Positions 1 through 64,000 of a stretch of DNA of 64,000 bases are shown here, in pieces. The stretch spans positions 451,001 through 515,000 of the forward strand of contig NC_092575.1 of assembly GCF_037975245.1 (NCBI RefSeq), written 5' to 3'. The stretch comes from Apostichopus japonicus. Lineage: Eukaryota; Echinodermata; Holothuroidea; Aspidochirotida; Stichopodidae. Every line of letters begins with the position of its first letter. Position 1 is the stretch's first letter. The notes beneath the pieces were generated by a model. It ran no database searches and was not told where the DNA came from. It saw nothing but the letters and a program-made list of their open reading frames with translations. The translations under genes were made by a program, and so were the position numbers.

Positions 1-2205
1 GTTGAATTGGCTAAACCTAGGTAAGAAAATATCATGTTTAGATTGCCTGACAAGAGAGTTTGTAATCGTTTGTTTTAATACTAACATTTCTTGTCCAAAT
101 TATTGTCGAAATTGTTTCGAAAACTGCTTGCAAAAATACATTCATTTTTATTGAGAATACGAAACGGAACAAGGGACGAGAAACTGGGAAGGGAGGGACC
201 ACCGGGTCGAGAGGGGGGGGGGGTGGGGTGGGAGAGGGGTTCCAATAGTAGACTCAGCAATTAATTTTGCATGCAGTGTGTCCATTCTAAAGGTGGTTAC
301 AACATCTCGACGCGGCCTGCCTACGTCACTCCGCCGGAATAAGATCTTAACGAATTCTGATAAAGTAAATGAATTGTGTTGACTTTTCTCCCATATAATG
401 ATTAAGAAGAATACATTGACTTAAGAGAAAAATAAAACTACGATTAGGAGGGGACTTTTACGATTCAAAAAGCCCTTTAGGACCCCCAATCCACGACGAA
501 TCCTGTTGTACTATAGAGAGGATATTCGTTTTCATCATTAACTTTCTACGCGTCTTGGCGTGTAATCTTCAGCCGGGTATTTACGGCAGTTTGGTACGTA
601 GGTAGGTCTCATTCATCAAAAGAGTAATGTCGGACCTAGAGGTTGCGTATAAACAGCATCTACATTAATGTTCTCACAATAATTTAAGGCTAAAATCTCT
701 CAATTTATATACTGAGGGACTTTTGAATTTATTACCGTCAATATAACGTCAGTTCGGGAGCAAACTCAGCACAATCGGTTTCAACCGTGTTTGTCGTTTA
801 TTCCATAACCAACGTCTCGTTCAAAGTAACACTTAATACGCACCATTAAATACAGTTCACATACACAATGTGGATACATCCACCCCCGCACCCCCATGAC
901 ATCAAACATGAATCTTATTAGTTATAAGATGTATACATATCTTGTCTTAGTTTCTTTTGTTTGATAATTTTATGTTACGTAATAATTTAGGTAAGATTTG
1001 TAAATATTAATAAATACCTGCGCTGAGAGAAACTAGTATTACCATGCTGCCCTATTGTGCAATAAAAACAGCTATATTCGGTATTAAGTTTCTGTTATTC
1101 GATCAACTAAACTTCCGAAGTTAACAGTTAACGAGTTCGCACAAGGATATTTCAATGTAATACGCCCTGTCAGGTGCCTCGCTATAACCTGTCAAACGCA
1201 CTGTGGTACATCATCCTGCGATGATATGTCTGTAAACCGTACGGTACGTGGTGTGTATTAAAACATATGACAACGCTGTCTTAACACAAAAATTAAAAGA
1301 GACATTTTCACTTTCGAACAGAGTATGTTTAATCATCCAGCATACTTGACATGTCAACAAGAACAGACAGAATTAGAGCAAGCTCTAAGCGGGTTATATC
1401 GAGCTTGGATGCTGGTGTAGGTAGAGACTGCACTAGTCTGCTGACAAGGAGTTTTAAACATTAGTATGTATGTATGCATGATGCGGAGCTTCCTCGTAAC
1501 ATCTTTGTGAAAATACAAATTCTATCTGAAATTCTCTATCCCCACTACACCCCCATCCATACCCCATCCACCCCCTCTTTTCTGTCTCCCTGTATGTAAT
1601 ACATTTACTTCAAACCTTTGAACATTTTGGAACAAACATTAGACAAGAATAATTTAAAACTATGAAAAAAGGGCCTAAAATCATATCTTTTTTTGTTTAG
1701 TTTAGTCTCCTGGGATTCCTGGCTCTGTTTTTTATAAGATTTAGTAAGATACATAATTTTCAGTCCAAATATTTTAAAATTTGTCATTGTTCACTTTTCA
1801 CCGATTATTTAAGACCACAACTGCGCCGATTTTTGACCGAAAACCATGAGTCACCTCATTGGCATGTTTACTCATTCACCACAACGCTCAGGTGAGGTTA
1901 ACGAAAATCACAGAGGATTTGGAAATCAACAGATGTCTTAACAGAACACAGGCTATGTATAATGCATATCGACTGTATATACAGTCCATCATATATAACA
2001 GGTATGTGCATTGACAACTACACACACGTATCACGGTTCACTCAATATGAACTTGGCAACAACACCCCCGCTGTATTTCAATGATGAAATAAGCAGCAAT
2101 TTGGGCGGTTAGCAATAGACAAAATGATATATTCTATTTAATATTAGTGTATAGTTCTTCCATTTCAACCCCTCCACGCATGTTTTCAACCAATTTAACA
2201 AACGA
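1..2205. other. Intergenic, no gene seen
   Basis: I see no exon, RNA gene or recognisable element here. The stretch is AT-rich with a poly-G run near 211-232 and scattered C-rich patches around 880-895 and 1540-1580. Short open frames have no family resemblance and no splice-site context. Confidence 0.6.
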
Positions 2206-2940
2206 ATTGTAGTCGATTATATACAAATTAAAGGATAAAGTTATTTCACGAAACGAATTTTAGTCTGTACAGTAAAAAAAAAGAATATATTTATCAACCA
2301 ATGTTCATCAACTTTAGTAAATAATGACTCTATTTACCAAGCGAATTTAAGTCAACTAATATAAAATATCATATTTATGAAACGAATTCTAGTCATCTAA
2401 TATATAATATACTATATTTTACGAAACGAATTATATTCAATTAATATACTATATTTATGAAACGAATTAAAGTCAACTAAGATATAATACACTATATTTA
2501 TGAACGAATAACAGTCAACATATATATAATATACTTTATCATGAAACGAATTATAGTCAACTAGTATACAATGTTTATAAAACGAATTATAGTCAACTAA
2601 TATATTATATTTATAAAACGAATTATAGTCCACAATATATAATATACTCTACTATATTTATGAAACGAATTAAAGTCAATTAATATATAATACACCATAT
2701 TCATGAAACGAATTATGGTCAAGTAATATAATATACTATATTATGAAACGAATTATAGTCAACAAATATAAAATATACTATATTCATGAAACGAATTATG
2801 GTCAACTAATATAATATACTATATTATGAAACGAATTATAGTCAACTAATATATAATATACTATATTATGAAACGAATTATAGTCAACAAATGTATAATA
2901 TGCTATATTCATGAAACGAATTATAGTCAACTAACATCAT
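2206..2940. repeat. AT-rich tandem array, ~37-40 bp unit
   Basis: A degenerate tandem array. The most constant part is GAAACGAATTATAGTCAACT, followed by a variable TA-rich spacer (AATATATAATATACTATATT-like). I count roughly 15 or more units, with diverged copies at the left edge and an isolated copy of the core (AAAACGAATTGTAGTCGG) near 3057. The core is far better conserved than the spacer. The open frame across 2412-2633 (minus) is only the array read in one frame and is not called a gene. Confidence 0.85.
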
Positions 2941-5079
2941 ATATTATATTCAATTATTACTGTTTTCACACATCCTGTCAGTATAACACCGGTAGTAAAT
3001 AATGTCTCCAAAATTAGTTTTACTCTGCTACTAAACAAAGACTATTTACAAAACGAATTGTAGTCGGTAGATAACGGAGAGTCAGAATTCAACTACTAAT
3101 ACTTTGTCGGACAAATTTATAATGCCTTGTTTGAAATATCAAATTAGGGTCCACAATTAAGGAAAAAAATTAAACTCAGACTTCTATTTTGAATATTCAT
3201 TATGTGCTTCCAAATGACAGCTCAATTTTTGAGCTTAGATCAAATAAAATGCTTTTTAAACAACCGTGATTATTTAAATAGATGTTTTTGCATATAAATG
3301 GTATTATGGGTCATGCTCACCATCACGTGACGAACAATCCCCCTTTGCTACAAAAGCCTGCAAAAACGTGGATTAATGAAGGTTTTTGTTTTTCCACCTT
3401 TTTTCATCTTCGTTATTAGAATGCAATCGACCAACCGCTGATCCAAAGTACACCCTTCATCCGGTGACATTAATAGAAATGTTTATGAACGAAGTTGCTA
3501 ACAGTATTAATCACATATGGCATCAAACTAAACACTAATATAAAAACAATGCTTCAAATGAACCTTTACTCCAGTAAGCTCACCTACTCACGTTTCTAAA
3601 AATAAATCTACAAAATATAGCTTAACCTTTCAAACTCGAAGGAGATGTTTGCAAGTTTGATGCTAAACTGTAATTCGGATTCAAATCGTTCACTTAAACT
3701 TAATAAATAACTCAGAATGATCAATGGAGGCATTCACTTCATTTTACGGTCCTTTATGGTTTAAAGTGAATACCTGTTTGTATATTAACCTAATATATTA
3801 AACAACACATGTTACAGTACCTCCCAACTGCCTAAATCAGTCTGAAACGTTGAAGTCACAAACTTCAGATGGAGATGTTATCTTGTAACAGAACATGACA
3901 TTAATGTTTTGATGTGGGTTTGTAGGTCAGTAGCAACTAAGCATCACGTTTATGGCCAATCTGGGGAGTACTACGTCACCTGTACTCAGACAATGTTTAA
4001 TTGAGGTTACACAGACTGAACGTATAAAGACAATAAGAAAGATCATAAGAATAAGACAAGCATCTTCTCGTCAGGCAAGAAATCTAATGATCCTTCAGTT
4101 GTGATTGCACGTGCTAAGAAAATAAATATAGCATTCCGATCTTCTGAAAAAGACTTCGCTTGTGCGTGAATAATCCCTTTCTTCATAGAGGGTCAAGAAA
4201 TGCGATATAACGTATGAGTTATATTGTAAATTTGTATAGTTTGTGAGCAATAGCACAGACATATGTGTAATCTGTTAGGTATGAATATAATTAACCATTA
4301 CAGTTTAAGAGGTTCAACGGGAACGTATATGATGTCAGTGTGTATGTGTGGGTGCAAAGCTAAGTAAACAAATTTGTAGCATCACGTACAACAATTTTAG
4401 GCGCATGATAAAGTGTGTGCAGTATAAAGCAAGCATATATAGTACAAACTTACATATTTTGTCCCAGTGCCAACATTGTTTCCTTACCACAGAACATCTT
4501 TACTAAGTAAATACAGGACGGAGAAGTGGCAGGTAATTATAATAATGAAAAGAGCACATAAATAAGTACGGGATTCGAACCAGTGACTATATAATACAAA
4601 GTCCATGGTTTGAATATCCTAGGGTTAACCCTAATCCTGGTCCTCTTTTCCAATTTGAACATTATGTGACTTGTTTAACTCTGTTGCATGTTGAAGTTTG
4701 TTTCAACAAACTGAAATGTAAAATGATCAGTTAATAGATGAAAAATTCCATCTCATCTGATTGCGGTATAAAAACTGTACTGGAAAAAGAAAATAGAAAC
4801 AAACCTTTGAAGATATCGTAACTAATGAAAGGTTGCACAAGCCCCTAGTAGGGAAACCAACAAGGCCCTGTTCGGTATAATGAGAAATGCTTTCACCGGC
4901 GTGAACACTTACATCACCGAAGCTGACACAATACATATGGCGTGTGGTTGTGCACCGTAATAATGGATTATTCTATAAGGCTAACGAATTTCTTGCCACG
5001 GGCATGTCAAAAGTTACTTTTTATTTGACAGAAATCTGAATTTCATAACACGTTATAACCATCCATATCTTAAAGGTGC

Positions 5080-5210
5080 GATTACACACTGCCTTAACCA
5101 TCCATAGCTTAAGGCGCGATCTACATGCCTTAAATATCCATAGCCTTAAAATATCCATAGCTTTAAGCTGCGATCATACACTACTTTAATTATCCATAGC
5201 TTAAAGACAC
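5080..5210. repeat. Short diverged tandem repeat
   Basis: Four to five diverged copies of a unit containing TATCCATAGCTTAAAG and GCGATNANACACT. Spacing is irregular (about 30-45 bp), suggesting an old minisatellite. Confidence 0.6.
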
Positions 5211-8200
5211 ACATTGCACGTAAATACACCTACTATATATAACAAGGAGTAATTACCATGCTTCCCAAATCCCCTTTAAATAAACTAGTACATTGTGTTA
5301 AAATAGGCAAAGAAGAATATGTAATTTATCCTCAGAAATGACACGGATCAAAATAGAACCGATTGATTTGATAACGAATGCTCTTAACCTTTCCACTTGT
5401 CAAGTAATGATGATGCCAATTGTGTGGAAACTGTTGGCAAATTAATTTAGGACATTACTTGCAATTAGGTCTACAAAATATAAAGATAATAAAACCAAAA
5501 TATTTCATAAAATTGTAAATATATGCACACAGAAATGTTATTAATCTTGTCAAGAGTAAATAATTAATTCCTAACTTCCTAGAGGTCTGTAGAGGTCCAT
5601 AAGTCCAAGCCTTTTTCCCCCGTTATTTTAAAGTATATTCCAATATTAAATATTTTAACCTTTTATGAGCACATGCGCCCGGAAATAACTTAGCAGCAAG
5701 CTCCGTAAACATTGTTAATGAACCACCCCATCAATTTGCTAAGTTTTCGATCACATACTCAGTGTCTATTGTCTAATGCCTGGGACTTCATCTGTGGAGT
5801 TTACTCATATTATAGTGTAAAGTAATTATGATGCAGAAATGTTCGTCAATATTATTTTCTATTAAATCTGTTCAAAACGTTCCACTTATATTTGCCAGCA
5901 TGTTTTTAACTTAAAGTATTTTATTCTAGGAGGTCTAAGTGACAACTAGTTACCGCCTCCAAAGAGGAAAGAGAAAGGAGAGAGAACATTTAACTTTGAG
6001 GGACAGCAGAAAATGCAGAGACAGGTTTTGGTAGTTTTATTGGTAATAAGGGATTTCGAGGAATACCGGCCTCAATAAGCATCCAAATAAAAGCATAAAG
6101 ACTATCAGAAGAACGAAATCAATTACTAAAATGGCGGTTAAATAAAATATTGTCTTCCATAATCTCCAAATATGTTATTATACTAGCATACAAGTCGTTA
6201 CCTGTACCATTTTACTTTCTTATGGTTAAAGATAACAGAATTTGGACTATAGGAATAGAGTATCCAATGAGCCACCAACTTAACATCGATCTCGTTTTCT
6301 TATTAGGGAACTATTAATTGTAATTGAATATGTATAATCTGGAGCCGTTCAAAAGATAAAGACCAATAGCTCCCCCTATTACTGATTAACTTGCAATCAA
6401 CCATTATCTCGTATTTCGTCATCACACAAGTTTAACTGTACACCAGTAGGTGGTATAACTATATATATAGAGAGGGTTGTAGATAAAATCGACACTGCAC
6501 AGAAGGTTAACATCACCAGGTGTCAATAACTTCTTTATTGGAGCGGGGGTGGGGTGGGGGGAGGGGGGTTGAGAACCACTTGTTTAGATTTGCTTCTGTT
6601 CCGGTTCATAAGAGAGCTTAAACCATTTCTAATTAGTTCCGTGAAGAATCGCTTCATTTGAATTGGTTATCACAACCACATTGTTGGTGGATAACTGGAT
6701 CATTCTCATATAGGCTAGTGATCACAAAATCTGTGACACATCATACTATTGTTACTAAATTGGCTTACATGACACAATTGTTAAGTCTCGCATGGCAATA
6801 CAGGGTTTTACATAATCATGAAGTATTAATTAGGTAACCGTAATAGGGCAATTCCCCTCTCCGAATTTCTCCGGCAAATAATGTCAAAACCCGTCCATTG
6901 TTTCCAAGTTGTAGGCTTACATTCCAACCAAAACCGCCCACTCTCCACCCACAGAAACAAAACTGGCTTCTTTTGCAAATATAAAGCAGTGAAGTTTGAA
7001 CAAATATTAATGTTGCAATATTGGATTCTGTAAAATGTGTTAAGTATTAATTAGAAGGTATTGCTCTTTAGTTCACGTTTACGATAATTTTTCGTTTTAT
7101 GATGTACATGTTGTACATATTATATCATGTATGATATTTTTTAATTGTATGAGCGAAGTTAATATATGCCTACATGTTATAATATTCGGCAGGTTATGTC
7201 AGCACTTATTATACCCTTAATTCCCTGCAGCTAGACACGTGAGGTATACATTCTAACAGCCCTAGTTTAAGGCATAAGAAGTATACAACTAGGAACAGTT
7301 CATTTGGAAGCCTATAGGCTAGGCTTAGCTTATAATACATAATTCAAAATATCAAAACTGCACAATATTAGCAAAATATAGGAACCAAAATATCTTCTGA
7401 TATATGTGAGTACATTATAATTGTTAGGAGTAATATTTATTCTGGAATTTCTTTCAATTCACATGAATTCTTCTTATTTCTGTATTTAGCCAGTATAAGA
7501 AGCAGATGGTAATATATATATATAATATATATATTATACTGATATGTAAGGGAATCAAGTGCTGGGATCTGCTACTTTAATATAAAAAGTATATACAAAA
7601 TTAATTTCTTACGAAACCTTTGTAATTTGACGTTTTGGGGCCTGTAGTGTTTGCCAGTGGTATCATCTGAGTATATAATTGATAGATTGATTTATTGATG
7701 GATTGATTGAGTCCCAATATTTAATCAGGTTGAGGCCTAGTTGTACACATTTCATTATTTTTATTTATGAATAATATATCACTGCTTGAATTGTTAAACT
7801 TTAAGTAATCACAATTGATCAACCATCTAAACAATTGACTATTAGATTACAGTATTACACAAATATAACGTGGACACCAAATACTATAATGAGTATTATC
7901 ATTAGTATTATTTTATAGTTCGTGAAAGCAAAAATTAAAAACACAATCAAGATCATAATTTGACAGAACTATGAATCTTTACTAAGAGTCTCAGACTTAA
8001 TCACTTGTCGATCACGAATCCTAGTATTTGAAAATCCAATGAGAAAATCATTTTGGGTACCTCGGTACGAGACACAATAAACTGTGATTATAGAAACCTA
8101 CCGATGGGGTACACTTTTAAAGATTGACATTAAACTGATATTAATTTAAGATTTAAATAGAAGCTGTTATTACTCCACATAAGAAAGTGTTAAACCTATT

Positions 8201-8529
8201 GTTTTGATATACTGGTTGGAAAATTGAGTAACGTGTAACTCGTGACAAGACTATATTGCATTTAGTATTTCCAAGATGGCCGACACGGGCGGCTAAGTTA
8301 CCTACTGTAAACCCCATATGATATCACACAATATATACGTTGAACTTGACCTATAGCAGCAACGGGAATGACAGCGATAGGAGACGCACAGCGTCCAAAA
8401 GCTGTCGAAAATACCCACCTGCGTTCAAGGAAAACTTTCCACTAAATATTAAGTAGTAACTGCCAAAATTTCAATACAAATGTTTGGAAGCAATTATCAT
8501 CCAAATACATGTTAGCAATACAGATAAAC

Positions 8530-8602
8530 TTCGATTTACCAACGTTGGAGAAAGTTAGTAAACGTTGGAGAAACTTAGTAAACACTAGAGAATTTGCAAC
8601 AA
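8530..8602. repeat. Small ~25 bp tandem repeat
   Basis: Three copies, the last diverged, of AACGTTGGAGAAAGTTAGTA-like sequence. No function is evident. Confidence 0.6.
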
Positions 8603-11600
8603 CGGTGTAGCCATAGCCCTAGGCAACACGCAGCCTACGTTCCTTAGTATTAAAATATTAGCTGACAATTAATATAGAACTTTACAACTGCAGATTACTT
8701 ACGTAATAAGACGTCTAATGAGGAACATTGCAAACGTATCATTCAAGGGCACGAAAAGCGTATATTTGTTGTCGAAACTTAGGAGAAAATAATCCAAAAT
8801 TTGTTTGTTTGTCACTCACCTTCTGTGTTATCATGGCAGTTCTTCATTTCGTTGCCTCCATGTTTAAGAAATTTGTTTAATATTCACATTCAGAAAAACA
8901 TTTACCTTTCAAAGAATGAGAGTTACTCGATAAAGATCAGCCAGATGTAATAAGATCATCCACTGAATGTCGAAATTTGCGATATTTGGACAAAAGAATA
9001 GAAAGATTTGTCAAATCGCAAAGGATTAGTAGAACGTGTGACCACAGACCCACGACTAGTTTTATCATTCTGGGTGATAAAACTATGTTGCAGGGAAAGG
9101 AAAAGTAGAGAGCTACCAATTTTGTACCTCTTCCAGATTATTAAGCAAGTGTTTGTATAATTTATGCATATTTGAAATATTTAATTATTCCAATATTAAC
9201 ATTTCAACATGATAACTTTTTTTTTACAATTTTTCTATGTAATATAACTTTTTAACTATGTTCGTCAATCGAAGAACATATTCATCGTAATATATCTTTC
9301 TCATATAAACATAGATAACATCAAAGCATTGATCAATTTATTTAAATAATTTTGGTATATAATTACAATTAAGTGGATACTTTACTGTAATTGGAACACA
9401 TACTCTATACGATACTACATTCATAGGAATATTACTCCCCCCTTCACTCAAAGTTCACTGGTCTAAGGTTTCGATGGGTGCCATTGCCTGCCAACAACCT
9501 TATACACCAAACAGTAATAGTTTGCATTGCTACCCTTGAGGACCACAAGAACACCATCGTAACTATAGTTTTAGCATGAGAGGGGGCAGTCAATCCTTCA
9601 ACGCCTCTACCGTCACGTACAGCCGCCACTCCACCGTACCTTTGTAACCAACCAGAACGTCATAACCAGTAGTGACGTAACCAAAATGTTGCGCTTGTGC
9701 GTCTCCCTGTGAAACATGTTGAGAGTAGATAATATTACATAACAATACACATCCATTGCCTCGGGTTATACCAGCCAAAAGTCAGGAAGTATCACTTTCA
9801 TCGGAAGGCCTCCATTTGCTTTGAGCTCGTAATTGGAATAACACGGCGGTAGTGACCACTCATATCACCAATGTTAGAAAATTGTAAAACTTCACTGGTG
9901 GAACGACACTTATGCTTGGTGAGTACTCATTAAGTTGCTTTTAACTAGTTTTAAACTGTAGAACTATATGTAAAGAATATTAAGTTATTAATTTAATTTG
10001 TACATAGTGGACCAGGAAGTTACCAAGTTATATCTGCAGAACATCCACAATGGCCCCCTCCTCGTTATTAAAGGAGGCTTAAATGCATCCACTCACGTAA
10101 AAATAAACTGGACAATGTTCTAGTATCTATTTTATGTTTATGCAACATTAAATCACCAGACCTTTATTACTGAAATTCTAGCTTACTCAATTAAGGAAAT
10201 TACTTCTGACATTATTCATTAGTTAAACATCAGCATTCTTTTTTCCTCTACAATTTAATTTTCAATTTGATGCCAATTCATATTTGTTCATGAATTGTAA
10301 AGTTTGAGCAAATGCTTGGGCTATTCTTTATCCATGTTGTTTCGCTTTACAATTAATTGTCCAAAATCATTCATTTGATTTGATTAGTATTATCCCATTC
10401 TAACTCTGTCTTGATTAAATTAAATCTATAATATTTAATCTTAACTTCTGAATAATTGTCTATTTATTAAAAATATTAAGAAATAGGTGTGTAGTGACCT
10501 GGTTTTATGTGTTATACTATTAGTATCAGGTGTTAAATCCTAACACAAAGATGAAATTTACCATCTTATACAGTTGGATGTGATAAGTCACTGTTCAACC
10601 ATCTCAGTTTGCTCTCTATCAAAGTTTCTATCACATATACAAATTATGGTAAGTTTTAAAATTCCAAAACAAAGTGTGTAGTAGAATGTTAGACATGCTC
10701 AGTTAGATGTGAACTGTCTTTGACATCAATATAACTTATGCCTTGTATATTGCATACCTATCCTGTACACTTGACACTGTGTGCGCGTGAAAAATCACCT
10801 CAACAAAAGAATTTCGCTTGCACCATCCACTTAAGTATACAAGTCGTTGAAAAGGTCAGCTTTCTGAACCAAATCGGTTATCTGTTCGTATTGTCCTAGG
10901 CATTCCATGCGTTTGTCTTTCCAGAAACAAAAAATTAAATCAGTTACATTTGCATTGTAAAGATTGTTCATATATATTTATTCTTATACTGGATAACTGT
11001 TTTAAGTCCTTTTAAGTTACCTTTTATGTTTGTCTAAGCAAGTTTTCCCACAAATGATAACAAGTTAACCTAAAAAAATAAAAACGAAAATATTGCTCGG
11101 AAGATAACGGTTTATTAATAAAATAAACGTTACAAAAGCTTTCTAACTTTAATATACTTATGTGCAGGCTTTGAAACGAAACACAGGAAAATAATGCAGA
11201 ATGAAGCGAAGGAAATAACATAAGAGGTTAGCGGTATCTTCTTGTTAATTTAAACTTCTCTTTGTTGTACAGTCGCTAAATAATTTCGAATATCAAAGAT
11301 ATCTTTAAGAAATATCAAAACATAATTACATTGAACAGTTCAAATTTGCAGCTAATTACTATTGAGAAAGATGAAGGTCAATTAATCAAAACCTTAAATA
11401 ATTTAAACGCAAATGGAACAAGACTTCAGTTTAGCTGGTATATTTACTTATACCTTGAACGATAACGTGTAATATTTAAATTCTGATAAAATAATTAGAA
11501 TATTGAATATAAATTGTGTGGACAAATATTTACATAAATTGTGATTCGAGTGAATTCGAGCGATAAACCGCCACATAAAACCGCATGGAACGGTTAAATT

Positions 11601-13491
11601 GGTCACCTATACAATGGTATCTTCGGGGACATGTGACTCGACATGGGATAGTATTGCCAATTATTTGTGATAGCCACAATTTAAGACCTAAACATCCCTT
11701 GTAAAACCAACAGTTTATAAGATCAAGAAGCGGCTCTAACCGCTTCTTATATTACAATAAGAGGTACATTATGAATGTGTAGTAAGTTACCTCTGTAAAT
11801 CTATATCAGTGATATGCTGCTGCATAGACCTTGTACAGTGGTAATAATAACTTTTGTTACTTTGATTCAGCCTTTAGACCTTTCACCAATATTCCTCTCG
11901 TCATGGCCTAGATAATTTACATAATCTCTTAAATAACATATCAACCCGCTTTTGAACGTGACGTCACAATCATGATTATTAAAATATGTTGTAAATCAAG
12001 GCTGGTCCAATGGCCTGCTTGTATATGTTTTGACTGGGTGGAACTTTGTTAAGTAGGAAACTTTGTGCTATTGACAATACACATACGGACAGACACTGCA
12101 TGGTGGGACAAATGAAAGTTATATTCTAGTTCTGGATTATATCTCGCAGAAAGTTTCACTTAATTCTTAGTAACTTATACCTCATTCGTGAGTTTTGTTA
12201 CTTCATCATCTAATTTCAGTCATTTCTTTCTTGGATGGAGATATTTCAAGCTCATCTAAATGTTTAATTTCTATTTTGAGTGAGTATACGAATCTACAGT
12301 GATGACATTTATTCGAACTTCTTTGGATTTGAATAAGTCGTTGAGCATTGCGAAGAAACCATTCTGCATTTTTCGTGTTTATTTTTATCAAAGGAATCTG
12401 TTTTTGTGTTGTTTTCGTTATTTGTGGCTGCAAAGATCAGTTGTTGGTTGTGTATGACAGCTACACGAATGTTCTTCTGAATTGTAACCAAGCATAACGT
12501 AAACTGTTTTAGTATTAGCTCACATCTACCAGTAAGTTCATATTAGATTAAAAGTGTCTACAATAAATATATGCCGCGAAAAAACTGTTAAATTTGTATG
12601 ATTCATCCGTGTTAAATGGGAAGTGGCAATGTTATAAACTGACTGTTATTGTCTCAATATTGTTAAATCAAAATAAACTTCATTTTAGTTTCTATCAGTA
12701 ATAATTTGACCAATCATTTTCTTTCAAAACTTCAGCTTTAGGCAATCAAAGTAAGAAAAGATACGAACTATTTATTCCAGAATGTTCCCCATAAAAAAGT
12801 AAAAAAGTACTATTATATTCTGCAACCTTAATGATGCTAGAAGGTGACTTGTGTAGTTCACATTGTGTTCCTTATTGGCGAAATTCGAGCGCCATGGAGA
12901 AGAAAAAATAATAATGAAAATTAAATAACTAAATCTTATAAAATAACAAAATCTTATAAAATAACGAAATCATATAAAATAACGAAATAACGAAATCATA
13001 TACCAGGAAATTGAGACAAACAATTATTTCACTTCCCAAACTTCTCAAGTATTTTCATCAAAGTTTGTCAAATCCATTTATACCTTTTGTACCCTTTTGT
13101 TCCGAGGTTGGTAAATGCTGCAATCAACCAAAATGGATTCTTAATTTGAAGCTGGGACTCGATAATAGAAAATCGTGACATTTCCGTCGAATTGATACCC
13201 GCCGTGTTTAAAAACAACATTTATTTTCATTTGTAACCAGAGCTTTGCGACATTAACAAGCTGAACTCCCTTATGATTTATTGTTCTTTAAAGTTGTCTT
13301 TGTTATATATACTTGCAGGTTTCTTCTACACATCACAGGCGAAATAAATATGATAAGTAATAAAACGAACTAACTATCAGAAGACCGGAGGAACAGACAA
13401 ACTATAGAACAAAGAAATTTGGAGGAGAGACGTTATCGATAAATTAACGGAATGATAGATTGATTAATTTGCCATTTGGCATTGGTTTAGT

Positions 13492-13822
13492 ATGGACGTT
13501 ACATGTGGTACTGAGGAAAACAGTCACCCTTTGTCACCTAAAGCTAACGCGTTTAGTATCCAATCTCTGATCACTGGACGTCACCATCACCACCATCCTC
13601 ATCACCAGGGAGCTCCTGCACAACTGGACGCCGCGAGACTCCCTGCCTCTCAGCACTCGGCTACCTGCTTACATCAACCGAAGGCATCCCTTGGAGAATT
13701 CCTCAGACCCGGGGAAATAATAGAAGGGGTCGAAGAAAACAGAACCGGAGAGTTTCATTTTGAAGGTCGCTTGGCAGGATTTGAAAAAACCGATTGGGGA
13801 TACCTGAGAGAATTGGCTGAAG
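13492..13822 (+). CDS. Tbx1/10: Tbx1/10 coding exon 1 (eh1-like motif, His-rich)
   Basis: The ATG at 13492 is preceded by an in-frame TAA at 13465-13467, so this is the initiator unless a 5' exon splices in between. The exon encodes about 110 residues: an eh1-like segment [10 protein letters not shown] at residues ~21-30, resembling N-terminal motifs of Tbx20 (NAFSIAALM) and Tbx15/18 (HAFSVEALI) that recruit Groucho-type corepressors, then a His-rich run RHHHHHPHH, then an acidic segment. It ends in GCTGAAG|GTTAGT with one base of the next codon. That G joins TG of exon 2 to make GTG, keeping the frame open. Linkage to exon 2 rests on phase, strand, motif and the absence of another recipient gene; it is not proven by a transcript. 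Confidence 0.8.
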
Positions 13823-16800
13823 GTTAGTCATTTTTTATACATTTTTTTGTCAGTGTTCTTTCTCCAGAATCAAATGTACGTTGTCATGTAATTCAAATCT
13901 TAAAACATAAAAGGCCTAATTACAAATGTATTTATAAATTTCTGCAAACGTAATTATACAAACGGATGGACTTTTCTATTGCATATAATACATTCAATTC
14001 ATAAATTCGTTTTGAGATCAAATTTGCCTTAAAAAGTTTTACTACCGTACGGAGCGTGACATACATCACGTGACTAGATGACCGAACCTGTTGAATTCAG
14101 GGCGACAACTGCAGCGAAGAAAAATAAATAAACTCTCAGCAATTGACAGAAAATGTTGATCTCGTTGATCCAATTTTCGAGATTTCAATTAATTTTTAAG
14201 TTATTATTAATTGTAATTAAATGAAGAAACATTTTGCTAACTCTATTTATATATATTTACGTTTTGAAATTATCCTTCTGACGCTCGGTTGTTTTGGAAG
14301 CATGAAACTAGTTACGAAACTTGAAAAATACTATTTCTCTAGAAATATGATCAGTTTTTAAGGCTTAATTTGTAGCCGTTCTGTCACTGTACAGTGCAGA
14401 CATGATTCTGCAGAGTAATAAATAACGAATTTCAGGAGAAAAAAAAACTAATTTTTATAACTATATTTGGAATCACACTAAGCAGCAACAGTAATTGAAT
14501 AAACCAGGTTTTTATTCCAATTTGATTAACTTTGCATAATTTGTGAAACGGAAGCAACTTCATTAGGAACATTTAAATATCTTAATTTACTGTTAAAGTT
14601 TTGTCGAGCCAATAACAAGCGACCCGTTCGAAATAAACCAATATTGTTTCTTTTTAAAATTCATAATGTGATAACCAATCCCTAATTTCTGTTGTTGTCC
14701 AGCAGATGTTTGAGTTGATTTTGTAAATTCTCCGACGCTGTTCAATACTCAAATCCTATAACAACGTAGTTATTATTATAAAAACTAGTAAAGTTTCAGA
14801 AAATAATGAATCAAAAAGGTCGCAACTTTTAATATTTTCTTTCTTACACATGTGGTTATCATTTTAAATATATATTTGTTAATAGTATTCTCTGTATAAC
14901 TGTTAAACGCTTTGAAGTGATATTACCGAATTGCTAAATATTGCAATTTGTAAATCATAATAGCTGTAAAAGCACAATTTACAAATGTAGGTCCAGGTGT
15001 CTTTATAGTAGGGCACGACTGATGAACCAAAATCGTTGATGGTATTATGATGATACGATATAAAATACATACCTTGGGTATTCGTGATTGAACCGACAGA
15101 AAGAGATAACTCACCATGCGTGTAATCAATGTTTGGCAAGACCCCGGTATTCAATAAATCAATCAAAAGTGTTGGAGGAAATTTAACTTACAAATAGACA
15201 GGATTACTGTGTAGGAAGTTACGATTTGTGCATGAAATAATAACGAAATTTAGACAAGAACGAATTAATTTGATGACTGACAAGTAATGTAGTTCTCTGC
15301 GTTATGCAATTGAGTATATCGCGACTATACATGTATTTTCAAACTTCAGACATGGATGTAGTTGTTACACATTAAGAACTAGACTCCATGTAATAATTTG
15401 TTTCGTGTCCGTCCGTGTACCAGGCTCTCCGTGTGAGCTTCGTCTTGGTATGGGATAAATGACACTGATATCTATTCTCCGGGTTGAATTTGCCACAATG
15501 TCGTGTAAGCAGACTTGCAGAACAGGTACAACAAAGTGAGGATAAATAGCATTCTCATTGGTATAAGTACAAGGATGAGTATACTATGATCTAAGCGCGC
15601 GTACTTTATCTTATACTAGTGTGTACAGTTCTACTAGATTACTAAATATACCCTAGTATCGAGTACAAATCCATGAGGACAATGATCACCAAGTTATGTT
15701 CAAAATTATGTAGCTTGCGTAACATGACGCAAAATAGGAAATGGACAACTCCCTAGTTAGTCGGAGTACCCAAATCATTTTTAGCTGCAATGATCCCAAG
15801 TTGATTTATTAACACCAAAATTATGTTGCTGCGTAACTAGACGCAAGATGGGAAATGAACAACTCCCTAATTAGTCGGAGTACCCGAATCATTTTAGCTA
15901 TAATGATCCCCAAGTTAGATTCATTAACACCAAAATTATGTTGCTGCATAACATGACGCAGGGATGGGAAATAAACTGGGACGGATTGAATTTCAGTAAA
16001 ATTAAATTTCTCAAATATTTTTCGTATTGTGATTGAACATGTAGAACCAGTTCCCTGATATCAACGAGTTCTCTCTCGAGTCCTCATTCTCTCGGGAAGA
16101 GTTTCAAATGACTTTTTCCCACACCGTTTCTCCCTAAAACTTTCCTAAACCCTTCGAATGATACACCTTCGTTTTGACTCTTTTTGCAGCATTTTAGATT
16201 TGTTTAATTTTCATTCAAAACGTAAAAGAGAATATAGAATAAATTATACTTGATGAAACATTAGACACTATTTTGTAAAAAAGGACAAAGATTTTTGTTC
16301 CATCTCATTCAGTAACTGATATTGCTAGTTTGTTAAATGAATACTCATCACGTGCCATTGCTAGTTTGTTAAATGAATACTCATCACGTGATATCGCTAG
16401 TTTGTTAAATGATTACTAATCACGTGATAGTGCAGCTCACGTGCATGTCCACACGAACGGGATAAAAACTAAAAACGTTTCTTGTTCATTTTGGTTTGGA
16501 AAGTAATTTATGTGTAGGAAGTGCGTTGCAATAAGGGTGAATTCTTCAAATCCAACTCAAACTGCCTTGCATGAAATTCCCCTGCCCCTCCCCCCCCCCG
16601 CCTGTACCCTTGAATAATATGATTTGAATGAATAATATCAGCGCATAGGCTATATTTACTGCACTCTTTGCCCTTGGAATTAAACAAAACAAAAAGAAAA
16701 TGTATCGTTTCCTTTCTTTTCTGACATTTATTTGCAAGTAATTGAAACAATAATTATACAGTGGTTTCAAACTATACCGAAACAATGAAGATGTTCCTCT

Positions 16801-17973
16801 CTTCGTACAAATAGGAAGAATGTGTTGAGTATTTTAGTATATTTAGAAACAATTCAAGCTTCATTACTTCTTGTAATTTATGCAAATAATGTCAGTTACG
16901 GTATCTTATATTATGAATTTGATTGAGAATACCATCTTTCATCCGAAATTCACGACGTATACTTTTCTTCGGGATGCTACCATTTTGACGGAGATAATGA
17001 AATCTTGCAGACATGTATAAAAATCTGCTATTTTTTTTTGGACAACTCGGTGTACGATTTACATATAAATAGCAACCAAATCCTTATTTTAGTTCTAAAA
17101 TAACAGATATTGGGAAAACAGAGAAGCCCGGTGCTCACAACCAACAAACGGTCATTAGCTTAGACAAACTAAAAAAATCACTGTTACCAAAGTGCTTCAT
17201 GTGGTTACAGAATGTTTTGTGTGATTTATCAATAACCACCGCTGAGTATTTTTTAAGGTCGGAAGTTACCTGTGTGTGACTGTATAAGCACAGCTTGTAA
17301 CTAATTATGAAAACAAATAGAACAAGAGAAGTGTGATTCTTCTACCTGTGTGTTAGATAACCCCAGGCAGGATTCTATCAAGGTTACAGTATGATACAAC
17401 AAACCGACCAGCCATGTGCCTGTCTAGGTGTGGGAAACAACAAATATAACAGAACTGATCAAGTATAAGAATCTTAAACAAAGGATTAAATAATGTCAAT
17501 TCATTCACATTTATTGTTGTTATGTTTCTTTACAACTCCTTGCCCATTTTGTCTTACATAAAGTTCTAACGTTGTTCATCAATACTATCTTACCGGTTTC
17601 CAATTTCAAAACATTCTACTTGACATCAATGTTACAACATTGCGCAATTCCGTTAAGTTTGGGAGGATACTTGTTAGTTAGTTTTTTCCTCCACCCTCTC
17701 TCGCCCACCCCTCTGGCCCCACTCCTCTCCTTTAAATACCGTTCCATACGGTTCAGGTAATAGTAAACCTGTGATGTACTGCTCTACCCTATATGCGTCG
17801 TCTAGCGTGACAAACTTGAAACTATTTGGTTATCCTTATATACATAAAATGGCCATCTTTATTTTAGAAAGTAGGCCTAGGTTTTTCCCTGTTTCCCTTA
17901 TTGTTCAAGTCTCGATATATTCTCACTTTACATATAGCTCTCACTTTACATGTAGTTCTCACTAATATATATA

Positions 17974-18039
<66 letters not shown>

Positions 18040-21000
18040 TTATATATATATATATATAATTAATATTTGTAATTTAATAAATATGCAAATATATAGAATA
18101 TGCAAGAATTGTTTGCCTGACTTTATGGGAATGGAGTGTATATATATATATACATATACATATACATATATATATATACACTCCATTCCCATAAAGTCAG
18201 GCAAACAATTCTCTCATCCTCTGTATGTCTTAGTTTACTATTTGTTTATAAGAGCACTCATGCCAAAGTGTGAAAATCAAGTTAATGCTACCAGTCGTAA
18301 ATGTCCGAGTATATTCTCGTAAAATTTAGTCCTCTCGTCACTCACTTATTACGTGTGCTTGCGCATTGAGTTCAAACGAAATGGCTTAACTATTAGCACC
18401 GTCCGCGGATTCGTTCACTTTGGTAACATCATACTACGGTAATTTCACGCAATATTTTTCTTTAAAATGTGCGATACCAATCAAATTCCAAACCTAATGA
18501 AACCCTGCAGCTACGTGCTTTTAAGCGCAACGTTATTTGGTGTTCTACTAGGTAGTTTTAAAGGAATTGACCACCAACCACAAACAGGATTTTAAATAAC
18601 GCTATGATAGGACAATGGTCGCCTCAAGCTGCTCAAGAGTGATCGTATATGCTTTGGTCACTCGCCCTCCCTAACCCCCTCTTACCCCACCCCTATAGCG
18701 ATATAAGTGAATATACAATTCCCCTCACGATGAAGTGGGTGGGGGGAGGAGAGGTGTGTACCACTAGGTAGCTGATCTTGTTTCATTTCTAACAGAACAG
18801 CACCTTGTTCCTTTTCTACTAATGTTTCATTCGTGTAACTCACCTGACCACCCCGCTTTGCAATGTTCCGTACATTCTGACACTGTGACGCATTTCTTAC
18901 TGTCCATTGTCCGATTCGGGTTTTTGTTATTTCTTGAAGTCACCGGAAAAGAAGAGGGCCCCGGGGGTTGGGGGTTGGAGAGAGCGGTCATTTTCCTACC
19001 AGTATGTAGTAATAACTACTTTACCACAATCGGTTTCTCTCTTAACAAACCGATACGTGATAATGTTATTTCAGTGTACGAACATTTCCCTAAATTTTAG
19101 TTAGATCTTTAAATGAAATAACTAAGATCTTAATGAAATATACTAAATCAAAACTATTCAATTATTGATATTGAACGACAAACATCCACCAAAAGTGAGT
19201 TATTTTGCAGCTATAGAGTAACATATGTCTGGGTGCCGCAGTGCCTTTCATATCCAAACCTACAGCCTGTACATTCATGTTAGGATCACTATATCAAACT
19301 GTGGACACAATATCTTTCAGTTTTCTTGTTTCAATTAGTTGTGGATCATCAGTATACATCTGGTCCAGGGTAGCTTTAAAACGAGCCCGGAACCCAAATT
19401 AGTCACCTTTTTACCGAAAAATATTTTAATCAGAAATTCCGTAGCTGAACAGGGTCGTAAAATAGGAGTGGAAAAATAACTTTCATCCATATACCAAAAA
19501 CGATTGGCTGTATGTGCGAGGGTTGAATGGGGTGGTCAAGATACAGAGAATGAAAACAGATTTTGGGGGGTTTTGATAGGCGAGCGAGGTCGTTGTATTG
19601 GCTTTAGAGAGTAGTGACAGATATACGAGGAACAAAACCTTCCTACCACTTACTAAAAACCTAGCTTTACATTGATTCTATAGAGGAAGGCCGAGTCATA
19701 ATGCAGAGGTCATACCATGGTCCGCCCGATGATAATGTCTTTTCGCTGCCGCTATTTGTTCTTAGGTTATGTTTCTGGTCGTAACTCAGATGGTTTCCGG
19801 GTCGAACTGGTTCCCGATGACAGATGTATAAGGTACTGTTGGTGTCGATTGGTTATCATCACTGCTAATGAGTAGCGTACAAATCCCAACCGTCATAAAC
19901 ACACAATCGTTATATTCAATATTTTGCGTATAAATATACTCAGATCTGTTACATGCGCCATTATATTTTCAGGGATAAAAATAGATTTGGCACTGGATTT
20001 GGCATAAGTGGATATCGTTAGCAGCGCTGCAATATGCATTATATTAAAATGTTCTCTCCCCCACTCCCACAGGCACACCGTTTATCGTCGTAACGTCTTG
20101 GTTAACTTAAGTTAGACTAACGATGTCTTGTTAAAAAAAAAATTGTATCTCTACTTGTGGATCCCCACCCGTCTCACTAATCGCCCCCCCCCCCCCCCAT
20201 TACACACACAAACTTTTCATGCCAAACTACTTTGAATGAAAACCATCCAAGTCGTATACTAGTAGTAAGCAGGCGGAATATTCAGAGATACATTCTCTTA
20301 ACTGGCATTTCTCGTTTTTACAGAATTATTTGGGTTTATTGTATTTAGATAAAATGCGGTCCTGGTCAACTGTGTGCTTGTGTTTTCCTTTATGCGATTT
20401 TTCGTACATGTTGTTTCCATTCTGTTTCAACAATCAACATGTTTCGACAGTTGTCATAAATAAACTCTTGAGGTGCAAACGTTGTGGTTTCTTCTTGAAT
20501 GAGGCTTCTTTCGCCCTTAAGTTCAGGCTCATAACTTCTCTAACCAAAGACTTGTGAGAGTATTAATACTGCTAATCCTCAAGAGATCAGAGGGATTTGA
20601 CGAAAATGAACCTCAAAGGTACACAAAAAAAGGCAGAAAAGGGTATGTAAACCGACGAAAGTAGGACATTGTTTTACCGCCCAGTGGACACCTAGAAAGC
20701 GTTAGTTTATGGGGGTGGGTGGGGGAGGGGTGTTTGCTGACCTATTTCAGTGGCGACCTGATCACCACTATGACTTTCTTCGTGAAAATTAAACTACGCT
20801 CTGAGAACAATGTTTGAGAGCAAGCTTATGCGATTGATGTAGCATACCATGTAAATTAAAGGTACTTAAATTTAGTATTTTGGTAAAATTGATGTTTCAG
20901 TCTAACACATTTTTCACTGATGGTAATCGCGCGTCGATGAGTCATATGTGGTTGATTAAATTTATAATGAAAAGCAACAAATGAATCGATAGATGAATAA

Positions 21001-24000
21001 ATAAACTTAAAGGGATGCATAAGCCGGAAGAAGAGATACTGTATGTGAGAAATGGATGAAGTTGTTGGTGAAGGCATGTTGTAAAACAATGACATAATTG
21101 TCTTGAAACCAAATAAGGTTTGATTAGATCTGTGTCGTGGTTTCAACATTTTTACCGTATTTCTTTTCTTTTTACTGAAAACCTCGAAAGAATTTACTTT
21201 CTTTGCCATAAGATGCCAGAAATAGTCATGTTAACAATGGTCCACAAGTATTATATTGAGCAGTATAGAACCCTGCCCCATTCAGAACCGTACCCTGCCC
21301 CACTAAGAACCGTACCCTGCCCTCAGCTCCTCCTTAAGCAATACAAAAACGTTCAGCAATCTCACTCAATCGAATTTCTTTCATAGCGGTAAGAGTGTTT
21401 GACCCGACACCATCTTGGTTTTAAGCAGTTTTAAGTGTTCACTTTGATAAATCAATGTGACATCTCTGAAATTTAGTAAAAAGAGGATGTTATGTGCATT
21501 GGTCGCTACCGATATTTACAAGGCCCCTCCCCGGCCCGGTTTGCTCGAATTCTTATAAGTGTCGAGTCACGTGCGTTTTCTGTGAATCCTCAGTGTATAA
21601 TATATCTGTGGGGGTTTAGTCATTGTTGCCCAGAGGAATACTTAAGTAATTTACAAATCTGATATAAATTAACATCAGTTCAGTAGTAACTGCTAAAAAA
21701 TCACGGACAATACTCGTCACTAGGGGTGATAATTGAATTTATGACATGATATCCTCAAAATTTCACACGTGTTCAATTATTGGTGTCGCTCTGATACTTT
21801 CCAAAGCTTTTGGGATTGATGCAATAGGGACTCAAAAATGTTTCGAAGTTGGTGAGCGATACTAAATCATTTTCTGAAGATGAAATGGTAAAGATAACTG
21901 CACAAAATTTATTGTACAATTCCCTTGAAAAGGAGGTCAGTGTCATGTTGAATTCACCTGACATATGTTAAAATGGTATTTTAGTCAAATGGTCCGTAGT
22001 TGAAATGTGTAGTGTTATATAGGTTGAACTTTTGATGCGCACACGCGAAAATCAGTGTTCGTTGTTTGAGCAGGGGGTTGCCGTTTAGAATGGTAACTCC
22101 CTGGTTAGAGTCGGAAAATATATAGTGAATGGCTTCAGAGGCGTATCTACTGATGAGGGAGTGGTGGGAGGGAGGGTGGATTGAGAGCAAGGTGGAGGGT
22201 AATCTTACCACTCTGTGGACATCCCCGTTTGCTTGATCGTGTCTGTGGCCATAACTGTTACGATTACATGCAAGCAATAATATATAGAAACTTCGCAAAG
22301 AAATGTTTAAAAAGTCAATGTCAATTGTTTGTAATTATTATTATTAGTATGATTATTTGTTTTGTCGAGGTTTGATACTATGTTAGCAAATCTTACAAGC
22401 TAGGAAGCGACCACTCATATCATGGGATGGAATATTTATTTACTAACTCTGTAAGATTGGTACTGTGATCTTATACACTCTTCACTCATACGTCGTATCT
22501 ATACAAACTTGACGAGCATAAGCTTTACCATGTTAACACATATCGCTCACTAGCTTGGAGCGAGTAAGTGTATTTCGTCTCCAGCAGGACAAACTACATA
22601 TTTGTTGGTACAGTTCATATTTTTTTCGTGTTTTATGTGTTGTATTTACTGCTAATTGCACGAATGCGGCAAAATGATTCACAGGGCAGTTCGGGTTACC
22701 CAAACAGAGAGATAGATAGGTAATAACAATGACGACATTTTTCACTTCCAGCTGTAATGTCGATCATATAGCTCGGAAAGCCTCGGGAAATGTTTAGCTG
22801 CGTGCTTTCACACATACGCGGAGTTCAAATATTGTCAACAAGAATGACAACTATATTAGATCCTTGCGAGAAACTTTTTGCTGGATGTTAGAGGCAAATA
22901 TCGCTGGCTTGAGTCGATAAGTTGAGGGAAGTGAGTTAAGATGAGTGGCTGGTTGGATGGTTGAAATGTATAAATACTGACATGTTTGGAAAAAATACTA
23001 TCGGCTTTAGTCATTATCCACAATGAATTAGTATTATATGATAAACCACAATTGTTACTGGCCAAAATAAGGCAACCTATGTCAACACTACGAGACCTCA
23101 AACACGTGTAAAATGCCTGCCCAAAAAACACTTCTTGAGTCTCAAATGTTGCTAACATTGTCCTCATTATTTGATGACACATGCGTAATCAATACTGAAG
23201 CAACTTTGTCCTCTAGTAAAAAACATCATCGATTTTAAGTAAATTTTAGTCCCGCATCACAGATACATAAATATCAACATAAATAGATGCTATGAAAGGG
23301 CGTTTTGCGCATGCGCATATTCCATCTAATCTAGTTAACTTTAAATATTATTATCGTATTGATTAACTGCAGAGGCTCATCACCTGTTTCCTATTTACGA
23401 CAAGAAATTTCATGAACCTTTTGATGCACATTGAGCAATTATCATTATCCTTGTGATGATTGGAATATGGTTAGGAAAATATTTTAATAACGTTATTATG
23501 AAAATAAAGAAATAGGCTCAGCTACTTGAAATCCTCCATACATTTGGTTTCAATATTTTCAATGAAAAAATACTAAAATCCCTTCAGGAAAATTATCTGA
23601 AAATTATGCTTAAATATGAAAATATTAGAAAATACTTATTAATAACTTAGTACTTCAATTGATGTGGAAAAAAAAACCTGAAAATATGGTAATGTGCGTT
23701 AGTTTGATCATGCAGCTACAATTGCCCCATTGTTTGATTAACTGCGGTCTTAATTTAAGAAATAACTTGTTTCGTCGACACAAAAAAATAACTTGTCAAA
23801 TTAATATTTAATTAATTCACTTTTATTTTCTAGAAAAGGTTGAATTTCGTAGTGTTATGTTGTTCATTTATCATTATAAGTTGGAAATAAATGCCAATTC
23901 TTATTTGCAGAAAACTTGTCAGTTATGTCAGTTATAGAAACACATTATATTATGATATTGTATTAGGATTGAATACAACGATATCATCTTTCGGGACATC

Positions 24001-27000
24001 AACTGATAATATTACTGCAATAATATTATATAGTTAGGCCTGAACATAAAAATGAAAGTGCTTCGTAAACTTACACAGTTGAAGTCATGTTTTGAAAAAA
24101 ACAATAATGAAAGGAATCAATAAGATTTAAATGTTCCACAATTCCAGTCAATCTTTTACTTCATGAATTCCAATTGGGACAGGTGGGTGGGTGTATACTA
24201 TATAGTCTAACAGGTGAGGTTCATCGTGTAATATCAGGTGGGTTTAAATTATAAGACCCCCATCTTCTCTGTATGGCCCTATACTGCATAAAGATGTATC
24301 TATTTTCCTTTGAATCGCTCTTTGATTAAATCATAAAAAGCGATTACAAATAAAGCGTAATAAATAACGTTGTGACTGCCCAGGTACATAAAACTTGGCC
24401 TAATTCTAAAGCTATGATTTATCTTCGAAATAATCTTAACCTATTTTCAAAAACCAACACAACCCCGACTTGCACTTTAATTCCTCGTTGGATAATTTCT
24501 CTTCTTAAATATTTATTTGAAGTCATCTTTCGTCGAGAGGCTTTAACTGCTCCATTGGTTTTACTCTTTTCTTCTTCTTCGGAGAATCGTAAAATCTGCG
24601 GTAAAGTATCCCGTGTACTCCGGTTAAGGGATGCCGAGAATGTCCGCTCAAGATCATACACTATGTATCTTCAGTGCAACTAATACTAACTTACATATAC
24701 AAATTAATAATTAGGTTTTTAGTTCCCAAGAGTGACTGACGGAAATGGATGTATTCTTGTATGTTGGTTATTTAAACGTTCAGGTAAAAAAGAGAGCAGT
24801 TATATAGCACGCTATCACTGCTATCACGGTTACGTACAAAATATCTTACTCGGTTACGTACAATGAGCAAACCGTAATGTACAATAGATAAAATGATACA
24901 GGCTATATACTTAACAATAGTACGGTGGATACGAACAGTTACGTACAATAAACAAAAGTTTTAAGTACAACTGAACAAAGGTTTTACAATATAACAGTAG
25001 TGCACAGGAAACTATCTGAAACGTGAGGGGTGGGGGCGGGGGGGGGGGCAGGAAACCAGTGTAATGTTACTTTGTATACGCGACGTTGGCCTATATCGGA
25101 TATTGAACTTAATTCCAAATATTGTATGACAAACTTTATACTTTTTGTTTTAATTTAAGAAGTTCCGTGTTTCATATTTGTTATATGTTTGACCAAACTT
25201 CCCTATAGTTGAAAAAGGGAAGCTGTAGTATAAATATACTGCCCCTTGTACCTATGCCTATGTCAAACAAACGGTTACCTCCAATTGATATCACGTAGGT
25301 TACGTTCAATAAAACAATCGGTTACGTACAAATATAATTAACGGTGAACAGTTACCTACAATAGAACAAACTGTTGTGTACAAATAAGGAATCAAACGTC
25401 CACACGATTGGTCTCGTTTGAAACAAGTTGAAGAAGAATATGAAGCCATCAAGTGTAGAAACAGTAGATAAATGCATACAAAAGTAAATATTCCATACCC
25501 CTTTTATATTCTTAACTATCATAATTCCGTGTTTAATCTTTTTTTCTTTTTTATTAAACACAGTGCAACCTTTCAACATGAACGGTCCTTACTCGGAAGC
25601 TATCAAAGAAACCGCTATAGAACGCCCTCAGTCCTCTGAGTCCAACGACGCGTCACCTATGAGCAGAGACGAAACCGCGACACCGAACACCGGAGGGATA
25701 TCCGACAACGACAGGAAGGATAACCGCAATAGCGATTCACTAGATGGCGATAGAGATATGCATACACCGTCTCCGAAGAAACCGCGGTTAGAAGACAAAC
25801 CGATGAGTGGAAAAGTAGCAACTGTCGAGGCAAGACTGGAGATGAAACCGCTCTGGGATGAATTTCATTCTTTGGGTACTGAGATGATTGTTACTAAAGC
25901 AGGCAGGTAAGAATGGTTTAAGGATCACACTTGAATGTTTGGTTTATATGACGTGTTCTAATCGATTAAATTAAAGACTTTGCTGGTTTACATGTATTGT
26001 TGCTGTATGGGTTTACTCCAGGCTTCTCGTGGTTAAGTATATTCATGTCCTCCATATCTTTGAGAGAAAAGCACTCATATGTTCTACAGAACAGTCTTGT
26101 TCATTAATAAACATCCCTCGCCCCCCCCCCCCCTCATTTACACGCATGTGTGTATGTATAATTGTTGCTCCAGACCAAGAGTGAATGGGGAGGGGAGGGG
26201 GCCCGTCATTGTCCCTGCCTCTTCGTGGTCCTATTCCATAACCTGGGTTTTTCTTTATTTACGACTTCCTTGCTTTTTCTCGCTATATGCCAAGATTAAC
26301 GATAAATATTAATCACGCCCCATTTACGCCCAAACTTGGCATTTTGAAGGAAACCCGTAGATCTGCATTAGGTAAACATGAGATTAATCCATTATTGTGA
26401 CTTCTGTTACGCAACAGATGGCGATGTTTAAATTTAAACATATTTTAGAGGTGGGAGGAGGGGGGGGGGGGTTCTCTCAATTATTTCAAATGCAGCAAAT
26501 GCAGTTATTTCGCGTGTGCTGACATATAGCTCATATACATAGATGAATATGTACATGGTAAATTGGCTGTATGGCTTACAAATTCTACTTGAACTTACTT
26601 TCGTAATAACTGAGTGACTTAGTACTGTATTAAGTTGTCATTTATTACTACTCCCGAATATTGCTTGGAGAGCTTCGTAAACAGTGCCTTTAAATAGAGA
26701 ACATTCTGGCAAACGGTCACAAATTTCCCACAAGTAGCAGATCTGCTCTTTCACCTATGAAGCATAAATAATTAATTTGATATAATACGTACAGCCAATC
26801 CCTCATAGAAAGTTTCCTTACACTGTAAACATAATCTAGTCAAGATGACTAGAGTACATTAGTCCAGACAATGCTTCTATCGACCAATTAATTCTAGTCA
26901 CTTGACTAACTTTTGGTCCAGTGACCAAATAGTTCTGGTCATATGACTAAGTAAACCTGGTCACATGACCAGTTTTTACTAGTCATTCAATTATGCCTCT

Positions 27001-30000
27001 ATCGACCAGGCTTTAGTCAAGCGACCTAAACGATTAGTCAAGATGTCAGTTGACTAATTCAATTAGTCACATGACCAGTTTTTACTAGTCATTCAATTAT
27101 GCCTCTATCGACCAGGCTTTAGTCAAGCGACCTGAACGATTAGTCAAGATGTCAATTGACTTATTCAATTAGTCACATGACCAGTTTTTGCTAGTCTTTC
27201 AACAATGCTCTATCGACCAGGCTTTTGTCAAGCGACCTAAATGATTAGTCCAGCAGTCACTTGACTAATCCAGTTAGTCTTGCCCATGGATAAAAGTAGT
27301 TTTTCTATACTAGTTTAATATGACCCACCACGGATTCGAACCTGCGACAACTCCCTTATAGGTACAAAGCTGTCTGTTGAGCTAACTGGTGGGAACAATT
27401 CTTGGATATAAAACCTGATTGGGCCTTAACCACTGCTAGACCATCAAGCCCTCTCACATGAAAAAAAGAAAGCAAGAATTTCTGTATTAATTTGGAATCA
27501 CATTTTATATTTTCTCTTAAACACTACATATGCTTCACCTCAATAGTAAGTACAAAAGAGTGTCTGATTTCATCAGTAATTGAAGAACCAGAAAACCCAA
27601 AGGTTTAGTGGTTCTGATGCCGATGAGAGTTTATGAAATAAGATAAGTCAGAATTTGTTATTGTTATATACCTGTATTGTACTTATTGCCAGACAACTGA
27701 AACCAAACTGAAGCTGATCAGACATAAAGTTGTCAGTTGCACTCATGAATATAAATGAAATTTCAGTTTCATGTGGCACTACTGTACCAATCTACCAAGT
27801 ATGAAGGTGATCAGACATATATTTGAAAAAAAATATCGACATTTTAAGAATTTGATTACAAGCCCCACCCACATATTCATGTACTGGACAACAAAAACAA
27901 TGAGGTCCATGTAATGATAATGTAGCATACCTACAAGTTATTCAATACATTTACAGTAATTAAATTTATTGTTTTTAAGATTATACATACACTTGCAAAC
28001 ATGCTAAACTGTAGATTACCTGGCCATCGTAAACAAAACCAAAAATTAATGCCTTTATTGATGTACATATAAAGTTGAAAAAAAGTGATATAGTTGACTC
28101 TAGGCATTTCACCACCCCACACCCCCTCTCCAGACAAACACATGGGGATCATACGACACAACCCATATCCCCAACCCAGAGCGGAACCCTTACCATCATA
28201 CCACCTGCAGCCTCACCTACCATCCTACAACCCTGATCCCAACATCACCCTACTCATCTGACAACCCCCCCCCCCACCTGACACCCATCAGATTTTACCA
28301 GTTTCACACCTTACTACCAACACATTAATCTACCCCACTCACATAAGATTTCCCTATACTCTATAGGTACATGTACAGTAATACCAGATTATTAAGTTCA
28401 TTTACTATTTTCACTATAGACTATCCCTTTAATTGTCTGAGCCAGCTATTTATGCAACATACATATACACACATACCCACACGCAAACTTGATCAAAACA
28501 TACAAACATGCCAACTGATCACAACATACACATATGCCAACTTAATTGCAAAGGTTACTTTTTTTTCAGTCCAGTTTAATTTGTCACTGAACTACTCCTT
28601 TAATGGCCTGGCTAGCCAATTTCATGGTTTTATAAAGCAAAACAAATATAGATAAGATCATCAAGCTCCCAGGAACCAGGAAAACATGTCAAACGTGACG
28701 AATGACAGGAGGTTAGGAATGAGGGACAACAAATGCTATATGGCCAACAAACACATGAATATTAATGAGGTTACATGTTATTTTCATATGAAAATATAAC
28801 TATTATTATCCACCACCAATCAACAAAGTATGGAGATGATCGGTTATACCGTTGCAAAGTTATTGACATTTTAAGAATTTCACTTTAACTGCTGCCTACT
28901 CATTAATATTCATGTCATGAACAACAAAAACAATAGGGAACATCTACTAATCATGGAGCATGTACTAGTTCAAAATGACAGTAATTCAACATTTAATTTC
29001 TAAGATTTCAGGTTTACAAGCTATTTCTAGCAATTAAGGATTAAGCCCCACCGACTCATGAATATTAATTAGATGAAATTCCATTGTCATGTGACAATGA
29101 ACCACTTACATCACCATACCAAGTATGAAGCAGATCGGACATACCGTTGCGAAGATATTGACATTTTAAGAATTTTACTTTAAGCCCTACCCACTTATTA
29201 ATATTCATGTGATGGAGAACAAAAACAATAGGGACCATCCACACATCACCAGTCCAATATGACATTGATCCAATGTGTCGTTGTTGAGATATCGTGTTTA
29301 CGAGCAAGCTGTCACATCACACACACACACACACATGTTTTGTGTTTCGTTCAGACCGAGGACCCCATTGTATTTTCCATTGTTCAAATCCACGTACCGT
29401 AACATTAACAATACCCCATACAATAGAATTCTTCCGAGGACGTGGTGATTCTTTAGAAATCACAACCGAGGACCTGAAATTCTTTTGTTCAAGTCCTCGG
29501 TCAGATAGCAAAACAAACGCATACCTACACACACATGTTTCCATTACATTCAGACTGAGGACCCCATTGTATTTTCCATTGTTCAAATCCACGTACCGTA
29601 ACCTTAACAATACCCCATACAATAGAATTCTTCCGAGGACGTGGTGATTCTTTAGAAATTACAACCGAGGACCTGAAATTGTTTTGTTCAAGTCCTCGGT
29701 CAGATAGCAAAACAAACGCACCCTCACACACGCCAACTTGATCGCATAGGTTACTCGGCCTTCGGCATCGTAACCAAAAATAACAACATTTTGTAAGTCA
29801 AAACCAACACACGCAACAGCTGAAATGATAATGAAAAAATTTTCAATGACTTATTATTTGCAAGTTAGTTACAGTTTTATAACACCTTAGCCTATTTTGA
29901 TATATATATGCTAGTGCAATTGATAGGCAGTATTCTATGTTATAAATGTGATGACAGTTTGAGCCAAAAAAACTGTACAAAAAATGGTAGGTGCCTGGAG

Positions 30001-33000
30001 CAGTAATTAGGACATCAATTTTTAGCGATTTGCATGTTTAGTTTCTCCAGAATTTTATTGACTGATTTATCTGCCGGTGTAGTATCATCAACATTCAAAA
30101 TTATTTTTTTAAAAACTGAAGGGTTTTCTTCAGCAAAGGCTCTATGCCTTATTTAGGACAGAGAACACTGCCAAATAATTGCACATGGCTGCGAACAAAC
30201 TTTTCAAAGTAGCTACTTGCAAGGTTTCCACTATCACAGTGTACTCTGGAACACCTTCATCCTCTGTCACCTGGATATAAACTGGCACGTCTGACAAGTC
30301 TGTAACCTGCAAAGATATTAAGGTATATGTATTCAATATACAGCGCTTTCCAGTTTCAGAAAATGGGAGGGGTGGCTGATTCACCATGATGGCCATGAGT
30401 GACCAACAAACAAATATACTCCACCAACGAAGGAATCAAAATAAATAATTCCTTAAATATTTTTTCAAATCAATTTACAGTACATCGTATTCACTACAAG
30501 TAATACTATTTTTGATGATATAAATAATAGCAGAGTATAAATGAAACAACAGAGCTAAATGGTGCACTGGTTCCGTGTATTTTAGAGAGAAATGAATATT
30601 TGCCATGAGTTATGACATCTTGTTACAGCTAATTACATCATGGTAGGGATTCATTCCACTAGATGATTTTAATACACTTGGGGCTGATCAGGAAATCCAC
30701 ATTGGGTTATGGTTACTGCAACTACAGATTGAAATCTGTCCAACATTCTGTTCCAGTTATCACATACATACTAGTCTATTCTACCTTTGTGATGATGCCC
30801 TTACTATATTTACAGCTATGAACACTCCCAGGTCATACATGTGATGTTTAGTTAGGGAATAATGATCAGATGTGCGGGCCTTTGTTGCAGACAGAAGGTT
30901 TTCAGGGCCCAAATATTTCAAGGCCCCCCAGAAATAAGGATGCCCAAAAATGCCCCCCCCCCCCAAAAAAAAGAAGAAGATGCCCCAACAAATGTTAGGG
31001 CTAAACCAATTTTAGGGCAAATTTGTATGAAAAGTATCATTTTGAGTGATTTCATAAATTGGCCCATATGGTCTACAGGTGACTTAGGCCCCCAAATCCT
31101 AAAAACCCAAGGAGGCACTACCTAAGTACCACTGTGAAAAATGCTCAACACTGCACCATAGAATTCATAGGAAAAGAAACATTTTGTGTGATTTCAGGCG
31201 GAGTTCAGGAGTTCAAAATGGCCCATATGGCCCATACATGACCTTTGGCCTAAAATTCCAAACACCCCAAAGGAGCACTACCAAAACACTATCGTGACAA
31301 TTAAACTCTAAGCATTGTGACCATACAATCTGTAGGAAAATATTTATTTTGAGTTATTTCCTGAAATAGCCCATATGGCATCAGACCTAAAATTGCTGAA
31401 TACCCCAAAGGAAACACTACCAGGGCACTATCATGATGAACCCTCGACACTGTAACATACAATATCAGACCACCTCTGATGGCCTTGACCCATAGTTTAC
31501 ATACTGTTGATTTAAATAATACATTGGGTACTTACACTATCCTCATCTGCAAATACAATCATAGCACCCAACTTCTCATTCAGTAGAGTCGGAACTGACA
31601 GAATTGCTGCATGCATTCTAGACTCTAAAAGAAAAATCAACAACAGAATGTTAAAGCACTCATAACATCATGACATTTCAGAAGAGTGATATTATGTCAT
31701 ATTTGGTAACATCGATAGGACAAAAATATCACAGATTCACTCATCTGCAGTCCGGAGAGCAATACTCAATACTCGATAAATTGCTTAGGTGATAATATTA
31801 AAGTAGAGTACTAAATACATCACAGGTCTTATTTTCAGCTAAGATATTTGTATCATTTGATAAGGTCTAGGCTACTTAGCTAAGTAATATCAAGTATGAG
31901 CTCAACCCAAGCAATCACCTTTAAGTTATGCCAATTGTTCAGTTATTTGTCGTGGGCCCCTACTGGCATGGGCCATAGAAAATGATTGCATCCATGTCAT
32001 TGTTTCAGCTTGAGGGATTCAAGACAATGATAACTGATAAGGAACATTTGAAGCAAAATATAGAAACATTAATGGAAAAATATCAAATACTGAGATTGTA
32101 TTGAAAGAGTTGCTCCATTTGTCAAGAATATGTATCAGTTGTCAAACTCGTATCTTGGACCCAAAGCAGATAGGTTTCATTGATACCTACAGATTCCTGA
32201 AGTCCGAGAACAAGTTTTCCCGGAATTAACAACCATATATCATATCATGAGGTCTTCAGTAAAATGAAGATAATAGAGAGCAGACTAGCAAGCAGATTGA
32301 CACATGAAAATTTGAACCTCAGGATTCAGCTGGCAACAGAGCATGTTCAGTGTGAAAGTTGAACAAGGAAGATATTATTTGAGAATATGCAGACAGTGAT
32401 AAATTGAAATGCCTCTTGTTTCCAAAGTAGAGTAAGTAGACTAGATTTCCATATACTCAGCTTGTAACAATGTAACATTGCATCATATAAATGGATCAAA
32501 CTGCATATCGTGTAGCCTATAATACATATAGGCATATAGGGGGAAGTGGGGGCAGGTTGTCACATACCACCTACTTCCACCCATGGATTTGCATATTGAA
32601 CAATATATTTTTGGAAATTGGAATAGACATTCTATATCCATATCCATAACTTCAAACATGTTATAATAACCTTAATAATAATAAAACGTTTTTATATAGG
32701 GCATTCCGTCCAAGACCACAATGCTGCAATGCACTGCACACAGAAAAAATATAATTATACAAAACATTACCCATATTGCAAATATAAATGCTAATTCAGA
32801 GTTGAGTTTTTAATTTTTTTTTTAATAATCGAATAAATTTTGCAATAATCAAAAGTTCAATTTCCTCTCAAATGTTACCTAAATCTTCCAAAAACATCTA
32901 TACCCACCCATATCACATACGAGCAGTCAGCCCAATGATTTAATTTGATTTCGGGACAATCAAGGGAAGTCAACAGTCTTGAATATAATTTCAAAATTAG

Positions 33001-36000
33001 GCCCTATATCCCCTCCACTAAGGGGCCCATGATACTGTACCAATTTCCCTTTGTTGAACACAGACACTTGTTTGTACCAAATGAAGTACTTCACAGCCAT
33101 AATTTATGCAATCTACCGTCAATACACAGCCTGTCTCGTTATCATCTGAGCACTTGATTGTGTTCATCCATGATCATATCTGGCAGTCTGGGTTATCTGT
33201 GGTACAGGGTCTTTCACAGGGTCCATCCTGATCCTTATTCTACTGAACTTAACTGAACTCTGAGGGGATTCTAGCAGGCAATTTCTAGAATTGTTCAATT
33301 TATTTTAGCATGATAGGCCTCATGCCATACCGGTGTATGTGACAAGGATTTTTCTCCCTGAAAATACACCCCCCCCCCCCCCCCTAGATTTACTGAAATT
33401 GCTTTGATACTTGATTGAGACTCTATTTTATAAGGAACTGCTTGATTTCAGAGAATATGCTGACCACAAATTCAACTTTTCCTGCCAAGAATTAGAAAAG
33501 TGATTTAAATCAGTGATTTAAAAAAAACCACTGATTTAAATCAGCATAATTTAAAATCACACAACCCTCTGCTAGTAAGTCTTAACAAGGTCCTAAATGT
33601 ACATATAGATTTAGCATTTCAAACATGTGGTGGTAGTTGGTTTCAGAGTTTAGCAGCTGCTGAAAAAAGAACTCTCACCGTAAGTAATGGTGCTGACATT
33701 TGTACAATAAGTGTTGTAGCAGCATTTGACCTGAGAATATGTACCGGTTCATTGATATTGAGAAGTTTACATAGATAGTATGGAGCAAGTTTATTTAATA
33801 TTTTGTAGGTCAAAAGCATTAACTTACACATGATACGCTTCTTCACTTGTAACCAGTGGAGATTTACAAGGATGGGGGTTATGTGTTCACACTTCCTAGA
33901 TAAGGTAACCAACCTGGCAGCTCGTACAACGCTGGAGCTTATTTGGCAGTCCATAAATGAGACTGTTGCAAGAGTCAAGATGTGAAGAGACAAATGCGTG
34001 CACTAGCCTTTTAGTGCTACCACAGTCTGAGTATGTACGGATGCGCCCTATTTTCCTCAGACTGTATGATGCAAGACGACAAACGTTAATGTCTAATGAA
34101 GGTGTTTATTTTTCACTACCATACATCTGAATGGTTATACCCCCTCACCAAGACATATTTTGCATCCACCCCTGCCTCAGACTTTGCTCGTAGTCCATTT
34201 TGAAGACCCAGCACATACCTGGGTGATGATCACTTGAATAGTGAATTACAGATTGAAGTGTTACTAATGTACCTTAACGGGCACCCTCGTCCTTCTCCAT
34301 GGCTGTATCTATGACAGTGGGATGCTTCATCTTCAAAGTGCAGCGGATTATGGCATCTCCATACTTGGAAAGCCCTTCACCAAGCAACTGTGCCATTGTC
34401 GTCTTTCCTTCAAGTCGCTTTAATTCAAGTAGTATCTATGGTTAAATGAGATCAATTAGATTATACAGTACATATGGTAAATTCACCTGAGAAGTTAAGA
34501 GATCGCTTAGGACTAACACATATTCGGGATTATGTTCAGAGACGTAGATTGAGATGGTTCAGACATGTCGAAAGGGATGGAAGATGCGAATTGGTAAAGA
34601 AGTAGAGAGAGACTACTGTAGCTGGTCAATGTAGGAGCAGTAGGCTCCCCAAGTCTTGGGATGAGGACATGAGGTTTTGCGGAGTGATCTTGCTGATAAA
34701 GGTATAGATCGGGCTCTAGCTCAGAATAAAACAAAGTGGTTTTCTTTTTAAGGGGGAACATCCCCCTACAAATTCCCAATAGCGGTATCAGCAAAAAAAG
34801 TGTGGGAATCCTGCAATCGCGCTGCTTAGCACAACAGTCTTGAATTGATTTTTGAAAAACAAAGTCGTGGTTCGAACAAGTGGTGGGCATAAAGTGAATA
34901 TATTCAAATGTCCATAACTTTTGAAACCACAAGATTGAATTTTACTTTTACACAGACTACTGTATAATAAATAATATCTACAAAGACATATTAATACAGT
35001 ACCTCTTCATCTTCAAATAGCCAAGGATAGACTTTCTTAACCACTTCGCTAGTAGCATCCTCTTCCACAATTAAACGACGTCTATCTGCCAATGTGATAG
35101 ACATACAACTTTTGTTATTTGTTCACATCCCTAATGTTCATGTGCATATTTTGTACAGCATGTGGGTAAACATGTACGGTACGATACCAGTCACAATTCA
35201 ACTATTTAATCACATCCCATTACTAAAATGTACAGTAGAAATGGAAGTGAAATTACTATGCAGTGATGCAGAAGCCTGAATGCATTTGATACCTGTATGG
35301 AAAAGAAACATGTGCAAACATTAATCAATCCGCTATGGTAGCTACATTTTCATTTGTCAAGTGTACAATGATAACCAAATACATTTATGTTTGAAATTGT
35401 AGTATTTCCAAAAAGTTGAATGAAACACCCCGTAAAAGATGTCCTATTTTATTTCCAATGGAATTAGGGTTAGCCTAGGGGGATCAACTGCGGTTCACGG
35501 TACCACAGGTAAAGCGAGGAATATTCCATCTTGAAAAAAGCCTAGTCCAAGGCTATATGACTCCCTACAAACAACTACAACAAATTAAACACCCACCCAC
35601 CTTTGTTCTGAATCGGAACTGTTTTGTACAAACTTAAAAAATAGCAGAAAAAACTGTCCCAACTCATGCCGCTAGAATATATAACAAATTTTAGCCAAAA
35701 ATTCCGGACAAGTCAGTGCTATTGTCCAGAAATATTCCCCCTCTATATTACTGACAACTAGGCCTATAAATTGATATGACACAGCTGTGGCAGCAATAGG
35801 CTGTTAGATTGCTCCAAGGTCCCCAATGTTTATTTTGGAAGGGGGAGTGTATTCTCCTGTGAATTGTTAACGGGATTGTTGGATAGGATGGTCAGTGGAC
35901 AAACTGGTAATAAAAGATTGGCGTCATGTTCAGTTGATGTTTCGTATGAAACATAGGCCTAGCCTCTGTATTTTATGAAAACTATTTAGGGCTAGGCCTG

Positions 36001-39000
36001 GGGGGGGGGGGGCTATAGGGCCCTAGGAATAATCAGCTTATTTAGTGTAACAGTTTTGCACGCAACTACACAATCCCATACACACTATTCTAGTTAATTC
36101 GTTATCTTAGGGTGACCCTAATTGGAGGCTAATCCTTAACTCAAACCTAATCTAGATATAAATAATATGGCCTAGGACCTAAGCCTAGGCTATGTCCCCC
36201 CAGAAAGTGCAGGAGAAACACTGCTGTGAATTTATCCCCCTAAAATATTTCAAGAATAATATAGCCAAGGTACCCCTAAGGCTAAAGTTTCTAATACAGA
36301 TTATAAATATTAAGTTTAATTTAGGTTTGTTATTTTGTAAAGAAATTATCCATTGCAAACATGAGAAACGCGTGAATACCGGGGCCACCATGATACTGTA
36401 AATATACGGAGGCCTACTGTTACGATAAACTGTGCTGTACAACTACTACAACTACAAGGCAGCTTAACGTCATTAGGTTTAACGTTAGGCAATTCGCCTA
36501 TAGCTACTGCATGATAGGCCTAGCCTATGACCTAGATCTTAGCTTGTTCGTACACAAGTTGGAATAATCCTAAATACACACTTTATGGTCTAATATATTA
36601 TATACTTTTTAAGTGACTAACAAACGACACTGGCCAAAGGCCCAAAGAAAACTGGTCTAATATACTAACCTTGCAATGGTTACTGACAATATCACTGGAT
36701 GATAATATTTTTTTGATTTTTCGTACCGTAACCGTCTGGCTGCTAACTCCCTGCTGTACGTTCCTTGCTCGTCGTGTACGTATGTGTACAATGTACTATA
36801 GTTCAGTGCAGTACGCTAGGCCGTACCGTGGCGCTACAATTGTTAATATTTTCCCGCGCTTTTTCATGTGACGAATATATCAACCTGATTGACTAGTGAG
36901 TTTCGTCCCAGTGCTGACATTTATTGTAGGACCAGATTAAAATAGAACTGTGACCATTATGTTCTGGTCAGGCGACCTTTTGGGTTAGTCGTGAAGGCAT
37001 CTCTACCAAGATTATGGCGGGATAATCGTTGACTAACGTAAACCAGTCGATATGACTAGACTTTAGCCTCGCTTGACTAGATTGTGTTTAGAGTGTACCC
37101 ATTTGTAATTTATAGGAGAACGTTTCGAGATAATGTTAAGCATGTGCCCAGAACGGAACGATTAGTTGATGTACGCCATTTTGAATTTGGTTTGACAGAA
37201 ATGGAACAAGGAAGGTTCGACGGCTCAAAGTCAACTATAGGTTTTGCGCGTATCAAGGGGTTGGAAGGGCTGCCTTGGGTCAAAGTTCATTTTCGGAATC
37301 TAGGCCACGATTGGAGTCTAGGGAATTTGATGAAATTTCTTGTCAACTACGTACATTAACTTGTCCACACAACATTGAAAGCGGGGCTTATCTTCTACCT
37401 TTCTTCTATCATTGCAAATAGATTGTACAAAGGAACCGCTATTTTGGTAAATATCATGAGGGAATTACCATAGAAATAAGGACAATGGAATCTAATTATT
37501 GTTTGGTTTCTCTTCAACGTGTGCTTGTATATTTATTGGTCATTTAGATCAATTTTATTAGGATTTAAATCGAACAATTAGGCCAAAGGATCACAGGTTA
37601 CTCGGCCAATTCTATTTAAAGGTGTAATTCGGTAAATCATTCCGTGTATAGTACGTGACCTCATCAGAAGGAAAATTATACATAAAACTAAATTAAAGAA
37701 GCCAAACATAATGTAATAAATTGCATTTATTTTAGCGTGCAGTAATAAAAAAAAAATAGACAACTTTACTGTTCTCTAGAGGGAATTCTTCATCTGTTCT
37801 GGTGTATTATATAAAAAAAAAAAGATGTTCAATAATTTAGCAGAACCCGTCATTTCAAAGAGTTCATTGTCTGGTATATAGACTTTAGTAAAATGGTAAT
37901 TTCATAATTCTTAATTCAAGATTAAATGAAAATATAAAATAAGTCTGGCCTATTTTATTTTAAAGTTATCGGAGCGTCAAAATGTTGATGGGATATCTTG
38001 ATATACTTCTATGTTATCTAAGGTAAATACGATTCGTTAATTTATCTGAAGATACGTGATTATACAAAGAACCATTGACAACACTACACTGCGTCTAGTT
38101 CTCAGAGGGGGGGGGGGGGGATGTTAATCCTACATGGAGGTTTCGTCACAAACGAGCACGATGCATGTATGAGTACAGGCTTATAGATCTTGGGCCTGGC
38201 ATGATGTTACAACCCACATAGATATAAAATACATTGCTTTCTACTGACGTAGAGTGAAGTGAATTTATTATAGTACCTAGGGACGTACACGACTTTTCAA
38301 TGTATCCTTAAATGAAGTAATGGCCGCAACAAGCACGTTTTGTTACTGTCATGAAATGCCTTCGTAATACAACAATCTATTGTAGAACTGTTCAAGTCGG
38401 TCCAGGCATAAATTAAAATCATTTATTGGGAAGTAAAAACTTCTGCGGACTCGCATCATCTACTTTATCAATGACAGATTTATGGCATATCACTAAGGTT
38501 TCTTTATGTCTTACATTTTTGAATCTTAATGAGCTGCGTACACGGTCGTGTCACGTGAAGGTAATGCTTCCTTGTAATAGACTGAGAGACCAACAGCTAA
38601 TTTTAAACTATTTTATCACAGCTTTAAAGTCGATCTCATATAGTTTATTTTGAATACAATTGACGAAGTCGAAACTTTAATTGAAAATAAATTGTCAACA
38701 ATGCATTCTTTATCGATATTATAGAAGCCTATCACGACAGGTAAATAAAGACGTTTAAGTTAAGTTTAAACGTTGGCAAATGTCACGCCCGGCGTGCCAT
38801 AAGGTTTGGATAGGTCAATTAAATGGAATCTGCGGGCAATCATGAAAGCATCTGTAACCAAAACGAAAAGAAACGACGTGCATTAAGGTCTGACTTGGTG
38901 ATTCTACGTTCAAGGATAAGTGTTTGGATGTTAGCTAGTTTTGTTTAAATACTGTGTAAACTTTTAAAAAAAATATGCTTAGGTGAATCTTTGTTTACAG

Positions 39001-42000
39001 TTATTATGTCGGTCACGTCAAACTCAGTTTTGCAATTAAATCGAGTCAACCCGAGCTGTATGACAGCCAAGTCAAATGCGACCAAAAAAGGGTATTGATA
39101 AACTCTTCTTGTACACAAGTTTACCTTATTAATATTTATCTGTTGACAAGAAAATTATGGAAAGTAGAAAATAATAAAATCATCCAATGAAAATAACCGA
39201 TAAAAGCGATTTGTCTGACCAATCCTATGTTTTATCATTAAGAAACCTTTACTATTCATTTTCAAGATTTTAAATAAATTCATTTTCTGATACTTTTTTT
39301 TTATTGGGGGGGGGCAAGATATCCACAGGGACTCGATCGTTATCTGTTTTAATGATAAAATTCCAATTTTCATTCTGTAGATTTTGTTTTCTAAAATACA
39401 CAAAAGAAAAGTCATAAAACATAAATAGAAAAAGCGTAATAAGAATTTGAGTAGATTCTTAGTGCAGTGACCGCTGTTTGATTAGGCTATATCAATTTCT
39501 AGTCTTTATGATCATCGCTCACTTAGGGAATGCAGGAGCTGTGCAGGGAATATCATTTTAAGTCATTTGAAGCCTCAAGCAGTCGCTACTGTTTCGATGC
39601 TACCGGCAAACTGATTCCGCGATTTCGCCTTGTCGAAAGATTGAGGATTTTAGTATGGTTAAAGGGAGATCCCGCAGTACGACATAGACGTTGTGATATT
39701 GATTTCCTTTGATTCCAAGTATCTCTAAGCTATATGTGTGTGTGTGTGTGTTTTGTGAAACTATAATACATTTTGGATAAACATTGAACTTTTTTGATGG
39801 ATTGTCACGTGCTTAGCATCCAGATAACCGATGGATATCTTTCAAAACCGTTCTAGATGTCATAGACATTTTCGGATAGCGAAATTTGTTTTGTCTCGTT
39901 TGGTCAGGAGTATCTTAACTTGTATATATTGCAATTATCGGAAAGATCGGTAACTCTTAAACTGGGGAACCTTGTATTCCATCCACTTGATATCACTTGA
40001 TATCCACTTGATATCACTTAATATCACTTTATTTGTTATCGATGTGACGCGAGACGCAGTCTTCAACAACAGTAACAGAGAATAACTGTTGTGGGAATGT
40101 TGTGAACATGTGACGTCAAACGTCAGATTATCTCTGTTAAACATTGCAGCGGTAAGCATGCGTTATGAACACTACAGCAAAGGCAAACAGATACAAATCA
40201 ACTTAAACTTTCTCTTAAGAAGAATGGTTCTATGGAAACAAATGATTGATTGTTTGGCATGCATACCCCTTTAAGTTTGTAAGGTATCTCTCTCTCTCAA
40301 TCAAGGAGCCTGTTTGAGTTCCCTGCCTCAATCTTCGTCTCTGTTCAGTTGGAATACAGATCAAGTTCTCATCGTCGCCTAATACTCAGATCAATCGGCC
40401 AACACAAGTCAGATTTGGGAGAAAGATATTCCCAAATAAAACTCGAGAGGCCAGGAAAGATTAATTGAACCCAGGCGATCACTCTGCCCCAAGGCTAGTG
40501 TTAGAAACGGCGTCCATTCTTCTCCGTATCATAGGATAGTCAACAATTGACTGCCGAAATAGAGGGAGTCATATGAACCGCTGGCGATGACAGGAATCAG
40601 TTAACTTCGTAAGAACTTTGAAAGTCCGATGCAAACTTTCTTTGTAGTAGTAACACTTCAAAGACAATTTCACGTTATGATTAACGTTAATGTCATTATC
40701 AACACAATTACAAAGTAGAGCTAAAACAAATGTCATACATCATCAATTAATTCATAAACGTAAAAAATCATCTAAAATTGTTTCATAAAAACAGTAAAGC
40801 AAATCTTGAAGTGATTTCTGTGTAATAAACACTTTGTCTTGCACTCGTGACGTCATATGTCGTCTTGGTGAATACAGAGTCTCGGATAGTCACATTGAAT
40901 ACATAGTCTTGGATAGTCACATTGAATACATAGTCTTGGATAGATCATATATGTTCCAACAGATGATAAGATTATTGACATGTCGGGATGGGCTTTCACA
41001 ATTGTTGTTTAGCTTCGCTGATCATTGGCGGTCAGCATAAACTGGAACTAAGTTTTTCCGATCATCATCATTAAGATAATGTTATAACCTTTTCAACCAG
41101 CAAATGGGGATTGCTAACGACCATAACAGTAAGATCCAAGAGTAGAAGAGGATTATAAATATTTACAGCAAATACTCAACTTTACGTGGCTACACTCCTT
41201 GTCACAATTATTCAAATATACATATAATTAGGTTCTATTGGTGTCAGTAGTGTTCACGCTAATGGTGTCAGCAGTGATCATTCAGTTCGCATAATCCGAC
41301 TGGTGTCAGTAGCGGTCAATTTATTTCATCTATAGATGATCTATCACCGTGTCAGCAGTGATCTAATGAATTCTCCTAAACGGGCGCATTGGTGTCAGCG
41401 GCGTTTATATAACTTCACCTATATAAAAATATTCGATTGGTGTCGGTAGTGGTAACTATTTTATGACAAGATGGATGTTGTTGCCTGCGTTAGTAAATGT
41501 ATCACAAAGTTATGAATTGCACGTGATTTTCATGTTTGTCTCCATCTTTTCCTGGCAGGAGAATGTTCCCTACGTTTCAAGTTAAAATGTCCGGTATGGA
41601 TCCAATGGCAGAGTATATTCTACTAATGGACTTTGTCCCGGTGAGTTTCCGTCACCATCGGTTGGTTATAATACAGTAAAACAGAAGACTATAGCTTTAC
41701 AACAGAGCGACTGCATAGATGGTTTCTACTATTTTAGAAAGTTTATTTCGAGGCTTCGTTGTATACCACTATTTCTTATTTCATTTGCAAAGTTTTGAAT
41801 TTATGCCTGTTTTTGGATTATGAGAGAGATAATGTTTTCATGGATAATGCCGTTTACAGGTACATGATCTGTTCTTTAATGGTTGTGTGTTGAGAAATGC
41901 TTGTAGATATGCGTTGTGCAAGATTGTGTTGAATAGGTTGATAAACTGAATGAAACAAACAAGAATGCATCAGTTTTATGTTTGATGTTGTAGGTGGATG

Positions 42001-45000
42001 ATAAGAGATACCGGTACGCCTTTCACAGTTCCAGTTGGTTGGTTGCGGGTAAAGCTGACCCCGAAATGCCAGGTCGGATCCATGTTCATCCTGATTCTCC
42101 AGCCAGGGGTGCCTTGTGGATGAAACAAATAGTTTCTTTCGACAAATTAAAGTTAACAAACAACTTACTAGACGATAATGGTCACGTGAGTAACTAATAA
42201 TAATCAAACACTGAATATTCATTTCGCTTCAACTGCTGAGTGCTTGAAGCACGACATAATCATATAATAATTAAAACGTTTGGTATATGCAGATAAAGGA
42301 AGTCCTGATCCAACTTAATGCTGGAAAGAAAATGTTAGCTCATGTTCCACTTGAAACGTTACTTTGAAATTGATGTTTGTGAAGAGCCAGTCTGCGTGGC
42401 TCTAAGGTATTTGAGGCACTTCTCAAATTGATGTTATGGAAGCAAAAGCGAATTAATATCAAGTAAAATTTCAATTTTCAAATTGATACCTTCTCAAGAG
42501 TCATAGCTGACTCTATCGGTAGTGACATTTCAAGTTTAAGAATTGTCAGTCCTATTTCATGGCGTAATTTTTATCTAGAAGGAGTGTCACTATAAATAAA
42601 TATTGTCAAACTAACTTTGTCTGCAGATTATTTTGAATTCAATGCACCGATATCAGCCGAGGTTTCACGTGGTACATGTTAGCGGCCGCAAGGACTTCGA
42701 TGATGCCCCGGAGAGAGATTTCAAAACATTTTTCTTTTCAGAGACACAGTTTACAGCAGTTACTGCATATCAGAATCACAGGGTAAGGATATCAGTGTAA
42801 CATGCATGGGAATGTACTCATTATACTCATTTTTGCTGTATATCATAACATGGGCTGTTCGGCTAATTCCTTCGAGGATATTAGGCCTAATAATAGTTTC
42901 ATTTCAGCATTCGAAACCACAAACAATATGGCGCTTATGACTGAATATGACGCCTAACCAATAGCTACGTATACCAAAAGGTTCCAATTCATTTAATATA
43001 CGTTAATTGACCTGACAACCTCAAAATAACGAGCTATATTCTTAAATACATCCCAACAACATACCTATTACAAAATGACTAAGAGATCAAATTTAGAGTA
43101 ATTATACAAGATAAATCTTTAACCTAGTTTCAACTTCCCTTCAATAAAGGAAATTATCATTGAATGCTAGTTAAATTAAATTAGTAGCCTTTCCGAAACT
43201 AGTGCAAGTTAAAAACCAATTAACCAGGGTCAATCACCCCTCGGTCATCACTGTCATCGGAAGCAGACGGATTCGAGCTGTAGAGGCTCTCTGGTTGGAT
43301 GTCGCGTGTCCACAAACCGGAGGGGTGGGGTCGGGAGGGAGGGGGCGCAGGCGCGGCGGAACTGAAAAATTATTGGGGGGGCTAATGTGAGGAGACTATC
43401 TCAGCGGAGCGCCACCATCGGTTGTCGCGGAGCGTACAAGAAAATTTTGGGTTTTTTCAAACCCCCAGATGGCCGGAAACGGCACTTCCCGAGTGTTTTA
43501 TACTGCGAATACCTAGCCCTAAAATATGGGTCCCAAGCCTGCAATTTCTCAGATTGCACGTAAAAGTCTGTAAAAACATTGTAATTTGTATATTCGATGG
43601 TGTTTTAAGAGAATAGCTATTACTCGTAGTGTACTCGCAAAGACGTTTTTGAGTGTAGTAAGGGCAGTGGCGGAGCTAGGGGTATTGATCAGAGGGGCAA
43701 GAATGGTCTGTAGGGGCGCTTTTGACACTATCTAAGCGGAGCGCCACCACAGGTTGGCGCGGAGCGTAGAGAAAATTTTTGAGTAAAGATATTCCCTAGA
43801 TTGCAGGAAATGATCCTTTCCGGGCCTTGCTAATTGGCAGATAAACGGAGAATAAATAGGTGTCGTCGCCATTTTGTCGGAAAATTACACCAACAGAATA
43901 TGGCAAATGTCAAAAGGTAGATGAGAGCGCAATAAAATAGTCAATAATCGCGAATAAGTAAAAAGTAGTGAAAAGCTGAAATGAGGGCCAGCAGTCCATT
44001 TGAGTCCGTCAGGGGGGGGGGGGGGGAGGCATCCGCCCCCTGACTGTATGGACGCTCCGCCACTGAGTAAGGGGATGTTGGAGAACTGGCTGAAATGATG
44101 CAAGTCATTGGCCTAAGACGAAGTTGTGTTGCGCTTACCGGTACTCACACTCACTGCTTCCACTTTTCACGGGGCGTGAAGACGCGGTTGAGGTGACAAT
44201 GTGGTCTATAGCCAGGGGACGGGCCGAGGGTCCCCAGCATTTACTAAAATTATTACACCTATATAGTATACGTGTGCATCGGACAGATCGACAAGTATGT
44301 AATGAAAAATGGACAGATGCACGTTTCGGAGCCTTGGTAAATATTGGGGGGGCTTATCATGCATTTGCCCCCTCAACTTTTTCATTGGGGGGCTGAGCCT
44401 CCCCCCCCCCAAGCCCCCCCGGTTCCGCCGCCACTGAGGGGGCGTGGGAGTTAGCATAGAAAAGTTATTCTTGAATTGTATTAAGGGACAAAACTTTCTT
44501 TTGCACTTACAAATTTCTTACAACAACTGGACATGGATGGCCCTAAATAACAATGATAGCAGTGTTTTTACATACATACACACACACACAAAATAACATC
44601 GAGCTTATATGAGCTATAAATTATGAACAAATAGATAAAGTTAGCTGCAATATCTCAATTATTAGCCGGTGTGTCGCCTTGAAGCAGGTTTCTCTTGGAG
44701 AATGTCTGCAAACATGTGTCCTATCTTTTCAAGATGATGACGTATTGAGAGATAAGTCCCTGTGGAAGTATAACAAACTAGGTTAAGCAGAATCCGCCAT
44801 CTTGGGATTCAACTTCTAGATCGTGCATGACATTTGCGGGTACAGATCCCCCCCCCCCCACTCTTCCTCACCCCCATCACCTGCAAAGTTCATAATTCTA
44901 CATTCATACATACATCATTCTGGGCTTATATTGTTGATTCTAAGGGGTGGGGTTATCTACCATTTAACCAATTTAGCGGCGATAAGATATTTCACTATTT

Positions 45001-45158
45001 TTCAGATTTTCAATTTATTCCATCACGTGGGTAGGCTAAACGGATGTTTAAGTTCATACCCAAGCACGTGTTAACGCACAGACCAGACACACAATCTTGT
45101 ACGTATTAGTTTACCAAACCTTTCTCGTATGTTCTCATCACCATATTGAGCGCATACA

Positions 45159-45226
<68 letters not shown>

Positions 45227-47813
45227 ACATACACATATAGGCCTACATCGTTGGAATAAATACGTATATGCTCACCAGATGGGTTAGTTTATAGCTGGTA
45301 ATTTTTTTATGACCGCTCGTTCAGTTTTGCTTGACCTATTTTCAAGAAAACTAAATTCCCAATGGCTAATGATGTACATTTCCGTGTGATTAGTGTGTAG
45401 GAAGGAATTCGACTAGCAAGAAATTTCCGCTAGAATTTAAGTACTCATATCTCTATAAGTGGTGTGAGTTAAGAAATGTTGAGGAATGGTTTTCCTTAAA
45501 TCGAACACGAATGGCATGAATAACTTAAAGCATCTTGGTGTAATGGTTGCAGAAAGAAAAACAGTTTTGAAGTTGATCTGAAAATGAATTGAGGATAAAG
45601 TTAATTAAAAGCAAATTCAAAGGAAACATCAGGCGAATGCTACTGTTATAACCTCGACTCGCTATTGGTATCTGAAACAACAAACGAAATGTTGAATTCA
45701 TTGTGTATATTTAACTTGCAGAATTTTTTACAAAATATTCTTATACTTCATCAGAATTTCGTTATCATCAATCAATCTAACACTCTTTTCTATCTGTTTC
45801 TACTGATTAGTGGTAATTAACCATTCTCTTCGTTCCTCGCATCATTTATCGGCTCAGTATACTTAAGTTACACTCGTCTTTTAATCAATGGCATTTGAGT
45901 AGAACAAAAACCCAAATAAAATTTTTATTACAAAAAAAATCTAGCTAAGTGAATGGGTTGCATTTGCTGTGAGATTATCAGATTTTTGGCCCAAAGAAAA
46001 ACCAAAACAAATTTTATACTTAAGATCCACAAGATTGGTTCTTTGCTTAAATCCTGTTAAATGTTTCTTTTGTGTAGTTTTTATAAATATTATAATTTTT
46101 GTTGAAATTTAAACTATTTTCCTCGTTTTATTGATAACAGATAACGCAGTTAAAAATCGCTAGTAATCCATTCGCAAAAGGCTTTCGAGAATGCGATCCA
46201 GATGACTGGTGAGATTTTACCCTTTCTTTTAGGTTTTAACTTTAAAAACACGATGACGTCATATTTTCAATAGACACATTACAAAGATTTAAATAACATC
46301 CATGAATCGATAGATCCAATATATTACGAGTAATATTCTTAAAATAAAATTAAAAAAGAAAATTATATTCAGTCGTTCTGATTTACAATTAACTGCGTTC
46401 TTAAAAAAAGATGATATAAGATAAGGTGAAGTCATTATAGAACATACATGCTTTTCGTAATTTTGAAAATTGTATAGCGCCCTTATAATATAAATTGTTG
46501 AGTTTATGCTTCGCTTGTCAATATTGTACTTGATCAATATCCTGCAGGAATTCCAAACGTTTTTCTTTTCATCCAATAGGGGTTAATTTGTTATAAAATA
46601 TATAGATACATATATACATACATACATATTTATGGTATGATATTATACATATGAGACGATGTGACGATGTATGTATACAGAGAGATGGGCAAGGGGACAT
46701 TACTTCTAAAATAGGCCCTTGCAACAAATTTAATTCCACAACTAAAGAATGTTATAATATGGTATAGATGAGAGAATGCGTGCATTTTCTCACCTTTATT
46801 CATAGTATAATTGAGATAATGCCTCATTCCAACGGTCCCAGGGCACGTAATCATCACAGACCAAGCTCACTTCAGATAGTCGGCATCGCCCGGACAACGA
46901 GGTCAGGGAACCGCAGTAATGGGCACGGGGATCAAGGTGATGGCGCTATTTATTTATTACTCCTTTTCATTATGCTAAACGGCTACCGTAAATGTCGACT
47001 CACCCTTCACCTCTAACATGTGTTGTGGTAACAAGTAAAACAACATACTGTGCACTCTCTATGTACAAATTGTGCTCTCGAATATACTTTAATTTATTAA
47101 ACAGTTTCTTCAGTAGGGTTGTTGCAACGGCAGTCAAATCTATATATTCAAATGCAAGTTACAAACACGGGACAAAATGTTGGCAAATATTTTATGCCAT
47201 GATGGGTGGCATCAAAACAAAATTTTTTGTAGAAAGCCTTATGTGTGACAACTACTTGATGTTCTAGCATATTTTGATTCAATACTGGTAACCTTCATTT
47301 ATTACATTTGCATATCAACGTGTACCAACAGTTTCTATCTCTTTCAAACCTTTCTCAGACGACAAATCGGTTAATTCGAGTTGTGCATCAAACACCCCGC
47401 CATCTTTGACCACAGTGGAGGCGATCAACACCAGCTGTTCGATGACGCAATCAGGAGGTCTTCCTCCTCCTTTGCTTAATCCAAACCCTTCTTACACAGA
47501 ACTACCAAACCCATGCACTTTGACCAATGGAACGTGCGCATCAGATACTTACGCAACATACGCCCCACCCACTGACAATCAATATAGTTATGGACCTAGT
47601 TGTTACTTCCGTTCAAGTAGCAGGCCTACACCCTATTCACGAGAAGTGGCTTATATGCGTGATCCTACTGCCGCTAGATACTGTTCGAATGGATTGACGG
47701 CGGGTTATATGAGTAGAACTGCTGGGCATGCGCAGTTTGGTTATGATCCAACTGCTTCCATGATGGGAAGCATATCAGATCCTAGGCGAAACTATGCACA
47801 ACCGATGATCTGA
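13492..47813 (+). CDS. Tbx1/10: Tbx1/10-class T-box transcription factor (whole gene, 8 coding exons)
   Basis: Joined coding exons: 13492-13822, 25564-25906, 41559-41640, 41994-42185, 42627-42782, 46141-46208, 46842-46936 and 47359-47813. Lengths sum to 1722 nt (573 residues plus stop) and every junction is in phase with GT/AG sites. The T-box starts in exon 2 ([20 protein letters not shown]) and runs through exon 6 ([17 protein letters not shown]). Family-typical stretches include [57 protein letters not shown] and [18 protein letters not shown]. These match the vertebrate Tbx1/Tbx10 class better than Tbx20 or Tbx15/18/22. T-box proteins are nuclear sequence-specific DNA-binding regulators; Tbx1 acts in pharyngeal and mesodermal development in chordates. 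Before the T-box are an eh1-like motif, a His-rich run and a basic PSPKKPRL patch. Two introns of 11.7 and 15.7 kb precede the T-box core. The class call is strong; orthology to a single vertebrate gene is inference. Confidence 0.93.
15670..15975. repeat. ~115 bp tandem repeat, three copies
   Basis: Two full copies and one partial copy of a unit running from AATGATC..CCAAGTT through ATTATGT..GCGTAAC..GACGCAA to ACTCCCTAGTTAGTCGGAGT and ACCCAAATCATTTT. The last full copies are well conserved, suggesting a recent duplication. Confidence 0.8.
16315..16432. repeat. ~40 bp repeat carrying CACGTG E-boxes, three copies
   Basis: Three head-to-tail copies of a unit with ATTGCTAGTTTGTTAAATGA followed by ATACTCATCACGTG. 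Each copy ends in TCACGTG; the last two extend to TCACGTGAT. A further CACGTG lies just after the array near 16,439. CACGTG is the core for bHLH factors of the MITF/TFE/USF/Myc type (family knowledge); function here is unknown. Confidence 0.75.
17963..18060. repeat. TA dinucleotide tract
   Basis: About 95 bp of nearly pure TA with a few TTTA interruptions, inside Tbx1/10 intron 1. Confidence 0.9.
18105..18212. repeat. Near-perfect inverted repeat (fold-back), 47 bp arms
   Basis: The arms 18105-18151 and 18166-18212 are exact reverse complements by my reading, with a 14 nt centre of CATATA type. The outer half of each arm is unique sequence (AGAATTGTTTGCCTGACTTT on the left), the inner part TA-rich. 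It could be a fold-back element, a cruciform-forming palindrome, or a hairpin RNA precursor. It sits 45 bp after the TA tract. No target-site duplication was recognised. Confidence 0.88.
24815..25390. repeat. Diverged array of GGTTACGTACAAT motifs
   Basis: Eight or so diverged copies of CGGTTACGTACAAT / CAGTTACGTACAAT, spaced irregularly, with intervening AATAAACAA-like spacers and a poly-G run at 25,025-25,050. The array ends about 170 bp before Tbx1/10 exon 2. Probably an old minisatellite. Confidence 0.6.
25564..25906 (+). CDS. Tbx1/10: Tbx1/10 coding exon 2 (linker, NLS-like patch, T-box start)
   Basis: The acceptor is a pyrimidine-rich TTTTTTCTTTTTTATTAAACACAG. The first two bases complete a GTG codon with exon 1. 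The exon encodes a polar, Ser/Asp/Asn-rich linker with [13 protein letters not shown], a likely nuclear-localisation patch, and then the beginning of the T-box: [20 protein letters not shown] and MIVTKAGR. Human TBX1 has the same [25 protein letters not shown] arrangement (family knowledge). The exon ends GCAGGCAG|GTAAGA with two bases of an Arg codon completed by exon 3. Confidence 0.93.
26840..27290. repeat. Left subterminal array of GACTA/GACC palindromic half-sites
   Basis: More than 20 half-sites of the form TAGTC, TGGTC, GACTA or GACC, often paired as short palindromes such as TAGTCACTTGACTA and TGGTCACATGACCA. From about 26,961 a 106 bp unit repeats roughly three times (TCACATGACCAG at 26,961, 27,067 and 27,173). 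The density drops sharply after 27,290. Confidence 0.85.
27324..27393 (-). repeat. tRNA-like sequence (tRNA-derived SINE head or tRNA pseudogene)
   Basis: Read on the minus strand, it begins CCCACCA and ends TGGTGGG, a perfect 7 bp acceptor-like stem over a 70 nt length. It has a box A-like TAGCTCAACAGA and a perfect box B GGTTCGAATCC. The T-stem and anticodon stem pair poorly, so a functional tRNA is unlikely. It lies just inside the left subterminal array of the candidate element. Confidence 0.6.
27780..29250. repeat. Interspersed ~130 bp repeat, three diverged copies
   Basis: Copies around 27,790-27,915, 28,805-28,945 and 29,105-29,240 share AAGTATGGAGATGATCGG, a block reading ATTGACATTTTAAGAATTT, an ATTAATATTCATG block and GAACAACAAAAACAATAGGG. 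Spacing is uneven (about 1000 and 300 bp). They look like one older dispersed repeat duplicated within the element. Confidence 0.7.
29319..29717. repeat. 199 bp tandem duplication with an internal hairpin
   Basis: Two highly similar copies at a 199 bp period (CAGACC/T..GAGGACCCCATTG at 29,352 and 29,551). Each includes a 14 bp stem, ACCGAGGACCTGAA paired with TTCAAGTCCTCGGT (one mismatch), over a 9 nt loop, and another GAGGAC block upstream. The copies start in CA-rich tracts. The open frames on both strands here come from the repeat and are not called genes. Confidence 0.8.
30142..30306 (-). CDS. Last exon of SAMD3-like-tail protein (minus strand)
   Basis: On the minus strand the acceptor TTGCAG precedes GTTACAGAC; the exon encodes 54 residues and ends at TAG (complement of 30142-30144). 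It begins [18 protein letters not shown] and ends in a hydrophobic helix-like segment, [21 protein letters not shown]. From memory, this resembles the C-terminal end of uncharacterised animal proteins named SAMD3-like, which end with an AMxxLMGLIYALNLAYP-like segment. Phase 0 matches the exon at 31536-31624. Confidence 0.55.
   Translation of the reverse strand, partial: VTDLSDVPVYIQVTEDEGVPEYTVIVETLQVATLKSLFAAMCNYLAVFSVLNKA
31015..31480. repeat. ~150 bp tandem repeat, about three copies
   Basis: Units share ATGGCCCATATGG, CCCAAAGGAGCACTACCA-type blocks, CACTATCGTGA, and a TAGGAAAA..CATTTTGTGTGATTTC block. Copies begin around 31,015, 31,170 and 31,330. It lies in the intron between the last two SAMD3-like-tail exons. 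Confidence 0.7.
31536..31624 (-). CDS. Internal exon of SAMD3-like-tail protein (minus strand)
   Basis: Minus-strand acceptor TTTTCTTTTAG, then 89 nt, then donor GTAAGT. The first two bases complete a CAG codon with the preceding exon. It encodes [20 protein letters not shown] followed by MIVFADEDS. Both splice sites are strong and phases fit both neighbours, which supports a real or recently real gene rather than a chance frame. Confidence 0.6.
32660..32760 (-). mobile_element. Possible LINE/SINE 3' tail
   Basis: On the minus strand this reads as a short GC-richer segment followed by CCCTATATAAAAACG and a TTATTATTATTA tail, the kind of 3' end seen in CR1/L2-type retroposons and the SINEs that share their tails. 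There is no coding evidence. Confidence 0.4.
33610..34090 (-). mobile_element. LINE reverse-transcriptase C-terminal relic (CR1/L2/Rex-like)
   Basis: The minus-strand frame across 33643-33993 reads [40 protein letters not shown] and [15 protein letters not shown]. This matches the conserved C-terminal region of non-LTR retrotransposon proteins (AARLV..HITPVL..LHWLPVxxRIxFKxLLLxYKxLNxxAPxYL). A frameshifted [19 protein letters not shown]-like segment lies just upstream, so the copy is broken. It lies in an intron of the minus-strand cargo gene. Confidence 0.78.
34279..34435 (-). CDS. Internal exon of SAMD3-like-tail protein (minus strand)
   Basis: Minus-strand acceptor TTTAACCATAG, then 157 nt encoding 52 residues, starting [20 protein letters not shown] and continuing [20 protein letters not shown] and [12 protein letters not shown]. 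The donor is C|GTTAAG. Without splicing the frame stops two codons later (CGT TAA); splicing to 31624 restores an open frame (GAQSRM). The KY..A.I.....L..HPTV pattern sits where SAMD3-like proteins have a small helical segment; this comparison is from memory. Confidence 0.58.
34488..34742 (+). mobile_element. RTE/jockey-type LINE 3'-end relic
   Basis: The plus strand reads [20 protein letters not shown] then FRHVERDG, matching the extreme C-terminal zone of many non-LTR retrotransposon proteins (LxRIRDYVxRRRLRWFGHVERM). Further on, AGGCTCCCCAAGTCTTGGGA and GATAAAGGTATAGATCGGGC correspond to a frame-shifted R..GRP..TWD and a KGIDR-like end. It is inactivated. Confidence 0.75.
35003..35085 (-). 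CDS. Most 5' recognised exon of SAMD3-like-tail protein (minus strand)
   Basis: Minus-strand acceptor ACATTGGCAG, then 83 nt with two leading bases of a split codon, then donor GTACTG. It encodes [20 protein letters not shown] followed by WLFEDEE. An Arg-rich start, IV, then a spaced V..YPWLF and acidic residues resembles the RRxxIVxxxPxVxxLKxxWPALF block of SAMD3-like proteins. There is no start codon, so at least one more exon lies 5' (higher coordinates). The four exons together give about 163 codons. Confidence 0.58.
36670..36900 (-). promoter_or_regulatory. Candidate promoter / 5' untranslated exon for the minus-strand gene
   Basis: On the minus strand this CpG-richer stretch ends in CCATTGCAAG|GTTAGT, a good donor, and contains GCGCGGGAAAA (36,849-36,859), an E2F-like site. 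The only ATG seen in it opens a short frame that stops, so any exon here would be non-coding. It lies just inside the right terminus of the candidate TIR element. Confidence 0.35.
36940..37080. repeat. Right subterminal half-site cluster
   Basis: Contains GGTCAGGCGACC, GGGTTAGTCGTGA, GTTGACTAACG, CCAGTCGATATGACTAGAC and GCTTGACTAG, the same GACTA/GACC half-site vocabulary as the left end at 26,840-27,290, in inverted overall arrangement. It is shorter and lacks the 106 bp repeat. Confidence 0.75.
40865..40945. repeat. 27 bp tandem repeat, three copies
   Basis: Units read GAATACATAGTCTTGGATAG plus TCACATT, the first slightly diverged (GAATACAGAGTCTCGGATAG). The array ends 615 bp before Tbx1/10 exon 3. 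Confidence 0.75.
41230..41462. repeat. GGTGTCAGTAGTG motif array upstream of exon 3
   Basis: Six diverged copies of TTGGTGTCAGTAGTGGT-like sequence with about 30-45 bp of variable, AT-rich spacer between them. It ends about 100 bp before the T-box exon at 41,559. Confidence 0.65.
41559..41640 (+). CDS. Tbx1/10: Tbx1/10 coding exon 3 (T-box)
   Basis: Acceptor TTTTCCTGGCAG; 82 nt encoding the end of the split Arg codon, then [20 protein letters not shown] and LLMDFVP; donor GTGAGT in phase 0. The [12 protein letters not shown] sequence is diagnostic of Tbx1-class T-boxes (Tbx20 has MFPTIRVSFSGVDP). No unusual residues in the part seen. Confidence 0.97.
41994..42185 (+). CDS. Tbx1/10: Tbx1/10 coding exon 4 (T-box)
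   Basis: Acceptor TTTGATGTTGTAG; 192 nt, 64 codons, phase 0 at both ends; donor GTGAGT. It encodes [40 protein letters not shown] and [20 protein letters not shown] then DNGH. The W-VAGKADP and HPDSPA blocks are core T-box DNA-contact scaffold. Confidence 0.97.
42627..42782 (+). CDS. Tbx1/10: Tbx1/10 coding exon 5 (T-box)
   Basis: Acceptor TTTGTCTGCAG; 156 nt, 52 codons in phase 0; donor GTAAGG. It encodes [40 protein letters not shown] and [12 protein letters not shown]. The variable loop ([13 protein letters not shown]) is where Tbx1-class proteins differ most between lineages; vertebrate TBX1 has DPRKDSEKYAEEN there. Confidence 0.97.
43310..43625. mobile_element. Diverged relative of the hAT-type element
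   Basis: Shares ACTATCT.AGCGGAGCGCCACCA, GGTTG.CGCGGAGCGTA and AGAAAATTTT blocks with the complete element at 43,665-44,065, and is preceded by poly-G and GGCGCAGGCGCGGCGGAACTG. Ends are not clear. The open frames over it are repeat-derived. Confidence 0.55.
43665..44065. mobile_element. Non-autonomous hAT-type element (MITE), 401 bp
   Basis: It begins CAGTGGCGGAGC and ends GCTCCGCCACTG, a 12 bp perfect terminal inverted repeat. The flanking 8 bp AGTAAGGG occurs at both 43657-43664 and 44066-44073. CAGTGGCG-type ends with 8 bp duplications are typical of hAT transposons (family knowledge). The interior has no transposase frame. It is inserted in intron 5 of Tbx1/10. Confidence 0.92.
44204..44437 (-). 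mobile_element. Second, truncated CAGTGGCGG-ended repeat
   Basis: On the minus strand it begins CAGTGGCGGCGGAACC followed by G-rich sequence, and runs to about CCCGTCCCCTGGCTATAG. Only one hAT-like terminus is seen and no target duplication, so it is a truncated or composite copy. Confidence 0.45.
45162..45226. repeat. TA dinucleotide tract
   Basis: About 65 bp of TA repeats in Tbx1/10 intron 5. Confidence 0.9.
46141..46208 (+). CDS. Tbx1/10: Tbx1/10 coding exon 6 (end of T-box)
   Basis: Acceptor ATTGATAACAG; 68 nt encoding [20 protein letters not shown] then DD and two bases (TG) of a Trp codon; donor GTGAGA. This is the C-terminal T-box helix that inserts into the minor groove in T-box structures. 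Joining straight to 47359 would make TGA, so another exon must come between. Confidence 0.96.
46842..46936 (+). CDS. Tbx1/10: Tbx1/10 coding exon 7 (post-T-box basic segment)
   Basis: Found from phase and resemblance. The acceptor is AACGGTCCCAG; the first G completes TGG (Trp) with exon 6. It then encodes [20 protein letters not shown] and [11 protein letters not shown], with one base left over before donor GTGATG. Vertebrate TBX1 has W-PRNHRPG at the same place. The leftover G joins AC of exon 8 to make GAC. The acceptor tract is not very pyrimidine-rich and the donor GTGATG is weak; homology and double phase fit carry the call. Confidence 0.82.
47359..47813 (+). CDS. Tbx1/10: Tbx1/10 coding exon 8 (C-terminal domain, stop)
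   Basis: Acceptor ACCTTTCTCAG; the frame runs [20 protein letters not shown] and onward to a TGA at 47811-47813. The ~150-residue tail is rich in Pro, Tyr, Ser and Thr ([34 protein letters not shown]), typical of T-box C-terminal transactivation regions, which align poorly between phyla. No other domain was seen. Confidence 0.93.
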
Positions 47814-48245
47814 TTGGAAAACGGTTATAAATATTCATGAGACAACTACCAATCACTGTGTGTGTGGTTTACTTACGTCGTCATACGAAACCTTTCTGAA
47901 GTGCCAGGTCTGCTGAATGCATTCTGTTTGGTGACGTCAAGTTTAGAAAGTACGAGGTCATCCCATTTGATATTTTAAACATTACCATTGTTCTTACTGA
48001 ATTGTTGTTATGATTGTTGGATATTTTTCTATTTCCATGAGGACTTACGGTGCTGTTCGCTACTTGCATTGGAGATGTCTCGTTGAAGTTAACATCGAAT
48101 TAACACCGCCAATTGAAAACTCAAACCTACCTCCATGAACTCGAAAACATGAGTTATTTGAATGATAAAAGCGATTACGCAGCAAAAGTGACAATTGCTT
48201 CTCCATTCAAAGTTAGGTATAATAAATTGCGTGGAAATATCTAAC
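47814..48245 (+). other. Probable Tbx1/10 3' untranslated region
   Basis: No exon-like continuation follows. A canonical AATAAA lies at 48221-48226, about 410 bp after the stop, just before a short CA run and a long TA tract. The UTR end is inferred from this signal only. Confidence 0.55.
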
Positions 48246-48295
48246 TAATCGTCATTCACATATATGTACACACACACACACACAGAACCTCAGTT

Positions 48296-48490
<195 letters not shown>

Positions 48491-49259
48491 TAACTGAGGT
48501 GCTGTGGATTCAAGTCCACCAGTGATTTATACTCCTTTGACACCTTACGAAATCACATCAGTAGTGTATTGATGCAGATTAAATTTACAGGAAGGTATGT
48601 TCATCTTTAGATCATTAGATGACCCCCTGATCCTTTAATGGTGGTAGGATGATCCTAGGATCATATTATGATCCCGTGATCATTTGCTCAACCAATTCAT
48701 TGTATCCTTCTTTAATGTATGTTTAGTTGCCATAGCGATCAAATACCGCCTTTGTGACCATTATATTCTTTTGACTGTTTGTTACTATCGTTTTTAAATT
48801 ATTTAAATGATTTATCTATTTATTGGCTCTCCATCATCAACATTTAACGTTGGAAAGTCAGATTTGATAGAGGAGAAAAAGTCTCAAACAGGGTAAGCAA
48901 AATGATGTAAATAGATTCATGGATATACGTAAGCAGCCTTTGGATGTATAATAAGGTATGTTTAACTTAACTTCTTGCTATGGTTTTCCTCTTAAATGTG
49001 TCACATGGGTTCATCCTGTCCTATGTGGTCTACATTAAAGCTGATTGGTTCTTTGGCGATGACGTCATTACCACACATATCGTCCTCCCAAACCATCCAT
49101 ATTTCTCAAACCCAGATCATGCTGGTTTTGAGGTCGATATGAAGAAGTGAACTTTTTGATAGTTTGTGAAGTAGGCTATATGTAAAACAATTAAATAATA
49201 ATAATAATGTGAAGAACTTTGGAAAGACTCAGTAATTATTGCCAGGATTTCTATTAATC
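48491..49259. other. Intergenic, no gene seen
   Basis: Contains a T-arm-like GTGGATTCAAGTCCAC at about 48,506-48,521 next to the TA tract, perhaps a SINE remnant, and a GATC-rich palindromic patch at 48,605-48,690. No coding evidence. Confidence 0.5.
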
Positions 49260-49990
49260 CAGCAGGTAGATTTTGTACTTAGATCTAAGCAGGGTTCGAT
49301 TCAGAATAATCCAGGTAAACATTGGACTTAAATTGAAGCAGGGTTCGATTCAGAATAATCCAGGTAGACATTGGACTTAGATCTAAGCAGGGTTCGATTC
49401 AGAATAATCCAGGTAGACAATGAAGTTAGATTGAAGCAGGGTTATATTCAGAATAATCCAGGTAGATATTGGACTTAGATTTAAGCAGGGTTAGATTCAT
49501 AATAATCCAGGTAAACATTGGACTTAAATTGAAGCAGGGTTCGATTCATAATAATCCAGGTAGACATTGGACTTAGATCTAAGCAGGGTTATATTCAGAA
49601 TAATCCAGGTAGACATTGGACTTAGATCTAAGCAGGGTTCGATTCAGAATAATCCGGGTAGACAATGAAGTTAGATCTAAGCAGGGTTATATTCAGAATA
49701 ATCCAGGTAGATATTGGACTTAGATCTAAGCAGGGTTATATTCAGAATAATCCAGGTAGACATTGGACTTAGATTGAAGCAGGGTTCGATTCAGAATAAT
49801 CCAGGTAGACATTGAACTTAGATCTCAGCAGAGTTCGATTCAGAATAATCCAGGTAGACATTGAACTTAGATCTAAGCAGAGTTCGATTCAGAATAATCC
49901 AGGTAGACATTGGACTTAGATTTAAGCAGGGTTAGGTTCAGAATAATCCAGGTAGATATTGAAATTAGATTTAAGCAGGGTTAGAGTTAA
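49260..49990. repeat. 49 bp minisatellite, ~14-15 copies
   Basis: Unit: AGCAGGGTTCGATTCAGAAT, then AATCCAGGTAGACATTGG, then ACTTAGATCTA. Copies differ at a few fixed positions (GGTTCGATTC versus GGTTATATTC; ATCTA versus TTGA), giving distinguishable unit types that alternate along the array. Confidence 0.93.
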
Positions 49991-51000
49991 TTCTAACAAA
50001 CGTTTGAAAGATCTTTTAGATCTGTTACAGGTCAATTCTATTTTTTTTTGCGTCGAATCACTGTATTCATTAATATTATTTCAATATATAAATAAATTTC
50101 TTTGGTAACTTCCAATTAACTTGTCGTTAGAAAACTTCATGAAAAGAAGATTCATATCTCATTTATTAACTTGGTTAATATTTCTATCATTTGTCTTGTT
50201 ATAACTCTCAAGAAGCAATCTTTAAATGGTTTCATGCGTATTGGACTCCGTGACGTCATACTGGCACGAATCAGCGTCTTCATTTCAATGACGTAAAGTG
50301 AGAATAGGTTGAAATGGTCCAATTCTAGTGTCTTAACTATCAACCTGAAGAAAAGAAGAAACGGTTAAACATTAAAAACATCCTTATTTTGATAGCACTG
50401 CATTCCATGGACGTATATGGTTGCGTTATAAATAACAGTTTTGAAACTGCCTTGCTTCTAATTCAAATAAATTAAGGGAAAAACGTGTCGTAATTTCACT
50501 AATTTTGTTAACCGTTTATGAGGATTAAAGCCAGTGATAGTTAGTAGGTTAGCCACAATTAATGATACATCGTCACATTGTAAATACATGTACATTGTTC
50601 ATATAGTAAAGTCTACATAGTATGGAGTCTCAAGCTCCACTGAAGAGAATTAAAAGCAAAAAATTAAACGATTTCAAATTGTTCTCTTTTCTCAGTTTCC
50701 GTTTGTAATACCTACATGAAATTATATAACAATGTCATAATGAAGCATGACAGGAGAGCAGATATCCTCTAGGATTAGATTCTTGAGAATATCGATATCT
50801 TGGATGGTTGATGGTTTGATCCCTATCCTAATAGTATCTCAATATATATATATATATATATATATATTACAATACCTTGTATATGTACTGAAGCTTAAAA
50901 GTGCCATCAACATAAGAAAAAGTAAAAGTATTTTGTTTAGATAACAAGATAATATCTTATCAAAAATCAGAACAATGTTGGATTGCTCAGTTGCTTTATC
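49991..51000. other. Intergenic, no gene seen
   Basis: AT-rich, with a short TA tract at 50,841-50,868. No exon, RNA gene or element was recognised. Confidence 0.5.
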
Positions 51001-51385
51001 TGAACAATTGAACAAATTTCTGCAAAATGTTTACTTGACAACTTATCATATCTCGTCAATTCAACATTTTTATGCAAAAAATTATTTGATCACTTCATTC
51101 CATCTGAACAATTGAACAATTTTCTGCCAAAATTTTAATTGATAACTTATCATATGTCGTCAATTCAACATTTGTCTGCAAAATGTTCAATTGTTCACTT
51201 CATTCCATCTGAGCAATTGAACAATTTTCCTCAAAATGTTGAATTGACAACTTATCATATCTCATCAATTCAACCCTTTTCTGCAAAAATGTTCAATTGT
51301 TCACTTCATTCCAACTGAGCATTTGAACAATTTTCTGCAAAATCTTTAATTGACAACTTATCATATCTCATCAATTCAACATTAT
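51000..51385. repeat. ~100 bp CAATTG-rich tandem repeat, ~4 copies
   Basis: Units carry CTGAACAATTGAACAATTTT, CTGCAAAATGTT, GACAACTTATCATATCTCRT, CAATTCAACATT and GTTCAATTGTTCACTTCATT. Many AACAATTG/CAATTGTT half-palindromes result. Confidence 0.8.
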
Positions 51386-51739
51386 ATCATTTCTGTAACT
51401 GTATCCCAAACTTATCGATCAATCGAATTTGTACGCGTATGTCAGAAATTCAATTTATGTTCATTTAATTTGATTTAAATCGATCAATGAATCAGTCAAT
51501 CATAATAACCAAGCATTACAACGAAGTTGAAACCTAATATATTGAGAACACCAATGTTAACAGAAAGTAATATGAGATAGGTATTAAGTTACAAAGAGTA
51601 GCCTGACAGTAAAAAGATAGTTGTTGAAGGAGACCCACCCACCTCACCCCACCATACGCCCACATCTCTACGAAGCCAGACTACAGTGAACTAGAAAAAG
51701 ACTGGATATAAGACAGGAACGTTAGGAATTCTTAAATAA

Positions 51740-52140
51740 CAAAAGAGCCTAGCAATTGTATGAAACGGTCACTCAAAGAGTTCTAGATGTTAGGACCTAT
51801 GAAACAGATACAATGCTGATTATAGAATTCAAAAGATTTACAGGAATGCTGAGGGAGTTGCTGGATCTAGTGGTTGTGTACAGAATAACAATTGGAAAAA
51901 GGAGGTTGAAACACTTAGGCAGAGCCCTATTACAAAATTGGAACATAAAAATTGCCATTTGATGACTGTTGATGTCGTAAATATTGAGGGTGTTGAGTTT
52001 AACGAAAAGAGGATTCTGTAAGAAAGAGCCAAACGAACTGCCTTTTTCAGAAGAGCCTGAAATTTCTGCAGTTGCGAAGGGTAGTTGCTGGCCCAGCAGA
52101 ATTACAGTAAGATAAGTAGTGCAGGATAATATTATCATAA
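51740..52140 (-). mobile_element. LINE reverse-transcriptase C-terminal relic
   Basis: The minus-strand frame at 51797-52138 contains LNTLNIYDINSHQMAIFMFQ, FCNRALPKCFNLLF and TTRSSNSLSIPV. These match the LKLxxIYDxxxxxxAxFMYKxxNxxLPxxFxxxF..YNTRSxxxLxxP pattern near the C-terminus of jockey/CR1-clade retrotransposon proteins. There is no intact element around it. Confidence 0.62.
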
Positions 52141-52231
52141 ACGGTATGGAGAATTCTCATACGGTTGAGAAACAAAAATACCGACTCCTCTAGAAACTTT
52201 GATGCACGCAAAATCAAAGATGGACTTTTTG

Positions 52232-53240
52232 TGAGTAGAGAACATCACACAACAGGTCTTTTGACTTTTAGTGAAAGTATATAGACCTTAAACCACATCG
52301 CAGAACAGGTCTTCTTGACACTTAGTGAATGTATGTAATAATAATAATGGACACTTTGTATAGCGCCGGTATCCGCCCGAAGGTGCTCATGGAGCTTTGC
52401 AGAAACAGCAGAAATAGGTTACATAAATGAAACTTGGAACAGGTAAGTTCTTGAAGTTTCCAAGGCTGTTGACAAGTATAACTGATTGAGGTAAGTTATT
52501 CCACACTTTTGTGGCTGCACACAGGAGAAGGATATCTGGACCCACCGATTCCTTGAAATACGATCCTGTGTATGGTTGTACAAGTTCTGACAGGTACATT
52601 GGTGCAACATTATTGAGAATTTTAATAACGAAAAGAGCAGTTTTGTAAATGATCCTCTGTTCAACCGGCTGTAACCAGTGTAATTTGTTCAAAATTGGAG
52701 TTATATGGGAAGCTGCTGAGAATAATGTGATTAGCCTGGCAGCACAGTTTTGTATACGCTGTAAGCGCTGTAGTTGAGATTTAGTGATGCCAAATAGGAG
52801 TGAATTTCCGATGTCAATCTATGTAATGAAGGCGTGAACCATCAATTCCTCTGTTTCTTGGTTAACATATCGGCGAATACGGCCAATGTTCCTAATTGAT
52901 AAACAGGCATGATGTAATGTGGCTCTCCTTTGATAGGGATGAGTCCAGAATAACTCCAAGGTTACGAACGTTTGAAGATGGCACAATGGTTATATTACCA
53001 ACCCTAATGTAAGGGATATTAACCTTTTCAAGTTGATTATACCGCCAGTCACAATAAATTCAGTTTTTTCGTCATTCAGTTTTAGGTAGTTTTTTTTTTC
53101 ATCTATTTCCGAACATCATCTAAACAGTCTTTAACCACATCGCAGAACAGGTCGTCTTGACACTTTATGACTGTATGATAGCCTAAAACCACATCGCAGA
53201 ACAGGTCTTCTTGACACTTATAAGTGAATGTATGTAAGCC
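52232..53240. repeat. 52 bp tandem array interrupted by a LINE fragment
   Basis: Copies of AACCACATCGCAGAACAGGT plus CTTCTTGACACTTAGTGAAT lie at about 52,232-52,336 (two, the first diverged) and 53,129-53,240 (two). The ~790 bp between them is a LINE 3' fragment. The array was probably continuous before insertion. Confidence 0.75.
52337..53128 (-). mobile_element. 5'-truncated LINE fragment (CR1/L2-like), minus strand
   Basis: Minus-strand reading: LKLNDEKTEFIVTGGI near 53,040-53,090, then after breaks CAARLITLFSAASHITPI-like sequence, LNKLHWLQPVEQRIIYKTAL and LNNVAPMYLSELVQPYTGS, then KVWNNLPQSV. This is the order seen at the end of CR1/L2/Rex reverse transcriptases. The 3' end shows GCGCTATACAAAGTGTCC followed by ATTATTATTATTA, typical of L2/CR1 tails. 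It is multiply broken. Confidence 0.82.
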
Positions 53241-56200
53241 TTAAAGGCATTGAAGACTCGCCCTAAACCGCGTGCCGCCCTCTTAAAAAGTTAACTTTCT
53301 GTTGCTTGCAAGTGAAGTTTTTTCTGGTCGCTACAAAATGCAGACAGTAATGAAACGTAATACCTTGTTATCTTTTATCTGGACCTGAGATGTCCATCGC
53401 TGCTATGTAAACTGTGTTGTGGGTATTGATCGTAGCTGCATGTATTGACTGTACACTAGTGTCTAAATACCGAGCGAGCCTTCATAAATAAAAACGATAA
53501 CATTTATCTTACCTTCACATCACCAAATCCGTAAGAAGTTTTAATCCGGTATGGAAATGGTGACACGTACGTTCAATTTCCTTCGGATCCAGAGAACAAA
53601 TTATATATTATGTTCTAGCCTTATATATTGTCGGATAATCAACTTTTATTCAAGAAATGATCCCCACAACAATTTTGAAGGAATAATTTGGTACATTTTA
53701 CGGTCAAGATCTTCCATTTCCTGAAACACTTGAATCCATATGAAAATAGCGACTTTTCCTTCTTCCATAAAACAAACTCTAACAACGCAGCTGGTTCCTT
53801 CACATTTTGCGAAATGATATTCCACATGAAATAAGTAAGGTGTACTTTTCACTAGCAAAATCTTTCATTTTCTGGAATATTTTAATCTGTATTAAAATGT
53901 GGTGACAACTTCCTTCAGATTATGATCCATAAAGACAACATGGATAATCCACGTTACATGACACAAATGATTGTGTACCTTTCTGGGTCAAGATCTTACA
54001 TTGTTCTCAAAGAGTTTATTCCGCATGAAATGCTGACTGGTTTCCTTTATTATAGCAATATTATTCACTTCAGGGGAGTAGCCAGCTATTTGATTGAGGG
54101 TGGGGGGGGGGGAGCTAAATTTGTATCTCCAAATTTAAGGGGGGATTTCGTCCCGATTTAACGGCCCACACTAAGAGCAACCGCCAAGCGAGATAAAATA
54201 TGCCCTTTTAGACATTAATTAAACCAATTTATGACTGGAAAACAGTATTTTCCCTTATTTGTTTGGGGGGGGGGGAGAGAGAAAACGTTTATTATTTACC
54301 CTTATATGGTCACTCCATCTTCAATTTGTTTTCAGTCGTGCCCATTTCTCTACCCACATCCAAAACAAATTTTGTTGGGGTACTTTGCCCTATGCCCCCT
54401 CTGGCTACATCAGAGTAAGTTGGATGTCAGGAAATATTTCTTCTCGGAGTGAGTTGTGGGCGAGTGGAATAGTCTTTTTAATTCGGTAGTTATGTCTAAA
54501 AGTGTAAATGCCTTTAAGAATGCACTTAACAAATGAATTTCCTGAGTGTGGGAGACTGTTGTCTTTTTCTTTTTATAAGCACACTGTCCTTCCTGACCCT
54601 TTTCTTACCTAAACTAAATAAAGCCAATACTTCACTTGTCTAGAAGGTGAAGGGTGAGCAGACGACGATCACATCTTGCGCAATTTGCCCGTTTTGGTAA
54701 TGGCGCCGGAATCTGCTTTTTGATATATTTTATGCATCTTGAAGAAAGCTTGATCCAAGTCTAAGCCTAAACGAAAATTCTCGCCATTTGTCAACATGTA
54801 ATTGAGAAATGAAAACTGCTATAGTCATTTTACCGCCCCCACACCCACCCCACCACACCCCGCGTAATATTTCTATTATTGAGAGGTATATCATTCGGCA
54901 GGATAAACCAAACGAGTAATTTCCCACAGGGCTTAACTAACATGATTCGCTAAATTTCGCTTCCTTTTCCATTTTCTGTTTGTTTGGTTTCTGACGTATA
55001 TATGTGTATTAAGTATCTTTTCATGGCTTAGTATATTCTGTAAGAAGCAAAGCATTTGTTCGGCCTCTCTACGATATATGTTGCAAAGTCCAATGACTAG
55101 CAAATGTTTCATTACACGAATTCTGCTATGTTCACATGTGCTGGAGAAGTGGTTGATATTAGTTGCTTCAGTCATAATGTACACGACGTGTCATTAAGTG
55201 TTAAAGAACATGCGAGACAAGCCTTGCAAATATCGATCTCGAGTGACAGATTCTCTAACGATGAACCATCAACCACCGTCATCACAGCATGATACCACTG
55301 TATAGGATAAACGAAGACATACTGAGACGAACACAGGAGGCACAGAAAGTACTTCAACCGGTTCATGAAAAGAATACTTAGAATGCTCCACCACACACCT
55401 TCCCTTTCCTCGCACAACCCCAGAAACCCCCTTCCCCGCACGATCCCAGAAACCCCCTCATCGATGAGTTTATTTCAGTCTTACACTGTAGAAATTGCTG
55501 ATCGGTTTCACCGGGTAACTTGAACCACCCTGCCCTTATATTGCTTTACCGTATTTCGTCTGGAATTTTGTTTAAAACCTTGTTGACTAGAGACAAGAGT
55601 TATGCAGAGCTGGGTCTTGATATCCCTCTAAATAGATAATATCTAATCTCCCCCCCCCCCCCCCCCGTTATCATCTCTGACGAGGCGAAAACAGTTCTGT
55701 AATTATTTAGACCATAGCCCGATAAATGACTAAATATTTGTTATAAAGACAAATATTTAATATAAAGTACCACATAGCTCATGTACCCTAGTTTGAATAC
55801 TGAATTTAGTTCACCACCTACCCACCCACCCGCGCAACCCCACACCCCATATCTTTCTCTGTCACCCTTCCCATATAAACAATCCACTGACTTGAGTGAT
55901 ACAGAAATACAGTGTGGCGATTACTGTTCGTATTCCATGCCTCTTCCTCTTGGCCTGATCATAACTGCTTGTGTAACGGTTGACCTAAGCTGGTCAAGTA
56001 CATAGTTTACATGGGTCTAACACGATAATTCGCTTTAAAAACTTTGTACTTATTGGCTAGCTTTTTTTCTTGAAACAGTCATCAACATTCCCTTATTTGT
56101 AGATTGATGACGAACGAAGAGGAGAACAATGTGGGCCACCTGGATCTCTGTGACCTTTACGGAGCCCTCAATATCTGCGATTGACCTTTAATGGTGATAA

Positions 56201-56525
56201 ACAAGTAGGAAAGCCTTCCGACATCGGGTAGTCATTCGGAGTTAATCCCCCCACCCGTGTACTGATCATGCCAGGTTGCGGCGATAGAGTGGGCCATAAT
56301 AATCCCATATAATAACAAACGGAACTGTAATTTTTCGTATATACTGTTTTGACTTTGGCAGTATCGTAGGCTTACATGCGTCATTGTGTTACGTGCTACT
56401 ACTGATTGAGGAAGCGATTTGGTGCTTCCACCTGCAGGTTGGCATAGCAGACTGTTAGAAGATTTTCAACACCCGCTACCACTACCCTGTCACATTGAAG
56501 TGAATGTTATATAGCAGGAATCAAC
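53241..56525. other. Intergenic, upstream of the MMP gene
   Basis: No exon was recognised. Diverged repeats around 53,520-53,930 share TTTAATC.GTATGAAAATG and CTTCCTTC blocks. G-rich repeats lie around 54,070-54,130 and 54,265-54,280, and C-rich runs around 54,830-54,860 and 55,650-55,665. The MMP promoter should lie just upstream of 56,526, but I see no clear TATA box. Confidence 0.5.
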
Positions 56526-56642
56526 ATGCAGAATTGGAAGGTCTGCAGTATATTACTGATAGCTTTGCTGTCTCTAGTTGGCTTCGTGGCAGGCAAGAAA
56601 AAGAAAACAACAAGTGACGAGATTATTGGCACTGATGAATTC
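56526..56642 (+). CDS. MMP exon 1 (signal peptide)
   Basis: Encodes [20 protein letters not shown] then [20 protein letters not shown] hydrophobic core with small residues before GKKKK fits a cleaved signal peptide. The KKKK run just after the expected cleavage site is unusual. Donor GTAAGT, phase 0. Confidence 0.88.
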
Positions 56643-59600
56643 GTAAGTTTGCAGAAGTTGCCGTAATGGTAATGGTATTACGTATATAAGCCTATACGTA
56701 AGTCTAAGATGTAAAACGGGGTTATAGCCTACAATATATGAGTTATTTTTAAAGCTACCTAAAAGGTATAGGCTTACCTACGTATAACCATATTTACCAA
56801 CTTAGACCTATGTAGGTTTACATGGGTGTAACATGGTAACCATTGGTTTGTCGTTAGAGATATACGTCGTCTGATCTGTTGGTTGCCAAGGTATTATTTC
56901 AGCTCAATCTTGGGCATGCATGCAAGTTTGGGAGTTCTATGGTGACCCTCACCAGGTATACATGACACATTTAATGCAGAGGATACAACGGTTATTCTTC
57001 AGAAAGTCATTATATGGTGAGTACACGCATTTCTTATAGTTTGTTAGTGAGTACACATGATAAAGTGTGGTATGTTACTCAGCATGTTACGATGTAACAA
57101 AATGTTTCCCTACATCTAAGTCGTGTTTGTTTCGATATGGTGAGGTTTATGGTGAGGGTGGGACAAAAATGATTTCTGTGGCGGTAGCTCAAGTCTAACT
57201 CAACGAAATTGAAACATGCCTTGTAAAATTAGCGCAGTAGAAAGCCCGTACTGACAATTTCACCTTCTGTGTTCAAATTGGAGTATGATTGGTGGTCAAG
57301 TCACCGTGGTGGTTTTCGAGGCTGCATGATAGCATAACCAGACGTCACCATTACCAGTGTTCTCTTGTACTCTCACCTTTGAAATAGAGAACTGAATTTG
57401 TCTTGTACTAAATAAGTCATTACGTATAGTCATAATTCTAACTGCATATAGTCCAAGAAAAAGAAAGACGGATATAGATGGTCAAGCAATTTCGGATATG
57501 TAGATTTTGCTTAAAAATCACTAGGAGAGAACAAGAAATTCCAGAAAACGACGCATTTTTAAACTACAGCGTAGGCCTACAGGCAATAATCACAATTATT
57601 CGTCTGTTATGTGTAATTAAGTTTAGATATCGTAAATAAAGTTGAGATATTTCAATGTCTGAAAATTTCGAATTCAAGCTAAATATTAACCTACCAAGGT
57701 AGCCAGCTTACTGTTGGTTTTATTTCTAATTTGTTGGTTTTATTCTTGCGTAATTACCACCTGTTTCATTCCTTCCTAAAAGCAAACGGAATCATTGCGA
57801 TCATGATGCAGTATGTATGCGTGTCTGTGTGTGCGTATGTATGTGTGTATGCGTATGTGGGTGCGTGCGTGTGCGTGTGTATGTGACGCTTTGGCTTGTA
57901 AACACGATAACTCAATATTCTAAAGTTGCATGAACTTCGAACTTTGTACGTATAGATGCACCATATTGAGTTCTCGGTTGCTATTGTTTTTCGGTTGGGA
58001 TCAAAGGTCATACTAGGTCACCAGTGGTCAAACTGTGAAAAACTTGTAAACACTATAACTCAATATTAAAATGTTGGATGGGCTTCAAATTGGCATGTAC
58101 ATGCAACATAGTGAGATTTCGGCTGCTTCTGTTTTCGGCTGGGATCAAAGGCCATACTAGGTCACCAAAGGTCAAACTGTGGAAACACTGTAAATACGAT
58201 ATCTCAAGAACAGAGGCTTTGATGAATTTCATGTTTGGCATGTTGACATCCCATGTTAAGTAGAGGAAACCCATTGAAAATGGTGGAGGTCAAAGGTCAT
58301 TTGCGGTCAACATTGAAGTTAAAGTTTGAAAATCTTGTAAGCACGATAACTCAAGAAGTACATCTTTCTTGAACTTCATAGTTTGGATGTAGTTCAACTT
58401 GGTGAGTGCAAGAACCCTATTGAAATTGGAAGAGGTCAGTAGTCAAATGAGGTCAACAGGTTACAAAGTCTGGAAAACTTTTAAACAAGATAACTCCAAA
58501 ATTTAAGCTACAATTAACCTGTGAATTCTCCAACTGGCTTTCTGGTCGTAAAGTTACGTCATAAATGAACAGTCTGCATTTGCTTGTTTGTTCCTTTCAA
58601 TAAATAATTCATATACACAATTCTTGTATCCATGCCGGTCGGATTGTCTGCAGCAAACAGCTTCCAATTTTTTATTTTTTATTATCATATAATACAGAGA
58701 TATTGACTAATTGAAGAGACCCTGTGACACCTAAATCCATTTTTAATAGAAGGTATTGGGATTCGCTTATGACTTATAACACTTATTGGCGTAATGATGT
58801 AGATAACAGAGTTTAACATCAAAGTCAGTCAAAGCAAATCCTCCCCACCCCCCCCCCCTCCCACGCCCTACAAGCCCGACTATAATACCTGTGCATCTCA
58901 GTGGATTATCCTGTACATATCTTCTGACGTTGTGTTTGTTTTTGTAGAACTACCTTGTCAAATACGGATGGTTTCCGACTGGTGTCTCGCATAGCCAAGA
59001 CTCGGGGAGATCGGCTCTAGCGTAAGTAGTTTGATATTTCATCCACTTTAGCTGTTCAGTTCTAGTAGGTTTTTGTCCATTACAAAGCAGCAAAGTGCGG
59101 CACACGGTAGGTTAGAGGTTAGGTTTAACTTGGACAATCAGTTCTTTATGTTGGAAATAGTACCGCAACCAGGAAAGATGTAGGAACAGAAAGCTCTTCA
59201 GTTAAACATTCTTAAATTCCTCACTGACAGTCTGTAATCATCATAATGGTTTCGAGCTAAAACACTGTTGAGTACATATACGAATATTAACAAATGTGTA
59301 TCGCATTTATCATTGACAGTGCAATGCAGCTATTCGCCGGTCTAGAACCTACTGGAACCGTAAACGAAGAAACACGTGAATTACTCATAACACCGCGGTG
59401 TGGCAACCCCGATGTCTTCGGTGCAAATGAAATGCAAAGACCGAATATAAGAGCTAGACGATATGCGACAAGCCGTAATATTTCATATTTCATTGCTTCT
59501 TAGAGTTGTTACTCCTCTTTACTGCTCAGGATAAGTTAATCAAATTTCAGATAAAAACCGTTACCATATTGCGTAATCATAAAATACATATTCATGAGCA

Positions 59601-62600
59601 ATCGTGCGGGCGATGTGTGATAATACACTGCACAGAACATATTGTTAAAATAAAACACTTACATGACATTGAAATTCCCTGGAACATGTACACATGCTGG
59701 AATATAAGCTTTCACTTTGCATTTTCCCATTTTATTACTATAGAATATTTATGGTCGAGAATGGATCTGAAATATTACTTTGAGAATTTCAGTGTCCACC
59801 TGACTCGGGCGGAGGTAAGAGACGCCATTGAGAGGGCGTTTGAACTCTGGGCTCGACACGCCCCTCTTACATTTCGTGAAACAGATGATTCCAGTCAAGC
59901 CGACTTCACGATTAGTTTCAATACTGGTGATCACGGGGACGGGGCGCACAACGCATTCGATGGACCTCGTAAGTACCAATCACTCAATGGCCACTCACAA
60001 TTTGAAATTTGAAAACAGAAAATGAAACTATAGGTGTTTTCCAAACCAATTTTTCATCACAGGTGGAACCTTGGCGCATGCGTTCTATCCAGAGGACGGA
60101 CGAGCCCATTTCGACGATGAGGAAGATTTTACTGTTAGATCATATAATGGTATCAACCTATACATTGTTGCTGCTCATGAATTCGGTCACGCGTTTGGTT
60201 TGGGACATTCTGACGTCCAGGGGGCCCTGATGTACCCATGGTACCAGGGGTACGTGGAGAACTATGAACTACCCGAGGATGATATCCAGGGCATCCAACA
60301 GATGTATGGTAGGTATACACTTACATCAAATACATTTGAAACACCGATAAACATTAGAGTGTAATGGCGTCATTGGCAGTGTGACGTCATAAGACAGATA
60401 AGTTGTTTCCATCTTCGAATTTCATTTATGTTTTGCTCAGAATTATTTATTGGATTACGACTTACATGAAGTAGGCCCAATACATAATCGATTGAAGAGA
60501 GCTCTGACGTCATTTCTGCAGATATTCCCTTTCCATTATCATATTGGTCTTGGCAGCAATGAGTCACCGCAAAGACCACAACAACTCGGCAAGATTTGTT
60601 CCTTTATAAAGATTTGATATAAAAATCGATTGAAATTAGAAAGATATGATTTGTGCTTAATGGAATCTTCGCAAAATGCAGATAATTTTGAGATCTAAAA
60701 CGTTATATTTTGTTGACTATTGGTGATAACTTCGTCATATAAGCATTTAATTTATGTGATTATATTCTATGAATGTGTGAATATAAACATAAACACAATG
60801 TTACGAACAATCTATGCATTGAATTTATATTCCAGGTATTCCACCCGAAGAAGAAACCCCGGCTGTAGCGTCTGGGCCTGGTCGCACGGGGGAGAACTTA
60901 CCTGACACTTGTACCAGTCCATGGGATGCCGTAGATCAATGTATGTGTGGTCACTTAATGTGTACATATAGTACAGAACAAACCATATTAAACATATCAA
61001 ACATTTGTGTTTGCTTGCACATGTAAATAATAAATATGTGTCATTTGTGTAAAGAAATCACTTTCACGCCGTTTTATGGATTTGTATCGAAGGTTGTGAT
61101 CTCTGGTAACACGGAATGAAAGTTGGTTTTAACTTGTAGCACTACCAAAGACCTGATTGTTAAGGATCTCAACCAGTTAAGGGCTGAATTGCTCAGTTGG
61201 TTAAGTAGGCCTTGTAATTATGAAGTCACTAGTTTGATGTCTGCTTGATCTAATTGTTTTCTCTTTCAAAAAGTGTTTATAACTTCCCATCAATTTTCTA
61301 TTAATGATTTGCTTTACACTATTTTACGCAAAAGACTTTTGGTAACTAAACTTTAAACTATGTAATATAATTATATAAAAAAAAAACAGGTCACAGGCAT
61401 TCATTCGAACGAAGTGAATTCAGTATATTTAAGAAACTTTTGCTAAATCTTGACTTGACATTTGAATTCTTTAGCATTTGATGCCAAGGTGTACGCGTTC
61501 AAAGGAAAGCACCTTTGGAGAATAAGGAACAACGGCGTCGCCAGTGGATTCCCAAAGAAGATTACTTCCGTGTACAAGGGAGCTCCAAGCAATGTTAACG
61601 CGGTTGTGACATCAAAAATTAATCAAAAGACTTATATTTTCAAAGGTAAGTTCATAGAAACTGAGCTGCTAACTCTGTTTTTGTTTTTTTACGGTGTGTA
61701 TTTACGTCATTGACAATGTCACATGTTACGATAAAGCATTTGATTAATAAGCAATTAAACAATCACAGAAACAACACACAATAGCAGTCATAACTGCAGT
61801 CAAAACACTCTTTGCTTTTTGCCCCCCTGCCAAAAAGGGGGGGGGGCTGAAGCAACTGCCAATAAGGTAATTAAAAGGGTATAACACCCACTGTTTAAAC
61901 AGATATCGAGGGCACATGCGTAGTATATCTATATTTTTTAGCACGGAATAAAATCAGTGTCGGTTAGGTTTTCATATTACTGTAGTAAAGATATGTTGTA
62001 GAAGCCTTTATTATTTATCAGGTTACTTGCAGCGTTATTCTGCAGTGCAATGAACCAGGATTAGCCGCAGCAATGCAATGAAGAGGTATTAGCCCCAGTA
62101 ATGCAATGAACCAGGATTAGCCCCAGCAATGCAATGAACCGGGATTAGCCCCAGCAATGCAATGAACCGGGATTAGCCCCAGCAATGCAATGAACCGGGA
62201 TTAGCCCCAGCAATGCAATGAACCGGGATTAGCCCAGCAATACAATGAACCAGGATTAGCCCCAGCAATGCAATGAACCAGGATTAGCCCAGCAATGCAA
62301 TAAACCGGGATTAGCCCAGCAATGCAATGAACCAGGATTAGCCCCAGCAATAAAATGAACCGGGATTAGCCCAGCAATGCAATGAACCAGGATTAGCCCC
62401 AGCAATACATTGAACCGGGATTAGCCCAGCAATACAAGGAACCAGGAGTAGCCTCAGCAAAACAATGAACCAGGGTTAGCCCCAGCAATACAATGAACCG
62501 GGATTAGCCCCAGCAATGCAATGAACCAGGATTAGCCCCAGCAATACAATGAACCGGGATTAGCCCCAGCAATGCAATGAACCAGGATTAGCCCCAGCAA

Positions 62601-63829
62601 TACAATGAACCGGGATTAGCCCCAGCAATCCAACGAACCGGGATTAGCCCAGCAATGCAATGAACCAGGATTAGCCTCAGCAAAACAATGAACCAGGGTT
62701 AGCCCCAGCAATACAATGAACCGGGATTAGCCCCAGCAATGCAATGAACCAGGATTAGCCCCAGCAATACAATGAACCGGGATTAGCCCCAGCAATCCAA
62801 CGAACCGGGATTAGCCCAGCAATGCAATGAACCAGGATTAGCCCCAGCAATAAAATGAACCGGGATAAGCCCAGCAATGCAATGAACCAGGATTAGCCCC
62901 AGCAATACAATACACCGGGATTAGCCCAGCAATGCAATGAACCAGGATTAGCCCCAGCAATACATTGAACCGGGATTAGCCCCAGCAATACAAGGAACCA
63001 GGAGTAGCCTCAGCAAAACAATGAACCAGGGTTAGCCCCAGCAATACAATGAACCGGGATTAGCCCCAGCAATCCAACGAACCGGGATTAGCCCCAGCAA
63101 TACAATGAACCGGGATTAGCCCCAGCAATGTAGTGAACCGGGATTAGCCCAGCAATGCAATGAACCTGGATTAAGCCCCAGCAATACAATGAACCGGGAT
63201 TAGCCCCAGCAATACAATGAACCGGGATTAGCCCCAGCTCCTGAATACACTGGTTGCTCTGAAGGAATGATACCATCCCACGCCCCTGCCCCACCCCCCC
63301 CCCCACCCCCACCTCCCTTGGACGACACGCCCTCTCTTACATGTATCACAAACGGAAGTGCCCTTCTATAGGGAAAATAACATTTGTCTGTCGTTTTCCT
63401 GCCACCGGTAAAGGGTCTTCCATTGGCATGAATATGATAGGCTAGGCATATATCGTCATGTGTTTGTGACAGAAAGTCGCTTTTGTCCAGAAATCGGGCA
63501 CTCTGCACAAGTAGTGGACTTGACAATGGTCCAATGTTTACACCTTTCTTGTGTTTGTAATCTAGACAAGGCAATCAGTCCTTTAACATATTCTTGGTCT
63601 CATACTTCGATGGACGTATCTTTACATGAATTCAAATTGTGATTGTTAGGTATCTATAGTAACTGTTTCCAATCAATGGTTGCCTTTTATTACAGGAAAT
63701 AGATATTGGAGATACACCAATTACAAACTCGACGCAAACTTCCCAAAAAAGCTGAAAAAGACGGGATTACCAAAATCGGTCACGGCTGCATTCGTGTGGG
63801 GTGGTAATGGCAAAATACACATATTTAAG
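56526..63829 (+). CDS. Secreted matrix metalloproteinase with hemopexin domain (partial at 3' end, 8 exons seen)
   Basis: Joined exons 56526-56642, 58948-59021, 59320-59474, 59744-59968, 60063-60308, 60836-60940, 61475-61645 and 63696-63829 give 409 residues; all junctions are GT/AG and in phase. Order: signal peptide (1-~24), propeptide with PRCGNPD cysteine switch, RARR furin-type cleavage site, catalytic domain with [23 protein letters not shown] (structural Zn/Ca site), [12 protein letters not shown] (catalytic zinc) and ALMYPWY (Met-turn), a short hinge, then hemopexin repeats. These zinc endopeptidases degrade extracellular matrix; in sea urchins related MMPs include the hatching enzyme. 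The RARR site implies intracellular activation. No fibronectin inserts or transmembrane part are seen. The domain is cut off by the window edge. Naming a specific MMP is not justified. Confidence 0.95.
56643..58947 (+). other. MMP intron 1
   Basis: 2.3 kb. It holds a GT-rich microsatellite at 57,812-57,885 and a diverged array with AGGTCA half-sites at 57,890-58,480. No exon was recognised. Confidence 0.7.
57885..58490. repeat. Diverged ~120-140 bp tandem repeat with AGGTCA half-sites
   Basis: About four copies, each containing CTTGTAAACACGATAACTCAA, a TGAACTTC..ACTTTG block, then GGGATCAAAGGTCATACTAG and GTCACCAGTGGTCAAACTGT. One copy carries AGGTCAAAGGTCA (58287-58299), an exact direct repeat with 1 bp spacing. 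Similar GGTCAAAGGTCA-rich repeats are, from memory, common in marine invertebrate genomes. Confidence 0.8.
58948..59021 (+). CDS. MMP exon 2 (propeptide)
   Basis: Acceptor GTTTGTTTTTGTAG; encodes [20 protein letters not shown] then RSALA. The YLxxYGW(F/Y)P motif is the standard start of MMP propeptides. Donor GTAAGT leaves two bases (GC) completed by T in exon 3. Confidence 0.93.
59320..59474 (+). CDS. MMP exon 3 (cysteine switch, furin site)
   Basis: Encodes [40 protein letters not shown] and [18 protein letters not shown] is the cysteine switch (usually PRCGVPD), whose Cys holds the catalytic zinc in the latent form. RARR before Y fits a furin-type site as in MMP11/14-type enzymes. Donor C|GTAATA is weak but keeps the frame. 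An unspliced frame would continue a few codons to TAG. Confidence 0.92.
59744..59968 (+). CDS. MMP exon 4 (catalytic domain N-terminal half)
   Basis: Acceptor TTTTATTACTATAG; the first two bases complete a Gln codon. Encodes [40 protein letters not shown] and [20 protein letters not shown] then [20 protein letters not shown]-like and ADIxIxF..GDHGDG..FDGP blocks are typical. The in-frame upstream stretch 59506-59743 is intron. Confidence 0.95.
60063..60308 (+). CDS. MMP exon 5 (zinc site and Met-turn)
   Basis: Encodes [60 protein letters not shown] and [20 protein letters not shown] then Y. All three zinc-ligand His residues and the catalytic Glu are present in [11 protein letters not shown], and the Met-turn is intact, so the enzyme should be active. 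The codon at the exon 4/5 junction makes Arg (DGPRGT) where Gly is usual. Confidence 0.96.
60836..60940 (+). CDS. MMP exon 6 (hinge)
   Basis: Acceptor TTTATATTCCAG; encodes [20 protein letters not shown] then [14 protein letters not shown]. This is a short Pro/Glu-rich hinge ending with the Cys that normally starts the hemopexin domain disulphide. Donor GTATGT, phase 1. Confidence 0.88.
61185..61262 (+). repeat. tRNA-derived SINE-like sequence
   Basis: TTGCTCAGTTGGTTAAGTAG matches the D-arm/box A of tRNAs, and CTAGTTTGATGTCTGCTTGA sits where a box B would be but is degenerate. The rest does not fold as a tRNA. A SINE head in MMP intron 6 is likely. Confidence 0.5.
61475..61645 (+). CDS. MMP exon 7 (hemopexin repeat 1)
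   Basis: Acceptor TGAATTCTTTAG; encodes [40 protein letters not shown] and [16 protein letters not shown] plus one base. FDA...FKGxxLWR and (D/N)A......TYIFKG are hemopexin blade signatures; the second D(A) is NA here. Donor GTAAGT, phase 1. Confidence 0.93.
61646..63695 (+). other. MMP intron 7
   Basis: 2.05 kb, of which about 1.2 kb is the minisatellite at 62,040-63,240. The rest contains G/C runs (61,838-61,850; 63,293-63,312) and no exon I can recognise. Confidence 0.7.
62035..63240. repeat. 27-28 bp minisatellite, ~43 copies
   Basis: Unit: AATGAACCGGGATTAGCCCC plus AGCAATGC. Variants: CCAGG versus CCGGG, GCAATGCA versus GCAATACA, and three versus four C. Blocks of several units (for example AGTAGCCTCAGCAAAACAAT near 62,448, with similar copies near 62,672 and 63,004) recur, indicating higher-order duplication. 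Minus-strand frames reading VHCIAG are artefacts. Confidence 0.95.
63696..63829 (+). CDS. MMP exon 8 (hemopexin repeat)
   Basis: Acceptor GCCTTTTATTACAG; two bases complete Gly, then [20 protein letters not shown] and [20 protein letters not shown] then HIFK. This is a standard hemopexin blade (GxxYWRY..LDxxFPK......P..VxAAF.W..NGKIxIFK). A donor AAG|GTGAGT follows at 63,830, in phase 0. Three further copies of the exon end follow within 57 bp steps, so the true 3' end of this exon is uncertain. Confidence 0.85.
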
Positions 63830-64000
63830 GTGAGTATTACAGCTGCATTCGTGTGGGGTGGTGATGGCAAAAAACACATATTCAAGGTTAATGCCACGGC
63901 TGCTTTCGTGTGGGGTGGTAATGGCAAAATACACATATTTAAGGTGAGTATTTCAGCTCCTTTCTTGTGGGGAGGTGATGGCAAAATACATATATTTAAG
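63773..64000 (+). repeat. 57 bp in-frame tandem duplication of the hemopexin exon end
   Basis: Four copies with start points at 63,785, 63,842, 63,899 and 63,956, an exact 57 bp (19-codon) period. Each reads as (T/S)A(A/P)F(V/L)WGGxGKxHIFK. The first and third copies are followed by GTGAGT, the second by GTTAATG, and the fourth ends exactly at the window edge. The whole block has no stop in the MMP frame. Confidence 0.93.

Follow-up and report, generated by a model that had tools for sequence, protein, structure and literature searches.

The window analysed here is a stretch of 64,000 nucleotides of the Apostichopus japonicus genome (NC_092575.1, positions 451,001 to 515,000; all positions below are those of the window). 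It contains a T-box gene whose top match is TBX1 (PDB 4a04, E 4.8e-34), and one intron of this Tbx1-like gene, delimited by its splice sites and T-box exons (25907..41558, plus strand), harbors an element of 10.3 kb bounded by terminal inverted repeats (TIRs) at 26821..37095. The initial annotation had placed the element in an intron of a Tbx1-type gene, and the T-box exons and the TBX1 match agree with that placement; its numbering as intron 2 would depend on a putative upstream exon near 13.5 kb. A tRNA gene suggested by eye near 27330-27400 was found by neither ARAGORN nor Rfam. An NCBIfam scan of the interior returned two weak matches only.

The left TIR (26821..26844, plus strand) begins CACTG and the right TIR (37072..37095, minus strand) begins CACTC; they match at 22 of 24 positions, or at 24 of 26 when the flanking TA dinucleotides are included. 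Among pairs 0.5-20 kb apart, this 24/26 inverted pair is unique in the window once low-complexity pairs are dropped, and no such pair arose in any of 12 dinucleotide shuffles. Both the 22 matching positions and the CACT termini had been read from the letters at the outset, and both are borne out. The CACTG left and CACTC right starts recur in 20/20 places whose letters were inspected (the first 20 of the list), and the exact 21-base left end in 10/10 copies inspected. Where the right end was in reach (16 copies), its 21 bases are unaltered in 15 and carry one mismatch in the remaining copy. Since the fifth terminal base is G or C and not A, the strict CACTA core is absent.

Genome-wide, the left end lies at 30 or more places at at least 95% identity and the right end at 29. 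Combining the two match lists gave 29 pairs, window copy included, in which every right end pairs with an inverted left end over spans of 9.3-19.6 kb, against one lone left end (C17:23685312). In the left-end list, 40 of 60 candidates were scored, and ten places at 68-69% identity, which belong to a sister family designated B, were not counted as elements; sequence search yielded 19 further, weaker TIR-like places with 1-2 mismatches. Twenty other copies share 96.5-98.6% identity with the window copy across the aligned parts. The initial annotation had made its case depend on further copies with both ends inverted and on ends that do not disperse independently, and the 29 copies answer the first point in its favor; on the second, 29 pairs stand against the lone left end and the 19 weaker places. 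The 10-kb intronic stretch is thus a single member of a recently active and homogeneous family of about 10 kb, complete copies of which carry the same small spliced gene, and not a local capture. This family may already be catalogued in Repbase.

Target duplications could be read in the 16 of 21 copies with both ends in reach; in copies c7, c1, c17, c7d and c3a the right end lies beyond the 12.1 kb fetched. All 16 have a matching dinucleotide on the two sides, namely TA in 11, CA in 3, AA in 1 and TT in 1, although the TA/TA reading of copy c18 is less certain, its outermost bases being mutated. In the window copy the duplication is TA (26819..26820 and 37096..37097) and the third flanking base differs between the two sides. 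The TA initially noted outside each end therefore reflects a genuine 2-bp duplication, but not one that is always TA, and strict TA insertion is rejected by the 5/16 duplications that are CA, AA or TT; a 3-bp duplication of the plant CACTA type was likewise not found. Two paralogous repeats hold one dinucleotide where an element copy has two, and such empty sites support a single insertion, the site lying outside a tandem array for one copy only.

Inward of both TIRs, short half-sites of the form T[AG]GTC/GAC[CT]A are enriched, corresponding to the dense GACTA/GACC motif initially described. The left array (26845..27300, plus strand) counts 29 half-sites per 456 bp, where the largest background count is 9, and includes a 106-bp unit in three tandem copies (26960..27279, plus strand). 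The right array (36880..37071, minus strand) counts 7 per 192 bp, a number reached by 0/1068 outside windows (background mean 0.43) and by none of the interior windows tested. The two arrays differ in organization: the left one has 7 facing half-site pairs 4-5 nt apart, one beginning inside the TIR, with 0 elsewhere in the window including the right array, and its single strand folds (z -6.84) while the fold of the right one is not unusual (z -0.56). Past the TIRs, aligning the left subterminal region to the right one gave no significant similarity (24/200 shuffles were as good). Arrays of a short motif, in either orientation, next to both ends are as expected of CACTA/EnSpm elements, the facing pairs being confined to the left.

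The minus-strand, multi-exon gene that had been proposed inside the element is recovered in 21 copies with splice dinucleotides kept in 20-21 of them. Exon A (35003..35085) keeps its GT in 21/21 and its AG in 20/21 copies, exon B (34285..34435) its AG and both of its GT donors in 21/21, exon C (31536..31624) its AG and GT in 21/21 with a phase that fits its neighbours, and exon D (30142..30306, as far as the window copy's stop codon) its AG acceptor in 20/21. The alternative donor ends exon B at 34273, past an in-frame TAA that precedes this one of the two donors in 20/20 copies with a readable frame. In exon D the frame stays open for 11 or more additional codons in 16 of 21 copies, whereas 5, the window copy among them, end at the window stop. 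Altogether the exons code for about 160 residues in compatible phases, and a coding score ranks each among the highest 1.7-7.6% of stop-free windows, a weak indicator given that known T-box exons score 0.23-5.37 against 3.77-7.40 for exons A-D. Exons A and B, the two used as genome query, each occur once in 29/29 paired elements with no other genome match at E 0.001, and 58/58 genome matches of the A+B protein lie inside elements.

The carried-gene protein matches nothing in Pfam even at E 10, and PDB gives E 0.22 at best; no catalytic domain was recognised in it or in the window ORFs. Its product may resemble SAMD3 (SAMD3-like); literature listings on SAMD3 together with transposons held nothing useful. 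Between exons B and C lies a repeat-derived protein tail (33646..34002, minus strand; BLASTP E 2e-16 against window 52390-52818, minus strand), which we take to be probably the C-terminus of a LINE reverse transcriptase and whose only Pfam match is sub-threshold (DCA16, E 0.017). Neither the carried gene nor the LINE-like tail nor the TIR drew anything useful from phage, plasmid, viral-contig and prokaryote collections.

A transposase was sought both inside the elements and around related ends. Pfam on the 112 window ORFs of at least 38 aa gave no transposase but 20 weak matches, starting from E 0.012, and no ORF shared between copies is long enough to encode one: the longest is 142 aa in the window copy and 205 aa among 21 copies, the 205-aa frame lying outside the parts that align to the window element. 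Transposase_21 has 20 genome matches, all elsewhere (0/20 inside the 29 elements), and none within 20 kb of 10 family-B ends or of the 19 other TIR-like sites, so that this search found no autonomous partner with the same ends. Some of the Transposase_21 matches have intact ORFs, for example C11:3835198 with an open frame of 880 aa. The initial statement that no transposase is recognisable inside thus holds for the Pfam and ORF scans, which would miss a transposase encoded by numerous short or divergent exons. Family B likewise starts with CACTGTAAACA, uses the same half-site motif and has at least 40 left ends at at least 96% identity; in one family-B copy the right end falls within a copy of the present element, where the TA at the junction occurs only once in 13 further element copies. 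Pfam on 8 of its 16 ORFs of at least 60 aa gave no match at cut-off.

The family combines inverted, paired CACT termini with half-sites clustered near each of them, target duplications of 2 bp that are most often TA, nearly identical copies at many genomic places and a gene fixed among them. These features are best explained by a large, CACTA-like DNA transposon family of about 10 kb that moves by cut-and-paste with a transposase supplied in trans, a reading to which we give a probability of about 0.72. The genome-wide copies thereby support the element as initially described, namely TIR-bounded, CACTA-like, gene-carrying and lacking a recognised transposase. A transposase or helper protein would bind the half-sites, bring the two ends together and excise the element, which would reinsert at a 2-bp staggered cut; the minus-strand gene would be transcribed leftwards from the right end as cargo, whether passenger or accessory, and the whole family would be non-autonomous. 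The pairing of the ends, the matching flanks and the empty sites point this way, as do the failure to find any transposase in the elements and the existence of family B with its shared start and motif. Against this reading stand the failure to find a partner in the Transposase_21 search, a right array devoid of facing pairs and unusual fold, the one empty site outside a tandem array, and the small or diverged exons that would escape the scans. Formal membership in CACTA is unproven because no transposase has been linked to these ends.

As for the origin of the gene, which concerns a separate matter and is compatible with trans-mobilisation, there is a little under an even chance that it is a captured host gene fragment carried passively in a Pack-TYPE-like manner. 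Any capture would have been at the DNA level because introns are retained; the exons are short and change among copies is near neutral. Pack-TYPE elements can gain DNA when tandem insertions are mobilised again (PMC8903248). However, no donor gene was detectable elsewhere in the genome with the A+B protein, a search in which a well-diverged donor would be missed given exons so short.

We consider it unlikely that the family moves itself or forms one part of a two-component system, with the spliced gene encoding an element protein that escaped recognition (a diverged transposase or a half-site-binding helper). TNPA of maize En/Spm binds subterminal half-sites. This reading would fit exons A and B being confined to elements, the preserved splice dinucleotides, the compatible phases and coding scores, and an exon substitution rate half that of the remaining gene region (0.0032 vs 0.0062). 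Yet the differences between copies (12 synonymous, 16 non-synonymous, 4 stop) are near the neutral 28/69/3%, an in-frame TAA precedes one exon B donor, and four exons yield some 160 residues only, devoid of a recognised catalytic domain. About as unlikely is an animal CACTA-like lineage whose spliced gene, from an uncharacterised protein family, has long served the element as an accessory gene and is no captured host fragment; its product would perhaps read the subterminal half-sites, while a separate partner element provides the catalytic transposase.

Another TA-favouring superfamily, such as Tc1/mariner or a Harbinger-like TA lineage, that merely resembles CACTA would explain the predominance of TA but is improbable, both for the other dinucleotides and for the half-site arrays and CACT/AGTG ends, which fit the CMCT clade (PMC12730594). 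Finally, two unrelated dispersed repeats or independent insertions mimicking one element, conceivable when a single copy with flanks sharing only TA was in hand, are ruled out for practical purposes by the 29 paired right ends, the identity among copies and the 16/16 matching flanks.

The closest known systems share some features with the family and differ in others. The animal TRC elements SmTRC1 (PMC1636069) and Spongebob (PMC4298943) also have TIRs, a 2-bp duplication (in 7/14 copies of SmTRC1, PMC1636069) and animal hosts, but TRC ends are reported to begin CCC and not CACT, and SmTRC1 encodes a Transposase_21 protein. Soybean Tgmt*, a plant CACTA/EnSpm element (PMC2613891), shares CACT ends, imperfect TIRs, large size, intron insertion and subterminal arrays, asymmetric between the ends, in which short motifs stand both directly and inverted; it differs by its 3-bp duplication, its encoded transposase and an A as fifth base. 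CMCT lineages mostly have CA..TG termini and 2-5 bp duplications (PMC12730594), and the fungal ESTA lineage in particular has TA duplications and relatives with accessory genes; there, however, the host is fungal and the accessory gene a TET/JBP dioxygenase. Pack-TYPE elements, including Pack-CACTA (PMC8903248), similarly have transposon ends around gene sequence and lack a transposase, but are from plants and defined by matches to coding genes, whereas no donor was found here.

Gene-carrying elements of the CACTA type have been described, in these sources, from plants and fungi (PMC12730594, PMC8903248). The present case is an animal one: the genome contains 29 or more almost identical copies, each about 10 kb in length, and every copy bears a spliced gene for which two exons have no further genomic match. 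Together with a sister family bearing the same end motif, this family makes directly testable both which transposase moves the elements and whether the gene acts as cargo or as machinery.

The two ends of the element (26821-26844 and 37072-37095) are identical as inverted repeats at 22 of 24 bases, as the initial annotation had claimed, and at 24 of 26 when the flanking TA is included; the flanks farther out differ. Among pairs lying 0.5-20 kb apart, after removal of low-complexity pairs, this 24/26 pair is the only one in the window, and none was obtained in any of 12 shuffles. The short-motif arrays described inward of both ends were also recovered, the left one comprising 29 half-sites (TRGTC, i.e., T[AG]GTC or GAC[CT]A) in 456 bp and the right one 7 in 192 bp. 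The background averages 0.43 half-sites per 192 bp, and 7 half-sites are reached in none of the 1068 windows outside the element nor in any tested window of its interior. Seven facing half-site pairs, spaced by 4-5 bases, occur at the left end, and none in the rest of the window, right end included. As single strands, the left array folds strongly (z -6.84) whereas the right array does not (z -0.56). A perfect local inverted repeat also lies near an (AT)n run at 18105-18212.

A T-box gene on the plus strand hosts the element in an intron of 15.6 kb (25907-41558); the exon of this host gene at 41994 best matches human TBX1 (PDB 4a04, E 4.8e-34), and the element's own gene is antisense to the host gene. 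Elsewhere in the window, tandem repeats of 49 bp (49263-49982, about 15 copies), 28 bp (62048-63238, about 43 copies) and 57 bp (63781-64000) were observed. The latter lies downstream of a match to matrixin (M10 peptidase) at about 59.5-60.0 kb, and its unit resembles the end of a coding exon joined to a splice donor (GTGAGT).

The genome (671.6 Mb, 35 contigs) was searched with both ends for further copies. The left 500 bp matched at least 30 places at 95% identity or more, a lower bound since the best 40 of 60 candidates were scored, and 28 of those listed match over essentially full length. The right 500 bp matched 29 places, every candidate being scored. When the two lists were paired by hand, all 29 right ends were found with an inverted left end, leaving one left end alone. 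The paired elements span 9312-19561 bp, 21 of the 29 falling within 9.3-10.7 kb. A TIR pattern search ranked the same places first, followed by 19 more sites with 1-2 mismatches; at 3 mismatches the background is high (338 and 374 counts versus 160 and 149 in controls). Twenty other copies, fetched for comparison, share 96.5-98.6% identity with the window copy over aligned parts, with substitutions relative to the column majority of 0.6-0.7% in the interior and 0.2-0.3% at the ends. The copies probably stem from a recent burst.

The target duplication is 2 bp, TA being preferred but not required. In all 16 copies having both ends inside the fetched stretch, the dinucleotides flanking the two ends are the same (TA in 11, CA in 3, AA and TT in 1 each); the suspected duplication therefore stands, although it is not always TA. 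For the copy at C16:3962638, the joined flanks show 77-78% identity to two paralogous repeats. Both repeats run through the insertion point and hold the dinucleotide only once, as CA in one case and CG in the other. Another copy, flanked by CA on either side, lies inside a tandem array of 20-bp units. Insertion probably proceeds by cut-and-paste.

A second family, B, starts with CACTGTAAACA and carries the same TRGTC half-sites. At least 40 left ends were found at 96% or more (best 40 of 93 candidates scored); copies lie at L057:121-1900, in a fetched stretch, and at G000:C7:3195444-3200290. One B copy has its right end within element copy c7, on contig C7, next to a TA that 13 other element copies hold once and without interruption. 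Coordinates of this nested copy suggest a length of about 4.8 kb. At the TA beside this nested copy, element copy c16a (stretches L011/L012) is longer by about 340 bases, and this site was therefore hit twice.

The gene inside the element comprises, on the minus strand, exons A (35085-35003), B (34435-34285 or -34273), C (31624-31536) and D (30306-30142), with compatible phases and splice dinucleotides preserved in 20-21 of 21 copies. Exons A and B each give 29 genome matches, one per element in all 29, and no other match at E 0.001 (all 70 candidates scored); exons C and D are present in all 21 copies read. For protein-like composition, scored from amino-acid frequencies, every exon is among the best 1.7-7.6% of stop-free windows, weak evidence because known T-box exons score no better on this scale. 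The exons change at half the rate of the surrounding region (shared changes counted more than once), which argues for a functional gene. Several features argue against one: an in-frame TAA directly before one of the two possible exon B donors in 20/20 frame-readable copies; stops in exon D of the window copy and four others at least 11 codons before those of the other 16; further stops in some copies; and near-neutral exon differences (12 synonymous, 16 non-synonymous, 4 stop). Pfam returned nothing up to E 10, the best PDB match has an E of 0.22, and N-terminal exons were not found. The product may be similar to the C-terminal region of 'SAMD3-like' proteins from fish. Two related minus-strand protein tails (33646-34002 and 52390-52818; 56% identity over 55 aa) are presumably LINE reverse-transcriptase C-termini.

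As initially stated, no transposase was recognised inside the element: Pfam detected no transposase family in 112 window ORFs of at least 38 aa (20 weak hits begin at E 0.012), and no ORF in 21 element copies exceeds 205 aa. Family B, read in two parts from two different copies, has no ORF above 101 aa. CACTA-type transposases do exist in the genome, since Transposase_21, the family searched genome-wide, gave 20 matches, and the open frames around several of them exceed 800 aa (best C11:3835198-3835650, open frame 880 aa; 19 other places). None of the 20 lies inside the elements, and the 10 family-B ends and 19 other TIR-like sites that were tested likewise have none of them within 20 kb. The two families thus have an end motif in common, with a transposase apparent in neither. 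The proposed CACTA/EnSpm architecture holds for the CACT ends and arrays, but with no transposase tied to these ends, formal membership stays unproven. The element works like a CACTA element, with CACT ends, subterminal arrays and, probably, cut-and-paste movement. Its 2-bp duplication, unlike the 3-bp duplication of soybean Tgmt* (PMC2613891), fits animal CACTA-related elements (PMC1636069; PMC4298943) and the CMCT clade (PMC12730594).
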